NCBI RefSeq assembly: GCF_002028425.1
Contig: NZ_CP020042.1
Coordinates: 6,361,560 to 6,425,559, forward strand
Direction: 5' to 3'
From: Streptomyces katrae
GTDB lineage: Bacteria > Actinomycetota > Actinomycetes > Streptomycetales > Streptomycetaceae
Length of the DNA stretch: 64,000 bases
Under the pieces are notes generated by a model. It was not told the origin of the DNA. It ran no database searches and was given only the letters and a program-made list of their open reading frames with translations. Both the position numbers and the translations under genes were made by a program. Numbering within the stretch: position 1 is the stretch's first letter; the number at the start of each line of letters is the position of its first letter. Below are positions 1-64,000 of this stretch, piece by piece.

Positions 1-1
1 C

Positions 2-1114
2 GGCCCCTACGTCTACGTACGCGCCGCCTTCGGCGACTTCGCGGGCTTCCTCGCCGCGTACAGCTACTGGATGACCGCCTGGGTCTCGAACGCCGCCCTC
101 GCGGTGGCGTCCGTCGGATACCTCGCGGTGCTCTTCCCGGCGGTGGGGGAGCACAAGTGGTCGATGTGCCTGGCCGCCCTCGCCGTCCAGTGGCTGCCGG
201 CCCTCTCCAACCTGGCCGGCACCCGGTACGTGGGCGCGGTCCAGGTGGTCGCGACCATCCTGAAGCTGGTCCCGCTGCTGGTCGTCGCGGTCGGCGGCCT
301 GTTCTTCTTCGACCCGGCCAACCTCGGCCCGTTCCAGGCCACCGGCCAGAGCCCGGTCGGGGCGGTCTCCGCGTCCGCCGCGATCCTGCTCTTCAGCTAC
401 ATCGGCGTCGAGTCCGCCGCCGTCAGCGCCGGCGAGGTCCGCGACCCGGCCCGCAACGTCGGCCGGGCCACCGTCCTCGGCACCATCGGCGCGGCCACCG
501 TCTACCTGCTCGGCACCCTCGCCGTCTTCGGCCTGGTCGGCCACGACGAGCTGGTCTCCTCCGAGGCCCCCTTCACCGACGCCGTCAACGCGATGTTCGG
601 CGGCACCTGGGGCGGCACGCTGGTCGCCGGCGCCGCCGTGATCTCCATGGTCGGCGCCCTCAACGGCTGGACGCTGCTCAGCGCCCAGACCCCGTACGCG
701 GCGGCCAAGGACGGCCTCTTCCCGAAGGTCTTCGAGAAGAAGCAGCGCGGGGTCCCCGTGGTCGGCGTCCTCGTCACGGCCGTCCTGGCCTCGGCCCTGA
801 CCGTCTACAACTACACCGCGGGCTCCGCGGCGGTCTTCGAGGCACTGGTCCTGATCACCACCTTCACGGCCACCGTCCCCTACCTGCTCTCCACCGCCGC
901 CCAGCTGTACTTCCTGGCCTCGGGACAGTCGGAGCGGGTCCGGCGCGGGCAGCTGGTCCGTGACGGCGTCCTCGCCGGCGTGGCCTTCGCCTTCTCGATG
1001 TGGCTGGTCGCCGGATCCGGATACGCGGCCGTCTACCAGGGCGTCCTGTTCCTCTTCGCGGGCGTCCTGGTCTACGCCCTGATGTCCGCCCGCAAGCGCC
1101 GCGCGGCCGCCTGA
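2..1114 (+). CDS. APC-family amino acid permease (5' truncated)
   Basis: Integral membrane amino acid transporter of the APC superfamily, resembling the arginine/agmatine antiporter and basic amino acid permease branch. The reading frame is open from base 2, so the gene begins before the window. About 370 residues are present against a usual 430 to 480, so roughly the first one or two helices are missing. The visible part has about ten hydrophobic segments, a family-typical stretch around FSYIGVESAAV (start of TM6, where APC substrate contacts lie), and the loop AAKDGLFPKVF seen in many APC permeases. It ends with a short basic tail. It converges on hrdB, with a shared hairpin between them. 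The substrate cannot be assigned from sequence. Confidence 0.85.
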   Translation, partial: GPYVYVRAAFGDFAGFLAAYSYWMTAWVSNAALAVASVGYLAVLFPAVGEHKWSMCLAALAVQWLPALSNLAGTRYVGAVQVVATILKLVPLLVVAVGGLFFFDPANLGPFQATGQSPVGAVSASAAILLFSYIGVESAAVSAGEVRDPARNVGRATVLGTIGAATVYLLGTLAVFGLVGHDELVSSEAPFTDAVNAMFGGTWGGTLVAGAAVISMVGALNGWTLLSAQTPYAAAKDGLFPKVFEKKQRGVPVVGVLVTAVLASALTVYNYTAGSAAVFEALVLITTFTATVPYLLSTAAQLYFLASGQSERVRRGQLVRDGVLAGVAFAFSMWLVAGSGYAAVYQGVLFLFAGVLVYALMSARKRRAAA

Positions 1115-1138
1115 CCGCCCCGGCGCACCAGGAAAACG

Positions 1139-1170
1139 CGGAGGCCCGCGCCGAACGGCGCGGGCCTCCG
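1139..1170. terminator. Bidirectional hairpin terminator between permease and hrdB
   Basis: A perfect inverted repeat with 14-bp arms (1139-1152 and 1157-1170) and a GAAC loop, followed by CTTT on the + side. It lies between two convergent stop codons, so it probably terminates both genes. Confidence 0.75.
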
Positions 1171-1191
1171 CTTTCGCCTGTCCCCGGGGGA

Positions 1192-2772
1192 TCAGTCCAG
1201 GTAGTCGCGCAGCACCTGCGAACGCGACGGGTGGCGCAGCTTCGACATCGTCTTGGACTCGATCTGGCGGATGCGCTCACGGGTCACCCCGTACACGCGG
1301 CCGATCTCGTCCAGCGTCTTCGGCTGGCCGTCGTTGAGGCCGTAGCGCATGGAGACCACACCCGCCTCGCGCTCCGAGAGCGTGCCCAGGATCGACTGGA
1401 GCTGCTCCTGGAGGAAGGTGAAGGACACGGCGTCCGCGGGCACGACCGCCTCGGAGTCCTCGATGAGGTCACCGAACTCGCTGTCGCCCTCCTCACCCAG
1501 CGGGGTGTGCAGGGAGATCGGCTCACGGCCGTACTTCTGGACCTCGATGACCTTCTCCGGGGTCATGTCGAGCTCCTTGCCCAGCTCCTCCGGGGTGGGC
1601 TCGCGGCCCAGGTCCTGGAGCATCTGGCGCTGCACGCGGGCGAGCTTGTTGATGATCTCGACCATGTGCACGGGGATGCGGATGGTGCGGGACTGGTCGG
1701 CCATGGCACGCGTGATCGCCTGCCGGATCCACCAGGTCGCGTACGTGGAGAACTTGAAGCCCTTGGTGTAGTCGAACTTCTCCACGGCGCGGATCAGGCC
1801 GACGTTGCCCTCCTGGATCAGGTCCAGGAAGAGCATGCCGCGGCCCGTGTAGCGCTTGGCCAGCGAGACCACGAGGCGGAGGTTGGCCTCCAGCAGGTGG
1901 TTCTTGGCGCGGCGGCCGTCTTCGACGAGGATCTCCAGCTCGCGCTTGAACGCGGGCTTGTGGTCCTCCTCCTCTTCGAGCTTGTACTCGGAGAACAGGC
2001 CCGCCTCGATGCGCTTGGCGAGCTCGACCTCCTGCTCGGCGTTGAGCAGCGGCACCTTGCCGATGAGCTTGAGGTAGTCCTTGACCGGGTCGGCGGTGGC
2101 GCCGGCCACCATGACGGTCTGCGCCGGGGCGTCGTCCTCGTCCTCGTCGGACAGCACGAAGCCCTGGGCGCCGGCCTTGGGAGCCTCTTCCTCGGTGTCG
2201 TCGGCGAGGTCCTCGACGGCCCAGTCCTCACCCTCGACGACCGGGGTCTCGGCGTCGTCGGCGTCCTTGGCGGTGGTCTTCTTCGCGGCGGTCTTCTTGG
2301 TGGCCGTGGCCTTCTTGGCCGCGGTCTTCTTGACCGCGCGCTTCTTGGGCTCGGCGGCGGCCTCGGCCGGCACCTCCTCCGGGGCGGCGGCCGACGGAGC
2401 GGATATCGCCGCGGCGGCGGCCGGGGCGGCGGCGACCGAGGCCTTGCGCGCGCCGATGGGGCGCGGCGCGGCGGCCGCCTTCTTCGTCACGGTGCGGGCC
2501 GGGGCGGCGGCTGCCTTGCGGGGCTTCTTGGCAGGAGCCTTCGTGGCGGGGGCGGCGCTGACGTGGAGGGCGACGCCCTCTTCGTCCAGGACCTGGTTCA
2601 GGCTGCGCAGGACCCGCTTCCACTGGTCCACCGGGATGCGGCCGGCCTCGAAGGCCTGGCGCACGTCGTCACCGTTGATGTGACCCTGCTCGCGGCCGCG
2701 CTCGACGAGCGCGACGAGGGCCTCCGATTCGGCGATCTCCGGAGGGAACGTACGGGACGGGCTGAGCGACAC
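1192..2772 (-). CDS. hrdB: Principal sigma factor of the HrdB/RpoD type
   Basis: Essential housekeeping sigma-70 factor directing RNA polymerase to vegetative promoters. The C-terminal half carries sigma regions 1.2, 2, 3 and 4: DPVKDYLK, the region 2 core ([16 protein letters not shown]), REPTPEELG and the region 4 HTH ([18 protein letters not shown]). The N-terminal third has the PPEIAES start typical of HrdB and a long Lys/Ala-rich low-complexity insert, then an acidic stretch. I prefer the GTG at 2772, 526 aa, because AGAGG lies just upstream and the protein then starts like known HrdB. An in-frame ATG at 2817 would add 15 residues. A few usually invariant positions differ from the HrdB I remember (for example GNVGLI), so a recent hrdB paralogue cannot be excluded. 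Confidence 0.92.
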
Positions 2773-2832
2773 AAGGAGCCTCTCGTTGCGAACAGATAAG
2801 GGGTGGGCGGGAATCATCGCGCGGACTCGGGA

Positions 2833-2858
2833 AACAGTCCCCAGGGGGGCTGTATTCC
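2833..2858 (-). promoter_or_regulatory. SigR-type promoter upstream of hrdB
   Basis: On the minus strand the motif GGAAT, exactly 18 nt, then GTT lies about 60 nt upstream of the GTG start. This matches the consensus of the disulfide-stress sigma factor SigR (GGAAT-N18-GTT). hrdB of S. coelicolor is known to have a SigR-dependent second promoter, which supports both the promoter call and the gene identity. Transcription would start near 2827 and give a leader of about 55 nt. Confidence 0.72.
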
Positions 2859-3018
2859 GGGGCCGCGCGAGGACACCTGTCGGTTCATCGCATGCCCGAG
2901 TCGATTCGTTACGCGCTGAATTGAGTGACCTGCGCCACGCTGTGGCCGGGCAACCGATCCGGCGCGGATCCGTCCGCGCCCCGGCGGCGGCGGATCCGCC
3001 CCGTACGCACGCCCCGCA

Positions 3019-3780
3019 TCAGTCCGGCTTGCGGGCCTCGATGAGGAACCGGGAGGTGTGCGCGACGAACGGGCCCTCGCGCTCGATCCGTTCGTGGAGC
3101 TCGCGCAGCCGGTCCCGGTAATGCCCGACCGTGAAGCCGGGAACCATCCAGATCACCTTCCTCAAGAAGTAGATCACGGCTCCGATGTCGTGGAACTCCG
3201 TCCGCAGCCGCTCGGAGCGCAGGTCGGTCACCTCCAGGCCCGCCTTCCGCGCGTCGGCCTCCGCGTCGTCGGGATGGCGGGCGCGCCGGACCTCCTCCGG
3301 CTGCGGGCCGAGGAAGTACTCGACGAGCTCGAAGACGCTGGCCGGGCCGACCTGCTGCGAGAGGTAGGTGCCGCCAGGGGTCAGCACCCGGGCGATCTCC
3401 TCCCACCAGATGGTCACCGGGTGCCGGCTGGCCACCAGCTCGAAGGCGTTGTCGCCGAAGGGCAGCGGCGGCTCGTCGGCGGCCGCGACGACCACGGCGC
3501 CCAGCGGGTGCAGCAGCCGGGTGGCCCTCTCGATGTTCGGCGGCCAGGACTCCGTGGCCGCCGTCAGCGGCGGCAGCGGCCCCGCCCCGGCGAGCACCTC
3601 GCCGCCGCCGGTCTGGATGTCCAGGGCGGAGCGGACCCGGGACAGGCGCTCGGCCAGCATCCGCTGGTAGCCCCAGGAGGGGCGCTGCTCCGTGGCCCGG
3701 CCGTCGAGCCAGGAGAAGTCCCAGCCGTCGACGGAGACGGATTCCGCCTCTGCCACGAGATGGTCGAAAGTGCGCGTCAT
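3019..3780 (-). CDS. Class I SAM-dependent methyltransferase
   Basis: Putative small-molecule methyltransferase of 253 aa. The Rossmann part shows a motif I variant (ALDIQTGGGEVL), a motif II/III-like region (AAADEPPLPFGDNAFELVASRH) and WWEEIARVLTPGGTYL, a motif typical of class I enzymes in which the last strands follow. It lacks the canonical DxGxGxG, having D-I-Q-T-G-G-G instead, as in a Streptomyces family often found beside housekeeping genes. The ATG at 3780 (MTRTFDHL) is preferred; an in-frame extension to 3816 looks non-coding. The substrate is unknown. It is transcribed away from folD, with the riboswitch region between them. Confidence 0.8.
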   Translation of the reverse strand: MTRTFDHLVAEAESVSVDGWDFSWLDGRATEQRPSWGYQRMLAERLSRVRSALDIQTGGGEVLAGAGPLPPLTAATESWPPNIERATRLLHPLGAVVVAAADEPPLPFGDNAFELVASRHPVTIWWEEIARVLTPGGTYLSQQVGPASVFELVEYFLGPQPEEVRRARHPDDAEADARKAGLEVTDLRSERLRTEFHDIGAVIYFLRKVIWMVPGFTVGHYRDRLRELHERIEREGPFVAHTSRFLIEARKPD

Positions 3781-3852
3781 GTCTCGATCGTCCCAGGCCG
3801 GGCCCCGGTCATCCACCGGATATGCCGGTGGACGGTTCGACTACAGTGAGAC

Positions 3853-3946
3853 CAGGGCCGTGACTGGCGTTCGGGTGGATCACCACCGGGGAGCGGCCCG
3901 GCGTACGTGCCTCCCCGTACGTCGACTGCCGCGCGCCTGGGCGAAC
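3853..3946 (+). promoter_or_regulatory. ZTP (pfl) riboswitch controlling folD
   Basis: The sequence carries the hallmark pfl motif. P1 is GGGCCG (3855-3860) paired with CGGCCC (3894-3899). The conserved TGACTGGCG follows, then a GGTG-GAT-CACC hairpin, the ACCGGGGAG segment, a linker, and the conserved CGCGCCTGGGC pseudoknot element (3934-3944). ZTP riboswitches sense the alarmone ZTP/ZMP that accumulates when 10-formyl-THF is short, and they switch on folate and purine genes such as folD. About 45 nt separate it from the GTG start, so control is probably through access to the ribosome binding site. Confidence 0.9.
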
Positions 3947-3990
3947 CGCGATCCGCGAACAGCGATCCGCAGCGACGTTCAGGAGACCCC

Positions 3991-4869
3991 GTGACGACTG
4001 CCCCTTCGGCCACCGCCCAGCTCATGGACGGCACCGCCCTCGCCCGCCGCATCTCCGAGGAGACCGCCGCCCTCGCGGCGAAGATCACCGAGCGCACCGG
4101 CACCGCGCCCTGCCTGGCCACCGTCCTGGTGGGCGAGGACCCCGCCTCCGTCACCTACGTGCGCATGAAGCAGAACCGCTGCGCCAAGGCCGGGATCACC
4201 TCCCGCCACGTGGCCCTCCCGGCGGAGACCACCACGCAGGAGCTCGTCGCCACGATCACGGCCCTCTCCGAGGACCCGGAGATCAGCGGCATCCTGCTCC
4301 AGCACCCGGTCCCGCACCACATCGACGAGCGCGCCGCCTTCGAGGCCATCGCCCCGGGCAAGGACGTCGACGGGGTCACCATGCACTCCTTCGCCGCCAT
4401 GGGCTTCGGCCTGCCCGGCTTCGTCTCCTGCACCCCCGGCGGCATCATGCGCCTGCTCGCCGAGTACGACGTGGATCTCACCGGCAAGCACGCCGTCGTG
4501 GTCGGCCGCAGTGCGATCCTCGGCAAGCCCGCCGGGATGCTGCTGCTGGAGCAGAACGCCACCGTCACCTACTGCCACTCCCGCACCAAGGACCTGTCCT
4601 CGATCGTCCGCCAGGCCGACGTCCTGGTCGCCGCCGTGGGCAAGGCCGAGTTCATCCGGGGCGAGGACATCAAGCCGGGCGCCGTCGTCCTGGACGCGGG
4701 CTACAACGAGGGCAACGTCGGCGACGTCCACTTCGAGTCGGCCGCCGCCCGCGCCTCCCTGATCACCCCGGTGCCCGGCGGGGTGGGCCCGATGACCATC
4801 GCGGTCCTGCTGGAGCAGACCGTCCACGCCGCGGCCGCCCAGGCCGGTCTGGACCTCGCGGACCTCTGA
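3991..4869 (+). CDS. folD: Methylenetetrahydrofolate dehydrogenase / cyclohydrolase
   Basis: Bifunctional cytosolic enzyme that interconverts 5,10-methylene-THF, methenyl-THF and 10-formyl-THF for purine and formyl-Met synthesis. The protein is 292 aa, close to the family norm. Visible signatures are YVRMKQ (the catalytic Y-x-x-x-K), LLQHPVPHHI (a variant of the LPLP substrate loop), PGKDVDG, CTPGGI, the NADP loop GRSAILGKPAG and the C-terminal PVPGGVGPMTI. The GTG at 3991 has AGGAG nine bases upstream. The purH and mdh neighbours common beside folD in Streptomyces are absent here, so this may be a relocated or second copy. Regulation by the upstream ZTP riboswitch is expected. Confidence 0.96.
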   Translation: MTTAPSATAQLMDGTALARRISEETAALAAKITERTGTAPCLATVLVGEDPASVTYVRMKQNRCAKAGITSRHVALPAETTTQELVATITALSEDPEISGILLQHPVPHHIDERAAFEAIAPGKDVDGVTMHSFAAMGFGLPGFVSCTPGGIMRLLAEYDVDLTGKHAVVVGRSAILGKPAGMLLLEQNATVTYCHSRTKDLSSIVRQADVLVAAVGKAEFIRGEDIKPGAVVLDAGYNEGNVGDVHFESAAARASLITPVPGGVGPMTIAVLLEQTVHAAAAQAGLDLADL

Positions 4870-4897
4870 GCGCGGCGGCCCAGCCCTCGCTCCCGCC

Positions 4898-6373
4898 TCA
4901 CGAGCGCCCCGGACCCCCGAGGTCCGGGGCGCTCGCCCGCTCTGCCGCGGCCAGCCCGGCGACCGCGCGCTCGGCGGCCGTCAGCGGCGGCGCCTTCAGG
5001 GTGCCCCGGGCGGAGGGCCGCAGCACCCGCCAGAGCACGTCCGGGCGGAACCAGGCGGTGGGCGGGCTGGTCATCGTGATGACCTCGAAGAAGGCGGCGG
5101 TCAGCGGCTCCTCGACCGTGGCCCCGGCCATCAGCCGGTTCACGTACGCGTCCAGCAGGCCCGTCCCCGGTCTCGGGCGCATGCCGGTGGCGCCGGGGTA
5201 GAGGATGTCCTGCGAGGTGGCCAGGCGCCAGGCGGCGGCCACCGGCGGGGTGAGCGCCCGCTGCGCCGCCCTGCCGAAGCCGGGCCGCGACAGGCCCCCG
5301 GACCGCAGCATGGCGCGGACGGCGAGCAGCCCCTTGGCGGCGACCGTCATGCCCTGGCCGTAGAGCGGGTTGAAGGTCGCCACCGAGTCGCCCACGGCGA
5401 AGAAGCCGTCGGGCAGGGCGGTCCTCTCGAAATACAGGCGCCGGTTCGTGGTGCTCTGGGTGACGGCCACGTCGGTCAGGGGGGTGCGCCCTTCCAGCAG
5501 CTGTCCCACGATCGGGTCGCGCAGGTCCTTGGCGAACGGGACGAAGGCGTCGGGGTCGCCGGTCGGCTGCCCGCCCCGGGTGCCGGAGAGGGTCGCCTGC
5601 CACAGGCCGTTCTCGATGGGGACGATCGTCGCGGTGCGGCCAGGCACGGGAACCCGCGGGTCGGACTGGACGTTGACGATGGGGAAGCCCAGGGCGTGCG
5701 CCCCTTCGGGCGCCCGGAAGATCCGCGTCGCGTAGACCAGCCCGGAGTCGACCTCGGCCTGCGGGACGACGCCCGCGCCCAGCTCCTCCAGCCAGAGCCG
5801 GGAGCGCGAGCCGCGCCCGCCGGCGTCGACCACGAGGTCGGCGGGGATCAGCAGGCCCTCCTCCCGCGGTGTGTCGACGCGGACACCGGTGATCCGCGCG
5901 GCCGTGCCCTCCAGGCCGCGCACCCGGCTCCGCTGGAGCACCGCGACCCCGGGCAGCGCGGTGACCTTGGCGCGGACCACGGAGTCCAGCAGGTCGCGGC
6001 TGCAGGAGACGGTGAACTGCTTCTCGCCGTAGCGCGGGAGCCAGCCGTGGGCGGTCATCGTCACCAGGTCGGTGGGCAGCCCGCGGCGGATCGCCCCGGC
6101 CGCCGTCCAGGCGTCCGTGATGCCCGGCAGTATCTCCTCGATGGCGCGCGCCCCGCCCGACCACATCACATGGACGTGCCGCGCCTGGGGCAGCCCGCGC
6201 CGGGGCTCCGGGCCCTCGGGGAGGGCGTCGGCGTCCACGACCGTGACCGTGGCGTGCGCGGAGAGGACGGCCGCCGTCAGCAGGCCGGCCATGCTGGCGC
6301 CGATGACGACGGCGTGGCGCGGCGGGGAGGACTCGTCCCGACCGGGCGCATCGCGGCAGGTGGCGGCTCGCAC
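4898..6373 (-). CDS. FAD-dependent monooxygenase-like oxidoreductase
   Basis: Flavoprotein of the aromatic hydroxylase / squalene epoxidase-like fold, about 491 aa. The N-terminus has the FAD dinucleotide motif VVIGASMAGLLTA, followed by the substrate-channel sequence LPQARHVHVM and a second FAD motif ADLVVDAGGRGSRS. The third FAD segment is FAVGDSVATFNPLYGQGM, the GD motif of the family. A Pro/Arg-rich C-terminal helix region ends it. I chose the GTG at 6373 with GGAG about nine bases upstream; upstream in-frame ATGs only add disordered-looking sequence, so the start is uncertain. The substrate is unknown. The gene at 37062-38618 belongs to the same broad family. Confidence 0.78.
   Translation of the reverse strand: MRAATCRDAPGRDESSPPRHAVVIGASMAGLLTAAVLSAHATVTVVDADALPEGPEPRRGLPQARHVHVMWSGGARAIEEILPGITDAWTAAGAIRRGLPTDLVTMTAHGWLPRYGEKQFTVSCSRDLLDSVVRAKVTALPGVAVLQRSRVRGLEGTAARITGVRVDTPREEGLLIPADLVVDAGGRGSRSRLWLEELGAGVVPQAEVDSGLVYATRIFRAPEGAHALGFPIVNVQSDPRVPVPGRTATIVPIENGLWQATLSGTRGGQPTGDPDAFVPFAKDLRDPIVGQLLEGRTPLTDVAVTQSTTNRRLYFERTALPDGFFAVGDSVATFNPLYGQGMTVAAKGLLAVRAMLRSGGLSRPGFGRAAQRALTPPVAAAWRLATSQDILYPGATGMRPRPGTGLLDAYVNRLMAGATVEEPLTAAFFEVITMTSPPTAWFRPDVLWRVLRPSARGTLKAPPLTAAERAVAGLAAAERASAPDLGGPGRS
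4901..4935 (+). terminator. folD terminator hairpin nested in the converging gene
   Basis: Perfect 15-bp arms (4901-4915 and 4921-4935) with a 5-nt loop begin 32 bases after the folD stop. The hairpin lies inside the last codons of the convergent FAD gene, so those codons (DLGGPGR region) also encode the stem. Confidence 0.65.
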
Positions 6374-6645
6374 CGGGAGGTTCTCCGTATGTCGGCTGGA
6401 CGTTCGAGGGGGCTCGGTGCGGTGCAGCCTAACCTCCGGCACCGCGCCGTTCCAGCGCATCCCCAACATTCGCGCCATACGGACGAGTAGGTTTTCAGCC
6501 GTCCTGGAATGTCCGTTCAGGACCGGTCGGTCGGCCGTCATGACCTGCGGGGTAATCGACCCCGCCCTCCCCCCGGCGCACAGTGGAGCCATCGGGTCCC
6601 GGGGCCGCGCACTCGGCCCCGGGGCCCGAGCCGAGGGACCACGGG

Positions 6646-7449
6646 TCACTCCAGGGTGCGCAGGTACTTCACCGTCGCCGGGTCCGCCGGGAGGAAGGTC
6701 TCGATGGCCAGCTCGGCGACGGTCACGTCCATCGGCGTGTTGAAGGTGGAGATGGACGACACGAACGACAGCAGGTGCCCGTCGTGCTCGATGCGCAGCG
6801 GCAGCGCGACGTACGGCACGGCCTCGTCCGGCTCGCTCTCGCCGGGCCGCTCCGCCACCGGGTACGCGGCCACCTCCTCGTACAGCGCGCGCAGCGGCGC
6901 CGAGCGCTCCAGCGCGATCTGCCGTTCCATCTGGGCCAGCAGGTGGCCCCGCCACTCCCGCAGGTTGCGGATCCGCGGGGCGAGGCCCTGCGGGTGCAGG
7001 GTGAGCCGCATCGCGTTCAGCGGCGGCGCCAGCAGGTGCTCCGCCACCCCCTCCAGCAGCATCGCGACGCCCCGGTTGGCCGCGACCACCGTGTACGTCC
7101 CGTCCACGACAAGCGCCGGGTACGGCTCGTAGCCGCTCAGCAGCCGCTCCAGGCCCTCGCGCAGGGCGCCCAGGGCAGGGTCGTCGATCGGGGTGTGCGC
7201 GTACCGGGGCGCGTATCCGGCCGCCAGCAGCAGCGCGTTGCGCTCCCGCACCGGGATGTCGAGGTGGCCGGCGAGGCGCAGCACCATCTCCTCGCTGGGC
7301 CGGGAGCGGCCCGTCTCGATGAAGCTGATGTGCCGGGAGGAGGAGCCGGCACGGCCCGCCAGTTCCAGCTGGCTGATCCCGCGCCGCACCCGCCAGGCGC
7401 GCAGCAGGGGACCCGCGGAAGGGGCGTCTGCCGAGATCGAGGTCGTCAT
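6646..7449 (-). CDS. XRE-family regulator with MmyB-like ligand domain
   Basis: DNA-binding transcriptional regulator of 267 aa. Residues about 18 to 75 form an XRE helix-turn-helix (RRGISQLELAGRAGSSSRHI followed by ETGRSRPSEEMV). The rest matches the MmyB-like ligand-binding domain, with LLSGYEPYPALVVDGTY, the RNLREWRGHLLAQ helix and a C-terminal FNTPMDVTVAELAIETFLPAD. Regulators of this type commonly control a neighbouring oxidoreductase, but none lies divergent here; the adjacent + gene is a pterin dehydratase. ATG at 7449 was chosen over a GTG two codons upstream. The ligand is unknown. Confidence 0.88.
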   Translation of the reverse strand: MTTSISADAPSAGPLLRAWRVRRGISQLELAGRAGSSSRHISFIETGRSRPSEEMVLRLAGHLDIPVRERNALLLAAGYAPRYAHTPIDDPALGALREGLERLLSGYEPYPALVVDGTYTVVAANRGVAMLLEGVAEHLLAPPLNAMRLTLHPQGLAPRIRNLREWRGHLLAQMERQIALERSAPLRALYEEVAAYPVAERPGESEPDEAVPYVALPLRIEHDGHLLSFVSSISTFNTPMDVTVAELAIETFLPADPATVKYLRTLE

Positions 7450-7639
7450 GCCCACGACGTTAACCGAGGAACACCGGCCCGCACCGGACGCGTTCCGCGC
7501 GCCCGGACGGGGCGGCCGGCCGCCCCGGGGGGAAGCACCCGGGCGCCCCGGCGCGGGAAGGGTTCACTCCGGCGCGCACCGTGGAAAACTGACTGCACAT
7601 CACGGACGCGGACGAGCAACGAGCACGAGGAGGCTGCGG

Positions 7640-7945
7640 ATGCCCAGCGAACCGCTCTCGCAGAAGGAGATCGAGGACCGGCTCCGGGAACTCCCCGGCT
7701 GGGCCTTCGAAGACGACCGGCTCCTGCGCACCTACCGGGTGGGCACGCACCGCGCCGCCAGCGCGCTCGTGGCCCACATCGCCGTGGTCCAGGACGAGTT
7801 GAACCACCACTCCGACCTCACCCTCGGCTACAACACCGTTCGCCTCGCGGTCAACAGCCACGACGCCGGCGGCCAGGTCACCGAGACCGACTTCGCCCTC
7901 GCCGAACGCGTCGAGGCCCTGGCGCCGTCCCACGGCGCGAACTGA
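7640..7945 (+). CDS. Pterin-4a-carbinolamine dehydratase family protein
   Basis: Small enzyme, 101 aa, of the PCD/DCoH family, which dehydrates 4a-hydroxytetrahydrobiopterin. The family signature LNHHSDLTLGYNTV (E/N-HH-x-D/P-x5-Y) is present, preceded by the typical LPGWAFEDDRLLRTYR opening and followed by the C-terminal helix TDFALAERVEAL. The ATG has a strong GAGGAGG eight bases upstream. No aromatic amino acid hydroxylase is nearby, so the physiological pterin substrate is unclear; many actinobacterial homologues lack a known partner. Confidence 0.93.
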   Translation: MPSEPLSQKEIEDRLRELPGWAFEDDRLLRTYRVGTHRAASALVAHIAVVQDELNHHSDLTLGYNTVRLAVNSHDAGGQVTETDFALAERVEALAPSHGAN

Positions 7946-7954
7946 CCGCGGCCC

Positions 7955-7982
7955 GGGCCTTCGGGCCCGGGCCCGAAGGCCC
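7955..7982. terminator. Bidirectional terminator, 28-bp perfect palindrome
   Basis: A 28-bp perfect palindrome starts with GGGCCTTCGGG and lies between the converging pterin dehydratase and RICIN genes. It would form a hairpin in either transcript; there is no T-tract. Confidence 0.6.
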
Positions 7983-7996
7983 CGCCGGGGTCACGG

Positions 7997-8494
7997 TCAC
8001 GCCGGCTCCAGCCGCCACCACTGCGACGGCGAGTCGGTGTCCTCGGCCTGCCGGGCCCGGCCCTCGCCGTCGGCCTCCAGCAGCAGGCCGCTGATGCACG
8101 CCACCAGCGAGACCACCCCCGGATCCTCCAGGTGCTCCTCGACCACCCACTCCTGGGCGCCGAAGGCGTTGGCCCGCCACACCTGCACCCGCGCCCCGCT
8201 GTCGGTCGAGGCGTTCGCGACGTCGAGGCGCCGGCCGTTGTCCTCGCTCACCACGTGGAACACCCCCGCGCCGCCGTGCGTCGGCGCGAGCCGCCACCGC
8301 CGGGCGGCCACCGGCGCGGGCGGCCCGTCCGGGCCGACCCGCACCCGGGAGGCCCCCTCCAGCTGGAGCACCAGCCCGCTGCCCTCGTTACGGATCAGGT
8401 AGACCCCCTCCCGCGGGCCCGTACGGCCCGGGCGGGCGGCGGAAGCGGCCGAGGAGGCGGCGGAACCGGCGGATCGGGGAGCGTCCACGTCCAC
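7997..8494 (-). CDS. RICIN (beta-trefoil lectin-like) domain protein
   Basis: 165-aa protein made almost entirely of one ricin-B-type beta-trefoil. It shows repeated QxW-like units (ARRWRLAPT, GAQEWVV, SQWWRLEP) and the opening GVYLIRNEGSGLVLQLEG. A 25-residue Ala/Ser-rich N-terminus precedes the domain; no clear signal peptide or membrane segment is visible, so it may be cytoplasmic. The GTG start lies seven bases after the stop of the aldo/keto reductase, implying co-transcription and probable translational coupling. Carbohydrate binding is the family role but is unproven here. Confidence 0.75.
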   Translation of the reverse strand: MDVDAPRSAGSAASSAASAARPGRTGPREGVYLIRNEGSGLVLQLEGASRVRVGPDGPPAPVAARRWRLAPTHGGAGVFHVVSEDNGRRLDVANASTDSGARVQVWRANAFGAQEWVVEEHLEDPGVVSLVACISGLLLEADGEGRARQAEDTDSPSQWWRLEPA

Positions 8495-8501
8495 GTCCGC
8501 T

Positions 8502-9344
8502 TCAGACGTCGAAGACGGCCGGGTCCGGACCGATGCGGCGCCCGTCCGCGCCCAGCGCGTCCAGCGCCGCCAGGTCCTCGGCGTCCAGCTCGAACCCGAA
8601 CACGTCCAGGTTCTCCCGGATCCGGGAGGGGGTCACCGACTTCGGGATCACGATGGTGCCCAGCTGGAGGTGCCAGCGCAGCACCACCTGCGCCGCGCTG
8701 CGCCCGTGCTTGGCGGCCACGGCGGTGACCGCCGGGAGCTCCAGCAGCTCCTTGCCCTGGCCCAGCGGGGACCAGGCCTCGGTCGCGATCCCGAGCCGGG
8801 CGTGCAGGGCGCGCAGTTCCGGCTGCGGGAACAGCGGGTGCAGCTCGATCTGGTTCACCGCCGGGACCAGGGAGCTCTCGGCCCCGAGCCGCTCCAGGTC
8901 CGCCGGGCGGAAGTTCGACACGCCGACGGCCTTGGCGCGGCCGCTCGCCGCGATCTCCTCGAAGGTCTTCCAGATGGTGAGAAAGTCGTCGCGCATCGGG
9001 CGCGGCCAGTGGATCAGGTACAGGTCGACGTGGTCCAGGCCCAGCTTGCCGAGCGAGTCGTCGAAGGCGCGCAGCACCGCGTCCCGGTCCCAGCGCCGGT
9101 CCGGCCCGTTCCACAGCTTGGTGGTGACGAACAGCTCCTCGCGCGGCAGCCCGCAGCCGGTCACCGCCCGGCCGGTACCCCGCTCGTTGCCGTAGACCGC
9201 CGCGGTGTCGACGCTGCGGTAGCCGGCCGCCAGCGCGGCCCCGACGACCCGTTCCGCCTCCTCGTCGGGAACCTGCCAGACGCCGAAGCCGAGCTGGGGC
9301 ATGAGCGTGCCGTTGTTGAGCTTGATGTTCGGGACCTGGTTCAC
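8502..9344 (-). CDS. Aldo/keto reductase
   Basis: NADPH-dependent carbonyl reductase of 280 aa with the (beta/alpha)8 AKR fold, closest in appearance to 2,5-diketo-gluconate reductase types (AKR5). Catalytic tetrad regions are visible: VDTAAVYGNE (Asp and Tyr), TTKLWN (Lys) and LYLIHWP (His). The cofactor region contains IPKSVTPSRIREN. The GTG at 9344 has AGGAA about nine bases upstream; the longer frame to 9419 is not convincing. It is first in a two-gene unit with the RICIN protein. The physiological substrate is not predictable. Confidence 0.93.
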   Translation of the reverse strand: MNQVPNIKLNNGTLMPQLGFGVWQVPDEEAERVVGAALAAGYRSVDTAAVYGNERGTGRAVTGCGLPREELFVTTKLWNGPDRRWDRDAVLRAFDDSLGKLGLDHVDLYLIHWPRPMRDDFLTIWKTFEEIAASGRAKAVGVSNFRPADLERLGAESSLVPAVNQIELHPLFPQPELRALHARLGIATEAWSPLGQGKELLELPAVTAVAAKHGRSAAQVVLRWHLQLGTIVIPKSVTPSRIRENLDVFGFELDAEDLAALDALGADGRRIGPDPAVFDV

Positions 9345-9521
9345 GACGGGTGTTCCTCGGGGTCGGCGCGGTGCGGTGTGCGCGGGGGCGCGCGGAGGGC
9401 CACAACCGGCCTCCCGCACACCGTATTCCCGCCCCCGCCCCCTGCGGCCGCCCCACCACCCGGACGGCCCAGCCCGCGCGGGATCCGTACCGGCGGTGCC
9501 CCGGCCGCGCGGGGTGGGCGG

Positions 9522-11348
9522 TCAGGAAGGGTAGAGCTCCGCGATCTCCCGCGCGTACGCCGATTCGATCGCCCGGCGCTTCAGCTTCAGCGAGGGCGTC
9601 AGCAGCCCCCGCTCCTCCGTGAACTGCCCCGTCAGCACCCGGAAGGCGCGGATCTGCTCGGCCTGCGACACCAGGGTGTTGGCCGCCACCACCGCCCGCC
9701 GCACCTCCGCCGTCAGCGCCGGATCCCCCACCAGCTGCTCCGCCGACCGCTGCGCCAGCCCGCGCATCGACAGCCAGTGCGCTATCCCCTCCATGTCCAG
9801 GGTCACCAGCGCCGTGACGAACGGCCGGTCGTTGCCCACCAGGACGCACTGGGACACCAGCGGATGCGAACGCACCCGCTCCTCCAGCGCCGCCGGCGCC
9901 ACGCTCTTGCCGTTCGAGGTCACCAGGATCTCCTTCTTGCGCCCGGTGATCGTCAGATAGCCGTCGCCGTCCAGCCGCCCCAGGTCCCCGGTCGCCAGCC
10001 AGCCCTCCCGCAGCACCTCCTCCGACGCCCGCGCGTCGCCCAGGTAGCCGGAGAAGACGTGACGGCCGTACAGCCACACCTCCCCGTCCTCGGCGATGTG
10101 CACCGTGGTGCCCGGGATCGGCGGCCCCACCGTCCCGTACTTCACCGCACCCGGCGGGTTCGCCGTGGCCGCCGCGCAGGACTCCGTCAGCCCGTACCCC
10201 TCGAACACCGTGATCCCGGCGCCGTCGAAGAACAACCCCAGCCGGCGCGCCATCGCCGAGCCGCCCGACATCGCGTGCCGCACCCGCCCGCCCAGGGCCT
10301 CGCGGACCTTGCCGTACACCAGCTTCTCGAAGAGCTGGTGCTCCATCCGCAGCGCGGCCGAGGGCCCCGGCCCCGTCCCGAACGCCTTCTGCTCCCGCGC
10401 CTCCGCGTACCGCACGGCCGTCTCCACCGCCCGGTCGAAGGGCCCCGTCCGCCCCTCCGCCTCCGCCGTGCGGCGCGCCGCCGCGAACACCTTCTCGAAG
10501 ACGTACGGGACCCCCAGTACGAACGTCGGCCGGAAGGCGGCCAGATCGGGCAGCAGCTCCGAGGCGGCCACCGCCGGCTGGTGCCCGAGCTTGACCCCCG
10601 CCCGGACGGCGGCCACCTCCACCATCCGCCCGAAGACGTGCGCCAGCGGCAGGAACAACAGGGTCGACGGCTGCTCGCCCGGCCCCGCCCGGAACACCGA
10701 CTTCCAGCGGGCGACCAGCGTGTCGGCCTCGAACATGAAGTTCGCGTGGGTGAGCACGCACCCCTTGGGGCGGCCCGTTGTCCCCGAGGTGTAGATGACG
10801 GTGGCGACCGCGTCGGGGGTCACCGCACGCCGGTGCCGGTGCACGACGTCCTCGTCCACCCCCCGACCGGCCGCCACCAGTTCGGCCACCGCCCCGGCGT
10901 CGAGCTGCCACAGCAGCCGCAGCCGGGGCAGCCGCTCGATCACCGAACCGACCGTCATCGCCTGGTCCTCGTCCTCCACGACGCACCCGGTGCAGGAGGA
11001 GTCGTACAGGATCCAGTGCACCTGCTCCGCCGACGAGGTCGGATAGACCGGGACCGGCTGGGCGCCGATCGCCCACAGCGCGAAGTCGAACAGGGTCCAC
11101 TCGTAGCGGGTGCGCGCCATCACCGCGACCCGGTCCCCGAACCGCACCCCCTGCGCCAGCAGCCCCTTGGCGAGCGCGAGCACCTCCCCGGCCAGCTCCC
11201 CGGAGGTCACGTCCCGCCACACCCCGGCCGTCTTGCGGCCCAGCGCCACCCGGTGCGGGTCCTGCCCGGCATGCTCGAAGACCACGTCGGCCAGGCCGCC
11301 GGCCGGCTGGCCGCTGACCACGGGGGGCACGGTGAACTCGCGCAACAT
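9522..11348 (-). CDS. Long-chain fatty acid--CoA ligase (FadD15-like AMP-binding)
   Basis: Adenylate-forming enzyme, 608 aa, that activates fatty acids to acyl-CoA using ATP. The AMP-binding signature is YTSGTTGRPKGCVLTH, with later motifs FEGYGLTESC, GWLATGDLGRLDGDGYL and the hinge/lysine region GRKKEILVTSNGKSV and PSLKLKRRAI. Length and order fit the FACL / FadD15 group. The ATG start has AGGAG seven bases upstream. It stands alone between LysR and the aldo/keto reductase, so it is probably a general fatty-acid activating enzyme rather than part of a pathway cluster. Confidence 0.94.
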   Translation of the reverse strand: MLREFTVPPVVSGQPAGGLADVVFEHAGQDPHRVALGRKTAGVWRDVTSGELAGEVLALAKGLLAQGVRFGDRVAVMARTRYEWTLFDFALWAIGAQPVPVYPTSSAEQVHWILYDSSCTGCVVEDEDQAMTVGSVIERLPRLRLLWQLDAGAVAELVAAGRGVDEDVVHRHRRAVTPDAVATVIYTSGTTGRPKGCVLTHANFMFEADTLVARWKSVFRAGPGEQPSTLLFLPLAHVFGRMVEVAAVRAGVKLGHQPAVAASELLPDLAAFRPTFVLGVPYVFEKVFAAARRTAEAEGRTGPFDRAVETAVRYAEAREQKAFGTGPGPSAALRMEHQLFEKLVYGKVREALGGRVRHAMSGGSAMARRLGLFFDGAGITVFEGYGLTESCAAATANPPGAVKYGTVGPPIPGTTVHIAEDGEVWLYGRHVFSGYLGDARASEEVLREGWLATGDLGRLDGDGYLTITGRKKEILVTSNGKSVAPAALEERVRSHPLVSQCVLVGNDRPFVTALVTLDMEGIAHWLSMRGLAQRSAEQLVGDPALTAEVRRAVVAANTLVSQAEQIRAFRVLTGQFTEERGLLTPSLKLKRRAIESAYAREIAELYPS

Positions 11349-11501
11349 TCCGCTCCTTGGATCCCGGGCGCCGAGACGCTACCCCACCGGCCCCCACGCC
11401 CGGCACCCCTGCGGAAACCTCCACAAGATCCCCTCGCGCACGGCCCCGCCCGACCTGCGCACTCACCCGCGCGGGGCCGGGCCGAGCCGCCCGCCGCCGC
11501 C

Positions 11502-12353
11502 CTACGCCGCCCGGCTCAGCCGGTCCCCGCCCGCCAGCACCGCGGCCGCCAGCGCCTCCGCGGCCGGGGTCGGGCGGCGCCCCTGGAGCAGGGCGAACTC
11601 CACCGGCCCCAGCTCCGGCAGCCCGCCCACCCGCACCAGACCCGGCGGGATCAGCCCCCGGGTGTGCGCCATCACTCCGAGCCCCGCACGGGCCGCCGCG
11701 ATCAGACCGCTCAGGCTCCCGCTCGTACAGGCGATCCGCCAGGCCCGCCCCTCCCGCTCCAGCACCTCCAGCGCCCGCGCCCGGGTGATCCCCGGCGGCG
11801 GGAACACGATCAGCGGCACCGGGCGCTCCGGGTCCAGCCGCAGCCCCTCCGCCCCGATCCACACCATCCGGTCCCGCCACACCAGCCGGCCCCGCTCGTC
11901 CCCCGGCCCGCGCCGCTTGGCCAGCACCAGGTCCAGACGGCCCTCGTCCAGCCGCTCGTGCAGGACGCCCGACAGCTCGACCGACAGCTCCAGGTCCACC
12001 TCGGGGTGCTCGTGGCGGAACCCCTCCAGGATCTCCGGCAGCCGCGTCAGCACGAAGTCCTCCGAGGCCCCGAACCGCAGCCGCCCCCGCAGCCGCGTCC
12101 CGGCGAAGAAGGCCGCCGCCCGCTCGTGCGCCTCCAGGATCGTGCGCGCGAAGCCCAGCAGCGCCTCCCCGTCCTCCGTCAGCGCCACGCTGTGCGTGTC
12201 CCGGGCGAACAGCGGCCGGCCCGTGGCCTCCTCCAGCCGCCGCACGTGCTGGCTGACCGTGGACTGCCGCACCCCCAGCCGCCCCGCGGCCTGGGTGAAG
12301 CTCAGCGTCTGGGCCACCGTGAGGAAGGTGCGCAGCTGGACCGGGTCGTACAC
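11502..12353 (-). CDS. LysR-family transcriptional regulator
   Basis: Regulator of 283 aa. Residues 1 to 60 form the LysR winged HTH (LRTFLTVAQTLSFTQAAGRL then RQSTVSQHVRRLEE), followed by the periplasmic-binding-like effector domain (RLRFGASEDFVLTRLPEIL onwards). It is divergent from the bile-acid/sodium-symporter-type gene at 12501, the classical arrangement in which a LysR protein controls the neighbouring gene from the shared 147-bp intergenic region. The inducer is unknown. Confidence 0.93.
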   Translation of the reverse strand: MYDPVQLRTFLTVAQTLSFTQAAGRLGVRQSTVSQHVRRLEEATGRPLFARDTHSVALTEDGEALLGFARTILEAHERAAAFFAGTRLRGRLRFGASEDFVLTRLPEILEGFRHEHPEVDLELSVELSGVLHERLDEGRLDLVLAKRRGPGDERGRLVWRDRMVWIGAEGLRLDPERPVPLIVFPPPGITRARALEVLEREGRAWRIACTSGSLSGLIAAARAGLGVMAHTRGLIPPGLVRVGGLPELGPVEFALLQGRRPTPAAEALAAAVLAGGDRLSRAA

Positions 12354-12500
12354 ACCCCCAGACTAAGGCGCGCTCATCACGGCACGCGATGGCAGTCAGA
12401 GCGGTGTGCGGGTTTCCCGATGACCGGCGAAGGGCGACGATGGAAGCCGCCCGCCGCAACCGGGCGCCCTCCCTTGGACGACAGCAAGCGAGCACAGCCC

Positions 12501-13553
12501 ATGCCACGCCCCCGACTCCCCGCCCGGCTCCCCCTGGACCCCTACGTCCTGGCGCTGCTCGCCACCGTGGGCCTCGCCGCGCTGCTCCCCGCCCGCGGCC
12601 CCGCCGCCACCCTCGCCGACGGAGCCTCCACCGCCGCCGTGGCCCTGCTCTTCTTCCTCTACGGAGCCCGGCTCTCCACCCGCGAGGCCCTTGACGGACT
12701 GCGCCACTGGCGGCTCCACCTCACCGTGCTGGCCTGCACCTTCCTGCTCTTCCCGGCCCTCGGCCTGGCCGCCCGCTTCCTCGTGCCCACCCTCCTGACG
12801 CAGCCCCTCTACAACGGACTGCTCTTCCTCTGCCTGGTCCCCTCGACCGTCCAGTCCTCCATCGCCTTCACCTCGATCGCCCGCGGCAACGTCCCCGCCG
12901 CGATCTGCGCCGGCTCCTTCTCCAGCCTCGCCGGCATCGTCGTGACCCCCCTGCTCGCCGGAGCCCTGCTCGGCGGCGACACCGGCGGCTTCTCCGCGGA
13001 CTCCCTCCTGAAGATCGTCGTCCAGCTGCTGCTCCCCTTCCTCCTCGGCCAGACCCTGCGCCGCTGGGTCGGCGGCTTCCTCACCCGCCACAAGAAGGTC
13101 CTCGGCCTCGTCGACCGGGGCTCGATCCTCCTCGTCGTCTACGCCGCCTTCAGCGCGGGCATGGCCGCCGGGGTCTGGCACCGGGTCAGCCTCCCGCGCC
13201 TGGGCGCGCTGATGGCCGTGGAGGCCGTGCTCCTCGCCGCCATGCTCCTCGTCACCTGGTACGGGGCCGGCCGCCTCGGCTTCGGCCGCGCGGACCGGAT
13301 CGCGATCCAGTTCGCCGGGTCCAAGAAGAGCCTGGCCGCCGGACTCCCCATGGCCAGCGTCCTGTTCGGGGCCCAGGCCTCCCTGGCCGTGCTGCCGCTC
13401 ATGCTCTTCCACCAGATGCAGCTGATGGTCTGCGCCGCCCTCGCCCGCCGCCGCGCCCGCGACCCGCAGGAAGGGGACGGCGCCCAACTCCCGGACCGCT
13501 CTGTGGCGGAGGTCTCGTCCCGGCCCCAACACCCGGCCGCGCGGGGCCGGTAA
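12501..13553 (+). CDS. Bile acid:sodium symporter family transporter
   Basis: Membrane transporter of 350 aa from the BASS/SBF-like family (PF13593 type). About nine to ten hydrophobic segments are visible, with family-typical LVPSTVQSSIAFTSIARGNVP and FAGSKKSLAAGLPMA. It probably moves an organic anion or a metabolite with Na+ or H+. The ATG at 12501 was chosen; a longer in-frame start lacks a convincing ribosome binding site. The divergent LysR gene is its likely regulator. The C-terminal 35 residues are hydrophilic. The [2Fe-2S] gene follows after nine bases, so the two are likely co-transcribed. Confidence 0.9.
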   Translation: MPRPRLPARLPLDPYVLALLATVGLAALLPARGPAATLADGASTAAVALLFFLYGARLSTREALDGLRHWRLHLTVLACTFLLFPALGLAARFLVPTLLTQPLYNGLLFLCLVPSTVQSSIAFTSIARGNVPAAICAGSFSSLAGIVVTPLLAGALLGGDTGGFSADSLLKIVVQLLLPFLLGQTLRRWVGGFLTRHKKVLGLVDRGSILLVVYAAFSAGMAAGVWHRVSLPRLGALMAVEAVLLAAMLLVTWYGAGRLGFGRADRIAIQFAGSKKSLAAGLPMASVLFGAQASLAVLPLMLFHQMQLMVCAALARRRARDPQEGDGAQLPDRSVAEVSSRPQHPAARGR

Positions 13554-13562
13554 CGTGCGGCG

Positions 13563-13994
13563 GTGACCTGGATACGCCCGCTCGCCGCCCACGCCCCCCG
13601 CCCCTGCACCCTCGTGGTCTGCCGGGGCTGCTGCTGCGGGGACCCCCGCAAGAACCCCGGCACCGACCACGCCGGCCAGCTCGCCCGGCTCCGCGAGGCC
13701 GCCGACGCCTCCGGGGGCCGGCTGGCCGTACGGACCAGCGACTGCCTCGGGCCCTGCGAGCGGGCCAACGTGATCGTGGTCCAGCCCACCACCGAGGCCC
13801 GCCGCCGGGGCGCGCGCGCCGTCTGGTTCGGCTGGGCCCTGGACGACACCGCGACGGACGAGATCATCGCCTGGGCCGAGTCCGGCGGCCCGGGCGCCAC
13901 CCCGCTCCCGGCCACCCTCGACCTGCACCGCATCGACCCCCCGGAGCCGAAACCGGCCGCCGCCACCCCGCGCGGGGGCAGGCGCCGCAGGTAG
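13563..13994 (+). CDS. (2Fe-2S) ferredoxin domain protein
   Basis: 143-aa protein resembling thioredoxin-like [2Fe-2S] ferredoxins. The putative cluster ligands are in VCRGCCCGD (around residues 20 to 25) and DCLGPCE (around 61 to 65). The C-terminal 25 residues are a basic, Pro-rich tail. It starts with GTG nine bases after the transporter stop and its TAG abuts the fdhD stop codon on the other strand. Electron transfer or a cluster-sensing role is plausible; the partner is unknown. Confidence 0.78.
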   Translation: MTWIRPLAAHAPRPCTLVVCRGCCCGDPRKNPGTDHAGQLARLREAADASGGRLAVRTSDCLGPCERANVIVVQPTTEARRRGARAVWFGWALDDTATDEIIAWAESGGPGATPLPATLDLHRIDPPEPKPAAATPRGGRRRR

Positions 13995-14840
13995 CTAGGA
14001 CCCCTCGGGGGCGGGCAGGAGGATCCGTTCCTCACCCGCGTAGATGTTCATGTCCGGCCCCCGCAGGAAGCCCACCAGCGTCAGCCCCGAGTCCGCCGCC
14101 AGGTCCACCGCCAGCGAGGACGGCGCCGACACCGCCGCCAGCACCGGGATCCCGGCCATCACCGCCTTCTGCGCCAGCTCGAACGAGGCCCGGCCCGACA
14201 CCAGCAGCACCGCCCCGGCCAGCGGCAGCCGCCCGGCCTGCAGCGCCCGCCCGACGATCTTGTCCACGGCGTTGTGCCGCCCCACGTCCTCCCGTACGTC
14301 GAGCAGCTCGCCCTCCGCCGAGAACAGCCCGGCGGCGTGCAGCCCGCCCGTGCGGTCGAAGACCTTCTGCGCCGCCCGCAGCCGGTCCGGCAGCTCCGCG
14401 AGCAGTTCCGCGCGGAGCCGTACCGGGTCCGCGGCGAGCCCCGGGAAACGCGTCGCCGTACGCACCGCGTCCAGGCTGGCCTTGCCGCACAGACCGCAGG
14501 AGGAGGTGGTGTAGACGTTGCGCTCCAGCGTGATGTCCGGCACCGGAACCCCGGCGGCCAGCTGCACGTTGACCACGTTGTAGGTGTTGGAGCCGTCCTC
14601 CGCGGCCCCCTCGCAGTAGGTCACGGCCTGGACGTCCGACGCCCGCGCGATCACGCCCTCGCTGACCAGGAAGCCCGCCGCCAGCGCGAAGTCGTCACCG
14701 GGGGTGCGCATCGTGATGGCCAGCGGCTTGCCGTTCAGCCGTATCTCCAGCGGCTCCTCCGCGACCAGGGTGTCCGGCCGGACACCGGCCGCCCCGCCCC
14801 GGACCCGTATGACGCGGCGCCGCTCGGTGACCCGTCCCAT
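13995..14840 (-). CDS. fdhD: Formate dehydrogenase accessory sulfurtransferase FdhD
   Basis: Sulfurtransferase that passes sulfur from IscS-type desulfurase to the molybdenum cofactor before insertion into formate dehydrogenase. The protein is 281 aa. The redox CxxC loop is [10 protein letters not shown], and the FdhD core is seen in [34 protein letters not shown] and [20 protein letters not shown] chose the ATG at 14840 (MGRVTERRR); the longer frame to 14903 has no homologous look. No formate dehydrogenase gene is in the window. A short dyad lies 34 to 50 bases upstream. Confidence 0.96.
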
Positions 14841-14873
14841 CGCGATCAGCCCCGCCCGCTTCCGTCCTGCGTC

Positions 14874-14890
14874 GTGCACCGATCGTGCAC
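14874..14890 (-). promoter_or_regulatory. Dyad GTGCAC-N5-GTGCAC upstream of fdhD
   Basis: A perfect inverted repeat with 6-bp arms around CGATC, 34 to 50 bases upstream of the chosen fdhD start. Its position fits an operator, but no cognate regulator is identified. Confidence 0.35.
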
Positions 14891-14949
14891 CTGACGAGGA
14901 CATTCTCCCGGATCGTCGACGGGCCCGGTCTCCGGGCTGGGGGATGCTG

Positions 14950-14986
14950 GGAATTCTCCAAATTCCGATGCCCCAATCCTGTTGGG
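14950..14986 (+). promoter_or_regulatory. Two adjacent dyads upstream of the KAS III gene
   Basis: GGAATT-ctcca-AATTCC (14950-14966) and CCCAA-tcctg-TTGGG (14972-14986) sit in an unusually AT-rich patch about 80 to 110 bases before the KAS III start. The placement suggests a promoter or operator region; the regulator is unknown. Confidence 0.35.
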
Positions 14987-15062
14987 TTGCATGCAGACGT
15001 ACTCGCCGGTAGCAGGAGAAGGTGAATGATCCTGACTGCCGTACAAAAGGGGGATCCCGCCC

Positions 15063-16004
15063 ATGACCGGTTCACGCGTGGTGGCGCTAGGGCACTACCA
15101 GCCCGCGAAGGTGCTCACCAACGAGGACCTCGCGGGCATGGTCGAGACCAGCGACGAGTGGATCCTCTCCCGCGTCGGCATCAGGACCCGGCACATCGCG
15201 GGCCCCGACGAACCGGTCGACGAGCTGGCCTACCAGGCCGCCGCCAAGGCCCTCGCCAACGCCGGCCTGGCCCCCGACGACATCGACCTCGTCATCGTGG
15301 CCACGTCCACGGCCATCGACCGTTCCCCCAACATGGCCGCCCGCGTCGCCGCCAAGCTGGGGATGGCCGGCGCGCCCGCCGTGATGGACCTCAACGTCGT
15401 CTGCTCGGGCTTCACCCACGCCCTGGCCACCGCCGACCACGCCATCCGTTGCGGCTCCGCCACCCGCGCCCTGGTCATCGGCGCCGACACGATGGCCGGG
15501 ATCACCGACTGGACCGACCGCACCACCTGCGTGCTGACCGGCGACGGCGCCGGCGCCGCCGTCGTCGAGGCCAGCGCCGAACCGGCCATCGGCCCGGTGC
15601 TGTGGGGCTCGGTCCCGGAGATGGGCCACGCGGTGCGCATCGAGGGCACCCCGCCGGTCTTCGCGCAGGAGGGCCAGGCCGTCTACCGCTGGACCACCAG
15701 CCGGCTTCCGGCCCTGGCCCGCAAGACCTGCGAGAAGGCCGGGATCACCCCCGAGGAGCTCGCCGGGGTCGTCCTGCACCAGGCCAACCTGCGGATCATC
15801 GAGCCCCTCGCCGCCAAGATCGGCGCCGTGAACGCCGTCGTCGCCCGCGACGTCGTCGACTCCGGCAACACCTCGGCGGCCAGCATCCCGATGGCCCTCT
15901 CCAAGCTGGTCGAGCGCGGAGAGATCCCCACCGGCGCCCCGGTCCTCCTGTTCGGCTTCGGCGGCAACCTCTCCTACGCCGGCCAGGTCATCCGCTGCCC
16001 CTAG
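15063..16004 (+). CDS. 3-oxoacyl-ACP synthase III (KAS III / FabH-like)
   Basis: Thiolase-fold condensing enzyme of 313 aa that joins a short acyl-CoA to malonyl-ACP or a similar acceptor. The catalytic triad is visible: Cys114 in VVCSGF, His in [12 protein letters not shown] and Asn in [11 protein letters not shown]. The N-terminal [15 protein letters not shown] is typical. It stands alone, with no acpP, fabD or fabF beside it, so it is more likely a stand-alone paralogue than the initiation enzyme of the main fab operon. The start is ATG with a G-rich ribosome site GGGGGA nine bases before. The tRNA-Leu gene follows 147 bases downstream. Confidence 0.92.
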
Positions 16005-16151
16005 GGCGTCGACGACCGGGCCCGGGAAGTGTCCGGCCGCAGGTCAGCGCGGCGTGGCGGGCCGGCGGCCGGGCCGGATAACTGGTCGGAGGGCCGCCGA
16101 TCCTTTGCTATGGTTGTCCATGTCGCCGCGGGAAACCGGGGCCGACCACCG

Positions 16152-16236
16152 GTCCGGGTGGCGGAATGGCAGACGCGCTAGCTTGAGGTGCTAGTGCCCT
16201 TTATCGGGCGTGGGGGTTCAAGTCCCCCCTCGGACA
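16152..16236 (+). tRNA. tRNA-Leu (anticodon GAG)
   Basis: An 85-nt class II tRNA. The acceptor stem GTCCGGG pairs with CTCGGAC plus discriminator A; the D-arm contains GGCGGAATGGCAGAC; the anticodon stem CTAGC/GCTAG encloses the loop TTGAGGT (anticodon GAG, reading CUC and CUU). A long variable arm (TGCCCTTTATCGGGCG) and the T-arm GGGGGTTCAAGTCCCCC follow. No 3' CCA is encoded. Confidence 0.97.
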
Positions 16237-16244
16237 CAGACAGA

Positions 16245-16271
16245 GAACCCCACTCCGGTGGGGTTCTTTTT
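16245..16271 (+). terminator. Rho-independent terminator after tRNA-Leu
   Basis: GAACCCCAC-tccg-GTGGGGTTC forms a 9-bp stem with a 4-nt loop and is followed by five T residues, starting nine bases after the tRNA end. It is the best canonical terminator in the window. Confidence 0.93.
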
Positions 16272-16348
16272 CGTGTTCCGGGGCGGAGCCCGGTGGCCGG
16301 ATCCGCCGGTGCGGCATCATGGGCCCGACCGGGTCGAGGGGGAACAGC

Positions 16349-18001
16349 GTGCCGCAGGACGAACCGCGCAAGGACGTCGTGATCGCCGGGCGGTACCGCC
16401 TGGGGAAGAGGCTGGGCCGGGGCGGCATGGGGACCGTCTGGCAGGCCTCCGACGAGCTCCTGGGACGTGCGGTCGCCGTGAAGGAACTCCACGTCGGCGA
16501 GGACGGGGAAGCGGCGGGGGCGCTGCGCGAGGCCCGGACCGTCGCACAGATCAAGCACCCGCACGTGGTCGTCGTGCACGACGTCGTCGAGGACGACGCC
16601 CGGCCGTACATCGTCATGGAACTCGTCGAGGGCGGCTCGCTCGCCGACCGCCTCACCACCACCGGCCCCCTGGACACCGGGGAGACCGCCCGCGTCGGAC
16701 TCGCCCTGCTCGGCGCCCTGGACGCGGCCCACGAGCGCGGGGTGCTCCACCGCGACGTCAAGCCGGCCAACGTCCTCATGGAGGCGGGCACCGGACGGGT
16801 GGTGCTCACCGACTTCGGCATCGCCCGCCTGGCCGGTTCCACCACCATCAGCGAGACCGGCGCATTCGTCGGCTCGCCCGAGTACACCTCTCCCGAACGG
16901 ATGCAGGGAGCCGCCGCCGGCCCCGCGTCCGACCTGTGGTCCCTGGGCGCCCTGCTGTGCGCCGCGCTGACCGGAGAGTCCCCCTTCCACCGCGACTCGC
17001 TGGGCGGGGTCCTGCACGCCGTCGTGCAGGACGAGATCCGCCCGCCCGCACAGGCGGGCCCGCTGGCCCCGCTGGTCCGTGGCCTGCTGGAACGCGACCC
17101 CGACCGCCGGCTGGGAGCGGCGCAGGCACAGCGGATGCTGTCGGCGTACGTGACCACCGGCAGCCTCCCCGTCCTCGGCCCCGCCACCGCCGCCGCCCCC
17201 GACCGGTCCGCCGCCCCCGCCCCGGCGGGCTGGACGCCGACCGAACGGGCCACCGCGCAGACCGGCCCCGCGCAGGAGGCGAAGCCCCGGGCGGGTCTGC
17301 GCGCCGGACTGGTCGCCGCGCTCGTCGTGACGGCCGTCGTCGGCGCCGTGGCCGTGACCTCCCTGCTCTCCCGCCCGGCCGGCGGCCGGGACACCGCGCA
17401 GGACGACCGCCCCGGCCCGGCGGCCTCCGCCACGACCGCCCCGCTGCTCCCGGCGGCCTCCCCGCCCGCGACCCCCGCCGCCTCCCCCGCGATGGCGACG
17501 GCGACGGCGACCACCACCGTGACCGCGCCCGCACCGGCCCCGCCCGCCCCCGCCGGGAAGCCCGCGCCCGCCGGGTACCGGTGGGTCGCCGACCCGGCGG
17601 GCTTCGGCCTCGCAGTGCCCCAGGGCTTCCAGCGCACCACCGACGACCAGCGGGTCTTCTACGTCTCCCCGGACGGCGCGTTCCGGATCGGCATCAAGGT
17701 GACGTCCGCGTCGCCGGGCGGAGCGCTCGCCGCGATGCGGCGCTCCGACGCGAACGGACCGTCCAACAACCCCGGTTACCGCGACGGCTCGGTCGTCCCC
17801 ACCACCCACGACGGACTGCCCGCGGCCCTGTGGGAGTTCACCTGGAACGGCTTCAGCACCGCCGAGGGCCCACGGCACACCTACGACCTGGGCTGGGACC
17901 GGAACGGCCGGATGTACGACGTCTGGGTCTCGGCCCCCGTCGGCCGCCTCGCCGAGGCCAGGGCCCACTTCGACACCGCCCTCGACTCCTTCGCGTCCTA
18001 G
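16349..18001 (+). CDS. Membrane-anchored Ser/Thr protein kinase (PknB-like)
   Basis: Eukaryotic-type kinase of 550 aa. The cytoplasmic kinase domain spans about residues 15 to 270 with the glycine loop LGRGGMGTVW, ATP lysine in VAVKE, catalytic loop HRDVKPANV, DFGIARL and the SPEY activation segment. A single membrane helix lies near residues 318 to 340 (LRAGLVAALVVTAVVGAV). After it come a Pro/Ala/Thr linker and an extracellular domain of about 140 residues beginning YRWVADPAGFGLAVP, conserved-looking but without PASTA repeats. The GTG at 16349 has GAGGGGG upstream. The signal it senses and its targets are unknown. Confidence 0.93.
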   Translation: MPQDEPRKDVVIAGRYRLGKRLGRGGMGTVWQASDELLGRAVAVKELHVGEDGEAAGALREARTVAQIKHPHVVVVHDVVEDDARPYIVMELVEGGSLADRLTTTGPLDTGETARVGLALLGALDAAHERGVLHRDVKPANVLMEAGTGRVVLTDFGIARLAGSTTISETGAFVGSPEYTSPERMQGAAAGPASDLWSLGALLCAALTGESPFHRDSLGGVLHAVVQDEIRPPAQAGPLAPLVRGLLERDPDRRLGAAQAQRMLSAYVTTGSLPVLGPATAAAPDRSAAPAPAGWTPTERATAQTGPAQEAKPRAGLRAGLVAALVVTAVVGAVAVTSLLSRPAGGRDTAQDDRPGPAASATTAPLLPAASPPATPAASPAMATATATTTVTAPAPAPPAPAGKPAPAGYRWVADPAGFGLAVPQGFQRTTDDQRVFYVSPDGAFRIGIKVTSASPGGALAAMRRSDANGPSNNPGYRDGSVVPTTHDGLPAALWEFTWNGFSTAEGPRHTYDLGWDRNGRMYDVWVSAPVGRLAEARAHFDTALDSFAS

Positions 18002-18017
18002 GAGCCACGGCATCCCG

Positions 18018-19853
18018 TCAGGTGCCCAGGACCACCAGCCCCTCCTGGGCCGGGAGGCTGCCCGGGGCCAGGGGGCCCAGGGTCTGGGGCAGCGCCAGGC
18101 GCGGGCCCTCGCCCTCCGGATCGGTCCCGAACAGGTACGCCGCCCCTGACGCGGAGTCGCTGACCAGGTGCGGGCCGGCGGCCGACGCCGCGAACCGGGT
18201 CAGCGGGGTCCGGAAGAGCCGGCCCAGGTGGCGCAGGTGGCGCAGGGTCTCCGGGGTCGGGGCGGCGGCCGCCGGGGGCGGGGCCTGCTCCGGGGCGTCG
18301 GGTGGGATGGCACCCGACAGCAGCAGGGCCAGCAGCACCGGGACCGCCTTGCGGCGCAGGGCCTCCGTGGCCTCCTGCAGGCGGTGGGCGTGGGCGGCGG
18401 GCAGGGAGAGGGCCAGGCTTCCGGCGGCGCCGCCCGTGGCGATGGGCACCGCCGAGCAGACGACCCCGGGGGAGTACTCGCGCAGGTCGAAGACGGGGGC
18501 TCCGGGGGCCAGCGCGTCCAGGGCGCTGAACAGGGCCCGGCTGTCGGTGATGGTGTGCGGGGTGAGCCGGGCCGGGCGGTGGCGGGCCACGTGGTCGGCC
18601 CGGACCTCGTGGTCGAGCTGGGTCAGCAGGCACTTGCCGACCGCGCTGGCGTGCGCGGCGGCCTTGAAGTCCACCCACTCCCGCACCGGCGGGGCACCGG
18701 GCCCGTCCGCCATCTGGGTGATCCGGACCTCGCCCTCCGCGTACCGGCTGAGGTAGACGGCGGCGCCCGCGCTGTCCCGTGCCAGCGCCAGGGTGCGCTG
18801 GAGCTGTGCCGCCAGAGCGCCGCCGCCCGGGGCGGCGAGCCGGTCCAGCGCCGGGCCGGGCGCGTACACCCCGGCGCCGGGCCGGTAGGCGTACTCCTCC
18901 TCGCACAGCATCGACAGCAGCGGCCGCAGCGCGGCCTCCGTGAGCCCGGCCTTCCGCGCGAGCTGCCCGGCGCGCACCCCCAGCGGGTGCCGCTCCAGGA
19001 CCCGTACGACGTCCAGCGCGCGCCGCGCCTGCGCCAGGGCCTCGCCGGTCTCGGCCCGCACCGCCGTCCCCCGCGCGGCCGCGGTCAGCGCGGGGTGGCG
19101 CAGCGGGCCCGCGGCGGGGCGCGGCCGGCGCGCCGGGAGCCGGGGCGGCGCCAGGAACGCGGCCAGCACCCCGGGAAGCTCCGGGCCGGGCAGCGGCACC
19201 GGGCCCAGGTCGGGATCGTCGCACTGGACGACGTGACGCAGGACGGCCGCCTGGGCGCACAGCCGCACCTCACGCAGCTCCCGGCGCCCCCCGGGCCTGA
19301 AGCCGCGGCGGCCCAGCTCGCGGGCCCAGTGGCGGGCGTCGTGGTGCTCCCCGCGCCGGGAGTGGTCCAGGAACAGGCAGTACGCGGCGGGGGCGGTGCG
19401 CGCGCTCCCGGACCCGGCGGCGAACTGCCACCAGAACCGGGCGCCCTCGCCCAGCCCCGCCAGGTGCAGCAGGCAGCCGAAGACGACCGCGCCCGGCGGG
19501 TCGGCGTGGCCGCCGTCCACGAAGCGGCAGAGGTCGCGCCGCGCGTGCGGGTCGCAGACCACGGAGAGGCAGGCGGCCTTCAGGTCCCGGCGGGCCCGTT
19601 CGGAGTCCACGGGACAGTCCCGGGCGGGGTCGCTCCAGCCGAAGGGGCGCCGCCGGCCCCGGCCGGCCGGGTCGGCCGGGGCGCCCGACGCGCGGGGGGT
19701 GCGCAGCAGGCGGGCCTCGGCGGCGCCCAGGTCGTAGTGCGGGTAGCGGTCGCGCACGCCCGCGCGGAGCAGGAATTCGGACAGGGGGCGCCGGGCCGCG
19801 GCGCGGCTCCGGTCCGCCCCGGTGCGGTCGTCGTCGTCGGCGGCGGCGGTCAT
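18018..19853 (-). CDS. IclR-type regulator with a long N-terminal extension
   Basis: A 611-aa protein. Residues about 278 to 340 form an IclR winged HTH (ALDVVRVLERHPLGVRAGQL then KAGLTEAALRPLLSML), followed by an IclR effector-binding domain (AAHASAVGKCLLTQL and YSPGVVCSAVPI). The first 275 residues are not part of IclR; they include FLLRAGVRDRYPHYDL and a helical region rich in Arg, His and Cys (HARRDLCRF, EGARFWWQFAAGSGS) that resembles the N-terminal region of other Streptomyces proteins encoded next to sigma factors. The start codon overlaps the upstream sigma-factor stop (ATGA), so the two are translationally coupled. The ligand and regulon are unknown. Confidence 0.8.
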   Translation of the reverse strand: MTAAADDDDRTGADRSRAAARRPLSEFLLRAGVRDRYPHYDLGAAEARLLRTPRASGAPADPAGRGRRRPFGWSDPARDCPVDSERARRDLKAACLSVVCDPHARRDLCRFVDGGHADPPGAVVFGCLLHLAGLGEGARFWWQFAAGSGSARTAPAAYCLFLDHSRRGEHHDARHWARELGRRGFRPGGRRELREVRLCAQAAVLRHVVQCDDPDLGPVPLPGPELPGVLAAFLAPPRLPARRPRPAAGPLRHPALTAAARGTAVRAETGEALAQARRALDVVRVLERHPLGVRAGQLARKAGLTEAALRPLLSMLCEEEYAYRPGAGVYAPGPALDRLAAPGGGALAAQLQRTLALARDSAGAAVYLSRYAEGEVRITQMADGPGAPPVREWVDFKAAAHASAVGKCLLTQLDHEVRADHVARHRPARLTPHTITDSRALFSALDALAPGAPVFDLREYSPGVVCSAVPIATGGAAGSLALSLPAAHAHRLQEATEALRRKAVPVLLALLLSGAIPPDAPEQAPPPAAAAPTPETLRHLRHLGRLFRTPLTRFAASAAGPHLVSDSASGAAYLFGTDPEGEGPRLALPQTLGPLAPGSLPAQEGLVVLGT

Positions 19854-20485
19854 GATTCGGGAGCAGTGTCGAGCAGCCGCGCGAGGCGCCGGTGGGCCTG
19901 GCCGAGCTGCGAGCGGACGGTGGCCTCGTCGACGCCCATCACGGCGGCGGCCTCGCCCGGGGTGCACTGGAGCCCGTAGCGCAGCATCACGGTGTCCCGC
20001 TGCCGCTCGGCGAGGCGGGAGACGGCCTGGTAGAAGCGGATGGTGTCGGTCAGTACCTCGTACTGGTCGGGATGCTCCTCCTTCAGGGCCGCCTCGAAGG
20101 CGCTGATGTCCATCGGCTCGGGCCGGCGCAGGCGGGGGTCGCGGCGCTGCTGCCAGTCGACGATGCGCTGTTTCAGCACGGTCCAGGCGTAGGCGTCGAG
20201 GCGGTCCATGTGCAGCATGCGGAGCCATTCGTGCATGATCGAGTCGAAGGTGGCGTCCACCGCGTCCTCGGCGTCCGCGTCGGAGCCGAGCTGGAGGTAC
20301 GCGAAGCGCATGTACGCCGGCCGCCGGTTGCTGTGGAAGGCCCAGTACGACAGGCGCGCCGTCGGGTCCCACTGGCTCATGGGCGTCGGCTGCCGCCGCC
20401 GGCTGGGCAGTCCCACGGCCCCGCCGGACTCCTCCGGTCCGCCATCGTTCACCGTTCCCCACCTCATCCCCTGGTGCCGGTCCAT
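19850..20485 (-). CDS. ECF-like RNA polymerase sigma factor
   Basis: Small sigma-70 family protein. Region 2 is seen in MRFAYLQLGSDADAEDAVD and TFDSIMHEWLRM, region 4 in LAERQRDTVMLRYGLQ and the HTH AAAVMGVDEATVRSQL. There is no zinc-binding anti-sigma gene beside it; instead it overlaps the IclR-like regulator by four bases, suggesting the two act together. Length is up to 211 aa. ATGs at 20485, 20467 and 20380 are all in frame; 20380 begins exactly at the conserved MSQWDPTARLSYW, so the N-terminal 35 residues are doubtful. The regulon is not predictable. Confidence 0.85.
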   Translation of the reverse strand: MDRHQGMRWGTVNDGGPEESGGAVGLPSRRRQPTPMSQWDPTARLSYWAFHSNRRPAYMRFAYLQLGSDADAEDAVDATFDSIMHEWLRMLHMDRLDAYAWTVLKQRIVDWQQRRDPRLRRPEPMDISAFEAALKEEHPDQYEVLTDTIRFYQAVSRLAERQRDTVMLRYGLQCTPGEAAAVMGVDEATVRSQLGQAHRRLARLLDTAPES

Positions 20486-20819
20486 GAGAGCAGTACCGGC
20501 GCACTCGGGGGGCGTGGATGAGGAAGCTGAAGGGATTACGTCGGGCGGTGACCGGTTCGTGAGCGATCCCGATCAGGCGGGGGGCCCGTCGGTACGTACG
20601 CATATGCCGATGCATATGCCGACGCATGCGCCGGGCCCGGAGGCGGCCCCGGCGTCCGCCCTCCGGATACCGGTCGGGGTCCGGGCCCGCGGTTCGATAC
20701 GATGAACCGCCTCACCATGCGTATTCGGCAGGGCACGCCCACGGCACGCCCACGGCACGTCCGAGGGGGGCCGCCGCCGCATGGATCCGTAGAAATGAAC
20801 TGAAATGGAGCATCCGAGG
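20486..20819. other. 334-bp intergenic region with short tandem repeats
   Basis: No gene seen. Two short tandem repeats are present: three 12-bp units based on CATATGCCGATG (20601-20636) and three 11-bp units based on GGCACGCCCAC (20732-20764). A TACGAT -10-like hexamer (20698-20703) could serve metG; its -35 is weak. I see no T-box or other riboswitch. Confidence 0.5.
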
Positions 20820-22535
20820 ATGGCTCGACACCTGATCACCAGCGCGCTTCCGTACATCAACGGGATCAAGCACCTGGGCAACATGGTCGGGTCGATGCTT
20901 CCGGCGGATGTGTACTCCCGGTACCTCCGCCAGCGCGGCCACGACGTCCTGTACATCTGCGCCACCGACGAGCACGGCACCCCCGCCGAACTCGCCGCCA
21001 AGGAGGCCGGGATCTCGGTCGCCGAGTTCTGCGCGCAGGCCCACGACGCCCAGAAGGCGGTCTACGACGGCTTCGAGCTGTCCTTCGACTACTTCGGCCG
21101 CAGCTCCTCCGTGCAGAACGCCGAGATCACGCAGCACTTCGCGCGGCAGCTCCAGGCGAACGGCTTCATCGAGGAGCGGGCGATCCGGCAGGTGTACTCG
21201 CCCGCCGACGGCCGCTTCCTGCCGGACCGCTACGTCGAGGGCACCTGTCCGCACTGCGGTTACGACAAGGCCCGCGGCGACCAGTGCGAGAACTGCACCC
21301 GCGTCCTCGACCCCACGGACCTGATCGAGCCCCGCTCGGCCATCTCCGGCTCCACCGAGCTGGAGGTCCGCGAGACCAAGCACCTCTTCCTGCTGCAGTC
21401 CAAGCTCCAGCACGAGGTCGAGGCCTGGGTCGCGCGCCACGAGGAGGAGTGGCCGCAGCTGGCGTCCTCCATCGCCCGCAAGTGGCTGACCGAGGGCCTG
21501 CACGACCGCGCCATCACCCGCGACCTCGACTGGGGCGTCCCGGTCCCGGCCGACACCTGGCCCGAACTGGCCGCCGAGGGCAAGGTCTTCTACGTCTGGT
21601 TCGACGCGCCCATCGAGTACATCGCCTCCACCAAGGAGTGGGCGGACGCCGACCCGGCGGGCCGCGACTACAAGTCCTGGTGGTACGAGGCCGAGGACGT
21701 CCGCTACACGCAGTTCATGGCCAAGGACAACGTCCCGTTCCACACGGTGATGTTCCCGGCCACCGAGCTCGGCACCCGCGAGCCCTGGAAGAAGGTCGAC
21801 TACGTCAAGGCCTTCAACTGGCTGACGTACTACGGCGGCAAGTTCTCCACCTCGCAGAAGCGCGGCGTCTTCACCGACCAGGCGCTGGAGATCCTTCCGG
21901 CCGACTTCTGGCGCTACTTCCTGATCGCCAACGCCCCCGAGTCCGACGACTCCTCGTTCACCTGGGAGCACTTCGCGGCCACGGTCAACAAGGACCTCGG
22001 CGGCACCCTCGGCAACTTCGTCAACCGCGTCCTGACCTTCTCCCGCAAGAAGTTCGGCGACGAGGTCCCGGCCGGCAGCCCCGCCGGCGAGGCCGAGGCC
22101 AAGCTGGGCGAGCAGATCGCCGAGCTGCTGGCCGAGTACGAGGGCCACATGGAGACCCTCCAGTACCGCAAGGCCGCCGCCGCGCTGCGCGCCCTGTGGT
22201 CCGCGGGCAACTCCTACCTGGACGAGAAGGCCCCCTGGCTGGAGGTCAAGACCGACCTCGACGCCGCCGCGCTGACCCTGCGCACCGCGATGAACCTCAT
22301 CCACCTCTACTCGGTGGTCTCCGAGCCGTTCATCCCGGCCTCGGCGCGCGCCATGCGCACCGCGTTCGACCTGCCCGGCGACACCGCGACCTGGGTGACC
22401 CCGGAGCAGGCGAGGGCGCTGGACGCGGTTCCGGCCGGGACCCCGTTCACCGTGCCGCCGGTGCTGTTCGCCCGTGTCACCGAGGAGGACCTGGAGTCCT
22501 ACCGCGAGCGCTTCGGCGGTTCCCCGGAGGCCTGA
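20820..22535 (+). CDS. metG: Methionyl-tRNA synthetase
   Basis: Class I aminoacyl-tRNA synthetase of 571 aa that charges initiator and elongator tRNA-Met. The HIGH-type motif is HLGN (residues 18-21, in [11 protein letters not shown]), the KMSKS-type motif is KFSTSQ (from residue 341), and a zinc knuckle of four Cys ([17 protein letters not shown]) starts near residue 143. It is the short form without the C-terminal tRNA-binding/dimerisation domain, as usual in actinobacteria. The ATG at 20820 has GGAG nine bases upstream. It is likely monocistronic, with a hairpin after the stop. Confidence 0.97.
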
Positions 22536-22554
22536 GGCCCCCCGCGACCGCTGC

Positions 22555-22592
22555 CCGAAGGGCGCGACCCCACCCGGGGCCGCGCCCTTCGG
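22555..22592 (+). terminator. Hairpin terminator after metG
   Basis: Inverted repeat CCGAAGGGCGCG (22555-22566) and CGCGCCCTTCGG (22581-22592), 19 bases after the metG stop; 14-nt loop and no T-tract. Confidence 0.55.
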
Positions 22593-22750
22593 CGCACCCG
22601 GGGCCGGGCTCGGGTTCCGGCCCGGTTCCTGCCCGGGGCCGGGCTCCGGACGCGCTGGAGGAGGCGGTCCCGGGGGTAGGGAAAACCCCACCGTGAAAGC
22701 TCCGCCCAGGCGTGCAGACCCGGCGGGGGCCGCGCGGCTGGAATGGGGCC

Positions 22751-23950
22751 ATGACCCCTTCCCGTACCGCCCGGTGGACCGCCGGCTGGCTGCTGGCCGC
22801 CGTGTGGGCCCTGTCCTTCCCGCTGTTCTCCGCCCTGGCCCCGCACCGCCTGTGGGGCTGGTGCGCGGCCGCCGGATACCTCGCCGCCGCCGCGGCCACC
22901 GTCCTCGGCCGGCGCCGGGCGGCCCTGGGCGCGGCCCTGCTGGGCGCCGTCGCCGTCCCCCTCCTGTACCTGGTCCTGACCGGGCAGGGCCAGTCCGAGG
23001 TCGGCGTGATCGAACGGTCCGGGCGGCTCCTCCTCGGCACCGGGAAGATGTACGTCGACCACCCCGCCGGGGTCGCGGAGTACACCCCCTACCTCCCGGC
23101 CATGTCCCTCCTCGGCCTGCCCCGCGCCCTGCTCGACGGCGGCTCCGGCGGGGGAGGGGGATGGGCGGTCCGACTGCTGGGCGACGCCCGCATCTGGTGC
23201 GCGGCCGTCCTGGCCGGCGGCATGTGGGCCGGCCGCCGCCTCCTCGGCGCGGCCCCCTCGCCCCTGCTCCCGCTGCTGGTGGCTTCGCCGGTGGTGGCAC
23301 TTCCGCTGGCCGTGAGCGGGGTGGACCTGCCGCTGGCGGGCTTGTGCTGCCTCGCCCTCGCGGCGGCCGCCTCGGGCCGCCCGGCCCTGGCCGGGGCGGC
23401 CCTGGGGGCGGCGTGCGCCCTGAAGTGGACGGCGCTGCCCGCGGTGGCGGTGGCGGCGGCCCTCCTCGGTTCCCGCTCCGGCGCCCGGGCGGCGGTCCGC
23501 TGCGCGGTGGCGGCGGGGGCGGTGACGGCCGCCCTGGTGCTGCCGGGGGCCCTGCTCCAGCCGGCGGAGCTGTGGCGGCAGGTGTTCGCCTTCCCGACGG
23601 GCCGGGCCGAGGTGGCGACCCCGGCGGGCAGCCCCCTGCCGGGGCACCTGCTGGCGGAACTCGGGCCGTGGGGCTGGTACCTGGCGGCGGCCCTGCTGGT
23701 GCTGGGCGGGGTGGGGGTGGCCCTCTCGCTGTGGGTGCGCCCGCCGCGCACGGCGGTGGCCGCGGCGGACCGCCTCGCGCTGGGGCTGACCCTGGTCTTC
23801 CTGCTGGCCCCGGCCGGCCGCTTCGGCTACCTGGCGCTGCCGGTGCTGCTGGTGGCCTGGGCCCGCTCGGCCGCCCCCGCGGGGGCCGTCCCGTCGCGGG
23901 TGGTGGCCCGGTCCGCGGCGCGGGGGCCGCGTCCGGCGCCCGCCCGCTGA
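22751..23950 (+). CDS. Polytopic membrane protein, possibly GT87-like
   Basis: A 399-aa integral membrane protein with about ten hydrophobic helices. The segment AALGAACALKWTALPAV resembles polyprenol-phosphate-mannose-dependent mannosyltransferases (GT87/DUF2029), which act on the outer side of the membrane, and an acidic VDHPAGVAEYTPYLP loop follows an early helix as in such GT-C enzymes. The resemblance is modest. The ATG at 22751 has GGGG close upstream. It stands alone between metG and a convergent membrane-anchored protein. Function is otherwise unknown. Confidence 0.65.
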   Translation: MTPSRTARWTAGWLLAAVWALSFPLFSALAPHRLWGWCAAAGYLAAAAATVLGRRRAALGAALLGAVAVPLLYLVLTGQGQSEVGVIERSGRLLLGTGKMYVDHPAGVAEYTPYLPAMSLLGLPRALLDGGSGGGGGWAVRLLGDARIWCAAVLAGGMWAGRRLLGAAPSPLLPLLVASPVVALPLAVSGVDLPLAGLCCLALAAAASGRPALAGAALGAACALKWTALPAVAVAAALLGSRSGARAAVRCAVAAGAVTAALVLPGALLQPAELWRQVFAFPTGRAEVATPAGSPLPGHLLAELGPWGWYLAAALLVLGGVGVALSLWVRPPRTAVAAADRLALGLTLVFLLAPAGRFGYLALPVLLVAWARSAAPAGAVPSRVVARSAARGPRPAPAR

Positions 23951-24032
23951 AGGGCGGGGCGGTCCCGGGGACGCGTGGGGTCAGGGCGCGCTCGGGGCAG
24001 GCGGCGGGCGGCGGGTGGGGGCGCGGGGCAGG

Positions 24033-24845
24033 TCAGGGCGCGACGGTCTCCTCGTACCGCTCGACCTGTTCGTCGACCGCGCGCTGGAGCGGCTGCAGCC
24101 GCTCGGACAGCTGCCGGAGGTCGGCCGTCCGGCCGTCGGACCACTGCCCGAGCGCGGCCACCACGACCCGGCCGGTGCCCGAGAAGGACTGCACCAGCCC
24201 GGCCCCGGGCCCCAGCACGGCCAGTCCCGATCCGGGCGGCGGGGCCTGGACGCCGACCTGGTGGTCGTCGGGGGCCGTCGTCAGCCCGGTCACCACCCTG
24301 ACCGTGTCCGCGGGGTCCCGCAGGGTGAAGACGGCGATGGTGAACTGGTTGTTCCCGTCGTCCTTGTAGAGGGCGGTCTCCCCGCCGACGCAGCCCTTGC
24401 CCTCGGCGAGCATCGCGGCGAGGCGGGGGCCGGCGGAGTCCGGCTCGGAGCAGGAGCCCAGCACCTTCGTCGCGACCCGGACGAAGGTGCCCCCGGAGCC
24501 GTCCGGTACTTCGGCGGGGAACACGTCGGCCGGCGGGACCGCCGGCCGGCCGGCGGCCGGTGCAGCCGACGCCGAGGGGGAGGGGGCCGCGGTGGGGGAG
24601 GCCGTCCTCCTCGGCCGGACGGTGACCCGCTCCTCGTCGGACGGGTCGGTCAGGTCGAGCGTGACGAGGGCCAGGAGGCCCATCAGCAGCAGCAGCCCGA
24701 GGACGAGCGCCCACGTCCGCGTGGGCCCCGGCGCGGCGGACTCGTGGATCGAGGCGCCACGGACGAAGTCCTCGTCGAGGACCACGTTCCACTCGTCCTC
24801 GCCCGGTCCGGCCGGATCGTCGGGCATCTCATCGTTCTTCGGCAC
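24033..24845 (-). CDS. Membrane-anchored hypothetical protein
   Basis: 270-aa protein. An acidic cytoplasmic N-terminus of about 44 residues is followed by one strong membrane helix (TWALVLGLLLLMGLLALVTL). A Pro/Ser/Ala linker comes next, then an extracellular domain of about 160 residues with two Cys in LGSCSEPDS and GKGCVGGE that could form a disulfide. The outer domain has no motif I recognise. The topology fits a type II anchored protein of the Streptomyces cell surface. It converges on the polytopic membrane protein gene at 22751. Confidence 0.7.
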   Translation of the reverse strand: MPKNDEMPDDPAGPGEDEWNVVLDEDFVRGASIHESAAPGPTRTWALVLGLLLLMGLLALVTLDLTDPSDEERVTVRPRRTASPTAAPSPSASAAPAAGRPAVPPADVFPAEVPDGSGGTFVRVATKVLGSCSEPDSAGPRLAAMLAEGKGCVGGETALYKDDGNNQFTIAVFTLRDPADTVRVVTGLTTAPDDHQVGVQAPPPGSGLAVLGPGAGLVQSFSGTGRVVVAALGQWSDGRTADLRQLSERLQPLQRAVDEQVERYEETVAP

Positions 24846-24911
24846 CCTGAGACCTTAGTGCCGCCCCGGCCGATCTGAACATCCCCAGGTCACGGCCTCA
24901 TCACCCGGCCG

Positions 24912-24944
24912 ACCTCGGGTCCTGCGCGCGGGCGGACCCGAGGT
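24912..24944 (-). terminator. Terminator of the two-component operon
   Basis: ACCTCGGGTCC (24912-24922) and GGACCCGAGGT (24934-24944) form an 11-bp perfect stem with an 11-nt loop, 43 bases after the response-regulator stop on the minus strand. Confidence 0.65.
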
Positions 24945-24986
24945 GAGCGCGGTCCGGCGCGGCGGCCGGTGCCGGCACGGGTACCC

Positions 24987-25643
24987 CTACGCGCCCGCGC
25001 CGCGCAGGTGGGCCAGGACGGCCAGGACGCGGCGGTTGCCCTCCGTCGGGTCCAGTTCCAGTTTCGTGAAGATGCTGCCCGCGTGCTTCACCACGGAGGC
25101 CTCGGTGACGAACAGCCGCGCCGCCAGGGCCTGGTTGTTGAGCCCCTCCGCCATCAGGGCCAGCACCTCGCGCTCGCGCGGGGTGAGCCGGGCGAGGGGG
25201 TCGTTCGCCGGCCGGGGCGCCAGGAGGACGCGGACCACTTCCGGGTCGATGACCGTCTGCCCCGCGTGCACCCGCCGCAGGGCGTCGAGGAATTCCTCGA
25301 CCTCACCGACCCGGTCCTTGAGCAGATAGCCCAGCCCGGCCGCAGAACCGCCCGTGAACAGCTGCGTGGCGTAGGCGGTGGCCACGTACTGCGACAGCAC
25401 CAGGACCGGCAGCGCGGGGTCGGCGCGGCGCAGGGCGAGCGCGGCCCGCAGCCCCTCGTCGCGCAGCCCGGGCGGCATCCGCACGTCCGTCACCACCACG
25501 TCGGGCCGCTCGGCCTCCACCGCCCGCAGCAGGGCGGGGGCGTCGCCGACGGCGGCGAGGACGCGGTGGCCGCCGAGGGCCAGCAGCTCCGTCAGGCCCG
25601 CGCGCAGCAGCACCGAGTCCTCGGCCAGGATCACCCGGAGCAC
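24987..25643 (-). CDS. NarL/FixJ-type response regulator
   Basis: Two-component output protein of 218 aa. The receiver domain has the acidic pair ED (residues 8-9), phospho-acceptor Asp53 in VVVTDVRMPP, a conserved LVLSQY and Lys in YLLKDRV. The C-terminal LuxR-type HTH is LTPREREVLALMAEGLNNQAL. The GTG start overlaps the 3' end of the kinase gene by 13 bases, so the pair is co-translated. A hairpin terminator lies downstream. The target promoter is unknown; related pairs often control their own or transporter genes, none of which is adjacent. Confidence 0.94.
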   Translation of the reverse strand: MLRVILAEDSVLLRAGLTELLALGGHRVLAAVGDAPALLRAVEAERPDVVVTDVRMPPGLRDEGLRAALALRRADPALPVLVLSQYVATAYATQLFTGGSAAGLGYLLKDRVGEVEEFLDALRRVHAGQTVIDPEVVRVLLAPRPANDPLARLTPREREVLALMAEGLNNQALAARLFVTEASVVKHAGSIFTKLELDPTEGNRRVLAVLAHLRGAGA

Positions 25644-26956
25644 GGCACCTCCATCCGCAGCCGCGTCGGCCCGCCGGCCGGACTGCTCACCGTCAGCCTC
25701 CCGCGCAGCATCGCCACCCGGTCCGCGAGCCCCGCCAGCCCCGCTCCCGCGCCGGGATCGGCGCCGCCGCGGCCGTCGTCGGTGACGGTGAGGGTGAGCC
25801 GGCCGCCCTCGACCCCGCCGGCGACGTCGACCCGCGAGGCGCCGCTGTGCTTGGCGGCGTTGGCCAGGGCCTCGGTGACGGTGAAGTACGCGGTGACCTC
25901 GACCGGTTCGGGCAGCCGTGGTACCTGGAGGTCCACCGTGACGGGGACCGGATGGCGCAGCGCCACCTCGGCGACGGCCGCGGCCAGCCCGTGGTCGGTC
26001 AGCACCTGCGGGTGCATCCCCCGCACCAGGTCCCGCAGTTGGGCCAGTGCCAGCTTGGCCTCCTCGCGGCCCCGGCGCACCAGGGCGGCGGCCCCGTCGG
26101 CGCCGGGGGCCCTGCGCAGCTCCAGCTCCGCGAGGCCCAACGTCATGCTGAGGGCGACCAGTTGCTGCTGGGCCCCGTCGTGCAGGTCCCGTTCGATGCG
26201 GCGCCGCTCCGCCTCGAAGGCCTCGACCAGCCGGACCCGCGAGCGGGTCAGCTCCAGGACCCGGGCGTCCTCCTCGTGCGGCCCGAGCAGCAGCCGCACC
26301 GTCTTCACCTGCACCCCGGTGATCAGCGCGGCCGCGTACGCGGCGAGGGCCAGTCCGGCCAGGCCCGCGGCGGTGCCGCCGAGGGCCTCCAGCGGGCCCG
26401 CCACCGCCTCGCCGGGTATCAGCATCACCGGCTCCGGGGCGAGGGCCCACACGATCACGGGGGAGACCACCAGGATCAGCGAGAGGGCCACCAGGGCCAG
26501 CACCCCGAACCCGGCCGCCCCGAAGGCCGGCCCGAGCAGCACGGCGTACCCGAACTCCCGCCAGGTGGCCCGCTCCCGCAGCCGCGTCCGCAGCCAGGCC
26601 CCCGCGCCGGCGCCGGCGAGCGAGGTGTGCGGATCCGCGACGGGTTCCGCCTCGACCCACCGCAGCCGCCGCCGCTCCAGCTCCCCCAGGGGCACCGCCC
26701 CGGCCAGGGCGCCGGCCAGCAGCACCAGACCGATCCCGGCGACCGCCAGCAGCAGCCCGAGCCCGAGGAGCAGCACGAGCGCGCACAGCACCCCGTACCC
26801 GAGCACGAACCCGCTGCCGAGATACGCCCAGCACCGCCAGGGCCACCAGGACGCCAGGAACCGCAACGGCCGCCGCAGCGACCGCCATACCGCCACGGCC
26901 GGTTCGAGGGGCGGCGCGGGGTCTGGAGCGGGGTCAGGAGTGGTGGATCCGGGCAT
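25631..26956 (-). CDS. Sensor histidine kinase (HisKA_3 type)
   Basis: Membrane sensor kinase of 441 aa paired with the response regulator. An N-terminal sensor region has four or more membrane helices (near residues 44-88, 135-175 and 195-215), of the kind named sensor domain PF13796 in actinobacteria. The HisKA_3 motif ERRRIERDLHDGAQQQ places the phospho-His at residue 259, and the HATPase_c region includes TEALANAAKHSGA and TVTDDGRGG. The N-terminal 30 residues are Pro-rich. The signal is unknown; most sensing must occur in or near the membrane because extracellular loops are short. Confidence 0.93.
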   Translation of the reverse strand: MPGSTTPDPAPDPAPPLEPAVAVWRSLRRPLRFLASWWPWRCWAYLGSGFVLGYGVLCALVLLLGLGLLLAVAGIGLVLLAGALAGAVPLGELERRRLRWVEAEPVADPHTSLAGAGAGAWLRTRLRERATWREFGYAVLLGPAFGAAGFGVLALVALSLILVVSPVIVWALAPEPVMLIPGEAVAGPLEALGGTAAGLAGLALAAYAAALITGVQVKTVRLLLGPHEEDARVLELTRSRVRLVEAFEAERRRIERDLHDGAQQQLVALSMTLGLAELELRRAPGADGAAALVRRGREEAKLALAQLRDLVRGMHPQVLTDHGLAAAVAEVALRHPVPVTVDLQVPRLPEPVEVTAYFTVTEALANAAKHSGASRVDVAGGVEGGRLTLTVTDDGRGGADPGAGAGLAGLADRVAMLRGRLTVSSPAGGPTRLRMEVPCSG

Positions 26957-26998
26957 GGGGACCAGCCTAGGCGACGGGTCAGCGCGCCCGACGGGCCG

Positions 26999-27307
26999 TC
27001 ACACGGCCGCGCCCAGCGCCACGAACCCGCAGATCAGCACCAACAGCAGGACCAGCAGCGGCCAGACGAAGCGGAGGTAGGTGTCGAGGTGCCGACCGCC
27101 ACGAGCCGGTCGTAGCCGAGCGCCAGCATCATCGGCACCAGCAGCCCGTCGAAGCCGGGCGTCTCCTCGGCGAAGCCCTCTACGGTGCCGAGGACGGAGA
27201 AGACCACCATCACGGCGGCGATCAGCAGGGCCCCGCGGTCGCGCAGCCGGTGCGCGAGGCGGGCGATGCCCCGGTCGAGGGCGCCGGAGTGGTCCGTAAG
27301 GGTGAGC
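26999..27307 (-). pseudogene. Decayed YfcC/DcuC-type transporter fragment
   Basis: On the minus strand one frame from about 27307 to 27085 reads a stretch like the middle of YfcC-family carriers: SGALDRGIARLAHRLRDRG, AVMVVFSVLGT and GLLVPMMLALGYDRL. Near 27085 the similarity stops and a second frame continues with LDTYLRFVWPLLVLLLVLI up to the stop at 26999, which looks like the last membrane helix of the same family. About 270 residues normally lie between these parts, and the N-terminus is missing too. I read it as a gene with a 5' truncation and a large internal deletion that fused out-of-frame remnants. It could not make a working carrier. Confidence 0.6.
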
Positions 27308-27456
27308 GGACCCCGGGGCGCGCGGGGGCGTCATCGGCCCGGCCCGGAATCACCCCTCGGACAAGGATCTTGACCCGCCCGGCGCGTGTCGAACCGGGCC
27401 CTTGATCGTTTCTTCACCCGTAACCCTCATATCGGCTGCCGAATCGGAGGACCGCG

Positions 27457-28023
27457 GTGACGGCTTGGCAGTACTACGCCGGGGCGGGCATGGTGGCCGC
27501 GCTCTGCCCGCTGCACGGCCACGTGGCGGTCGCGGGCGACGGGCACGGCAGTGGGGCCCGGGTCGACATCTGCGTACCGGCCGGGCGCCCCGCGCGGCCG
27601 CCCATGCCGCCGCCGCCCGTCGCCCGGCCCGGCACCCCGGCCGTGGTCCCGCCCACCGTACGGGTGCGGGTGCCCGGCGCCGGACGGCCCGCCGTGCACC
27701 ACCCCGGCGAGGCGCCGGGCCTGCCCGGGACCCCGGCACCCGGGGCCCCGGCACCGGACGGCGGGGCGCAGCCGGCCCCGGCTCCGCCGGCGTCCCCGCC
27801 GGGGCCGCAGGCGGCGCCGGCCGCAGCCTCCGGTCCGGCCGCGCCCGGGACCGCCGCGCCGGTGGGCGCCTTCCACGTCCGCCCGTACCGCTCCGTGGCC
27901 CTGGAGCGGCGCAGCCCGAACGGACTGAGCACCATGATGCTGATGGTGGTCGTCACCACCCCGGCCGTGCTCGCCGCCGCCGCGCTGCGCCCCCGCTCCA
28001 AGGGCCGGGGCTCCGCCTCCTGA
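27457..28023 (+). CDS. Proline/alanine-rich protein with C-terminal membrane helix
   Basis: 188-aa protein, GTG start with GGAGG seven bases upstream. The N-terminus (YYAGAGMVAALCPLHGHVAV) is weakly hydrophobic, residues about 45 to 135 are very rich in Pro, Ala and Gly, and one helix near the C-terminus (STMMLMVVVTTPAVLAAA) would anchor it with a short basic tail. No domain is recognised. It lies 65 bases upstream of the DUF4239 gene on the same strand, so the two may be co-transcribed. Its composition follows the local GC bias, so it could be a rapidly evolving surface or spacer protein. Confidence 0.6.
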   Translation: MTAWQYYAGAGMVAALCPLHGHVAVAGDGHGSGARVDICVPAGRPARPPMPPPPVARPGTPAVVPPTVRVRVPGAGRPAVHHPGEAPGLPGTPAPGAPAPDGGAQPAPAPPASPPGPQAAPAAASGPAAPGTAAPVGAFHVRPYRSVALERRSPNGLSTMMLMVVVTTPAVLAAAALRPRSKGRGSAS

Positions 28024-28088
28024 GACACCGCCGCGCCGCGGCTTCGAACCGCTGACACACCGACGCATCCACGAACGGGAGATCCCTC

Positions 28089-28865
28089 GTGTCCGAATGG
28101 CTGGTCCTGGCCATCGCCATGGCGCTCGTCTGCGCCCTCGTCCTCGCCATGACCGTGATCCGGCACCGCCGGGTCGCGGACGACGAGGACACCAGCGAAA
28201 CCCCCGACGTCATCGAGTACATGACGATGATGGTCGGCGTGGTCTACGCGATCGTCCTGGGCCTGGCCATCGCGGGGGTCTGGGAGGCGCGCGGCGCCGC
28301 CGAGGACAGCGTGCGCCGCGAGGCCCAGTCGCTGTACGAGGTCACCCAGCGGGCCGACGTCTACCCGGCGCCCGTCCGCGACCGGATCCGCGGCGAGGTG
28401 GACGCGTACGTCTCGCACACCGTCAACGTCGACTGGCCGCGCCTCGTCTCCGGCCGGGAGGCCTCCCCCGAGGGCGCCCAGCTGCTCGGGAAGCTGCGGA
28501 CGGACGTCACCCACCAGAGCCCCGCCAACGAGCTCCAGGCGCAGGCCTACCAGCCGCTGCTCGACCAGATCGCGGCCGCCGACGACGCCCGGCACTCGCG
28601 CACGCAGAGCGACGAGTCCACCCTGCCGAGCGTGGTCTGGGTCGGGCTGGTGGTGGGCGGCGTCGTCACCATCGGGCTGATCTTCACCCTGCAGATCCGG
28701 CGCTCGGGCCGCGAGCTGCTGCTGGCCGGTCTCTTCAGCGCCCTGATCGTGTTCCTGCTGTTCATGGTCTGGAGCTTCGACGCCCCCTTCGGGCGGGACG
28801 GCACCGACTCGGCGGGAGCCTTCCAGGACCTGTTCCCGGCCCTGTCGGTGACGGCCTCCCGCTGA
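28089..28865 (+). CDS. DUF4239 (bestrophin-like) membrane protein
   Basis: 258-aa integral membrane protein. Four hydrophobic helices are visible: one at the N-terminus (WLVLAIAMALVCALVLAM), one around residues 48-66 (MMVGVVYAIVLGLAIAGVW), and two near 180-225 (VWVGLVVGGVVTIGLIF and LLLAGLFSALIVFLLFMVW). The loop between helices 2 and 3 is long and helical, with REAQSLYEVTQRA, typical of DUF4239. The family is compared with bestrophin channels, so an ion channel or a membrane stress role is possible but unproven. Start GTG at 28089 with GGGAGA upstream. Confidence 0.8.
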   Translation: MSEWLVLAIAMALVCALVLAMTVIRHRRVADDEDTSETPDVIEYMTMMVGVVYAIVLGLAIAGVWEARGAAEDSVRREAQSLYEVTQRADVYPAPVRDRIRGEVDAYVSHTVNVDWPRLVSGREASPEGAQLLGKLRTDVTHQSPANELQAQAYQPLLDQIAAADDARHSRTQSDESTLPSVVWVGLVVGGVVTIGLIFTLQIRRSGRELLLAGLFSALIVFLLFMVWSFDAPFGRDGTDSAGAFQDLFPALSVTASR

Positions 28866-28890
28866 GGCCCATGGGCCCATGGGCCCATCG
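28866..28890. repeat. Short GGCCCAT tandem repeat
   Basis: GGCCCAT is repeated three times directly after the DUF4239 stop codon, followed by GC-rich spacer up to the MAB_1171c-type gene on the other strand. It may fold as an imperfect hairpin. Confidence 0.5.
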
Positions 28891-28946
28891 GCTCTCTGGC
28901 TCCGCGGCCCCGAGCCCCGGGGCCCCGCGGTCCGGCCCCGGCGGGC

Positions 28947-30137
28947 TCAGCTCCCCGCCGGGGCCGCCTGCCGCCGGGCCGCGGCCACCAGCGGCGAGTG
29001 CCGCAGCGCGTGCGAGATCCGGACGAGGTCGCGCGGCCCGTCGGCGGTGACGAGCACCCGGTCCGCGTCCGTTTCCTCCTCCTCGGTCCCGGCCACCGCC
29101 TGCGGGTCGGCGGCGCAGACCAGCACCGCGGCCGCCACCATCGCCGCGTCCGCGACGGCGCGGGCCGTCTCCTCGTCCGCGCCGGTCTCCAGGGCCCGCT
29201 CGTAGGCGGTGTCGCGGTGGCGCCGGTCGAAGCAGGGGCCCAGCCTCAGGAACCCGTCGTGGATGTCGGACTCCCGCTGGATCACCCGGATCTCGGCCGG
29301 GGACCACCAGGACATCCGCACCCCCGGGGTGTCGCCCGGCGCGGTGCTCTGCACCTCGTGCCACAGCGCCCCCAGGTCCCGGTAGGTGCTCCAGGTCCGC
29401 CAGCTGTCGGACACCCGCTGGTACAGCAGGGGCAGCACGAAGCCCACCGAACTGACCAGCGCTCCGGCGGAGGCCAGCGGCGGGGCGACGAAGGTGCTCA
29501 GGAAGTCCAGGTCGTGGCCCAGCCAGCGGGCGGCGACGGCCGACATCTTCGCGGCGTCGTACGCCAGGCTGATGGCGTAGCCCGAGACGATGATCAGCAG
29601 GCCGGCCCGGAGCCAGCCGCAGACCTGGAGGGACCAGCGCCAGCACATCGAGACCATCATCATCACGGCCACGTTGTGCGCCAGCAGGTAGGAGGCGATC
29701 ATCAGCCGGATGTAGGGGGTGTTCGCGTAGTACGTGTCGAAGTCGCGCAGCCGCTCGACGGGGGCCGCGCCGAGGGCGAACAGGATGACGATCGCCGTGA
29801 TGACCACGGAGTAGCCGGCGATCCAGCGCATCGAGGTGTGCCTGATCTCCTCCGCGGGGCCGCCGCGCCAGTTGAACACCAGGACGAGGCAGGAGGCGCT
29901 GAAGGCCGTCATCAGGCAGTAGACCAGGGGAGCGGAGAAGTTGGCGACCCCCGTCCAGCGGTTGACGGCTTCGATGGTGGGCGGGGCGGCGAAGGTGAAG
30001 ACCGCGCCGGCGAGGAGGAGCAGGAAACAGACCGACCGCAGGAGCGGATCGCGCCAGTTGGTGCGCAGGGCCGGCAGCTTGCAGACGAGGGAGACCGCCA
30101 TCGCGGCCGCCGGGATGTAGTAGTCCGGTCCTTTCAA
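28947..30137 (-). CDS. MAB_1171c-type integral membrane protein
   Basis: 396-aa protein with an N-terminal membrane half of about seven helices (starting DYYIPAAAMAVSLVCKLPAL, then FSAPLVYCLMTAFSASCLVLV and others) and a soluble C-terminal half of about 170 residues rich in charged helices (DIHDGFLRLGPCFDRRHRDTAY). It matches the MAB_1171c family of putative transporters in form; its activity is unknown. The TTG start overlaps the stop of the ImmA/IrrE gene (TTGA) with AGGAACG upstream, so it must be co-translated with the protease. It is last in the three-gene XRE / protease / membrane protein operon. Confidence 0.75.
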   Translation of the reverse strand: MKGPDYYIPAAAMAVSLVCKLPALRTNWRDPLLRSVCFLLLLAGAVFTFAAPPTIEAVNRWTGVANFSAPLVYCLMTAFSASCLVLVFNWRGGPAEEIRHTSMRWIAGYSVVITAIVILFALGAAPVERLRDFDTYYANTPYIRLMIASYLLAHNVAVMMMVSMCWRWSLQVCGWLRAGLLIIVSGYAISLAYDAAKMSAVAARWLGHDLDFLSTFVAPPLASAGALVSSVGFVLPLLYQRVSDSWRTWSTYRDLGALWHEVQSTAPGDTPGVRMSWWSPAEIRVIQRESDIHDGFLRLGPCFDRRHRDTAYERALETGADEETARAVADAAMVAAAVLVCAADPQAVAGTEEEETDADRVLVTADGPRDLVRISHALRHSPLVAAARRQAAPAGS

Positions 30138-30691
30138 CGGTCGTTCCTGTGCCCCCGGTAGCCGAGGGAGGTCTCGATCCGTCCCGCCAGCTCGTCCCGC
30201 CGGCCGGCCGCCCGCCCGCCGGAGGACCCGGCCAGCCAGGTGCGGCATCTGCTGCCGAGGAGGAGGCCGAACGTCTCGGCCTCGGTCTCCTCCCGGACGT
30301 CGGCGCGGGTGCGCGCGGCGACGCTGCGGACCGTCTCGCCGAGGTCGGCCCCGTCGGTCAGCAGCCGGGCCGCGACGGCGGCGCCGTCGACGTGGTGGCT
30401 GCAGTGGCCGGCCTGCATGTGCCAGAGCTCGTGGCCCAGGATGACCAGCTGGTGGTCCGGCGCGGTGCGCTCCTCGATCACGACCAGGTCCCGGTCCGCC
30501 ATGTCGAGCCACAGGCCGCTCGCGGTCCCCTGGGGGAACGCCGCCATCCGGAACTGCACCGGGCGGCCCCGGTGCCTGCTCATGCCGTCGCAGAGGGCGG
30601 TGTAGAGGTCCACGGGTTCCACGGGGCCGGCCAGCTTGATGCCGGACACCAGCTCCGCGCACAATCGCCGCTGCGCTCTGCCTATGCTCAC
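30134..30691 (-). CDS. ImmA/IrrE-type zinc metallopeptidase
   Basis: 185-aa cytoplasmic protein with the zinc protease motif HELWH (in ILGHELWHMQAGH) and a downstream acidic helix EETEAETFG that probably supplies the third ligand, as in the ImmA/IrrE (COG2856) family. In characterised systems such proteases cleave XRE-type repressors to start a stress or mobile-element response (IrrE-DdrO, ImmA-ImmR). Here the gene follows an XRE regulator by 64 bases and overlaps a membrane protein gene, the arrangement expected for such a switch. The substrate in this organism is inferred, not shown. Confidence 0.82.
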   Translation of the reverse strand: MSIGRAQRRLCAELVSGIKLAGPVEPVDLYTALCDGMSRHRGRPVQFRMAAFPQGTASGLWLDMADRDLVVIEERTAPDHQLVILGHELWHMQAGHCSHHVDGAAVAARLLTDGADLGETVRSVAARTRADVREETEAETFGLLLGSRCRTWLAGSSGGRAAGRRDELAGRIETSLGYRGHRNDR

Positions 30692-30755
30692 CGTTCTCCC
30701 CGTCGACGCGGATCCGGATCAGGACTCAAGGATCAGATCCAGACTTTCGACTGGG

Positions 30756-31424
30756 TCATGATTCGTTCGGTTTGACGCTTTCGAGAAGCATGTCCAGCCA
30801 TTCGGTCACCTTGTCCCGGTGCTTGTCGCTGGGCAGTTGGGCGGCTCGCCAGGCGATGCCCCGGACGCCGTGGTTCTGCAGGAGCCGGGCGAGCGGGTCG
30901 CCGGCCGCGGCGGCCTCGGCCGGTACGGTCTGCCGCTCGCGCCCCGCGAAGTCCTGGAGGAGCTGCTGCTCGGTGCGCTGGAGGGCGTCGGTGAGGGCGT
31001 CGGCGTCATGGGCGGTGAGGAAGCCCGCGTGCACCCCGAAGAAGCGCTGGATGGCGTCGCAGTGCTCCATGGTGGGCCGCCGGTCGCCGTTGATGAGGGC
31101 GCCCGCCTGCTGCCGCGACATCCCGGCGCCGTCCGCGATCTCCTGCTGGGTGTAGCGGCGGCCGTTGGGCTTCACCCGGGTGCGCCGCAGCAGGTCGAGG
31201 CGCTGGAGGAAGCGCGCCTGGAGATCGGGTTCACCGGCCCGCCGGCCGTCCAGGAGGGACCTGATCACGTCCGTGGGGACCCCGGAGGCCTCCGAGAGGC
31301 GGCGGAGGTCGAAGACCTGGTTCGGGTCGCGGCCCATTTTGTTCGCCAGCTCGGCGACCCGCGTGACGGTTGCCGCCAGGGGCGCGTTGGCCACCGCGAC
31401 GGGAGCCGGGAAGCCGTCTGTCAC
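30756..31424 (-). CDS. XRE-family regulator of the protease operon
   Basis: 222-aa DNA-binding protein. An XRE-type HTH lies in the middle, RRYTQQEIADGAGMSRQQAG followed by LINGDRRPTMEHCDAI, flanked by an N-terminal helical region (LANKMGRDPNQVFDLRRLS) and a C-terminal helical tail. The GTG start has AGGAG ten bases upstream (31424). It is the first gene of an operon with an ImmA/IrrE protease and a membrane protein, and is divergent from an MmyB-type XRE gene; a 14-bp palindrome in the 218-bp intergenic region is a candidate operator. The protease may inactivate this regulator. Confidence 0.86.
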   Translation of the reverse strand: MTDGFPAPVAVANAPLAATVTRVAELANKMGRDPNQVFDLRRLSEASGVPTDVIRSLLDGRRAGEPDLQARFLQRLDLLRRTRVKPNGRRYTQQEIADGAGMSRQQAGALINGDRRPTMEHCDAIQRFFGVHAGFLTAHDADALTDALQRTEQQLLQDFAGRERQTVPAEAAAAGDPLARLLQNHGVRGIAWRAAQLPSDKHRDKVTEWLDMLLESVKPNES

Positions 31425-31510
31425 CAGTGGTTCTCCTAGATCGCGCGAGGTGAGTGGGCACGTGGTCGGCCTCAGGGAATCTATCCGGTTTGTTTTGGGA
31501 GAGCCATAAC

Positions 31511-31600
31511 TTGCCACAGCTGTGGCGCGAATGAGCTGTCGCCAGGCTGGAATTGCCACAATAGTTGACACTCGAATGAAGTCGGTAGCAGGATCGCCAC
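31511..31600. promoter_or_regulatory. Shared divergent operator region with GCCACA repeats
   Basis: A perfect 14-bp palindrome GCCACAGCTGTGGC (31513-31526) sits in the AT-richer gap between the two divergent XRE genes. The half-site TTGCCACA recurs at 31553-31560 and CGCCACA near 31596. A TTGACA -35-like box is at 31565-31570 for the + gene, with only a weak -10. The spacing of several half-sites suggests cooperative binding by one of the XRE proteins. Confidence 0.55.
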
Positions 31601-31642
31601 ACGGAAATGAAGATCCAGACCGTTGAGGAGGGGGAGCTCTCG

Positions 31643-32632
31643 GTGCCACATCTCGCAGCGGTGGGCCCGTCTGATGGCCTCGTCCGAGCCGGTGAGGAGC
31701 GCCTGGCGGGCGACGAGTCCGCCCGTGGCGCAGTGCGGTCGGAGCGGCGCAAGGAGATTTTGCGCCAACGCCGCGAAGAACTGGGCCTGAGCCAGGAAGA
31801 CCTCGCGGCGCGCCTGCGCATCAGCGTACGCGCGTACGGGAACTGGGAGCGCGGCCTGGTCAAGGAATGGACGGACCGCAAGCTCCTCGCCCTGGCCGAG
31901 GCCCTGGAGATGAGCGAGCGGCAGTGCTTCTGGCTCTTCCGCATCATGGTCGACCGCGACCCGCCGCCGACCTGGCGCGCGGCCGAGGAGAACCGGCTGC
32001 CCCAGGACCCGGCGCAGCGCGACTACCTGGTCGACTACGCGGCCCTGATGGAGGCCGTGCCCTACCCGAGCTTCCTGGTGGACCACCGCTGGGACGTGGC
32101 CCTCACCAACTCGGCCTTCGACCGGCTCTTCCAGACGGTGAGACCGCACCCCACGGCCCTGCCGGACGACAACTTCCTGCGCTTCGTGCTGTTCCACCCG
32201 GACGCCGCCGCCGTGCTGGAGGACCACGAACCGGCCTGGTGCGTACCGCTGCTGGCCCAGTTCGCCACCGCCCTGGCGGCGTCCCCGGACGACGAGGGGC
32301 TGCGCAGCATCCGCCAGGAGGTGGCCCGTGACCCGTTCATGGAGGCGGCCTACCGCTACGGGGTCCCGCACTGGCTGACCACGCACGGGCAGGAGGCCGC
32401 CGAACAGGACGGCGCGGTGCGCACGGTGCGCCACCCCGACCCGGTCTGGGGTCTGGTGCGCTGCCGGATGGTGGCCGAAACCAGCCGGATGCTCGACGGG
32501 ATGGGGCTCACCCGGATCACCCTGGTGCTCTCCGCCCCGCAGGGCCTGCCGACCGGACCGGTGCGCGGCGGCGCGGGCTTCCCGCAGCAGCAGGGAGCCC
32601 GTCTGCGGGCGGTTCCGACACTGGGCGACTGA
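31643..32632 (+). CDS. XRE-family regulator with MmyB-like ligand domain
   Basis: 329-aa regulator. The HTH is at about residues 38 to 95 (REELGLSQEDLAARLRISVR then YGNWERGLVKEWTD), followed by an MmyB-like ligand-binding domain (YPSFLVDHRWDVALTNSAF and DNFLRFVLFHPDAA). I prefer the GTG at 31643, preceded by the strong GAGGAGGGGGAG, over the ATG at 31607. It is divergent from the XRE/ImmA/MAB_1171c operon and may share its operator. It is followed by two large hairpins. Ligand unknown. Confidence 0.85.
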   Translation: MPHLAAVGPSDGLVRAGEERLAGDESARGAVRSERRKEILRQRREELGLSQEDLAARLRISVRAYGNWERGLVKEWTDRKLLALAEALEMSERQCFWLFRIMVDRDPPPTWRAAEENRLPQDPAQRDYLVDYAALMEAVPYPSFLVDHRWDVALTNSAFDRLFQTVRPHPTALPDDNFLRFVLFHPDAAAVLEDHEPAWCVPLLAQFATALAASPDDEGLRSIRQEVARDPFMEAAYRYGVPHWLTTHGQEAAEQDGAVRTVRHPDPVWGLVRCRMVAETSRMLDGMGLTRITLVLSAPQGLPTGPVRGGAGFPQQQGARLRAVPTLGD

Positions 32633-32688
32633 GGCGGCGGGAGACACACTGGTCCCCACCGGGGACACTGGTTCCCCGAGCGCTGCCA

Positions 32689-32744
32689 CGGCGCGCGCGG
32701 CGGCGGGATCCGGCGAAGCTCCGGTACGCCGCCGCCGCGCGCCG
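32689..32744. terminator. GC-rich hairpin after the XRE gene
   Basis: A near-perfect inverted repeat with arms of 17 to 18 bp (32689-32705 and 32727-32744) and a 21-nt loop, between the XRE gene and the GH4 gene. It is probably the first of two stacked terminator hairpins. Confidence 0.5.
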
Positions 32745-32752
32745 AGGATCCG

Positions 32753-32797
32753 ATGCCACGATCGGCGACATCGAGCGGATGTCGCCGATCGTGGCAT
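32753..32797. repeat. 20-bp perfect inverted repeat upstream of the GH4 gene
   Basis: Arms of 20 bp (32753-32772 and 32778-32797), perfect, separated by GAGCG; the arms begin ATGCCACGATCGGCG. Located about 80 to 125 bases upstream of the GH4 start and 120 bases after the XRE stop. There is no T-tract. It may be a terminator or an operator for the glycosidase gene. Confidence 0.6.
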
Positions 32798-32876
32798 TCG
32801 TGTCGCTGTCCGGGGCGTCCCGCCCCGGGCCGTGGCGGCGACGGGTACCTCGAAAGGCCGGAAGGACGGTAGGGGC

Positions 32877-34235
32877 GTGCGGTTGACCATCCTCGGCGGG
32901 GGCGGATTCCGCGTCCCGCTCGTCTACGGAGCACTGCTCGGCGACCACGCCGAGGGGCGGGTGTCCCGGGTGACCCTCTACGACGAGGACCCCGTGCGGC
33001 TCGCCGCGATGGCCCGGGTGCTCGCGGACCAGGCCGCCGCCTCGGGAGCGGCCGACGCCCCGGAGGTCAGCGCCACGCGGGACCTGGACGAGGCCCTGCG
33101 CGGGGCCGACTTCGTCTTCTCCGCCATCCGCGTCGGCGGCCTGGAGGGGCGTGCGGCGGACGAGCGCATCGCCCTGGCCGAGGGAGTGCTCGGCCAGGAG
33201 ACCGTCGGCGCGGGCGGGATCGCGTACGGACTGCGGACCGTGCCGGTGGTGCGGGAACTGGCGCGCAGGATCGCCCGCGGCGCCCCGGACGCCTGGGTCA
33301 TCAACTTCACCAATCCGGCCGGGGTGGTCACCGAGGCGATGTCCGAGGAGCTGGGCGGCCGGGTCATCGGCATCTGCGACTCGCCGGTCGGTCTCGGCCG
33401 CCGCATCGCCCGGCTGCTGGGCGTCGCCCGCCCCGGGGAGGCCTGGATCGACTACGTCGGCCTCAACCACCTGGGCTGGGTGCGCGGCCTGCACGTCGGC
33501 GGGCGCGACGAGCTGCCCCGGCTGCTGGACGACACCGAGGCGCTGGAGTCCTTCGAGGAGGGGCGCCTCTTCGGGGCGGAGTGGCTGCGCTCGCTGGGCG
33601 CGATCCCCAATGAGTACCTGCACTACTACTACTTCAACCGTGACACCGTACGGGCCTACCAGGAGGCCAAGCAGACCCGCGGGGCCTTCCTGCGCGACCA
33701 GCAGCGCGGGTTCTACGCCGAGGCCGGCCGGCCCGGGCAGCCCGCCGGGGCGGCGCTGGCCGCCTGGGACCGGACGCGGGCCGAGCGCGAGGCCACGTAC
33801 ATGTCCGAGAACCGCGAGGTGGCGGGGGTCGGCGAGCGCGAGGAGAGCGACCTGGAGTCCGGCGGCTACGAGAAGGTCGCCCTCGCGCTGATGCGGGCCA
33901 TCGCCCGCGACGAGCGGGCCGCGCTGATCCTCAACGTCCGCAACGGCTCGACCCTGTCCGTGCTGGACGCGGAGGCGGTGATCGAGGTGCCCTGCCTGGT
34001 CGACGCGAACGGGGCCCACCCGGTGTCCGTGGCCCCGCTGCCCCTGCACGCGGTGGGGCTGGTGACCTCGGTGAAGGCGGCCGAGCGGGCGGTCCTGGCC
34101 GCCGCGGCGAGCGGCTCCCGCGCCGACGCGGTGAAGGCCTTCGCGCTGCACCCGCTGGTGGACTCCGTGTCCGTGGCCCGGCGGCTGCTGGAGGGGTACG
34201 CGGCGCAGCACCCGGGCCTGGCCCACCTGCGCTGA
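32877..34235 (+). CDS. Family 4 glycosidase (6-phospho-beta-glucosidase type)
   Basis: NAD+ and metal-dependent GH4 hydrolase of 452 aa that cleaves phosphorylated disaccharides by an oxidation-elimination mechanism. The Rossmann NAD motif is GGGGFRVPLVYGAL; the metal ligand Cys is in ICDSPVG and the His in GLNHLGWV; NFTNPAGVV and YYYFNRDTV also match the family. The sequence resembles BglA-type 6-phospho-beta-glucosidases. No PTS or sugar transport gene is adjacent, which is unusual for this function. The GTG start is preceded by a weak GGAC/GGGG site. A clean hairpin terminates it. Confidence 0.92.
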   Translation: MRLTILGGGGFRVPLVYGALLGDHAEGRVSRVTLYDEDPVRLAAMARVLADQAAASGAADAPEVSATRDLDEALRGADFVFSAIRVGGLEGRAADERIALAEGVLGQETVGAGGIAYGLRTVPVVRELARRIARGAPDAWVINFTNPAGVVTEAMSEELGGRVIGICDSPVGLGRRIARLLGVARPGEAWIDYVGLNHLGWVRGLHVGGRDELPRLLDDTEALESFEEGRLFGAEWLRSLGAIPNEYLHYYYFNRDTVRAYQEAKQTRGAFLRDQQRGFYAEAGRPGQPAGAALAAWDRTRAEREATYMSENREVAGVGEREESDLESGGYEKVALALMRAIARDERAALILNVRNGSTLSVLDAEAVIEVPCLVDANGAHPVSVAPLPLHAVGLVTSVKAAERAVLAAAASGSRADAVKAFALHPLVDSVSVARRLLEGYAAQHPGLAHLR

Positions 34236-34259
34236 GCCCGGCGGACCGGACCGGCGGGA

Positions 34260-34287
34260 CCGCCGTACGGGTTCACCCGTACGGCGG
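34260..34287 (+). terminator. Terminator after the GH4 gene
   Basis: CCGCCGTACGGG-ttca-CCCGTACGGCGG, a perfect 12-bp stem with a 4-nt loop, 24 bases after the stop codon. Confidence 0.75.
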
Positions 34288-34330
34288 CTTGCGGCATGCG
34301 GGGCGGGCGGGCGGCTGTGACAGTGCGAGG

Positions 34331-36382
34331 GTGACCACTGCCCCCGCCACGGCCGCGCCGCCGCCCGCGCTCGACCGGCGGCGGCGCAACGTCGTCTTCG
34401 GCACGATCATGCTCGGCGTGCTGCTGGCCGCCCTCGACCAGACCATCGTGGGCACCGCGCTGCCCACGATCGTGGGGGACCTCGGCGGCGGGGACCACAT
34501 GGCCTGGGTGGTGACCTCCTACCTGCTGGCGGAGACCGTCGCGACCGTGCTCGTCGGCAAGTTCGGCGACCTCTTCGGCCGCAAGGCCGTCTTCCAGGTC
34601 TCCGCGGTCGTCTTCATCACCGGCTCCTTCCTCTGCGGGCTCGCCGGGAACATGTCCCTGCTGATCCTGTGGCGCGGGGTCCAGGGCATCGGCGCCGGCG
34701 GCCTGATGGTCACCTCCATGGCGCTGATCGCGGACGTGGTGCCGCTGCGCGAGCGCGGCACCTACCAGGGCGCGATCGGTGCCGTCTTCGGCGTCGCCAC
34801 CGTCATCGGCCCGCTGCTCGGCGGGCTGTTCACCGACCACCTGAGCTGGCGCTGGGCCTTCTACGTCAACGTGCCCATCGCGGTGCTGGTGGTCGCGGCC
34901 GCCGCCCGCACCATCCCCTCGGTACGGGCCCGGGGCAGGCCACGGATCGACTACCCGGGCATCGCCCTGGTCGCGGTCGGGTCGAGCGCGCTGATCCTGG
35001 CCACCAGCTGGGGCGGCAACGAGTACCCCTGGACCTCCGGGGTGATCGTCGGACTGCTGGCGGGCGGGGTGCTGGCGCTCGCGCTGTTCTGCCTGGCCGA
35101 GACCCGGGCCGCCGAACCGATGCTGCCGATGCGGCTGTTCCGCAACCCCGTCTTCACCGTGTGCTCGGTGCTCAGCTTCGTCGTCGGCTTCGCCATGCTC
35201 GGCGCGATGACCTTCCTGCCGACCTACCTCCAGTACGTGGACGGGGACTCCGCCACCCTGTCGGGCGTACGGACCCTGCCGCTGGTCATCGGCCTGCTGA
35301 TCGCCTCCGTCTTCAGCGGCAACGTCACCAGCAGGACCGGCCGGTACCGGATCTTCCCCATCGTGGGCTGCGCGGTGATGGGCGCCGGCCTCTACCTGCT
35401 GTCGCGGATGGACGCGGACACCGGCGGCGGGCTGGAATCCGTGTACATGTTCGTGCTCGGTGCCGGGATCGGCCTGTGCATGCAGGTGCTCACCATCGCG
35501 GTGCAGAACACCGTGGACTACGCAGACCTCGGCACGGCCACCTCGGGCGTGACCTTCTTCCGTACGCTGGGCAGCTCGTTCGGGACCGCCGTGTTCGGGA
35601 CCATCTACGCCAACAGCCTGGGCCCTGGACTGAAGGTCGCCGTGGCCGGGGCCGCCCGGGCCACCGGCCGGGACCCGGCGGGGCTCGCGGCCGCGGCGCA
35701 GAGCCCGCAGGGGGTGCACGCGCTCGACCCGGCGGCGTCCGGCCCGATCGTCGGCGCGTACACCCAGGCCCTGCACACCGTGTTCCTGTGGACGGTGCCG
35801 GTGGCGGCCGTCGGCTTCGTCGTCGCGCTGTTCCTCAAGCAGGTCCGGCTGCGCGACACCGTCCGCGCCGCGTCCACGGACATGGGCGACGGCTTCGCCT
35901 CGCCGGCCACGGCCTCCGGGGACTCGGCCAAGCTGCTGGAGCTGGCCGTGGGCAAGCTGGTGCGGAACATGGGCCCGCAGCAGGCCCGGGAGATCGTCGA
36001 GGCCTCCGACACCCGGCTGGACATGGCCGGCGCGTGGGCCGTGATGCAGGTGGACCTGCTCACCCGCACGGTCGGGCACGCCGGCCTGGGGCTGATCGCC
36101 TCGCGCCGGTCGCTGCCGCCGGAGCTGCTGCTGCCGGTCTTCGACCGGATGGTGGAGGAGGGCTTCCTGACCCGGCAGAACGGATTCTTCAGCCTGACCC
36201 GGGGCGGACAGCGGGAGGCCGACGTCATCTCCGCCGCGTGGGCGCAGTGGCTCGGCGACCAGCTGGAGCGGGACCGCGGCCGTCCGCGCAGCGCGGAGCT
36301 GAGGGCGGCGGCGGACGCCATCGCCAAACGGCTGCTGGCCGAGGACCTGCGCGAGGGAAACTTCGCGCCCCGGCAGGCCTAG
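34331..36382 (+). CDS. MFS multidrug transporter with fused C-terminal wHTH-like domain
   Basis: 683-aa protein. Residues about 20 to 510 form a 14-helix DHA2-type proton-driven drug exporter: LDQTIVGTALPTIVGDLGGG is motif D-like, GRKAVFQVSAVVF is motif A, and RGVQGIGAGGLM is motif C-like. The last 150 or so residues are cytoplasmic and contain a pattern like a MarR-type winged helix (LPPELLLPVFDRMVEEGF then LTRQNGFFSLTRGG). Such extensions occur in some Streptomyces MFS proteins; whether they bind DNA or ligand is unknown. The GTG at 34331 was chosen. The stop overlaps the Nudix stop by four bases. Confidence 0.88.
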   Translation: MTTAPATAAPPPALDRRRRNVVFGTIMLGVLLAALDQTIVGTALPTIVGDLGGGDHMAWVVTSYLLAETVATVLVGKFGDLFGRKAVFQVSAVVFITGSFLCGLAGNMSLLILWRGVQGIGAGGLMVTSMALIADVVPLRERGTYQGAIGAVFGVATVIGPLLGGLFTDHLSWRWAFYVNVPIAVLVVAAAARTIPSVRARGRPRIDYPGIALVAVGSSALILATSWGGNEYPWTSGVIVGLLAGGVLALALFCLAETRAAEPMLPMRLFRNPVFTVCSVLSFVVGFAMLGAMTFLPTYLQYVDGDSATLSGVRTLPLVIGLLIASVFSGNVTSRTGRYRIFPIVGCAVMGAGLYLLSRMDADTGGGLESVYMFVLGAGIGLCMQVLTIAVQNTVDYADLGTATSGVTFFRTLGSSFGTAVFGTIYANSLGPGLKVAVAGAARATGRDPAGLAAAAQSPQGVHALDPAASGPIVGAYTQALHTVFLWTVPVAAVGFVVALFLKQVRLRDTVRAASTDMGDGFASPATASGDSAKLLELAVGKLVRNMGPQQAREIVEASDTRLDMAGAWAVMQVDLLTRTVGHAGLGLIASRRSLPPELLLPVFDRMVEEGFLTRQNGFFSLTRGGQREADVISAAWAQWLGDQLERDRGRPRSAELRAAADAIAKRLLAEDLREGNFAPRQA

Positions 36383-36915
36383 CCCTGCGTCGCGCGGGTG
36401 GCGTAGTCGTGGCCGGGGGCCGTGGGCAGTGAGGTGAGGGCGGGGTTCCAGGCGTGCAGGACCGCCGCCGAGGGGGCGTAGAGCGCTCCGGGGATCTCCT
36501 CCGGGGCGAACCAGCGCCACTGGGCGATCTTGTGCGGTTCGGTGACGGCCGGGGTGCCCGTGGCGGAGCGGGTCAGGGCCGCCGCCGTCAGCCGGGTGAC
36601 GGCGGTCTCCGTCGCGGAGAGCTGGACGGCCAGCACTTCGACGGCCTCCGGGGTGGTGCGCAGGGAAGTCTCCTCGGCGAGCTCGCGCGCGGCGGCCTGT
36701 TCGAAGCCCTCCCCGGGGTCGACCTTGCCGCCGGGCAGTTCCCAGCGCCCGTCGTGCGCCTGGCCGAGCAGGACCCGGCCGTCGGGGCCGAGCACGATCA
36801 GGCCGACGCCGACGACGGCATGGGGCTGGGGGACGCCCCGCGGGGCGCCGGCGGTTTCGGGGGTCTGGGGAGTCACGCGGGGCTGTCCTGTTCCTCGTCC
36901 GGCGGGAGTGGCCAT
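36379..36915 (-). CDS. Nudix hydrolase
   Basis: Small Nudix pyrophosphohydrolase of up to 178 aa. The Nudix box is complete: GGKVDPGEGFEQAAARELAE followed by ET, giving G-x5-E-x7-REU-x-EE type spacing, with the acidic metal ligands present. The N-terminal 25 to 38 residues are low complexity. The start is uncertain: ATG at 36915 or GTG at 36876, the latter with AGGA nine bases upstream. Substrate unknown; MutT-like (8-oxo-dGTP) or NADH-type hydrolysis is possible. Confidence 0.88.
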   Translation of the reverse strand: MATPAGRGTGQPRVTPQTPETAGAPRGVPQPHAVVGVGLIVLGPDGRVLLGQAHDGRWELPGGKVDPGEGFEQAAARELAEETSLRTTPEAVEVLAVQLSATETAVTRLTAAALTRSATGTPAVTEPHKIAQWRWFAPEEIPGALYAPSAAVLHAWNPALTSLPTAPGHDYATRATQG

Positions 36916-37061
36916 TGTCCCATCCGACGCCGCGAGGAGACGGGGCGTCAACCCGGAGCGGGGCCGGTCCATCGGACGGGTGTGCGAGTTTCGGCCAGGG
37001 CTCGTGCGTGCAGGCTCTGGCGGTCCGATCGTCGTATGTACCTCGGCTCAGGGGGCGCGCA

Positions 37062-38618
37062 ATGGCACATGTGCTGGTGATCGGTGGTGGGGTCGCGGGG
37101 CTCGCGACGGCCCTCCTGGCGGCCCGGCGGGGGCACACGGCCGAGGTCTTCGAACGCGACACCCGGGCCCCCGGCGCCGCACCCGACCGGGGCCTCCCGG
37201 CGGGGGACGTCCTCGGCCGTGACCTCCTCGGCCGGGACGTCCTTGGCCGTGACCTCCTCGACCGGGACTTCTTCGGCTGGCACCGTCCGGGCGTCCCCCA
37301 GGCGGCGCAGCCGCACCTGCTGCTCGGCGCCGCCCGCGCCGTGCTCCGGGCCGAGCTGCCCGACGTGTACGCCGAGATGCTCCGGCTCGGCGCCCGCGAG
37401 CGGCACGAGCTCGACTGGTTCGACGTGAGACCCCCCGCGCGCCCCGGCGACGAGGACCTGGTGCTGGTCCAGGCCCGCCGCATCGTGCTGGAGAGCGCGC
37501 TGACCACCGCCCTGCGCGCGCAGCCGGGGGCGGTGGTGCGCTACGGGGAGCCGGTCACCGGGCTGACCGCGACCGGGGGCCGGCAGCCCAGGATCACCGG
37601 GGTGAGCACCCCGGGCGGCGGGTACGGGGGCGACCTCGTGGTGGACGCGGCGGGCCGGCGCGGCGGCTGCGCGTCCCTGCTCGCCACGGCCGGCTGCCGC
37701 CCGGGCACCGTCGAGCGGCACCGTACCGGCCTCGCCTACTTCTGCCGCTGGTACCGGCTGCCCGACGGCGTGGACGAGGGGCCGCGCCGCCCCTGGACGG
37801 TGACCGGCGGAGCCTTCGCGGGCTGCGCGGTCTTCCCGTCCGACAACCGGGTCTTCGCCGTGACCGTGTTCGCGCACACCGGCGACCCCACCCGGGGCGC
37901 CCTGCGCGACCCGGCCGTCTTCGAGGCCGCCGCACGGGCCTTCCCGCCCGGCGCCGCCTGGCTGGGGCTGGGCGCCGAGCCGCTGTCGGGGGTACTGGCC
38001 ACGGCGGGGCTGGACAACCGTTGGAGCCCCCTGGCCGACGCGCGGGGCCCGGTGGTGAGCGGCATGGTCCCCGTCGGGGACGCCCTCACCCACACCAACC
38101 CCACCCTGGGCCAGGGGACCTCGCTCGCGCTGTGGGCGGCCGACCGGGTGGCCCGTACCGCCCACCGGGACCCCGGATCCCCCGGCTTCGCGGCCGGGTA
38201 CCACGGCTGGGCGCTGCGCACGCTGAAGCCCTGGTTCGACTTCCAGGCGGGCGCGGACGCGGCCGTCGGGGCACGGCTGGCGGCCGGGGCCGGGGCCGGG
38301 GCCGGGGTCGTGGTGCCGGGGGGCGGGGGTGCGGGGAGCCTCGCCGGGCGGGCGCGGGAGGCGGCCGCGCTGTTCGAGTGCGCGCTGGAGGACCCGGAGG
38401 TGATGCGGGCCCGGGCCAGGGTCCGGCACCTGGCCGAACCGCCCGGACGGGCCTACGCGGACCCCGCCGTCCGGGCCAGGGTGGCGATCTGGCTCGCCCG
38501 GCGGCCCGACTGGGCGCCGAACGCGGTGGGACCGGACCGCGCGCGGTGGGAGGAGCTCACCGCGGCCGCCGCCGTGCCCCCTCAGCCGGCCTCGCCCAGG
38601 ACCTCGGCCAGATCGTAG
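37062..38618 (+). CDS. FAD-dependent oxidoreductase with internal tandem repeat
   Basis: 518-aa flavoprotein of the aromatic hydroxylase fold. The FAD motif is VLVIGGGVAGLATALLAARR; VPQAAQPHLLLG matches the motif seen in the FAD protein at 4898-6373; GDLVVDAAGRRG and a late GDALTHTNPTLGQGTSLAL (FAD ribityl motif) follow. Between residues 49 and 73 there is a 15-bp in-frame tandem repeat encoding GR/RD-[VL]-L units. The C-terminus extends 37 bases into the convergent ligase gene. Substrate unknown. Confidence 0.78.
   Translation: MAHVLVIGGGVAGLATALLAARRGHTAEVFERDTRAPGAAPDRGLPAGDVLGRDLLGRDVLGRDLLDRDFFGWHRPGVPQAAQPHLLLGAARAVLRAELPDVYAEMLRLGARERHELDWFDVRPPARPGDEDLVLVQARRIVLESALTTALRAQPGAVVRYGEPVTGLTATGGRQPRITGVSTPGGGYGGDLVVDAAGRRGGCASLLATAGCRPGTVERHRTGLAYFCRWYRLPDGVDEGPRRPWTVTGGAFAGCAVFPSDNRVFAVTVFAHTGDPTRGALRDPAVFEAAARAFPPGAAWLGLGAEPLSGVLATAGLDNRWSPLADARGPVVSGMVPVGDALTHTNPTLGQGTSLALWAADRVARTAHRDPGSPGFAAGYHGWALRTLKPWFDFQAGADAAVGARLAAGAGAGAGVVVPGGGGAGSLAGRAREAAALFECALEDPEVMRARARVRHLAEPPGRAYADPAVRARVAIWLARRPDWAPNAVGPDRARWEELTAAAAVPPQPASPRTSARS
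37206..37280 (+). repeat. In-frame 15-bp tandem repeat, five units
   Basis: Units based on GACGTCCTCGGCCGT repeat five times in register within the FAD gene, with small differences, encoding repeats of the type DVLGR/DLLGR. The number of units may vary between strains. Confidence 0.85.
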
Positions 38619-39649
38619 CCGACGACCTCCTCCAACTGCTCGTACGTGCAGCTCTCCGGGGTGCGGTCGGGGCGCCAGCGGACGAACTGCGCGGTGTGCC
38701 GGAAGCGGTCGCCCTCCATGTGGTCGTACTTCACCTCGCAGACCCGTTCGGGACGCAGCGGCACCCAGGACAGGTCCTTCTTCCCCGTCCAGCGGCTCTG
38801 CGCGCCGGGCAGCCGGGCGCTCTCGTGGGCGGCCTCCTCGGCCCAGGAGGCCCACGGGTGCCCCGTGACGTCCGGCATCCGCAACGGCTCCAGTTCCCCG
38901 ACGAGCTCGGCGCGGCGCTTCATGGGGAAGGCGGCGCAGACGCCCACGTGCTGGAGCGCGCCGTGGGCGTCGTACAGGCCCAGGAGCAGCGATCCGATGA
39001 TCGGACCGCTCTTGTGGAAACGGAAGCCCGCGAGGACGACGTCGGCCGTACGCTCGTGCTTGATCTTGAACATCAGGCGGGCGTCGGGCCGGTAGGGCAG
39101 ATCGAGGGGTTTCGCGACGACCCCGTCGAGCCCGGCGCCTTCGAACCGCTCGAACCACTCCCGCGCGAGCGCGGGATCGGTGGTCGCGGGCGCGAGATGC
39201 ACGGGGGGCCGGGCTGTGGAGAGGACGTGGACCAAGGCGCTGCGGCGGTCGGCGAGCGGGGTGTCGAGGAGGGCCTCGTCGCCGAGGGCGAGCAGATCGA
39301 AGGCGACGAAGCTGGCCGGGGTGGTCTCGGCGAGCAGCTTCACCCGGGAGGCCGCCGGGTGGATCCGCTCGGTCAGCCGGTCGAAGTCCAGCCGCCCGCC
39401 GTGGACGATCACGATCTCCCCGTCGACCACGCAGCGGTCCGGCAGGTTCTCCTTGAGCGCCGCCACCAGCTCGGGGAAGTACCGGCTCAGGCTCTTGCCG
39501 GTACGACTGCCGACCTCCACCTCGTCCCCGTCGCGGTGCACGATCGCCCGGAAGCCGTCCCATTTGGCCTCGTACTGCATGCCGGGCGGGATCCTCGCCA
39601 CGGACTTGGCGAGCATCGGCTTCACGGGCGGCATCACCGGCAGGTCCAT
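38582..39649 (-). CDS. ATP-dependent DNA ligase (LigD ligase-domain type)
   Basis: 355-aa ligase of the non-homologous end-joining type. Motif I is AKWDG with the adenylated Lys29; RTGKSLSRYFPEL, DGEIV (motif III), DLLAL and FKIKHERTADVVL (motif V) follow, and a C-terminal OB-fold ends it. It is the ligase half of LigD encoded as a separate gene; the polymerase half is divergent 75 bases away. The start is ATG at 39649. No Ku gene is in the window. It presumably seals double-strand breaks after Ku binding in the nucleoid. Confidence 0.93.
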   Translation of the reverse strand: MDLPVMPPVKPMLAKSVARIPPGMQYEAKWDGFRAIVHRDGDEVEVGSRTGKSLSRYFPELVAALKENLPDRCVVDGEIVIVHGGRLDFDRLTERIHPAASRVKLLAETTPASFVAFDLLALGDEALLDTPLADRRSALVHVLSTARPPVHLAPATTDPALAREWFERFEGAGLDGVVAKPLDLPYRPDARLMFKIKHERTADVVLAGFRFHKSGPIIGSLLLGLYDAHGALQHVGVCAAFPMKRRAELVGELEPLRMPDVTGHPWASWAEEAAHESARLPGAQSRWTGKKDLSWVPLRPERVCEVKYDHMEGDRFRHTAQFVRWRPDRTPESCTYEQLEEVVGYDLAEVLGEAG

Positions 39650-39724
39650 ACCGCCGATTCTGCGGTGGTACGTCCGGGCCCGCTCGGTGTGCGGGGCCGC
39701 CCGCGCGCGCCTACCGTGGCGCCC

Positions 39725-40756
39725 ATGGCTGGTAGCGCGGGTGGTGCGATCGAGCTCGACGCGGGCGGGCGGGCGGTACGCCTGTCCAGCCCCGACAAGG
39801 TGTACTTCCCGGAGCGCGGGTACACCAAGAGGGACGTCGCCGAGTACTACCTGGCCGTCGCCCCTGGGATCACCCGCGCCCTGCGCGACCGCCCCACCAC
39901 CCTGGAGCGGTACCCGGAGGGGGTGGAGGGCGAGTCCTTCTTCCAGAAGCGGGCCCCGAAGAACCTGCCCGACTGGATCCCGACCGCCCACATCGCGTTC
40001 CCCAGCGGCCGCACGGCGGACGAGATCTGCCCCACCGAGCCGGCCGCCGTCCTGTGGGCCGCCAACCTGGGCTGCCTCACCTTCCACCCCTGGCCGGTGC
40101 GCCGCGGGGACACCGACCGGCCGGACGAACTGCGCATCGACCTGGACCCGCAGCCGGGCACCGACTACCACCACGCGGTGGCCGCCGCACACGAACTGCG
40201 GGCCCTCCTGGACGAGGTGGGCCTGCGCGGCTGGCCCAAGACCTCGGGCGGACGCGGGCTGCACGTCTTCGTGCCGATCGAGCCGCGCTGGACCTTCACG
40301 GACGTCCGCCGGTGCGCGATCGCCCTGGGCCGGGAGCTGGAGCGGCGGATGCCGGGGAAGGTCACGACGGCCTGGTGGAAGGAGGAGCGCGGCGAGCGGA
40401 TCTTCGTGGACTACAACCAGACCGCCCGCGACCGGACCATCGCCTCGGCGTACTCCGTCCGCCCCCGCCCGCACGCCCCGGTCTCGGCGCCCCTGCGCTG
40501 GGAGGAGGTGGACGACGCGGAACCGCGCGACTTCGACATCGTGACGATGCGGGCCCGCTTCGCCGAACTGGGCGACCTCCACGCCGACATGGACGACCAC
40601 GCCTTCAGCCTGGACGCCGTCCTGGAACGCGCGGCCCGCGACGAACGCGACCACGGCCTGGGCGACATGCCGTACCCCCCGGACTACCCGAAGATGCCGG
40701 GCGAACCCAAACGCGTCCAGCCAAGCCGAGCCAGACACCAGGACCCGCAGGACTGA
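39725..40756 (+). CDS. NHEJ primase-polymerase (LigD polymerase domain)
   Basis: 343-aa AEP-family polymerase that fills gaps with ribonucleotides at broken ends. Motifs are SSPDKVYFPERGYTKRDV at the start, the metal pair Asp139/Asp141 in RIDLDPQPG, KTSGGRGLHVF and a third Asp region VDYNQTARDRT. Length fits stand-alone LigD-Pol (about 300 to 340). It is divergent from the ligase gene, and the 75 bp between the two starts must hold both promoters. The C-terminal tail after MPYPPDYPKMPG is basic. Confidence 0.94.
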   Translation: MAGSAGGAIELDAGGRAVRLSSPDKVYFPERGYTKRDVAEYYLAVAPGITRALRDRPTTLERYPEGVEGESFFQKRAPKNLPDWIPTAHIAFPSGRTADEICPTEPAAVLWAANLGCLTFHPWPVRRGDTDRPDELRIDLDPQPGTDYHHAVAAAHELRALLDEVGLRGWPKTSGGRGLHVFVPIEPRWTFTDVRRCAIALGRELERRMPGKVTTAWWKEERGERIFVDYNQTARDRTIASAYSVRPRPHAPVSAPLRWEEVDDAEPRDFDIVTMRARFAELGDLHADMDDHAFSLDAVLERAARDERDHGLGDMPYPPDYPKMPGEPKRVQPSRARHQDPQD

Positions 40757-40843
40757 ACCACCGTAGGTTCGCCCACCGCACGGGGACTTCGAAGCCCTCG
40801 CTCGCCGGCGTGCGCGGGTCGGCGGCTAGGGGGCGGGGGCGGG

Positions 40844-41842
40844 TCAGAAGTCGTCCACTTCGGCGATCGTGAAGGGGACGGGGGTTCCGGCGCCGAAGGG
40901 GCCGCCCTTGTCGTACTGGGAGCGGGTGACGAGCAGGCCGTGGCCGGAGCGGAGGACGGACGTCGGGATCTGCAGTTCGGAGCTGCTGAAGACGGCCTCC
41001 TGGGTGACGGACTGCGCGGCGGGCGAAACGGCCAGGCGCACCAGGGTGTTCGTGCGGTTGAGGGCCACCCAGAGCTTGCCGTCCCGGTAGGAGAGGCCGT
41101 CGGCGTTGGGCAGGGAGACGCCGGGGACCGTGGTGACGGCGCCGGTGTCGGTGGCGATGCGGTACAGGGCGCCGGTGGTGGTGTTGGCGGTCAGCAGGGC
41201 GCCGCCGTCGACGTACGCGATGCCGTTGAGGTTGAGGCCGGAGTGCTGCGTGTAGTCGGCGGGCGTGCCGGTGAGGTCGCGCCAGGTGTCGAGCGCGGTG
41301 TCGGTGCCCTGCGTCCGGGCCTGCGTCAGCTGCTGCGGGGTGACCCGGTAGACGGCGGGGTTGAAGGAGTCCGTGAGGTAGGCGGTGCCGTCGGGGCCGA
41401 AGGCGAGGTCGTTCACGCCGCCGGAGGCGAAGGGGATGTGGAACCGGGCCACGCGGATGCCGGTGGTGTCGTCGTACACGGTGACCGACCGGTCCGTGCC
41501 GCCCGAGACCCACAGCCGGCCGGATCCGTCGGCCTTGACTCCGGCGGCGTGGGCTCTGCCGTCCGTGCCGGACGGAAGGAAGACCGACGCCTGCGTCCCG
41601 CCGGCCGGCAGCCGCAGGACGGATCCGTCGCCGTAGGCGGAGACGAACACGTCGCCGGTCGAGGGGTCCTGGGTGAGGCTCTCCGGATACAGCCCGAAGC
41701 CGGGCAGGGAGGCGGCGGTCCGGACGACGGGCGCGGCGAGGGCGGTTCCGGCGGCGAGGACGGTGGCGCACAGGGCGGCCGTGCCGCCCACGACGAGGCG
41801 GCTCAGCCGGATGCGGAAACGGTTCGGGCTGGTGACTGACAT
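40844..41842 (-). CDS. Secreted SMP-30/NHL-type beta-propeller protein
   Basis: 332-aa exported protein. A signal peptide spans residues 1 to about 36 (RLVVGGTAALCATVLAAG, then AxA before cleavage). The mature part has repeated propeller blades with GDVFVSAYGDGSVLRL, SGGTDRSVTVYD, LAFGPDGTAYLTDSFN, DGLSYRDGKLWVAL, like SMP-30/gluconolactonase or strictosidine-synthase folds. The reaction is unknown. It lies just downstream of the PrpD gene of the acid-catabolism cluster on the same strand, with 70 bases between them, and may be the last gene of that operon or independent. Confidence 0.8.
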   Translation of the reverse strand: MSVTSPNRFRIRLSRLVVGGTAALCATVLAAGTALAAPVVRTAASLPGFGLYPESLTQDPSTGDVFVSAYGDGSVLRLPAGGTQASVFLPSGTDGRAHAAGVKADGSGRLWVSGGTDRSVTVYDDTTGIRVARFHIPFASGGVNDLAFGPDGTAYLTDSFNPAVYRVTPQQLTQARTQGTDTALDTWRDLTGTPADYTQHSGLNLNGIAYVDGGALLTANTTTGALYRIATDTGAVTTVPGVSLPNADGLSYRDGKLWVALNRTNTLVRLAVSPAAQSVTQEAVFSSSELQIPTSVLRSGHGLLVTRSQYDKGGPFGAGTPVPFTIAEVDDF

Positions 41843-41912
41843 GGTGAGGCGATCCCTTCCGGGTGTCGTGTGGGGTGGTGGCCGTGCGCCGGGCCGGGGC
41901 CGTGACGGCCGG

Positions 41913-43343
41913 TCAGGCGGCGGGCGAGGAGCACAGGGCGAGGAGGTCGGTGGCGTTGCCGCCCTCGGGCAGGGCGCGCACGGCCCGCAGTACGGCGTCG
42001 ACGCGTTCGGGCGGGAGGGCGGTGCCGGCCGACAGCCGGAACTTGTGCTCCCGCTCTCCGGTGGTGAGCGGCACGTCCGGGCCGCCCTTGCTGGTGTCGA
42101 CGCGGATCTCGTGCGTCCGGCCGTCCCGCGTGGTCACGCGCAGCACGGCCGGGAGCCGGGTGGGGAACAGCGGGTCGAGGCCGGGGTCGGGCACGCAGCG
42201 GATGAGGGCGGCGAGGGCGCGCCGGGCGGGGTCGTGGGCGGCGGCGTCGGTGAAGTCCTCGAACCAGACGCCGAGGCCTCCGCCGCCGAGGAGGGCGGTC
42301 GCCACGGTGAAGGGGCCGGAGAAGGCCGCCGCGTAGCCGGTGGCCGGGGCGGCCTTGGCGGTCGCGGGCTCGCCGATCGTGCGGTGCATGGCGGTGGGGA
42401 CGCGCAGCTCGCCGTGGACGACGTCCTCGGCGCGCACTCCTTGGTCCCTCAGGCGCAGTGCGGCGTCGATACCGGGGTGCGTGAAGTGGTTGCACGGGTA
42501 CGGCTTGACGATGATCTCGCTGGTCTCCCAGCGTTCCCCCAGGCCGTCGAGGACCGCCTCGGGACGGGCCCGGTCGCCGCACCAGGCCTGGAAGAACCCG
42601 AACCGCCCTTCCAGGACCGTGGGCGGCCCGGTGATGCCGGCCCGGGCCAGCTGGGCGGCCGCCACTCCGGCATGCGCCGCCCAGCCGCAGTGCATCCGCT
42701 TGACGGTGCCGCCGGTGCGGTTGGCCTCCAGCAGGCCGGCGCCGGTGCTCGCGGCGATCCCCAGGGCGGCGGCGATGGTGTCCTCGTCCGCACCGAGGAG
42801 CAGGGCGGCCGCGACGGCCGCGCCGAGGGTGCCGCAGATGGAGGTGGCGTGCTGGCCGCGTTCGAAGAACAGCGAGTTGCCGAGGTCCGGGTCGTAACCG
42901 GCGATGCCGAGCCGGATGCAGACCTCGGTCCCGACCGTGACGGCGTCGAGCAGCTGCGGCCCGCCGGCGCCGGTGGCCTCGGCGACGGCGAGGGCGGCCG
43001 GGATCACGGAGGCGCTGGGGTGCAGGACCGACAGCATGTGGGAGTCGTCGAAGTCCATGGCGTGCGCCAGGGTTCCGTTGACCAGGGCCGCCGCCGGTAC
43101 GGCCAGCGCCTGGTGCGATCCGATGACGTGCGCCGGGCCGGTACCGCCCCACTCGCGGGCGACGGCCAGTACGGCCCGGGGGGCGGGTTCGCCCTGGGCG
43201 AGGAGGCTGTTGCCCAGGCAGTCGAGGATCCGCTCGGCGGCCTCGGCGCGCAGCCGCCCGGGCAGGCCGCGGTCGCGGGCCTCGGCGGCGAAGGCGGCGA
43301 GGCGGTGGACCAGGGGGGCGGGGCCGGGCTGTGACCTCGTCAT
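41913..43343 (-). CDS. MmgE/PrpD family protein
   Basis: 476-aa protein of the MmgE/PrpD fold (2-methylcitrate dehydratase, cis-aconitate decarboxylase and relatives). Seen: LLDCLGNSLL-like start (ERILDCLGNSL), NGTLAHAMDFDD, HPSASVIPAALAVAEATG, GTLGAAVAAALLLGAD and the lysine-containing KRMHCGWAAHAGVAAAQLA region. PrpD proteins add or remove water or CO2 from tricarboxylic and dicarboxylic acids without a metal cluster. Its ATG overlaps the cyclase stop (ATGA), so it is in one operon with the cyclase, lyase and CoA-transferase. The exact reaction is inferred to be hydration, dehydration or decarboxylation of an organic acid. Confidence 0.9.
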   Translation of the reverse strand: MTRSQPGPAPLVHRLAAFAAEARDRGLPGRLRAEAAERILDCLGNSLLAQGEPAPRAVLAVAREWGGTGPAHVIGSHQALAVPAAALVNGTLAHAMDFDDSHMLSVLHPSASVIPAALAVAEATGAGGPQLLDAVTVGTEVCIRLGIAGYDPDLGNSLFFERGQHATSICGTLGAAVAAALLLGADEDTIAAALGIAASTGAGLLEANRTGGTVKRMHCGWAAHAGVAAAQLARAGITGPPTVLEGRFGFFQAWCGDRARPEAVLDGLGERWETSEIIVKPYPCNHFTHPGIDAALRLRDQGVRAEDVVHGELRVPTAMHRTIGEPATAKAAPATGYAAAFSGPFTVATALLGGGGLGVWFEDFTDAAAHDPARRALAALIRCVPDPGLDPLFPTRLPAVLRVTTRDGRTHEIRVDTSKGGPDVPLTTGEREHKFRLSAGTALPPERVDAVLRAVRALPEGGNATDLLALCSSPAA

Positions 43344-44209
43344 CGTGACTCCTGCGGGGCGGCCGTGGGGGCGGTGAGGACGGCGAGCGGCCGGACCGGG
43401 GACCCCGTGCCGCCGGTGATCTTCAGCGGGCTGAGGACGAACAGGAACTCGGCCGCTCCGGCGGCGGCCAGCGTCTCCAGGTTCATGTGCTCGATGAGGT
43501 GGACTCCCCGGTCCACGAGCAGCGTGCGGTGGACCGGGAGCACCGCGTGCCCCTGGCCCGCGGGGATCTGTTCGACGGCGGTGGTGTCGGCGCCGATGGC
43601 GCGCACGCCGCGGTCGGCGAGCCAGGCCGCGGCGGACTCGGTGAGGCCGGGTACGCCGGTCTCCCGGCCGATGTACGCCTCGGCGTCGCTCCACCGCCGC
43701 GCCCAGCCGGTGCGGACGAGGCACACGTCCTGCTCGGCGGGCAGGACGCCCGCGCGGGCGGCGGCGTGGGCCAGGTCGTCGGCGGTGATGCCGTAGCCGG
43801 CCGCGAGGATTTCCGTGCCGTGGGCGGCGGCGACGTCCAGGAGGACGCCGCGGCACACCATGGGCGGCACGGTGTCGATGCCGTGGACGGAGAAGCGTCC
43901 TCCCTGCTGGGCCGCGGCGGCGTCGTGGCCGCCGAAGAGCCGTCCGTGGTGGGAGGCGTGGGACAGCGCGTCGATGTGCGTGCCGACGTGCCCGCCGGTG
44001 ACGATGAGCTCGTTGGCGGCCGAGCTCCCGTCCGGCCGCAGCCCGTCGCCGTGGCGGCGCAGCAGCGCCATGCGGAAGCCCGGGTGGTTGGGGGAGCACG
44101 GCATGCCGTTCTCCAGGGGCTGGGCGAGATCGTGGACGATCGTCCCGGCGGCGATGGCCGTCAGGAGGGGATCGGCGGCGGTGGCGGGGAGCGAGGGGGC
44201 GTCGGTCAT
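43340..44209 (-). CDS. Cyclase-family metal-dependent hydrolase
   Basis: 289-aa protein of the cyclase/kynurenine-formamidase family (PF04199). The metal site is suggested by GGHVGTHIDALSHASHHG (His-x3-His-x-Asp), and EHMNLE and IGADTTAVEQ are typical further motifs. Family members hydrolyse N-formylkynurenine, isatin or lactone/amide-like substrates. In this operon it could open a lactone or ester of the organic acid that is then activated by the CoA-transferase. It is encoded 56 bases after the CoA lyase and overlaps PrpD by four bases. Confidence 0.88.
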   Translation of the reverse strand: MTDAPSLPATAADPLLTAIAAGTIVHDLAQPLENGMPCSPNHPGFRMALLRRHGDGLRPDGSSAANELIVTGGHVGTHIDALSHASHHGRLFGGHDAAAAQQGGRFSVHGIDTVPPMVCRGVLLDVAAAHGTEILAAGYGITADDLAHAAARAGVLPAEQDVCLVRTGWARRWSDAEAYIGRETGVPGLTESAAAWLADRGVRAIGADTTAVEQIPAGQGHAVLPVHRTLLVDRGVHLIEHMNLETLAAAGAAEFLFVLSPLKITGGTGSPVRPLAVLTAPTAAPQESR

Positions 44210-44265
44210 GGGTTGCCTTTCACGGGCGGGCTGGGCCACGTCGCGGGAGGTGGGGAGCGCCGGGT

Positions 44266-45129
44266 TCACGAGGCGGGGGCGCCGGCCGAGATCGCGCCGG
44301 CCATCGTCAGGACGGCGCGGGCCTGCGCCACCAAGGGCGGCGCGACGGTGCGGCCGTCGTCGGTCACGAACACGGACGATCCCGAGTCCGGCCGGGAGGC
44401 GGCGGCCGCCAGCACGGCGCGGGCGTCGGCGACCTCCTCGGGGGAGGGGGTGAAGACCTCGTTGATGACCGGAAGCTGGCCGGGGTGGACGGCGAAACGT
44501 CCGAGGTAGCCCATGCCGCGGCCGTCCAGGCAGGAGCGGCGCAGCCCTTCCGGGTCGTCCAGCCGCGGGTAGACGCTCATGGCCGGGCTGACGAGCCCGG
44601 CGGCGCGGGAGACGAACACGCAGCGCACCCGGGCGGCGTCCATGGTGGGTCCGTCGAAGTCGGTGCGCAGGTCGGCGCGCAGGTCGTTCTCGCCGAGGCC
44701 GATGCGTTCCAGCCGGGGCGTGGCATGGGCGAGCTCGCCCAGGGCTTCGACGCCGCGTGCGGATTCGACGAGGATCTGCACGCCCGCGTCGCACCCGGCC
44801 TCCTCCAGCCACCGGGCGGCCTCGCGGATCTGCTGCGGGTGCTCGACCTTGGGCAGCCGGACGGCCGCGAGGCCGGGGCCGGCGACGGCCCGTACGTCGT
44901 CGCGGGCCAGGCCGCCGGCGACGGAGTTGACGCGTACGTACGTGGGCTTGGGCGGGGCGGCGGAAAGGATCTCGGCGGCGGCCCGGCGGGCGCTCTCCTT
45001 GCTGTCGGGCGGTACGGCGTCCTCCAGGTCGAGGACGACGGCGTCGGCCTCGCTCGCGTACGCCTTCTCCACCATGCGCCCCTTGTGGGCGGGAACGTAG
45101 AGGTAGCTGCGGTGCACGGTGGCGGTCAT
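44266..45129 (-). CDS. HpcH/HpaI-type CoA ester lyase A
   Basis: 287-aa lyase of the citrate lyase beta / malyl-CoA lyase family, which splits beta-hydroxyacyl-CoA esters such as citramalyl-CoA or malyl-CoA into two acids or acyl-CoAs. Motifs: SYLYVPAHKGRMVEKA, VLDLEDAVPPDSKESARR (Asp/Glu metal ligands), YVRVNS, AVRLPKVEHP, GENDLRADL and FAVHPGQLPVINE. The ATG overlaps the CoA-transferase stop by four bases (ATGA). It is paralogous to lyase B at 52759. The C-terminal 20 residues are low complexity. Confidence 0.91.
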   Translation of the reverse strand: MTATVHRSYLYVPAHKGRMVEKAYASEADAVVLDLEDAVPPDSKESARRAAAEILSAAPPKPTYVRVNSVAGGLARDDVRAVAGPGLAAVRLPKVEHPQQIREAARWLEEAGCDAGVQILVESARGVEALGELAHATPRLERIGLGENDLRADLRTDFDGPTMDAARVRCVFVSRAAGLVSPAMSVYPRLDDPEGLRRSCLDGRGMGYLGRFAVHPGQLPVINEVFTPSPEEVADARAVLAAAASRPDSGSSVFVTDDGRTVAPPLVAQARAVLTMAGAISAGAPAS

Positions 45130-46376
45130 ACGACCTCCCTTTCTGCGAGCGCGGTTAACTCCGCGTGCCCGATGCCGAGTTCGCCGAGGATCTCGGCGGT
45201 GTGCTCGCCCAGGCGCGGACCGGCCGAGCGCACGGACCCCGGCGTGTCCGAAAGCCTGAAGGCGGGGCCGGGCATGCGGATCGTGTCCAGTTCCGGGTCG
45301 GGCACGGAGATGACGGAGCCGCGTGCGGCGAGGTGCGGGTCCTGGAGGACGTCGGCGAAGTCGTAGACCGCGCCGATGGCGGCCTGGGCCTGCTCGAAGG
45401 CGTCCACGACCTCGTCGCGGGTGCGCTCGGCGATCCAGCCGCCGACGGCGGCGTCGAGTTCGCCGGCGTGCCGCGCGCGGCCGGATCCGGTGCCGAACCA
45501 GGGTTCTTCGGCCAGTTCGGGGCGGCCGACCAGGCGGACCACGCGCTCGGCGATGGAGACGGTCGTGGCGGCGACGGCCACCCAGTGGCCGTCCTTGGTG
45601 CGGTAGACGTTGCGCGGGGCGTTGTTGGGGGAGCGGTTGCCCTGCCGGGTGGGCATGACGCCGGTCAGGTCGTAGGTGGCGAGGGGCCCCGCGAGGACGC
45701 CGAGCATCGACTCGACGATGGAGAGGTCGACGACCTGTCCGCGCCCGGTCAGCTCGCGGGCGCGCAGTGCGGTCAGCGCGGCGAAGGCCGCGGTGAGTCC
45801 GGCGACCGCGTCGGCGAGGGGGAAGGAGGGCAGGGTGGGCGGCCCGTCGGGGGTGCCGGTGAGGTGGGCGAGCCCGCTCATGGCCTCCCCGACCGTGCCG
45901 AAGCCCGGCCGGTGGGCGTAGGGGCCGTTCTGGCCGAACCCGGTCATGCGCAGGAGCACCAGGCGGGGGTTGTCCGCGCTGAGAGCGGCGTAGTCCAGGC
46001 CCCAGCGCTCCAGCGTGCCGGGGCGGAAGTTCTCCACGACGAGGTCGGCACCGGCCGCCAGGCGGCGGAAGATCCGCTGGCCCTCCTCGGTGTGCAGGTC
46101 GAGGGTGACGGAGCGTTTGTTGCGCGCCACGACCTTCCACCACACGGGCACGCCGTCGGCCTGTGCGCCGTAGCGGCGGGCCGGGTCGCCGTCGGGGTGC
46201 TCGACCTTGACGACGTCCGCGCCGTAGTCCCCGAGCAGGGTGGCGGCATAGGGGCCGGCGAAGAGGGTGGCGGTGTCGATGACCTTCAGGCCGGCGAGGG
46301 GGGTGGGAAGGCGGAGGGCTCTGGGTGTTGATGGGGATCGGAGCCGGATCGGTTGATCATGCTCTCCAGACAACAT
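45126..46376 (-). CDS. CaiB/BaiF class III CoA-transferase A
   Basis: 416-aa CoA-transferase expected to move CoA from succinyl-CoA or similar to a carboxylic acid. The family signature LFAGPYAATLLGDYGADVVK, VWWKVVARNKRSVTLDL, ENFRPGTLERWGL and the catalytic Asp in GQVVDLSIVES are all present. An N-terminal extension of about 25 residues precedes the core; the ATG at 46376 has no ribosome site, so the mRNA may be leaderless. It is first in a four-gene operon with the lyase, cyclase and PrpD. It is paralogous to the B copy at 51563. Confidence 0.91.
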   Translation of the reverse strand: MLSGEHDQPIRLRSPSTPRALRLPTPLAGLKVIDTATLFAGPYAATLLGDYGADVVKVEHPDGDPARRYGAQADGVPVWWKVVARNKRSVTLDLHTEEGQRIFRRLAAGADLVVENFRPGTLERWGLDYAALSADNPRLVLLRMTGFGQNGPYAHRPGFGTVGEAMSGLAHLTGTPDGPPTLPSFPLADAVAGLTAAFAALTALRARELTGRGQVVDLSIVESMLGVLAGPLATYDLTGVMPTRQGNRSPNNAPRNVYRTKDGHWVAVAATTVSIAERVVRLVGRPELAEEPWFGTGSGRARHAGELDAAVGGWIAERTRDEVVDAFEQAQAAIGAVYDFADVLQDPHLAARGSVISVPDPELDTIRMPGPAFRLSDTPGSVRSAGPRLGEHTAEILGELGIGHAELTALAEREVV

Positions 46377-46531
46377 GCTCAGTACAGCGAAGTAAATGCG
46401 AGCAGCGTCACACGGGGAGACTGTGTCCCTTTTTCGGCCACACTTTGCCTTTTCTTGTTAATTAATGGGGCGTTAGGCGGGGCGGAGGGGTCGGGAACGA
46501 GGTCGGAAATCCGGCGTTCTGACGGACCGGG

Positions 46532-46568
46532 TTGACGAAATGCCAAGCCATGCTTATAAGCTAGGCTT
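46532..46568 (+). promoter_or_regulatory. MarR promoter with overlapping 24-bp operator
   Basis: A strong promoter TTGACG (46532-46537), 17 nt spacer, TATAAG (46555-46560) is covered from the -10 onwards by a 24-bp near-palindrome (46545-46568) of the form AAGCC-AT-GCTTATAAGC-TA-GGCTT. Transcription would start within a few bases of the MarR GTG at 46574, so the mRNA is nearly or fully leaderless. This is a classic autoregulatory MarR site; the flanking divergent CoA-transferase A and the MFS gene may also be regulated. Confidence 0.78.
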
Positions 46569-46573
46569 CGTTC

Positions 46574-47008
46574 GTGGATGACAATCAAGACACGATCGAC
46601 CTGGCCCGGCAGACCCGCGACAGCGTGTCCGCGCTCAGCCGGCGGATGCGTCAGGAACGGCCCGCGCACGGCCTCGGGCTCACCAGCGCCTCGGTGCTGA
46701 GCAGGCTGGACCGCATCGGCGCGCTCAGCCCCAAAGAACTGGCCGCGCACGAGGGCGTCCAGCCGCAGTCGCTCACCCGCCAGCTCTCCGCCCTGGAGGA
46801 GCGAGGCCTGATCACCCGCCGGCCCCACGACCGTGACGGCCGCCAGGTCCTGATGGAGATCACCGAAGCGGGCCGCCATCTGGTGGAGGCCGACCGGCAC
46901 TCGCGCGACGCATGGCTCGCGCAGGCCATCGGCACCCGCCTCACGCCGGTCGAGCGGGACCTCCTGCGCGCCGCGAACAAGCTGCTCGACCTGTTGTCCG
47001 AGACCTAG
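46574..47008 (+). CDS. MarR-family transcriptional regulator
   Basis: 144-aa regulator with the MarR winged helix: LTSASVLSRLDRIGALSPKE, recognition region VQPQSLTRQLSALEERGLI and wing RRPHDRDGRQVLMEI. MarR proteins sense phenolic or organic-acid ligands. GTG start, no ribosome site, leaderless promoter overlapped by an operator. It is divergent from CoA-transferase A and 19 bases upstream of the MFS gene, so it probably controls the whole acid-catabolism and export unit. Confidence 0.93.
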   Translation: MDDNQDTIDLARQTRDSVSALSRRMRQERPAHGLGLTSASVLSRLDRIGALSPKELAAHEGVQPQSLTRQLSALEERGLITRRPHDRDGRQVLMEITEAGRHLVEADRHSRDAWLAQAIGTRLTPVERDLLRAANKLLDLLSET

Positions 47009-47027
47009 ACATCCCCGAGGGGGAACC

Positions 47028-48443
47028 GTGGCATTACCCACCGCGCGGACCGCGAGAGAACCGGTTCCCCCCAAGCCCGCCCGCCTGCCGCTCGGCTTCC
47101 TCACCCCGATCGTCCTGGGCACCATGCTCAACGCCCTGAACTCCTCGATGCTCGCGGTGGCCCTGCTCTCCATCCAGAAGGCCTACGACGCCGGAGCCGC
47201 GGTCGTCTGGCTGGTCTCCGGCCTCTACCTGGCGACCGCGGTCGCCCAGCCCACGATGGGCCGCCTGGCCGACGCCTTCGGCCCCCGCCGGATCTTCGGC
47301 ATCGGCCTGTTGCTCGTGCTGGGATCGGCCGCCGCGGCCCCCTTCGCCCCCACCCTCGGCTGGCTGATCGCCGCACGCGTGGTCCTGGGCATCGGAACCT
47401 CGGCCGCGTACCCGGCCGGCATGTCGATGATCCGCCTGCGGGCGGACTCCGGTCCGGCCGCGGGCGGCGCACCGGCCGGCGGCCTCGGCGCCATCTCCGC
47501 CGCCTCCCAGGCCGCCGTCGCCCTCGGCCCGCCGCTCGGCGGCGTGCTCGTCCAGCTCGTGGACTGGCGCGCCATCTTCTGGGTCAACGTCCCGATCGCC
47601 CTGGCCGCCATGGTCATGGCCCTGCTCTGGCTGCCCGCCGACGATCCGGCCCGGCGCGCCTCGGTCACCCTGCGCGAACTGGACCTGCCCGGCATGGCCC
47701 TGTTCACCGGCGAACTGTGCGGCCTGATGCTCTTCCTGCTCTCGCTGCCCGACCACCCGCGGTGGTGGGCCCTGGCCGTGTTCGTCGTCCTGACCGCCGT
47801 CCTGATCTGGCGTGAACTGCGCGCCCACCGGCCCTTCGTGGACCTGCGCATGATCGCCCGCAACCGACCGCTCGCCGCGACCTATGTACGCTGTATGGCG
47901 ACGTACGTGGTCTTCTACTCCATCACCTACGCCCTGCCCCAGTGGCTCCAGCAGGGACGCGGCCTGTCCGAGTCGGAGTCGGGCCTGGTCATGCTCCCCG
48001 TCGCCATCCTCGGCATCGTCACCACCATGTGGGCCACCCGGCTCGTCGGCCGCGGCCTGCGCATCGTCCTGATCACCGGCTCCGGCGCCCTGTGCCTGGG
48101 CAGCGCCGCACTGGCGCTGTTCGGATCGAGCGTGCCGATCTGGCAGATCCTCGTCATCGCCGCGGTGCTGGGCCTGCCCAACGGGTTCAACAGCCTGGGC
48201 AACCAGACGCTGATGTACCGCACCGCGCCGGCCGAGCAGATCGGCACCGCCTCCGGGCTCCTGCGCACCTCCCAGTACATCGGGGCCAACCTCGCCTCGG
48301 CCCTGGTCGGCATCGCGCTCGGCCGGCAGGCCGGCGACTCCGGACTCCACCTGCTGGCCGCCGTGATCACCGGCATCAGCCTCGTACTCCTCCTCAACGC
48401 CGCCACCACGCGCCACCTGCGCGGTGCGGCAGCCCGCGGCTGA
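47028..48443 (+). CDS. MFS transporter, DHA2-like
   Basis: 471-aa transporter with about 13 to 14 hydrophobic helices. Motifs: MLNALNSSMLAVALLSI (motif D-like), GRLADAFGPRRIFGIGL (motif A), ARVVLGIGTSAAYPAGM. It may export an organic acid or a toxic intermediate of the cluster; import cannot be excluded. GTG start with GAGGGGG upstream, directly after the MarR gene. Likely in the same regulated unit. Confidence 0.9.
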   Translation: MALPTARTAREPVPPKPARLPLGFLTPIVLGTMLNALNSSMLAVALLSIQKAYDAGAAVVWLVSGLYLATAVAQPTMGRLADAFGPRRIFGIGLLLVLGSAAAAPFAPTLGWLIAARVVLGIGTSAAYPAGMSMIRLRADSGPAAGGAPAGGLGAISAASQAAVALGPPLGGVLVQLVDWRAIFWVNVPIALAAMVMALLWLPADDPARRASVTLRELDLPGMALFTGELCGLMLFLLSLPDHPRWWALAVFVVLTAVLIWRELRAHRPFVDLRMIARNRPLAATYVRCMATYVVFYSITYALPQWLQQGRGLSESESGLVMLPVAILGIVTTMWATRLVGRGLRIVLITGSGALCLGSAALALFGSSVPIWQILVIAAVLGLPNGFNSLGNQTLMYRTAPAEQIGTASGLLRTSQYIGANLASALVGIALGRQAGDSGLHLLAAVITGISLVLLLNAATTRHLRGAAARG

Positions 48444-48557
48444 ACCGCTTCCCCGGCCCAGCCGCACTCCACGCGCACGCACTCCGTGCTGCTCGTCGCC
48501 CCCGTGGCACCCCTCCCACACCTCCCATGCCTCACACGCCTCCGAAAGGAACCACCC

Positions 48558-49145
48558 ATGCCCGTCGTGGAACTCAGCCCCAAGGCCGCCCTCGTCGTGC
48601 TCGACCTGCAGCAGGGCATCCTCGGGCTCCCGCTGCAGCCCCACCCGGCCGCCCAGGTCGTCGGCAACAGCGCCCGCCTGGCCCACGCCTTCCGCAAGGC
48701 CGGCCTTCCCGTCGTCCTGGTCAACGTGGCCCACGGGCCCGACGGCGGCGCCGCCCTCCAGCCCCGCGCCGACGTGCCGCACAACCCCCCCGCCCTGCAG
48801 CCCGAGTTCTCCCGGCTCTCCCCGGAGCTCGAGGCGCAGCCCGGCGACCTGCTCATCACCAAGCGGCAGTGGGGCGCCTTCACCGGCACCGAACTGGACC
48901 TCCAGATGCGCCGCCGCGGCGTCGAAGAGCTCGTCCTCACCGGCGTCGCCACCAACCTGGCCGTGGAGTCGACCGCCCGCTTCGCCTACGAACACGGCTA
49001 CCACGTGATCGTCGCGGAGGACGCGACCAGCACGTTCTCCGCCGAACACCAGGAGTTCGCGACCACGCGGATTCTCCCCATGATCGCCCGCGTCGACTCG
49101 ACCGACGCCGTACTCGCGGCGCTCGGGGCAGCGCAGCAGCGCTGA
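48558..49145 (+). CDS. Isochorismatase-fold hydrolase lacking the catalytic Cys
   Basis: 195-aa protein of the isochorismatase-like (cysteine hydrolase) family. The catalytic Asp16 (LDLQQG) and Lys102 (ITKRQWG) are present, but the position of the nucleophile in GVATNLAVEST is Ala135 instead of Cys. Related proteins such as PhzD and EntB act without Cys on isochorismate-type substrates, so it may hydrolyse a vinyl ether or similar, or have lost activity. It is 114 bases after the MFS gene and 101 bases before ccr, ATG with GAAAGGA upstream. Confidence 0.88.
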   Translation: MPVVELSPKAALVVLDLQQGILGLPLQPHPAAQVVGNSARLAHAFRKAGLPVVLVNVAHGPDGGAALQPRADVPHNPPALQPEFSRLSPELEAQPGDLLITKRQWGAFTGTELDLQMRRRGVEELVLTGVATNLAVESTARFAYEHGYHVIVAEDATSTFSAEHQEFATTRILPMIARVDSTDAVLAALGAAQQR

Positions 49146-49246
49146 GCCGCCGCTGCGGCGCGCCCGCACCCCGGACGCACGCCCCGACGCGCATCCCGGC
49201 CCGCACCCCGGCCCTTTCGAACCGTACGACATCCGATGGAGATCCC

Positions 49247-50569
49247 ATGAGTACGCCCCTCGCAGACGCCGTGATCGAAGGCCGCAGCGGCGAAGAGCTG
49301 CTGAGCCTGCCCCTGCCCGGCCACATGAAGGCCGTGACGATCCACAAGGACCAGACCGGGATGTTCGACGGCGTCGCGGACAAGGACGTCCGCAAGTCGA
49401 TGCACGTCGAGGAAGTCCCCATGCCCGAACTCGCTCCCGACGAGGTGCTGGTCGCGGTCATGGCCGGCGCCATCAACTTCAACACCGTGTGGTCGGCCAC
49501 CTTCGAGCCGGTCCCCACCTTCCGGTTCCTGGAGCAGATGGGCCGGCGCGGGGGCTGGGACGCACGGCACGACCTGCCCTACCACATCCTCGGATCCGAT
49601 GCCTCCGGCGTCGTGGTGCGCACCGGTTCGGCCGTGCGCCGCTGGAACGCGGGTGACCACGTCGTCATCGGCACGGCCTACGTCGACGAGCAGGACCCGG
49701 CCACCCACCGCGACGGCATGCTCGGCGAGGACCAGCGCGCCTGGGGCTTCGAGACCAACTTCGGAGGCCTGGCGGAGTACACCGTCGTACGGGCCAGTCA
49801 GCTGCTCCCCAAGCCCGCGCTGCTCACCTGGGAGGAGGCCGCGTCCAACCCGCTGTGCGCGGGCACCGCGTACCGGATGCTCGTCAGCGACCGCGGCGCC
49901 CGCATGAAGCAGGGAGACGTCGTCCTGATCTGGGGCGCGACCGGCGGACTGGGCGCGTACGCCGTGCAGTTGGTGCGCAACGGCGGCGGCATCCCCGTCG
50001 GTGTCGTCAGCTCCGCGGAGAAGGCGGAGGTGCTGCGCAAGCTCGGCTGCGAGGCGGTCATCGACCGCTCCGCGATCGAACAGGGCGACCGCACCATGCT
50101 CCAGCGGCCCGAGGGGTGGAAGAAGCTGGGCAAGGCGATCCGCGACGCGGTCGGCGAGGACCCGCACATCGTCTTCGAGCACGTCGGCAAGGCGACCTTC
50201 GCCGCCTCGGTCTTCCTGGCGCGCCGCGGCGGCACCGTCGTCACCTGCGGGTCCAGCACCGGCTACGACCACCAGTACGACAACCGCTACCTGTGGATGA
50301 AGCTGAAGAACATCATCGGCAGCCACGGCGCCAACCTGGACGAGCAGTGGGAGACCAACCGGCTCATCGGGATGGGCAAGGTCCTTCCGGCCCTGTCCGC
50401 CACCTACGCGCTGGACGACGCCGGCGAGGCGGCGCGCAGCGTGCAGGTGAACGAGCACCTCGGCAAGGTCGGTGTGCTCGGCCTCGCCCCCAGGGCCGGC
50501 CTCGGCGTGACCGACGCGCAGGCGCGCGCCCGCGTGGGCGAGGAGCGGTTCCGGCTCTTCCAGAGCTGA
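49247..50569 (+). CDS. ccr: Crotonyl-CoA carboxylase/reductase
   Basis: 440-aa NADPH-dependent enoyl-CoA carboxylase/reductase that turns crotonyl-CoA plus CO2 into ethylmalonyl-CoA, or reduces short enoyl-CoAs. The MDR fold is clear: NFNTVWSATFEPVP near the substrate site, GSDASGVVV, the NADPH loop IWGATGGLGAYAVQ. The CO2-holding residues of characterised Ccr are matched by the FE pair in AWGFETNFGG, the Asn in NFNTVW and the His in IGSHGAN. ATG with GGAG upstream. No ethylmalonyl-CoA mutase lies here, so it serves a local pathway or precursor supply. Confidence 0.95.
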   Translation: MSTPLADAVIEGRSGEELLSLPLPGHMKAVTIHKDQTGMFDGVADKDVRKSMHVEEVPMPELAPDEVLVAVMAGAINFNTVWSATFEPVPTFRFLEQMGRRGGWDARHDLPYHILGSDASGVVVRTGSAVRRWNAGDHVVIGTAYVDEQDPATHRDGMLGEDQRAWGFETNFGGLAEYTVVRASQLLPKPALLTWEEAASNPLCAGTAYRMLVSDRGARMKQGDVVLIWGATGGLGAYAVQLVRNGGGIPVGVVSSAEKAEVLRKLGCEAVIDRSAIEQGDRTMLQRPEGWKKLGKAIRDAVGEDPHIVFEHVGKATFAASVFLARRGGTVVTCGSSTGYDHQYDNRYLWMKLKNIIGSHGANLDEQWETNRLIGMGKVLPALSATYALDDAGEAARSVQVNEHLGKVGVLGLAPRAGLGVTDAQARARVGEERFRLFQS

Positions 50570-50589
50570 CCCCGCGCCCCCGTACGGGG

Positions 50590-51411
50590 CTACGGCGGCG
50601 GACCCGGGCTGATCGCCCCGGTCCGCCGCCGTTGCGCGTCCCCGCCCGCACCGCCCGCACTGCCCGCACCGCCCGCACTGCCCGCACCGGCCGTACCCCC
50701 GGCCACATCGCCGGTGCGGTCGCCGCCGTGCGCGAGCTCCGCCGCCAGACCGTCCAGCAGCCGCTCCAGACCCCAGGTGAACTGCTCGTCCTGCGCCCCC
50801 TCCGGCGCGTACCCGGCGGCGGCGTGCAGCCGGGGGAACGACGCCGGCGGCAGGTCCGCGAGGGTGTGCCGCCACCAGGCCCGGTGGTCCTCCTGGCCCT
50901 CCGGCGTGGTCCGGCCGATCTCGTACAGCACGAAGCCGAGGGTGTAGGTCTGTACCGAGTGGTACGCCCGGACGCCGTCGCGCAGCGGCCAGCCGCCCTC
51001 CGTCATCCTCCCCAGCAGCCACTCGAAGACCTCCGCCAGGCCCGCGCTCCACATCCGACGGGTGATCAGGAGCTCGGCCAGGGCCCGGTGTTCGAGCATC
51101 CTGCGGCGCAGGGACGCGGCGAAGTCCGCCAGCGCCGGCCGCCAAGGCGCGTCGTCCCCGCGCTCCAGGGGGAAGTCCTCCAGCACGGCCCCGGCGAGCA
51201 GTTCGAGCAGGTGCTCCTTGCTGTCCACGTGGCCGTAGAGCGACATCGCCCCGCACCCCAGCTCCTGGGCGAGCCGCGGCATGCTGACCGCCGCCAGGCC
51301 CTCGGTGCGGGCCACGTCCAGCGCCGCGGCGACGATCTGCGGCCGGGACAGCGAGCCCCGCGGCCGTCTTCCGGCCCCGCCGGGCACCGCCCGCTCCGAA
51401 GGCTTCGCCAT
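50590..51411 (-). CDS. TetR-family regulator
   Basis: 273-aa repressor-type protein. The N-terminal HTH is SRPQIVAAALDVARTEGLAA then MPRLAQELGCGAMSLYGHVD, followed by a TetR C-terminal domain (LITRRMWSAGLAEVFEWLLG). The last 50 residues are a Gly/Ala/Ser low-complexity tail. ATG at 51411 with a strong GGAGGGAGC upstream. It is divergent from CoA-transferase B, and a 23-bp perfect palindrome lies between them. Likely represses that operon and itself. Confidence 0.92.
   Translation of the reverse strand: MAKPSERAVPGGAGRRPRGSLSRPQIVAAALDVARTEGLAAVSMPRLAQELGCGAMSLYGHVDSKEHLLELLAGAVLEDFPLERGDDAPWRPALADFAASLRRRMLEHRALAELLITRRMWSAGLAEVFEWLLGRMTEGGWPLRDGVRAYHSVQTYTLGFVLYEIGRTTPEGQEDHRAWWRHTLADLPPASFPRLHAAAGYAPEGAQDEQFTWGLERLLDGLAAELAHGGDRTGDVAGGTAGAGSAGGAGSAGGAGGDAQRRRTGAISPGPPP
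50592..50632 (+). terminator. ccr terminator nested in the TetR 3' end
   Basis: ACGGCGGCGGACC (50592-50604) and GGTCCGCCGCCGT (50620-50632) form a 13-bp stem with a 15-nt loop, starting 23 bases after the ccr stop and overlapping the last codons of the convergent TetR gene. Confidence 0.6.
50641..50695 (-). repeat. 9-bp tandem repeats encoding the TetR low-complexity tail
   Basis: CCGCCCGCA/CTGCCCGCA units repeat about six times and encode GSAGGAGSAGGAG in the TetR C-terminus. They look like replication-slippage expansion and are too short and coding to be a CRISPR array. Confidence 0.75.
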
Positions 51412-51459
51412 GGTGCTCCCTCCGCCGTCATCCCTGTCCGGCCGTGGCCGGGCGCGCCC

Positions 51460-51515
51460 TTGCGGGCCGTCCCGCACCATTCTACGGTGAGCATTACCGT
51501 AAGCCTTACGGTAAT
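51460..51515 (+). promoter_or_regulatory. Promoter and TetR operator for CoA-transferase B
   Basis: TTGCGG (51460-51465), 17 nt, TACGGT (51483-51488) form a plausible promoter for the + operon. Immediately downstream is a perfect 23-bp palindrome ATTACCGTAAG-C-CTTACGGTAAT (51493-51515), a typical TetR-type operator, with one extra half-site in the -10 region. Confidence 0.75.
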
Positions 51516-51562
51516 GGTTCGGGCAGGCCAGGCGTGCCCGTGGGAAGCGACGGTGATGTGCA

Positions 51563-52759
51563 GTGGACACGACGACACGACTCCCCTTAGCCGGCGTACG
51601 GGTGCTCGACGCCGCCACCCTGTTCGCGGGGCCCGGTGCGGCGACGCTCCTCGGGGACTTCGGGGCGGACGTCATCAAGATCGAACACCCGGCCGGCGAC
51701 CCCGCCCGCCGCCACGGCGCGCAGGTCCACGGTGAGAGCCTGTGGTGGAAGCTGGTCGGCCGCAACAAGCGCACGGTCACGCTCGACCTGAGCCGCAGCG
51801 AGGGCCAGGAGATCTGCCGGGAGCTGGTGCGCGACGCGGACGTGCTCGTGGAGAACTTCCGGCCGGGCACCTTCGAACGGTGGGGCCTGGGATACCGGCG
51901 GCTCAGCGAGCTCAACCCCGGCCTGGTGATGCTCCGCGTCAGCGGCTTCGGGCGGGTCGGCCCCATGAGGAACCGCGCGGGCTTCGGCACGCTCGCCGAG
52001 GCGATGAGCGGCTTCGCCCACTGCACGGGCGCACCGGACGGGCCCCCGACGCTGCCCCCCTTCGGCCTCGCCGACGGCGCGGCCGCGGTCATGTCGGCCT
52101 ACGCCACGATGGTCGCCCTGCACGCGCGCGGCAGCACCGGCCGCGGCCAGGTCGTGGACACGGCCCTCATCGAACCGATCCTGCACCTGCTCGGCCCGCA
52201 GATCTCCGCCTACCAGCAACTCGGCACGGTCCAGGGGCGCTCGGGCAACCGCTCTCCCCACAACGCCCCGCGCAACATCTACCGGTGCCGCGACGGACGC
52301 TGGCTCGCCGTCTCCACCAGCGCCCAGTCCATCGCCGAGCGCGTGATGAGGCTGGTGGGCAGCCCCCACCTGATCGAGGAGCCCTGGTTCGCCACCGGGT
52401 CGGGGCGCGCCGAGCACGTGGAGGAACTGGACGCCGTCGTCGGCGACTGGATCGCGGCGCGCGACGCGGACGAGGTCATCGCGGCCTTCGAGGAGGCCCG
52501 GGCGGCGGTCGCACCCGTCTACACAGCCGCCGACATCGTCGCCGACCCGCAGTTCGCCGCCCTCGGCACGGTCGTCCACGTCGACGACGCCGCACTCGGC
52601 CCCCTGGCCATGCAGGGCGTGCCCGCCCGCCTGTCCGACACCCCGGGACGGGTCCGCTGGGCGGGCAGGCCGCTGGGCGCGGACAACGACGAGGTCTTCG
52701 CAGGGCTGGGCATCGACGCCCGGCGCCGCGCGCAGCTGCGCCGGGAAGGGGTCATCTGA
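51563..52759 (+). CDS. CaiB/BaiF class III CoA-transferase B
   Basis: 398-aa paralogue of CoA-transferase A; the two align along their whole length, with shared ATLFAGPxAATLLGD, SGNRSPHNAPRN-type and EEPWFATGSGRA motifs. The catalytic Asp is in GQVVDTALIEP. The GTG start at 51563 is about 50 bases after the TetR operator. It overlaps the following lyase by one base (TGATG). It probably has a related but distinct acid as substrate. Confidence 0.9.
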   Translation: MDTTTRLPLAGVRVLDAATLFAGPGAATLLGDFGADVIKIEHPAGDPARRHGAQVHGESLWWKLVGRNKRTVTLDLSRSEGQEICRELVRDADVLVENFRPGTFERWGLGYRRLSELNPGLVMLRVSGFGRVGPMRNRAGFGTLAEAMSGFAHCTGAPDGPPTLPPFGLADGAAAVMSAYATMVALHARGSTGRGQVVDTALIEPILHLLGPQISAYQQLGTVQGRSGNRSPHNAPRNIYRCRDGRWLAVSTSAQSIAERVMRLVGSPHLIEEPWFATGSGRAEHVEELDAVVGDWIAARDADEVIAAFEEARAAVAPVYTAADIVADPQFAALGTVVHVDDAALGPLAMQGVPARLSDTPGRVRWAGRPLGADNDEVFAGLGIDARRRAQLRREGVI

Positions 52760-53619
52760 TGCCGCCGTCCTTCGCCGGCACCCGCCCGAGCCCGGTGGTC
52801 CGCACCTGGCTCTACGTGCCCGGCGACCGCCCCGAGCGTTTCGGCAAGGCCGTCGCCTCCGGAGCCGATGCCGTGGTCATCGACCTGGAGGACGCGGTGG
52901 CCCCCGCCCGCAAGGCGGCCGCCCGCGGGGCCGCCGTCGGCTTCCTGGGCTCCGGCCACGGCCGGGCGGTCTTCGTGCGCGTCAACGCCCTGGGCGACGG
53001 CGGCGAGGAGGACCTGGCCGCCCTGCGCGGCACCCGGGTCTCGGGGGTGCGCATCCCCAAGTGCGAGCACCCCGCCCAGCTCGCCGAGGCCGCCCGGCTC
53101 CTGCCGGGCGTGCGGCTCGTACCGCTCCTGGAGACGGCGCTGGGCATCGAGCACGCGTACGCGCTGGCCACCGGCCACGCCCAGGTGTCCGGCCTCGCCT
53201 TCGGCGAAGCCGACCTCGCGGCCGAGCTGGGCACCGGCCACCGCGACGTCCTCGACGCGGCCGCCCATCGTGTCCTGCTCGCCGCCGCCGCGGCCGGGCT
53301 GCCCCGGCCGCCCCTGAGCGTCTTCCCCGCCGTACGGGACCTCGACGGCCTCGCGGCGGACTGCGCGCGCGGCCGGGAACGCGGCTTCTTCGGCCGCTCG
53401 GTGGTCCACCCCGCCCAGGTCCCCGTCGTCAACGCCGCGTTTACCGCTCCGGCCCGGGAACTGGAGGCCGCGCGCCGCCTGGTGGAGAGGGTGGAGCGGG
53501 CTGAGGCGAACGGCTCGGGCGCGTGGCTGGACGAGGCCGGCAACCTCATCGACGCGGCGGCCCTGCGCCAGGCCCGCGCGGCCCTGGGCGCCGCCCGCCA
53601 CCCGGGTCCGACGGCCTGA
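52759..53619 (+). CDS. HpcH/HpaI-type CoA ester lyase B
   Basis: 286-aa lyase, paralogous to lyase A. Motifs: TWLYVPGDRPERFGKAVASG, VIDLEDAVAPARKAAAR (acidic metal ligands), FVRVNA, GVRIPKCEHP, LETALGIEHAYALA, FGEADLAAEL and SVVHPAQVPVVN. Start ATG overlaps the CoA-transferase B stop. Expected to cleave a beta-hydroxyacyl-CoA formed by the transferase. It is the end of the cluster; the next gene is convergent 11 bases away. Confidence 0.9.
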   Translation: MPPSFAGTRPSPVVRTWLYVPGDRPERFGKAVASGADAVVIDLEDAVAPARKAAARGAAVGFLGSGHGRAVFVRVNALGDGGEEDLAALRGTRVSGVRIPKCEHPAQLAEAARLLPGVRLVPLLETALGIEHAYALATGHAQVSGLAFGEADLAAELGTGHRDVLDAAAHRVLLAAAAAGLPRPPLSVFPAVRDLDGLAADCARGRERGFFGRSVVHPAQVPVVNAAFTAPARELEAARRLVERVERAEANGSGAWLDEAGNLIDAAALRQARAALGAARHPGPTA

Positions 53620-53629
53620 CGGGACGAAC

Positions 53630-54562
53630 CTAGGCCGTGAGGTGGCGGTAGAGGGTTTCGTGGCCCTCGGGGCCGGGGTGGATCCCGTCCGTGAGGAGAT
53701 CCGCGCGGTGCTGGAGCGGGGTCCACAGGTCGACGTGGTCGACGTGGTGCTCCGCGCACCAGGTGCGCAGGGCCTCGCGCACGACCAGTGCGCGGGATTC
53801 GGTGAAGCGCAGGCCCTCGTAGTCGGCCGTGCGGGACTCGTCCAGCCACAGGGGGCCGAGGACGGCCAGGCGGGCGTTGTGGTCCCGGGCCGTGGCCGCC
53901 AGGGAGGCGAGACTGTCCGCGAGGCGGGCCGCCAGGCCGTCGGAGCCCTCGTGCGGGGCCGACGCCGGGACGGCCGAGTCGTTGATGCCGGCGGCGATCA
54001 GCAGGGTGTCCGGGCGGCGCGCGGCGAGGAGGGCCGGGGTCTGCTCGGCGACCTCGGCCAGGGTGCTGCCCGGGACGGCCAGGTTGAAGACCCGGTGGTC
54101 CCGCTCGTTCGCCGCGATGTGGCGGGCCGCGAGCCGGCCCGCCCAGCCGCCCCGCGGATCGCAGCGCCCGTACGCGATGCTGTCGCCCGCGATCACGATC
54201 CGGGCCGCCGAGCGCAGCGGGTCCGCGTCCAGATAGGCCCAGGCGCTCTCCCCGGAGGAGAGCAGCACCCGCCGGCGGACGTAGTCGTCCACCTCGTAGG
54301 CGTCGGCCGCGGCCAGCTCCTCGTCGGTCAGGCGCAGGACGACGCCGTCGACCGCGGAGCCCAGCCGGCACTCCAGGGTCAGGTGGACGTCGAGGCCGCT
54401 GGCGGCGATCACGTCCGGGTCGGCGATCTTCAGGGGCCGGGTGGCGTAGCCGACCAGCGAGGCCGGCGAGCTGGGCACGGTCCGGCCGAAGAGGGCGGTC
54501 TGGACGTGCGCCTCCTTCAGCGTGCCGAAGGAGAACAGGGCGTGCGGGCGCGACTCGGTCAC
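53630..54562 (-). CDS. Fusion of AIG2/GGCT-like and SGNH hydrolase domains
   Basis: 310-aa protein with two unrelated parts. Residues 1 to about 110 resemble AIG2/gamma-glutamylcyclotransferase-like proteins: SFGTLKEAHVQTALFGR and LTDEELAAADAYEVDDYVRR, the latter with the conserved Glu. Residues from about 115 form an SGNH (GDSL) hydrolase: AGDSIAYG (block I Ser), a Gly in PGSTLAE, GIND (block III Asn) and DGIHPGPEGH (block V Asp/His). The fusion is unusual in my knowledge. A GTG starts it. Substrate unknown; esterase or amide transfer is possible. The upstream region faces the WhiB gene. Confidence 0.8.
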   Translation of the reverse strand: MTESRPHALFSFGTLKEAHVQTALFGRTVPSSPASLVGYATRPLKIADPDVIAASGLDVHLTLECRLGSAVDGVVLRLTDEELAAADAYEVDDYVRRRVLLSSGESAWAYLDADPLRSAARIVIAGDSIAYGRCDPRGGWAGRLAARHIAANERDHRVFNLAVPGSTLAEVAEQTPALLAARRPDTLLIAAGINDSAVPASAPHEGSDGLAARLADSLASLAATARDHNARLAVLGPLWLDESRTADYEGLRFTESRALVVREALRTWCAEHHVDHVDLWTPLQHRADLLTDGIHPGPEGHETLYRHLTA

Positions 54563-54676
54563 GGTGGGGGCCGGGGCCTTTCTTCAGCGGATGATCATCA
54601 CTCACCCTATCGGCCCCTCGGGCGGTGTTGATCGGGCGTTGATCGGATGTACATCGCGCCCGTCCAGGATCACCGC

Positions 54677-54913
54677 ATGTCGATGAACACCACCACCGCC
54701 CCCGCCTGGTACGACCTCGCCCTGTGCGCCCAGACGGGCCCGAGCTTCTTCTTCCCGGACCCGGGCTCCTCCGTCCAGGACGCGAAGCGGCTGTGCGGGG
54801 CGTGCGAGGGCAGGGCGGCGTGCCTGGAGTACGCCCTCGCCAACGACGAGCGCTTCGGTGTCTGGGGCGGCCTCTCGGAGACCGAACGGCAGGCCCTGCG
54901 CCCGCGCGGCTGA
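54677..54913 (+). CDS. WhiB-family transcriptional regulator
   Basis: Short WhiB protein, 78 aa, with the four cluster cysteines Cys17, Cys40, Cys43, Cys49 and the GVWGG turn (residues 61-65). WhiB proteins bind a redox- and NO-sensitive [4Fe-4S] cluster and interact with sigma region 4 of HrdB-type factors. Basic residues after the turn are few (RPRG). The start could be Met1 or the next Met. Its target is unknown. It stands alone between the SGNH fusion gene and the desaturase. Confidence 0.9.
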   Translation: MSMNTTTAPAWYDLALCAQTGPSFFFPDPGSSVQDAKRLCGACEGRAACLEYALANDERFGVWGGLSETERQALRPRG

Positions 54914-54928
54914 ACCGGGCGGCGGACC

Positions 54929-55900
54929 TCAGCCCTTCCGGGCGGCCATGCGCGCCGCGCGCGCGGCCAGGCGCTCGTCGAGCTTGCGGGCCTCGGCGTC
55001 GAGGCCGTTCATGAACAGCCCGAGCTCCTCCTGGGCCTTCTGCCCCTCCGGGCCCAGCCCGTCGATGTCCATGATCTTGAGGAAGCGGATCACGGGGCTC
55101 AGCACGTCGTCGTGGTGGATCCGCAGGTTGTAGACCCCGCCGATCGCCATCTGCGCGGCCATCCGCTCGAAGCCGGGCATGCCGTGTCCGGGCATCCGGA
55201 AGTTGACGACGACGTCGCGCACGGCCTGCATGGTCAGGTCCGGGGCGAGCTCGAAGGCCGCGGCCAGCAGGTTCCGGTAGAAGATCATGTGCAGGTTCTC
55301 GTCCTGCGCGATGCGGGCCAGCATCCGGTCGCAGACCGGGTCACCGGACTGGTGGCCGGTGTTGCGGTGCGAGATGCGGGTCGCCAGCTCCTGGAAGGCC
55401 ACGTACGCCACCGAGTGCAGCATGGAGTGGCTGTTGTCGGACTCGAAGCCCTCCGACATGTGCTGCATCCGGAACGCTTCCAGCTTGTCCGGGTCCACGG
55501 CGCGCGAGGCCAGCAGGTAGTCGCGCATCACGATGCCGTGGCGGCCCTCCTCGGCGGTCCAGCGGTGCACCCAGGTGCCCCAGGCGCCGTTGCGGCCGAA
55601 GAGCGTCGCGATCTCGTGGTGGTAGCTGGGGAGGTTGTCCTCGGTCAGCAGGTTCACGACCAGCGCGATCTTGCCGATGTCGGTCACCTTCGACTGCTGC
55701 GGGTCCCAGGCCTCGCCGTCCTCGAAGAAGCCCGGGAAGTTCCGGCCGTCGCTCCACGGGACGTACTCGTGGGGCATCCAGTCCTTGGTGACCTTCAGAT
55801 GGCGGTTGAGCTCCTTCTCGACCACCTCTTCCAGCGCGAACAGCAGCTTGGCGTCGGTCCACGCCTCCGAGCTGCCGAGGTGGGGAGAGGTGATCGTCAC
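54929..55900 (-). CDS. Acyl-ACP desaturase (ferritin-like di-iron)
   Basis: 323-aa soluble stearoyl-ACP-type desaturase that inserts a double bond into an acyl chain on ACP. The two di-iron motifs are TAEEGRH and DENLH (both E/D-E-x-R/N-H), with further Glu in LEEVVEKEL. The GTG start has AGGAGCC seven bases upstream. A tandem operator-like element precedes it. Supports membrane fluidity control; electron donor genes are not adjacent. Confidence 0.94.
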   Translation of the reverse strand: MTITSPHLGSSEAWTDAKLLFALEEVVEKELNRHLKVTKDWMPHEYVPWSDGRNFPGFFEDGEAWDPQQSKVTDIGKIALVVNLLTEDNLPSYHHEIATLFGRNGAWGTWVHRWTAEEGRHGIVMRDYLLASRAVDPDKLEAFRMQHMSEGFESDNSHSMLHSVAYVAFQELATRISHRNTGHQSGDPVCDRMLARIAQDENLHMIFYRNLLAAAFELAPDLTMQAVRDVVVNFRMPGHGMPGFERMAAQMAIGGVYNLRIHHDDVLSPVIRFLKIMDIDGLGPEGQKAQEELGLFMNGLDAEARKLDERLAARAARMAARKG

Positions 55901-55930
55901 GGGGGCTCCTGGGGGGACAAAGCGAATTAC

Positions 55931-55960
55931 CTACGGTTCCGTAGCCTACGGTCTCGTAGG
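55931..55960 (-). promoter_or_regulatory. Tandem operator upstream of the desaturase
   Basis: Two adjacent dyads, CTACGG-TT-CCGTAG-like (55931-55944) and CCTACG-GTCT-CGTAGG (55945-55960), lie 31 to 60 bases before the desaturase start, flanked by TTA/TTAA, in a patch of higher AT. The overall arrangement looks like a TetR-family (fatty acid desaturation regulator type) double site. The regulator is not in the neighbourhood. Confidence 0.7.
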
Positions 55961-56084
55961 TTAAGCCTGACATCAGGGCCAGCCAAGCCCCAGTCGTCGG
56001 TGTGTCCGGCTACGTCCGGTTATCTATGCAGTTGGAGGGGGCGGCAGGGGCCTTCAGAAGGGGCAGAATCACGCCAGAAGGTGG

Positions 56085-56119
56085 CCGGCCCCTCCGGCCT
56101 TGACGGCCGGAGGGGCCGG
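56085..56119 (-). terminator. Terminator after the ABC-F gene
   Basis: CCGGCCCCTCCGGCC (56085-56099), loop TTGAC, GGCCGGAGGGGCCGG (56105-56119): a perfect 15-bp stem, about 30 bases after the ABC-F stop on the minus strand. Confidence 0.75.
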
Positions 56120-56147
56120 AGCGAGGGGGCCGCGAGGGCCCGGTGGA

Positions 56148-57794
56148 TCAGTCCTGCCAGAGCGAGGCGCGGACCTCTTCGGCGGTGGTCGCCCGCAGTC
56201 CCCGCTCACCGTCGAGCAGCAGCCACCGGGTGATCCCGACCGACTCCAGGAACGGCACGTCGTGGCTGGCCACGATCAGCGCCCCCTCGTAGGACTCCAG
56301 CGACTCCCCGAGCCGGCGCACGCTCGCCAGGTCCAGGCTGTTCGTCGGCTCGTCCAGCATCAGCAGCTGCGGAGCCGGCTCCGCCAGCAGCAGGGCCGCG
56401 AGCGCCGCCCGGAACCGTTCGCCGCCCGACAGGGTGCCGGCCGCGCGGTCCGCCCGGCCGCCCCGGAACAGGAAGTGCGCGAGCCGCGCCCGGATCAGGT
56501 TGTTGGAGGCGTGCGGGGCGAACCGCGCCACGTTCTCCACGACCGAGCGCTCGTCGTCCAGTACGTCCAGCCGCTGCGGCAGGAACCGCGCCGGGACGTG
56601 CGCCACCGCCTCGCCCGACACGGGAGCCAGCTGCCCGGCGATGGTCCGCAGCAGCGTCGTCTTGCCGGAGCCGTTCGCGCCGACCAGCGCGATCCGCTCC
56701 GGACCGCGCACCTCCCACTCGCCTGCCACGCCGGGCCCGTGGGCCGGCCGCAGATCGGTCAGGGTCAGGACCCGTCGGCCCGGGGGGACCTGAGTGGCCG
56801 GCAGTTCGATGCGGATCACGTCGTCGTCGCGCACCGCCTCCACCGCCTGGTCCAGCCGCTCGCGGGCGTCCGCCAGCTTCTCGGCGTGCATCGTGCGGTG
56901 CTTGCCCGCCGACTCCTGGGCGGCGCGCTTGCGCGCGTTCATCACGATCTTCGGCTCGCGCTTGGTGTCGTACATCTTCTGCGCGTACCGCTTGCGGCGG
57001 GCCAGTTTCAGCTGGGCGTCGGCGAGTTCGCGCTTCTGGCGCTGGACGTCGGCCTCGGCGACCCGGACCATCCGCTCGGCCGACTCCTGCTCGGCGGCGA
57101 GCATCTGCTCGTAGTCCCCGAAGTTCCCGCCGTACCAGCGGACTTCGCCGTCGCGCAGGTCGGCGATCTGGTCGACCCGCTCCAGCAGCTCCCGGTCGTG
57201 ACTGACCAGCACCATCACCCCCGACCAGGACTCGACGGCCGCGTAGAGGCGCCGTCGGGCCCGCAGGTCCAGGTTGTTGGTGGGCTCGTCCAGCAGCAGC
57301 ACGTCCGGCCGGGCCAGCAGCAGGGCCGCCAGCCGCAGCAGGACGCACTCGCCGCCGGAGAGCTCACCGACCGTGCGGTCCAGGCCGATCCCGGCGAGCC
57401 CGAGCTGGTCGAGCACGGCCAGGGCCCGCTCCTCGACGTCCCAATCGTCGCCGACGGCGGCGAAGTTGGCCTCGGTGGCCTCACCCGCCTCGATGGCGTG
57501 CAGGGCCGTGCGGGCGGCGCGGATGCCGAGCGCCTCGTCGACGCGGAGCGCGGTGTCGAGGGTGGCGTCCTGCGGGAGGTAGCCGAGGGTGCCGGCCACC
57601 GACACCTGGCCCCCGGACGGGGTCAGGGCGCCGGCGACGAGCTTCAACAGGGTGGACTTCCCGCAGCCGTTGAGCCCGATCAGGCCGGTGCGGCCGGGGC
57701 CGACGGTCCACTGGAACCCCTCGAAGACGGGGGTTCCGTCGGGCCAGTCGAAGGAGAGGGCGGAGCAGGTGATGAAAGTAGGGGCATGACTCAT
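56148..57794 (-). CDS. ABC-F family ATPase
   Basis: 548-aa soluble protein with two ABC domains and no membrane part. First domain: GLNGCGKSTLL (Walker A), LSGGECVLLRL signature, LLLDEPTNNLDL (Walker B). A charged linker of about 80 residues (KRELADAQLKLARRKRYAQK) joins to the second: GANGSGKTTLL, LSGGERFRAALA, LMLDEPTNSLDL. ABC-F proteins act on the ribosome, for protection from antibiotics or translation rescue. No antibiotic cluster is here. A short reading frame ending at its start may be a leader. Confidence 0.93.
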   Translation of the reverse strand: MSHAPTFITCSALSFDWPDGTPVFEGFQWTVGPGRTGLIGLNGCGKSTLLKLVAGALTPSGGQVSVAGTLGYLPQDATLDTALRVDEALGIRAARTALHAIEAGEATEANFAAVGDDWDVEERALAVLDQLGLAGIGLDRTVGELSGGECVLLRLAALLLARPDVLLLDEPTNNLDLRARRRLYAAVESWSGVMVLVSHDRELLERVDQIADLRDGEVRWYGGNFGDYEQMLAAEQESAERMVRVAEADVQRQKRELADAQLKLARRKRYAQKMYDTKREPKIVMNARKRAAQESAGKHRTMHAEKLADARERLDQAVEAVRDDDVIRIELPATQVPPGRRVLTLTDLRPAHGPGVAGEWEVRGPERIALVGANGSGKTTLLRTIAGQLAPVSGEAVAHVPARFLPQRLDVLDDERSVVENVARFAPHASNNLIRARLAHFLFRGGRADRAAGTLSGGERFRAALAALLLAEPAPQLLMLDEPTNSLDLASVRRLGESLESYEGALIVASHDVPFLESVGITRWLLLDGERGLRATTAEEVRASLWQD

Positions 57795-57976
57795 GGAGGC
57801 CTCCAGGTTGCGTGAGTGGTGCGTGCAACGCGGGGAGACAGCCGACTGTCACAAGGGTGTGGGCGTGGTGGTCGGGTGTCTCGGACCTCAGAAGAGCAAT
57901 GTCCTACTCCGTTTCGACGGCTATGGGGCACCGACGAAATTACGGGCGGCCCCAGCCGCCCGCAACCGAATAACAC
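57791..57976 (-). CDS. Possible leader ORF of the ABC-F gene (TTA codon)
   Basis: A 61-codon frame starts GTG TTA at 57976 and its TGA overlaps the ABC-F ATG (ATGA). The second codon is TTA, rare in Streptomyces and dependent on the bldA tRNA. A GGGCGGC/GCCGCCC hairpin (57944-57961) lies near its start. The amino acid sequence has no domain and looks compositionally random, so it may be chance; ribosome-mediated attenuation via short leaders is known for some ABC-F resistance genes. Confidence 0.25.
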   Translation of the reverse strand: MLFGCGRLGPPVISSVPHSRRNGVGHCSSEVRDTRPPRPHPCDSRLSPRVARTTHATWRPP

Positions 57977-57992
57977 CGCCGTTCCGTCGGGC

Positions 57993-58409
57993 TCAGCAGG
58001 AGCCGCGCATCAGCTCGTCCAGGCTGTGGTCCATGTCCAGGTAGCGGTGCTCCAGCCCCGGCGGGACGAGCTCGCGGGAGCGCTCCAGGAATCTCTCGAT
58101 CTCGGCCGTGTCCATCAGCACGATCGCCACCCCCTCCGGCGCGTGGAACTCGACCGTCGTGCGGTCCCCGTCGTACGGGCGCACGCGCACGTCGCCGCAG
58201 CCGGCCGGGTGCTGGATCCCTGACATCAGCAGCTCCCGCGCGAAGGTCCACGAGACCTCGACGCCCTCGAGTGTGGCGAGCGCGGGGAAGGCCATGCGGA
58301 CGGCGAAGGGATCCGAGCGGTCGTAGCAGAGGGTGACGGGGACGGTCTCGACCTTCGGGGCGGTGGCGACCAGTCGTGCCTGTACGGCCTGCTCGATGAC
58401 AGTGATCAA
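57993..58409 (-). CDS. SsgA-like sporulation protein (SALP)
   Basis: 138-aa protein of the SsgA/SsgB family, unique to morphologically complex actinomycetes, which localises and controls septation and cell-wall changes in sporulation. Family features: VTLCYDRSDPFAVRMAFP, VSWTFARELLMSG, GDVRVRPYDGDRTTVEFH, PPGLEHRYLDMD. The TTG at 58409 is preceded by GGGAGC; the longer in-frame start at 58487 adds unlike sequence. Which member of the family it is cannot be told here. Confidence 0.88.
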   Translation of the reverse strand: MITVIEQAVQARLVATAPKVETVPVTLCYDRSDPFAVRMAFPALATLEGVEVSWTFARELLMSGIQHPAGCGDVRVRPYDGDRTTVEFHAPEGVAIVLMDTAEIERFLERSRELVPPGLEHRYLDMDHSLDELMRGSC

Positions 58410-58588
58410 GGCTCGCTCCCTTGCAGCGGATCTGCTGCCGGGCTGTGGGGTGGAACCCGGCAACCGGATAGACGCCGGAATCGGCAAATCCGTGCAGGGC
58501 GGATGACGTGAGCTGCGTCACCGATTGGCCGGATCCCGCCGGTGCGATCGCACAGAGTGACGGGAAGGGGGGTGCGGGGAAAGGGGTC

Positions 58589-59065
58589 TCACTCCTTTCC
58601 GCAGGCTCCGGAGTGATCGCAATAAGGCTGGTTACCGCTCACTCCACAGGCGCAAAGCACCGCTCTGGTCTCCCTCCGGAGCCCCCCGGCGGCGGTGGTC
58701 ACGCTCAGTTCCCCCCGCAGGAACAGTTGGCCGAGAGGCGACCGTACGACGCTGGTCGGCCGGTCCCCCTGCTCCGCCGGGCCGGCGGCCGTCCGGTACT
58801 GGAGCGCCCCGGACGGGCAGCGCCGGACCACCTCGGCGACCCGCTCCGGCGCGGCCCCGTCCGGCCGGATCCAGGGGCGGCGTCCCGAGTCGAACACCTC
58901 GGGCAGCCCGCCGACGCACCGGGCGGCGTGCAGGCACCGGCCGGCGTCGTAGGTGACGGTGATCCCCGCGCCCGCGTACGCCTTGGGTCCTTGCGGGGCT
59001 TGCGGGGCTTGCGGCTCGTTCGGCGCTTCCGGCTCGTTCGGCTCGTTCGCTTCCATGGAGGCCAT
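58589..59065 (-). CDS. Mono-cluster ferredoxin fused to CDGSH iron-sulfur domain
   Basis: 158-aa protein. An N-terminal repeat (NEPNEPEAPNEP) is followed by a ferredoxin-like Fer4_19 domain with Cys in GRCLHAARCVGG and VVRRCPSGA. The C-terminus carries a CDGSH-type site LCACGVSGNQPYCDHSGAC, with the Cys-Cys-Cys-His arrangement altered to C-D-H where C-D-G is typical. Likely an electron-transfer or sensing protein; partner unknown. Start ATG at 59065 or 59056. Confidence 0.82.
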   Translation of the reverse strand: MASMEANEPNEPEAPNEPQAPQAPQGPKAYAGAGITVTYDAGRCLHAARCVGGLPEVFDSGRRPWIRPDGAAPERVAEVVRRCPSGALQYRTAAGPAEQGDRPTSVVRSPLGQLFLRGELSVTTAAGGLRRETRAVLCACGVSGNQPYCDHSGACGKE

Positions 59066-59139
59066 GGGCCCACGCTAGGAACCCGCGGCCGGGAACGCAC
59101 CCTGGACGGCGAAATACGGGTGCGTTAGCTTCCCGCGCC

Positions 59140-60276
59140 ATGAGACTTCTGGGAGTTGGCATGTGCGCGGCGGCCCTGCTGGCGGCGGTGACGGCCGGGC
59201 CGGCGCTGGCGGACACCGGAGCGGGCACCGCAGCCGGTACGGGCACCGCGGCCGAAGACCTCACCGCCGCCGGATCACGGGGCGCCGGCTGGGCCCTCAA
59301 GGACACCGGGGCGGCGGCCGCGAACGGGGTCCGCTTCCGCGGGCTGGCCGCCGTCGACCGCGCCACGGCCTGGGTGGCCGGCACCCGGGGCACGGTCCTG
59401 CGCACCGGCGACGGCGGCCGCAGCTGGCGGGACGTGTCGCCTCCCGGGGCGGTCGCGGACGGGCTGGAACTGCGTGACATCGAGGCCTTCGACGCGCGGC
59501 GGGCGGTGGCCCTGTCCATCGGGGAGGGCGCGGCCTCCAGGATCCTGCGGACCGAGGACGGCGGCGCGACCTGGACCGAGGCCTTCCGCAACCCCGACCC
59601 GCGGGCCTTCTACGACTGCCTGACCTTCGTCGACTCCCGGCACGGGCTGGCCGTCAGCGACCCGGTGGACGGGAAGTTCCGCATCCTGGCCACCGACGAC
59701 GGCGGGCGCGGCTGGCGGGTGCTGCCGGACGCCGGGATGCCGCAGGCGCTGCCCGGGGAGGCGGGTTTCGCCGCGAGCGGGCAGTGCCTGGTGGCCTCCG
59801 GGCCGCGCGACGTCTGGCTGGCCACCGGGGGCGGGACGGCCGCGCGGGTGCTGCACTCCGCGGACCGGGGCCTGACGTGGCGGGCCGCCGACACCACCGT
59901 CCCCGGCGGGGATCCGGCGCGCGGGGTCTTCGCCCTGGCCTTCCGCGACCGCACGACGGGCCTCGCGGTCGGCGGCGACTACCGCACGGGCCAGGCCTCG
60001 CCCCTGGCGGCGGCCCGCTCCACGGACGCGGGCCGCAACTGGACCCGCGCGGCCACCCCGCCGCCCGCGTACCGGTCCGGCGCGGCCTGGTACCCGTACG
60101 GGCGGACGGTGGCCCTGGCGGTGGGGCCGACGGGCACGGACGTCACGGCCGACGCGGGCCGGAGCTGGCGGCCGCTGGACGGGGGCTCGTTCGACACGGT
60201 CGCCTGCGCGGCGGACGGGGGGTGCTGGGCGGCGGGGGAGAAGGGCCGCGTGGCCCGGCTGGAGCACCACCGCTGA
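59140..60276 (+). CDS. Secreted beta-propeller protein with BNR repeats
   Basis: 378-aa protein with a signal peptide (residues 1 to about 24, GPALA cleavage). The mature part has repeated Asp-box motifs: TGDGGRSWRDV, TEDGGATWTEA, TDDGGRGWRVL, SADRGLTWRAA, STDAGRNWTRA, a beta-propeller as in sialidases and Ycf48-like proteins. No sialidase catalytic residues can be assigned, so it is more likely a binding or glyco-related surface protein. ATG start with a weak ribosome site. Confidence 0.83.
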   Translation: MRLLGVGMCAAALLAAVTAGPALADTGAGTAAGTGTAAEDLTAAGSRGAGWALKDTGAAAANGVRFRGLAAVDRATAWVAGTRGTVLRTGDGGRSWRDVSPPGAVADGLELRDIEAFDARRAVALSIGEGAASRILRTEDGGATWTEAFRNPDPRAFYDCLTFVDSRHGLAVSDPVDGKFRILATDDGGRGWRVLPDAGMPQALPGEAGFAASGQCLVASGPRDVWLATGGGTAARVLHSADRGLTWRAADTTVPGGDPARGVFALAFRDRTTGLAVGGDYRTGQASPLAAARSTDAGRNWTRAATPPPAYRSGAAWYPYGRTVALAVGPTGTDVTADAGRSWRPLDGGSFDTVACAADGGCWAAGEKGRVARLEHHR

Positions 60277-60352
60277 CCCGGCTGCGGGGGGCGTGCGGTC
60301 CGCCGCGCGGAGCCGATGCGCCGCCCCGCGCAGCGGGCCCGGGCCCGGGGGG

Positions 60353-60652
60353 TTACGACGGAAGGGACTCGCGGACCGCCGAGAGGTCCGCGGAGGTCTT
60401 CGTGGCGATGAACTCCGTGATCCGGTACTCGCACACCCCCGCCACCGTGAACGGATCCTCGGCCGCGATCTTCTCGATCTCCGCCCGCGACACCCCGCGG
60501 GCCAGGATGATCCCGCCCTGCCGCGGGACCTGGCGCCCCGAGGCGAGGAAGACGCCGGACGCGTAGTACCCGTCCAGCCACGCGATGTGCGCGTCCAGTT
60601 CCTCTTCGACGGCTTCGATGGGCGCGATGTAGGTGAGCTCCATGACGAACAT
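60353..60652 (-). CDS. YciI family protein
   Basis: 99-aa (or 96 from the second Met) protein with the YciI fold: LTYIAPIEAVEEELDAHIAW, FLASGRQVPRQGGIILARG, AAEDPFTVAGVCEYRITEF. A His-Asp pair (HIAWLDG) is the putative catalytic dyad. Some YciI-like domains have dehydrochlorinase or muconolactone-type isomerase activity; the role here is unknown. Divergent from nfi with only 25 bases between the starts. Confidence 0.87.
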   Translation of the reverse strand: MFVMELTYIAPIEAVEEELDAHIAWLDGYYASGVFLASGRQVPRQGGIILARGVSRAEIEKIAAEDPFTVAGVCEYRITEFIATKTSADLSAVRESLPS

Positions 60653-60677
60653 GATCGCCAGGCTACTCTCGCACTCC

Positions 60678-61379
60678 ATGACACGCGTGAAGACCCCCGC
60701 CGACGCAGCCGAGGCCCGGGCGGTACAGGACGAACTCCGCAAGGGACTGGTGCTCGACGAGCCCGGCCCCGAGCCCGGCCGCGGGCTGGTCGCCGGCGTC
60801 GACGTGGCCTACGACGACGACCGCGACCTCGTCGCGGCCGCCGCCGTCGTCCTCGACGCCGCCACCCTCGAGGTCGTGGCCGAGTCCACCGCCGTCGGGC
60901 AGGTGAGCTTCCCCTACGTGCCCGGCCTGCTCGCCTTCCGGGAACTGCCGACCGTCCTCGCCGCCCTCGACGCGCTCCCCGTCACCCCCGGCCTCGTCGT
61001 CTGCGACGGCTACGGCCTCGCCCACCCCCGCGGCTTCGGCCTCGCCTGCCACCTCGGGGTGGTGACGGGCCTGCCCAGCATCGGCGTCGCCAAGAACCCC
61101 TTCACCTTCACCCACGAGGAGCCCGGCGCCCCGCGCGGCGAGACCTCGCCGCTGCTCGCCGCCGACGGCTCGGTCGTCGGGCGGGCCCTGCGCACCCAGC
61201 ACGGGATCAAGCCGGTGTACGTGTCCGTGGGCCACCGCGTCTCCCTGGACAACGCCTGCGCCCACACCCTCGCGCTGAGCCCCCGTTTCCGGATCCCCGA
61301 GACCACCCGGCAGGCCGACTCCCTGTGCCGCCGGGCCCTGCGCGAGGCCGTGGAAGGGGCCGCGGGCGAGGAAGCCTAG
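60678..61379 (+). CDS. nfi: Endonuclease V
   Basis: 233-aa repair nuclease that cuts next to deoxyinosine. Motifs: GVDVAYDDD (Asp), FPYVPGLLAFRELP, VCDGYGLAHPRGFGLACHLG (Asp and His), PSIGVAKN and VGHRVSLDNA. Start ATG at 60678, in which a -10-like TACTCT lies eight bases upstream, suggesting a leaderless mRNA. It is divergent from YciI and ends at a hairpin shared with the following gene. Confidence 0.94.
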   Translation: MTRVKTPADAAEARAVQDELRKGLVLDEPGPEPGRGLVAGVDVAYDDDRDLVAAAAVVLDAATLEVVAESTAVGQVSFPYVPGLLAFRELPTVLAALDALPVTPGLVVCDGYGLAHPRGFGLACHLGVVTGLPSIGVAKNPFTFTHEEPGAPRGETSPLLAADGSVVGRALRTQHGIKPVYVSVGHRVSLDNACAHTLALSPRFRIPETTRQADSLCRRALREAVEGAAGEEA

Positions 61380-61393
61380 AAGCCGCCCGGGAC

Positions 61394-61420
61394 GGCCGCA
61401 CGGACAACGCCCGTGCGGCC
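61394..61420. terminator. Bidirectional terminator after nfi
   Basis: GGCCGCACGG-N7-CCGTGCGGCC, a perfect 10-bp stem between the convergent nfi and saccharopine dehydrogenase-like genes. Confidence 0.65.
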
Positions 61421-61451
61421 CCCTCTTCCCGGCCCCGCCTCGCCGCCGCCG

Positions 61452-62687
61452 TCAGGGCCGCCCGGCAGGCGCGGCCTGGGACCGGGCCGCCACCCGGAAG
61501 CGGATCCCCGCCTTCTGGAGGCGGTCCAGCAGGGCGTCGCCCATTGCCACCGCCGTCGTCAGCTGGCCGGAGGTCTCGGGCAGGGCGTCGTACGCCAGGC
61601 ACAGCGCGGACTCCGCCAGCATCTTCGCCGTCTCCCCGTAGCCCGGGTCCCCGCCGGCCACCTCGGTGAACACGCGGCGCCCGCCGCCCTCCCCGACGAA
61701 GCGGACGGTGAACCAGCTGCGGGCGCGCCGCTCCGCGTCCGGGCCGCTGCCCGGCTCCCAGCGGGCCATCAGCCACCGCCGCGCCGCCGGGACCTGGGCC
61801 AGCGCGGCCGCCGCCCCCAGCGCCGCCGTCCCGCCGAGGGCCACCGGCAGACGGCGCACGGAGGCGTAGTGCCGGTAGCGGAAGTCCGGCCCGTAGCGGT
61901 CCAGCGCGGCCGCCGACCGGGTCACCACCCGCGGGTCCAGCGTGGGCAGCGGCAGCGCCCAGGTCCCGGTCTCCCGGCTGAACCGCGGGACGCCCACCGG
62001 ACCGCGCACCCGCCGCCCCGGCAGCCGGGGCTGGTACAGCCTGCGTTCCCGCGCGGCGGCCAGGGTCTGCGGGCCCCGGCCCAGGGCGGTGAGGGCGGAG
62101 GCCAGGGTGCCGCCGGAGGCCAGCGCGGAGGAGCGGACGAACCCGTCCACCCGCAGCGGCACCCCGTCCGGCAGCAGGCCCACCGTGAAGTACGCCCCCA
62201 GGTCGGCCGGAACGGAGTCGAACCCGCACGCGTGCACCAGCCGGGCCCCCGTCTCCCGGGCCCGCGCGTCGTGCGCGACGTACATCCGGTCGACGAACTC
62301 CGGCTCCCCGGTGAGGTCCACGTAGTCGGTGCCCGCCTCGGCGCAGGCCGCGACCAGCTCCGCCCCGTACCAGACGTACGGGCCGACGGTGGTGGCCAGC
62401 ACCCGGGTGGCGGCGGCCAGTTCGCGCACGGCGGCCCCGTCGGCGGCGTCGGCGCGCAGCAGCGGCAGGCCGGCGCAGGCCGGGTTCAGGGCGGTCAGCC
62501 GCTCGCGCAGCCGCTCCAGCCTGCCGCGGTCGCGCCCGGCCAGGGCCCAGCGGCAGCCCGCCGGGGCGTGGAGCGCCAGGTACTCGGCCGTCAGCGTGCC
62601 GACGAACCCGGTCGCGCCGAAGAGCACGAGGTCGAAGTCCCGTCCCGGACCCGGCTGAGGGCGGCGGCGGTGGACGTGCTCGGTCAT
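61452..62687 (-). CDS. Saccharopine dehydrogenase-like / trans-acting enoyl reductase
   Basis: 411-aa NADP-binding oxidoreductase. The Rossmann motif is DLVLFGATGFVGTLTAEYL; TTVGPYVWYGAELVAACAEA, YVDLTGEP and HACGFDSVPADLG are typical for the family that includes mycobacterial trans-acting enoyl reductase. The ATG at 62687 has GGGAGGAACG upstream. Lipid or polyketide enoyl reduction is possible; no partner synthase is near. Divergent from the MmcQ/YjbR gene. Confidence 0.87.
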   Translation of the reverse strand: MTEHVHRRRPQPGPGRDFDLVLFGATGFVGTLTAEYLALHAPAGCRWALAGRDRGRLERLRERLTALNPACAGLPLLRADAADGAAVRELAAATRVLATTVGPYVWYGAELVAACAEAGTDYVDLTGEPEFVDRMYVAHDARARETGARLVHACGFDSVPADLGAYFTVGLLPDGVPLRVDGFVRSSALASGGTLASALTALGRGPQTLAAARERRLYQPRLPGRRVRGPVGVPRFSRETGTWALPLPTLDPRVVTRSAAALDRYGPDFRYRHYASVRRLPVALGGTAALGAAAALAQVPAARRWLMARWEPGSGPDAERRARSWFTVRFVGEGGGRRVFTEVAGGDPGYGETAKMLAESALCLAYDALPETSGQLTTAVAMGDALLDRLQKAGIRFRVAARSQAAPAGRP

Positions 62688-62783
62688 GGAACGTTCCTCC
62701 CGGCTGGTGTCGGTGGCTGAGGCTAGCGTGGTGGTCGACTGTCCGTACGAGCAGGTGTGACCTGCGGTAAGCGGGAGGGTGCG

Positions 62784-63170
62784 ATGAGGGCTGCGGTACG
62801 CAAGTGGGAGGCGGTGCGCGCGTTCGCGCTGGGGCTGCCGGAGGCCGTCGAGGAGCATCCCTGGGGCCCCGAGGACGGGGTGGTGAAGGTCAACAAGAAG
62901 ATCTTCGTCTTCCTCGGCAGCGCGGACGGTCCCGAACCGCCGGGCCTCTCCGTCAAGCTCAGGGACGAGGTCCTGCACGGGCACGCGCTGGCCGCTCCCG
63001 GCGCCCGGCCCACGGCGTACGGCCTCGGCCGGGCCGGCTGGGTGTCGGTGCCGCTGGGGGAGGAGGGGGCGCCGTCGGCGGAGGTGCTGTGCGAGTGGGT
63101 GGAGGAGAGCTACCGGACGGTCGCGCTCAAACGGCACGTCAAGGAGCTCGACGCGAGAGGCCCGGCATGA
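62784..63170 (+). CDS. MmcQ/YjbR family protein
   Basis: 128-aa protein with the double-wing YjbR fold: RAFALGLPEAVEEHPWGPED, VVKVNKKIFVFLG, SVKLRDEV, and a C-terminal WVEESYRTVALKR helix. ATG at 62784 with GGGAGGG upstream. Function in cells is unknown; a DNA-binding role was suggested for the fold. Next to it is the AMACR promoter. Confidence 0.88.
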   Translation: MRAAVRKWEAVRAFALGLPEAVEEHPWGPEDGVVKVNKKIFVFLGSADGPEPPGLSVKLRDEVLHGHALAAPGARPTAYGLGRAGWVSVPLGEEGAPSAEVLCEWVEESYRTVALKRHVKELDARGPA

Positions 63171-63219
63171 AGGCGGCACGGCGCGGGGGAGATTGAGCCA
63201 ATCGGCTAAGCGCTTGCTC

Positions 63220-63277
63220 TTGTGCTGAGGGGGACGCCTTCCTAGCATCGCTGGTGTTACATCAGTTGTGTCACACC
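63220..63277 (+). promoter_or_regulatory. Promoter and dyad upstream of the racemase gene
   Basis: TTGTGC (63220-63225), 17 nt, TAGCAT (63243-63248) is a good promoter. Just downstream is an imperfect dyad with GGTGTTACA (63253-63261) and TGTGTCACACC (63267-63277), positioned over the start site as an operator would be. Confidence 0.55.
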
Positions 63278-63301
63278 CGCGCCAGGGACACTGGGGGCCC
63301 G

Positions 63302-64000
63302 ATGACAGAGGCGAAGACAGGGACCGGCCCGCTCGCCGGGGTGCGCGTGGTGGAACTGGCGGGCATCGGGCCCGGGCCGTTCGCCGCCATGCTCCTCGCC
63401 GACCTCGGCGCCGACGTCGTCCGCGTCGACCGGCCCGGCGGGGGCGGGCTCGCCATCGACCCGGCCTACGACGTCACCAACCGCAACAAACGCTCCGTCC
63501 TGGTCGACCTGAAGTCCCCCGAGGGCCCCGCCCGGGTACTGGAACTGGCCGAGCGGGCCGACGTGCTCATCGAGGGCTTCCGCCCGGGGGTCGCCGAGCG
63601 GCTCGGCGTCGGCCCCGAGGAGTGCCTGGCCCGCAACCCCGGGCTGGTCTACGGCCGGATGACCGGCTGGGGCCAGGAGGGCCCCCTCGCCCAGACCGCC
63701 GGGCACGACATCGCGTACATCGCCGTCACCGGCGCCCTCGGCATGATCGGCAGCCCCGACGGGCCCCCGGCCGTCCCCGCCAACCTGGTCGGCGACTACG
63801 CGGGCGGCTCCCTCTACCTGGTCATCGGCGTACTCGCCGCCCTCCGGCACGCCCGCACCCCCGGCGGCGCCGGCCAGGTCGTGGACGCGGCGATCGTCGA
63901 CGGCACCGCCCACCTCACCGCCATGATCCACGGGATGGTCGCGGCCGGCGGCTGGCAGGACCGGCGCGGCGCCAACCTCCTCGACGGCGGCTGCCCCTTC
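63302..64000 (+). CDS. Alpha-methylacyl-CoA racemase / CaiB-BaiF family (3' truncated)
   Basis: First 233 residues of a CaiB/BaiF protein that runs off the window. The start ATG at 63302 and [20 protein letters not shown] are typical; [44 protein letters not shown] and the catalytic Asp in [11 protein letters not shown] follow. The AGIGPGPF and [13 protein letters not shown] features are those of alpha-methylacyl-CoA racemases, which invert 2-methyl-branched acyl-CoA. It is a third member of the superfamily in this window but distant from the paired transferases. Confidence 0.9.

Follow-up and report, generated by a model that had tools for sequence, protein, structure and literature searches.

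The 64-kb window of Streptomyces katrae DNA analysed here carries eleven genes on 11.7 kb (positions 41913-53619) that fall into four blocks: a four-gene acid module (module A, block 1), a MarR-MFS-hydrolase set (block 2), a single ccr gene (block 3), and a TetR gene with a second CoA-transferase/lyase pair (module B, block 4). All eleven lie where a first-pass annotation had placed them, and the families it named are borne out by Pfam and NCBIfam; among the NCBIfam models listed, that of the Ccr alone reaches its cut-off. What that annotation observed is confirmed in part and its interpretation supported in part: the unit looks like a little-described acid-handling set, other than a simple duplicated pathway. 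Where no Pfam or NCBIfam match is given, neighbouring genes in other genomes were named by eye.

Table 1. Genes and predicted sites of the unit, in window positions.
Feature	Position	Strand	Support
MmgE/PrpD-fold protein, 476 aa	41913..43343	-	PF03972 205 bits, PF19305 114 bits (longer frame scanned)
Cyclase-family metal hydrolase, 289 aa	43340..44209	-	PF04199 105 bits
HpcH/HpaI (CitE-like) CoA lyase A, 287 aa	44266..45129	-	PF03328 113.7 bits (longer frame)
Family III (CaiB/BaiF) CoA-transferase A, 416 aa	45126..46376	-	PF02515 441 bits
Conserved box upstream of CoA-transferase A	46387..46403	.	identical in S. aureoverticillatus
Imperfect palindrome over MarR promoter, probable MarR operator (predicted)	46545..46568	.	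conserved sequence
MarR family regulator, 144 aa	46574..47008	+	PF01047 54 bits
MFS transporter similar to drug-efflux pumps of the DHA2 type, 471 aa	47028..48443	+	PF07690 180 bits
YecD-like isochorismatase-fold hydrolase, catalytic Cys absent, 195 aa	48558..49145	+	PF00857 146 bits
Enoyl-CoA carboxylase/reductase (Ccr), CinF-like, 440 aa	49247..50569	+	TIGR01751
TetR family regulator, 273 aa	50590..51411	-	PF02909 64 bits, PF00440 31 bits
25-bp palindrome CATTACCGTAAGCCTTACGGTAATG in TetR/CoA-transferase B gap, probable TetR operator (predicted)	51492..51516	.	sequence
Family III (CaiB/BaiF) CoA-transferase B, 398 aa	51563..52759	+	PF02515 411 bits
HpcH/HpaI (CitE-like) CoA lyase B, 286 aa	52759..53619	+	PF03328 95.5 bits (longer frame)

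The unit recurs in Streptomyces aureoverticillatus JCM 4347, where the eleven genes are collinear, 78-93% identical at the amino-acid level and at another chromosomal place; the co-occurrence of both modules in a related genome, which the first-pass annotation had proposed to look for, is thus found as one block. DNA homology begins at 41952 and ends at 53599, the S. aureoverticillatus flanks give no blastn match to the window, and genes from the right flank in the window sit on a different contig of that genome, which means that the unit moved as a whole. At a dS of about 0.25-0.42 between the two units, all genes are intact and in the same order between the same two ends, and all eleven are under purifying selection (dN/dS 0.12-0.37). 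The arrangement is more than chance, given that a second species preserves the gene order and that every gene is constrained. The sequence case for the unit's coherence comes from this one genome pair: relatives were sought by exact peptide patterns, which makes the one close relative a lower bound (at least one), and a second genome listing gave the best matches among 392 genomes; among the matches listed, the whole unit is present in at least two genomes, the window's included. A GDSL/GGACT gene adjoining the unit, tried as an empty-site marker, was whole in the window's own genome only among 21 genomes.

Within module A, CoA-transferase A is nearest to the solved 4ed9, followed by formyl-CoA transferase and succinate-hydroxymethylglutarate CoA-transferase, and the Asp of its VVDLS stretch, presumably the catalytic one, aligns with the Asp of 4ed9. 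Lyase A is closest to 8khl/9nzb and, scanned in its longer frame, scores 138.4 bits with the RipC model (cut-off 375) and 138 with citE (cut-off 443). The cyclase shows an HVGTHID motif in translation and has 5ibz and the isatin hydrolases as nearest solved relatives; its branch in the cyclase tree has no resolved placement. For the protein annotated as MmgE/PrpD the family holds (PF03972), but with 42.1 bits it stays far under the cut-off of 950 of the NCBIfam PrpD model NF042438 (2-methylcitrate dehydratase), and its nearest solved structures are IDS-epimerase 2hp3 and cis-aconitate decarboxylases. The ATGA overlaps said to link all four genes occur at two of the three junctions (45126-45129 and 43340-43343) but not between lyase A and the cyclase, where the best cyclase start (44209) leaves a 56-nt gap. 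An alternative GTG start at 44269 would give a 4-nt overlap; the same gap measures 175 nt in S. aureoverticillatus by the gene calls made here.

In module B, the two genes have one base in common at a TGATG junction. CoA-transferase B belongs to a clade of importer-linked and near-universal relatives (support 100/98) and groups with apparently catabolic and housekeeping forms, while CoA-transferase A is placed only as outside this clade. Lyase B scores 151.2 bits with RipC (cut-off 375), and its Glu and Asp, which we take to be metal ligands, align with 3qll and 9nzb; the pockets of both lyases were judged from sequence alone. In the lyase tree, where lyase B has no supported placement, lyases from the near-universal Streptomyces pair fall closer to lyase A than to lyase B (88/91). 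Between A and B, identity is 60% for the CoA-transferases and 39% for the lyases. The "duplicated modules" of the first-pass annotation are therefore two CoA-transferase/lyase pairs but not recent copies; in view of these identities and of trees that do not join A and B, we reject the idea that one module was recently copied within the cluster. The activation as CoA ester and retro-Claisen type cleavage that it envisaged are what the gene families suggest.

Block 2 appears able to exist by itself. Its MFS protein reaches 137 bits with TIGR00711 (efflux_EmrB), below the cut-off of 230, and its hydrolase 194.8 bits with NF008517 (cut-off 195; longer 219-aa frame scanned). The hydrolase indeed has no catalytic Cys, as had been remarked, but the same is true of the two solved structures nearest to it, 3txy and 1j2r (YecD); the absence looks normal for the family and is dismissed as a special feature. 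What sets the window protein apart from these YecD-like hydrolases is its tie to MarR and MFS genes. The same MarR-MFS-isochorismatase set occurs in genome G018 within a 20 kb stretch devoid of any acid genes, and a search of these 20 kb for relatives of CoA-transferase A gave none. The TGCTTATAAGCTAGGCTTCGTTC part of the MarR site is identical in S. aureoverticillatus and G018, and a pattern built from the site has no other place in the window at up to 3 mismatches. The core GCGAAGTAAATGCG of the box upstream of CoA-transferase A also stands upstream of MarR in G018.

The TetR protein reaches only 68.6 bits with the tetracycline-repressor model (cut-off 265). At up to 3 mismatches, CATTACCGTAAGCCTTACGGTAATG matches a single site in the entire genome and a single site in S. 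aureoverticillatus, each exactly, and its outer A/T pair is exchanged symmetrically for G/C between species; the control pattern, read backwards, also matches once in the window's genome but in neither of the other two genomes. This candidate operator lies in front of module B only and none is shared with module A, and on this ground we reject one TetR regulon over both modules. These results do not support the idea that a duplicated module underlies a single, locally regulated pathway: A and B are not joined in the trees, the TetR site is found at B only, the MarR site covers the MarR promoter, and block 2 occurs without acid genes in G018.

The Ccr passes TIGR01751 (549.1 bits, cut-off 378.55), so its family stands, but it is not closest to the crotonyl-CoA enzymes: its best match is the 2-octenoyl-CoA carboxylase/reductase CinF (4a0s, 626 bits, versus 517 for the K. 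setae Ccr), to which it is similar over its full length, including the CO2-binding residues and a pocket Ala and Gly. These two, A165 and G361, align with CinF Ala163 and Gly362, small residues replacing Ile and Phe at positions which we take to set chain length, and we predict that the window Ccr carboxylates medium-chain enoyl-CoAs. The CO2-binding residues given for the K. setae enzyme in an excerpt of its description (N81, F170, E171, H365; PMC10966969) are kept as N79, F168, E169 and H360 in an alignment to 6owe, whose chain offset of 4 was worked out by hand. According to excerpts of the matlystatin study (PMC5719088), MatL is 66% identical to CinF and is proposed, from deletion and labelling, to feed a 2-pentylsuccinyl unit. 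Unlike CinF and MatL, the window Ccr has no polyketide synthase, NRPS or mutase alongside. Its relatives elsewhere have no hydrolase or module within their short flanks.

How widespread are the modules? Gene calls, trained on the window, overlooked genes in the low-GC contigs L234 and L236 as well as the L188 ccr, so tblastn was used for the class-level loci below. CoA-transferase, lyase, cyclase and PrpD occur together in all seven Actinomadura loci (L021-L026 and L028; L021 with an insertion), and the four genes, adjacent at window positions 41913-46376, are also adjacent in L231, L232, L136 and L137. At the nine class-level loci with cyclase identity of at least 54%, PrpD adjoins in 9/9, the CoA-transferase in 6/9 and the lyase in 5/9, with L234 and L236 ending at contig ends. 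Judged by gene content, module A is a recurrent actinobacterial set. Among the matches listed, a CoA-transferase adjoins a lyase in 80/80 loci kept, and within the stretch covered at each locus the B-type pair has a cyclase in 8 of these and none in 72, some loci being ended by the contig.

Among known pathways, the itaconate Rip set consists of the CoA-transferase RipA, the hydratase RipB and the citramalyl-CoA lyase RipC. The window unit likewise has a CoA-transferase and a RipC-fold lyase, RipC ranking second among the NCBIfam matches of lyase A and first among those of lyase B, but it has the cyclase and PrpD-like genes in addition, and no hydratase family (RipB-type) Pfam match among its eleven genes; scores of 138.4 and 151.2, far below the cut-off of 375, lead us to reject the Rip pathway itself. 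With the ethylmalonyl-CoA pathway cluster the unit has a ccr and an HpcH lyase in common. A second such pathway is rejected, since no mutase or MaoC-type hydratase is present among the eleven genes (Pfam), the Ccr is nearest to CinF, and a canonical-looking set lies elsewhere in the genome (L102, by eye: ccr, B12 mutase, lyase, MaoC-like, acyl-CoA dehydrogenase), with a Ccr 57% identical to the window's and a lyase about 30% identical to lyase A. The fungal maleidride alkylcitrate route uses a citrate-synthase-like enzyme where the window has an HpcH lyase. A tautomycin moiety is described, in excerpts of PMC8793217, as derived from propionate and an unidentified C5 compound; in the S. spiroverticillatus JCM 4609 genome the cyclase search gave two weak matches (36% and 39%), with no module in the two regions viewed. 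In the open-licence literature we found no paper combining PrpD/MmgE, CaiB CoA transferase, HpcH and cyclase genes, and none on a Streptomyces citramalyl-CoA lyase with CoA transferase and itaconate.

We propose, at about even chances of being right, that the locus is a discrete, transferable eleven-gene unit of separable blocks whose module A interconverts a cyclic or unsaturated diacid. Gene content, common ends, constraint, the resolved tree positions and the operators as conserved sequences are observed; the reactions, substrates and directions that follow are those we infer. Most likely, module A would convert such a dicarboxylic acid into an acyl-CoA plus a 2-oxo acid, or the reverse. 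The cyclase may open or close a ring of the lactone, imide or anhydride-like kind, the PrpD-fold enzyme hydrate or dehydrate the diacid, CoA-transferase A put CoA on, or take it off, a hydroxy diacid, and lyase A cleave or join the C-C bond. Block 4, under TetR control, could carry a second substrate through the CoA-transfer and C-C bond steps; block 2 would serve efflux and detoxification, able to stand alone, and block 3 would act on medium-chain 2-enoyl-CoA to give alkylmalonyl-CoA. With MarR-MFS-hydrolase alone in G018 and Ccr relatives that have neither hydrolase nor module in their short flanks, blocks 2 and 3 may merely be adjacent and share no pathway. CoA-transferase/HpcH-lyase pairs are common in actinomycetes, and we found no assigned substrate for them; the unit combines such a pair with a cyclase and a PrpD-fold protein, a set met again beside importers as well as beside natural-product-type genes. 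It also places a Ccr predicted for medium-chain enoyl-CoAs outside a polyketide cluster. As a self-bounded 11.7 kb unit with its own regulators, it could be tested whole by one deletion or transfer.

In which direction would module A run? Its relatives appear to point both ways, importer-linked and biosynthetic. The unit may degrade an outside acid, which cyclase and PrpD-like protein would prepare, the CoA-transferases activate and the lyases cut into acetyl- or propionyl-CoA and glyoxylate, pyruvate or another 2-oxo acid, with Ccr assimilating an enoyl-CoA; we regard this as possible but doubtful. It stands close to the interpretation of the first-pass annotation. Five annotated Actinomadura loci and G421 have module genes divergent to a Liv-type ABC importer (in G421 with a binding protein by Pfam, and an IclR as well), and in G468, G430, G416 and G487 an FAD-dependent oxidoreductase and an allantoinase/hydantoinase-like amidohydrolase lie alongside (G468 scanned, the others read by eye), a setting that suggests degradation of a cyclic amide or a like compound. 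The window unit, however, has no importer, its MFS protein resembles drug exporters, and lyase A (100/100, with G030/G358/G341) and the PrpD-like protein (97/97, with G030/G358) group with relatives that seem to lie near natural-product-type genes, not with importer-linked forms. To our knowledge, a Ccr of CinF type would also be unusual in catabolism. Those relatives point to biosynthesis: lyase A's clade includes one in G030 beside TE II-like, LAL-regulator-like and AMP-ligase-like genes (partly by eye) and one in G341 with P450s (NCBIfam) and a polyketide synthase ORF of >5600 aa some 14 kb off (by eye), and in G358 the module is accompanied by an MFS and by AMP-ligase-like and carboxylesterase-like genes. 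Module A might accordingly join an acyl-CoA and a 2-oxo acid into a hydroxy diacid, then an unsaturated diacid and its cyclic form, with Ccr giving an alkylmalonyl-CoA-derived chain and the MFS exporting the product, much as the alkylcitrate synthase/dehydratase pair does for fungal maleic-anhydride natural products. We regard this reading, too, as possible but doubtful. A further point for it is the match of the window's Ccr to CinF; for MatL, which is CinF-like, a role in feeding a matlystatin unit has been proposed (excerpts of PMC5719088). The unit itself, though, lacks synthases, ligases and tailoring enzymes and contains neither the AMP-ligase-like nor the esterase companions, the AMP-ligase assignment in the relatives is weak (27.5 bits against a cut-off of 300, Pfam match absent), the CoA-transferase tree does not group CoA-transferase A with the G030/G358/G341 forms, and no product is known for the unit. 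Enzymes with the HpcH lyase fold, moreover, usually cleave in vivo.

Rather improbable in our view is the particular scheme in which an HpcH-fold lyase working in the Claisen direction, a PrpD-fold dehydratase and ring closure by the cyclase build an alkylated C4-C6 diacid in bacteria. If true, module A, Ccr and the second lyase pair would form a building route to an unsaturated or cyclic product, and bacteria would have their own version of the alkylcitrate/maleic-anhydride chemistry of fungi, with another fold doing the condensation. The remaining explanation, that four unrelated operons (A; MarR-MFS-hydrolase; ccr; TetR-B) travel together with no common intermediate, seems to us unlikely, even though relatives of blocks 2 and 3 occur at other places with no modules, the operators are separate, and B-type pairs mostly lack cyclase and PrpD. 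Against it stand the eleven genes kept intact, ordered and constrained between the same ends over the divergence given above, and the second cluster in G341, where one stretch likewise joins an A-type lyase and a second lyase outside the A clade with cyclase and PrpD, a CoA-transferase A relative lying about 12 kb away.

The eleven-gene unit of the window is a real, discrete, conserved and composite block, and it is not clearly one pathway. Sequence and family searches recovered all eleven genes at the positions given by the first-pass annotation, which had also read ATGA overlaps throughout module A (CoA-transferase A, lyase A, a cyclase-family hydrolase and a PrpD-like protein). These overlaps hold at two of the three junctions; for the third, from lyase A to the cyclase, a 56-nt gap is the better reading. 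In module B, the genes for CoA-transferase B and lyase B overlap by a single base. A gene fusing GGACT-like and GDSL-lipase-like domains adjoins the unit; among 21 genomes searched, it is full length in the window's own only.

The unit recurs in Streptomyces aureoverticillatus JCM 4347. Scanning genome contigs with lyase B gave at least 80 loci; among the matches listed, one, in this strain, reached 80% identity and the others at most 53%. Gene set and order there are those of the unit, PrpD being included in the longer stretch L135. In a blastn comparison over 20 kb, window positions 41952-44224 and 44293-53599 match at 86-88%, and the S. aureoverticillatus flanks (1-1797 and 13568-20000 of the 20 kb) have no match in the 64 kb window; the only further matches are cross-matches between A and B genes and one of 157 bases in a further CoA-transferase gene. 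The window's right-flank genes (desaturase, ABC-F-like and others) lie on a different contig in S. aureoverticillatus (C6 versus C17) and are also present in G012, and in both genomes the unit is absent from the 20 kb surrounding them. With shared ends and the right flank on another contig, the 11.7 kb block thus occupies two chromosomal settings, and the unit is a single block, not a loose neighbourhood. Among the best matches from a sample of 392 Streptomyces genomes, G329 holds the one close relative of lyase A other than itself (87%) and has the gene order of the S. aureoverticillatus contig; G030, G358 and G341 come next at 49-50% (274-284 bits), and then a score of 207.5 bits. The proposed co-occurrence of the modules is borne out in the two genomes found with a close relative of either, a small number. 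By Nei-Gojobori counting, all eleven genes have dN/dS of 0.12-0.37 and dS of 0.25-0.42; three conserved right-flank genes that we chose as controls have dS of 0.43-0.67. The unit genes are kept functional, and the unit has been separated roughly as long as the flanking control genes, or somewhat less.

The modules had been described as duplicated, yet CoA-transferases A and B are 60% and the lyases 39% identical, so they are no recent copies, and a recently duplicated module is ruled out as a description of the unit. In the CoA-transferase tree, support of 100/98 places B among actinobacterial forms that are importer-linked or near-universal; A falls outside that group, beside the G030/G358/G341 group without joining it. 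Lyase A groups with G030/G358/G341 (100/100), while lyase B is unplaced and the near-universal lyases are closer to A (88/91). In its own tree, the PrpD-like protein joins G030/G358 (97/97), and the cyclase tree gives no resolution at the window's branch. The window's genome holds a third CoA-transferase/lyase pair, of a kind common in Streptomyces. ADP-ribosylglycohydrolase-like genes adjoin such a pair in 5/5 annotated loci, four from Streptomyces and one from Micromonospora (L100, L139, L140, L027 and L054; Pfam for L100, others by eye); a PfkB-like kinase lies beside it in L100, L027 and L054, and trp genes adjoin it in the Streptomyces loci, named in the same way.

The middle genes have their own distribution. 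Among the 81 genomes searched is G018, where MarR (78%), MFS (78%) and the YecD-like hydrolase (84%) recur with no acid gene within 20 kb, showing that this trio is portable by itself; MarR lies near a YecD-like hydrolase in 5/6 other annotated Streptomyces loci. Within the window, the MarR site has a single occurrence. S. aureoverticillatus carries the conserved box GCGAAGTAAATGCGAGC unchanged. The core of the box is found upstream of MarR in G018 too, with no CoA-transferase A relative in view; judging from this box, MarR may control the divergent promoter. The palindrome beside TetR, searched genome-wide with up to three mismatches, was found at one place each in the window's genome and S. 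aureoverticillatus, both exact and both between TetR and CoA-transferase B; the reversed pattern, used as a control, matched the window's genome once and two others not at all. The outer positions of the palindrome vary between species with symmetry preserved. Genome-wide for the palindrome and within the window for the MarR site, there was no sign of an operator shared by modules A and B.

Coordinates of the features discussed (window positions unless a contig or locus is named)
Feature	Location	Remark
Eleven-gene unit	41913-53619
Box GCGAAGTAAATGCGAGC	46387-46403	upstream of CoA-transferase A
Palindrome	51492-51516	between TetR and CoA-transferase B
GGACT/GDSL fusion gene	53630-54562
Further CoA-transferase III gene	63302-64000; C1:6424891-6425892 in genome	cut by the window's right edge
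Third CoA-transferase/lyase pair	C1:2156058-2158024
Pair locus L100	G000:C1:2147001-2167000
G018 MarR-MFS-YecD-like trio	L269 (G018:C6:163000-182999) 9788-12297	promoter sequence same as window's
Module locus L136	G030:C30:25000-44999
Module loci L138 and L150	G341:C1:301001-341000
Ccr paralogue locus L101	G000:C1:2581000-2600990

The set of CoA-transferase, lyase, cyclase and PrpD is a recurrent module worth naming. This order is found at seven Actinomadura loci, with an insertion in L021, and a Liv-type ABC importer is divergent to the module in all five that are annotated. Across 148 genomes of the class, nine beyond the window's own carry a cyclase of at least 54% identity, with PrpD adjacent in 9/9, the CoA-transferase in 6/9 and the lyase in 5/9; a tenth locus (46%) is without all three. 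Some class-level cyclase loci include IclR, ABC importers, a FAD-dependent oxidoreductase or an allantoinase/hydantoinase-like amidohydrolase (names from Pfam/NCBIfam for L231 and L232, otherwise by eye). The latter two accompany cyclase/PrpD in L231 (scanned) and in L233, L235 and L238 (by eye), which may point to an undescribed actinomycete route for degrading cyclic amides. Streptomyces relatives in the A clade keep different company from the importer-linked loci (partly by eye): G030, G358 and G341 have a carboxylesterase-like protein and one of 368 aa that weakly resembles AMP ligases, P450s lie near the module in G358 and G341, and G341 has a very large polyketide synthase ORF (>5600 aa, L151). 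In L138 and L150, not far from this ORF, a relative of CoA-transferase A stands with two unlike lyases, the cyclase, PrpD, several P450-like genes and an AMP-ligase-like gene; this stretch is a candidate for a natural-product cluster that employs the module. In L136, the module sits beside LAL-regulator-like, TE II-like, berberine-bridge-like oxidase, carboxylesterase and anthranilate/PABA-synthase-like genes.

What could such a module do? Among the CoA-transferases' named solved relatives are formyl-CoA and succinate-hydroxymethylglutarate CoA-transferases; the CitE-like lyases have in place the Glu and Asp that we take to be metal ligands; the cyclase, a metal hydrolase, has isatin hydrolase and kynurenine formamidase among its relatives; and the PrpD-fold protein is nearest to IDS-epimerase and cis-aconitate decarboxylase. 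These relatives are consistent with one reaction chain, in which a ring form would interconvert with an unsaturated diacid, the latter with a hydroxy diacid, this with its hydroxyacyl-CoA, and the hydroxyacyl-CoA with an acyl-CoA plus a 2-oxo acid. We give this scheme, read from sequence and running in either direction, about an even chance. The rival explanations overlap it in probability, since two of them are the directions in which it could run and the third denies that it is a single pathway. Breakdown, suggested by the importer-linked relatives, and synthesis, suggested by the genes found around the lyase A clade and by the CinF-type Ccr, carry about equal weight. As for a single pathway, G341 has two unlike lyases with a cyclase and PrpD, which hints independently that a single route can use two lyases; the B-type pair counts against this hint, as it is mostly without a cyclase (present in the stretch compared for only 8 of the 80 loci listed).

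The nearest solved relative of the window's Ccr is CinF, a 2-octenoyl-CoA carboxylase/reductase (626 bits versus 517 for the crotonyl-CoA enzyme of K. setae). CinF Ala163 and Gly362, which stand in place of the Ile and Phe of the crotonyl enzyme, have A165 and G361 as their aligned counterparts in the window's Ccr; presumably these pocket positions admit longer chains. Beyond the window's own, relatives reach at most 76% in 121 Streptomyces genomes, a set without G329. Neither the hydrolase nor a module is in view within about 1.5 kb on each side at 13 such loci, several of which adjoin genes resembling polyketide-synthase or extender-unit genes (by eye); at one, L188, the gene caller overlooked ccr itself. 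The four residues that PMC10966969 gives as CO2-binding in K. setae Ccr are all kept in the window's enzyme. The window's genome has four other Ccr paralogues (57-68%), the closest of which lies in L101, in a polyketide cluster that also has genes resembling those for KAS III and hydroxyacyl-CoA dehydrogenase and looks like an alkylmalonyl extender-unit cassette (by eye).
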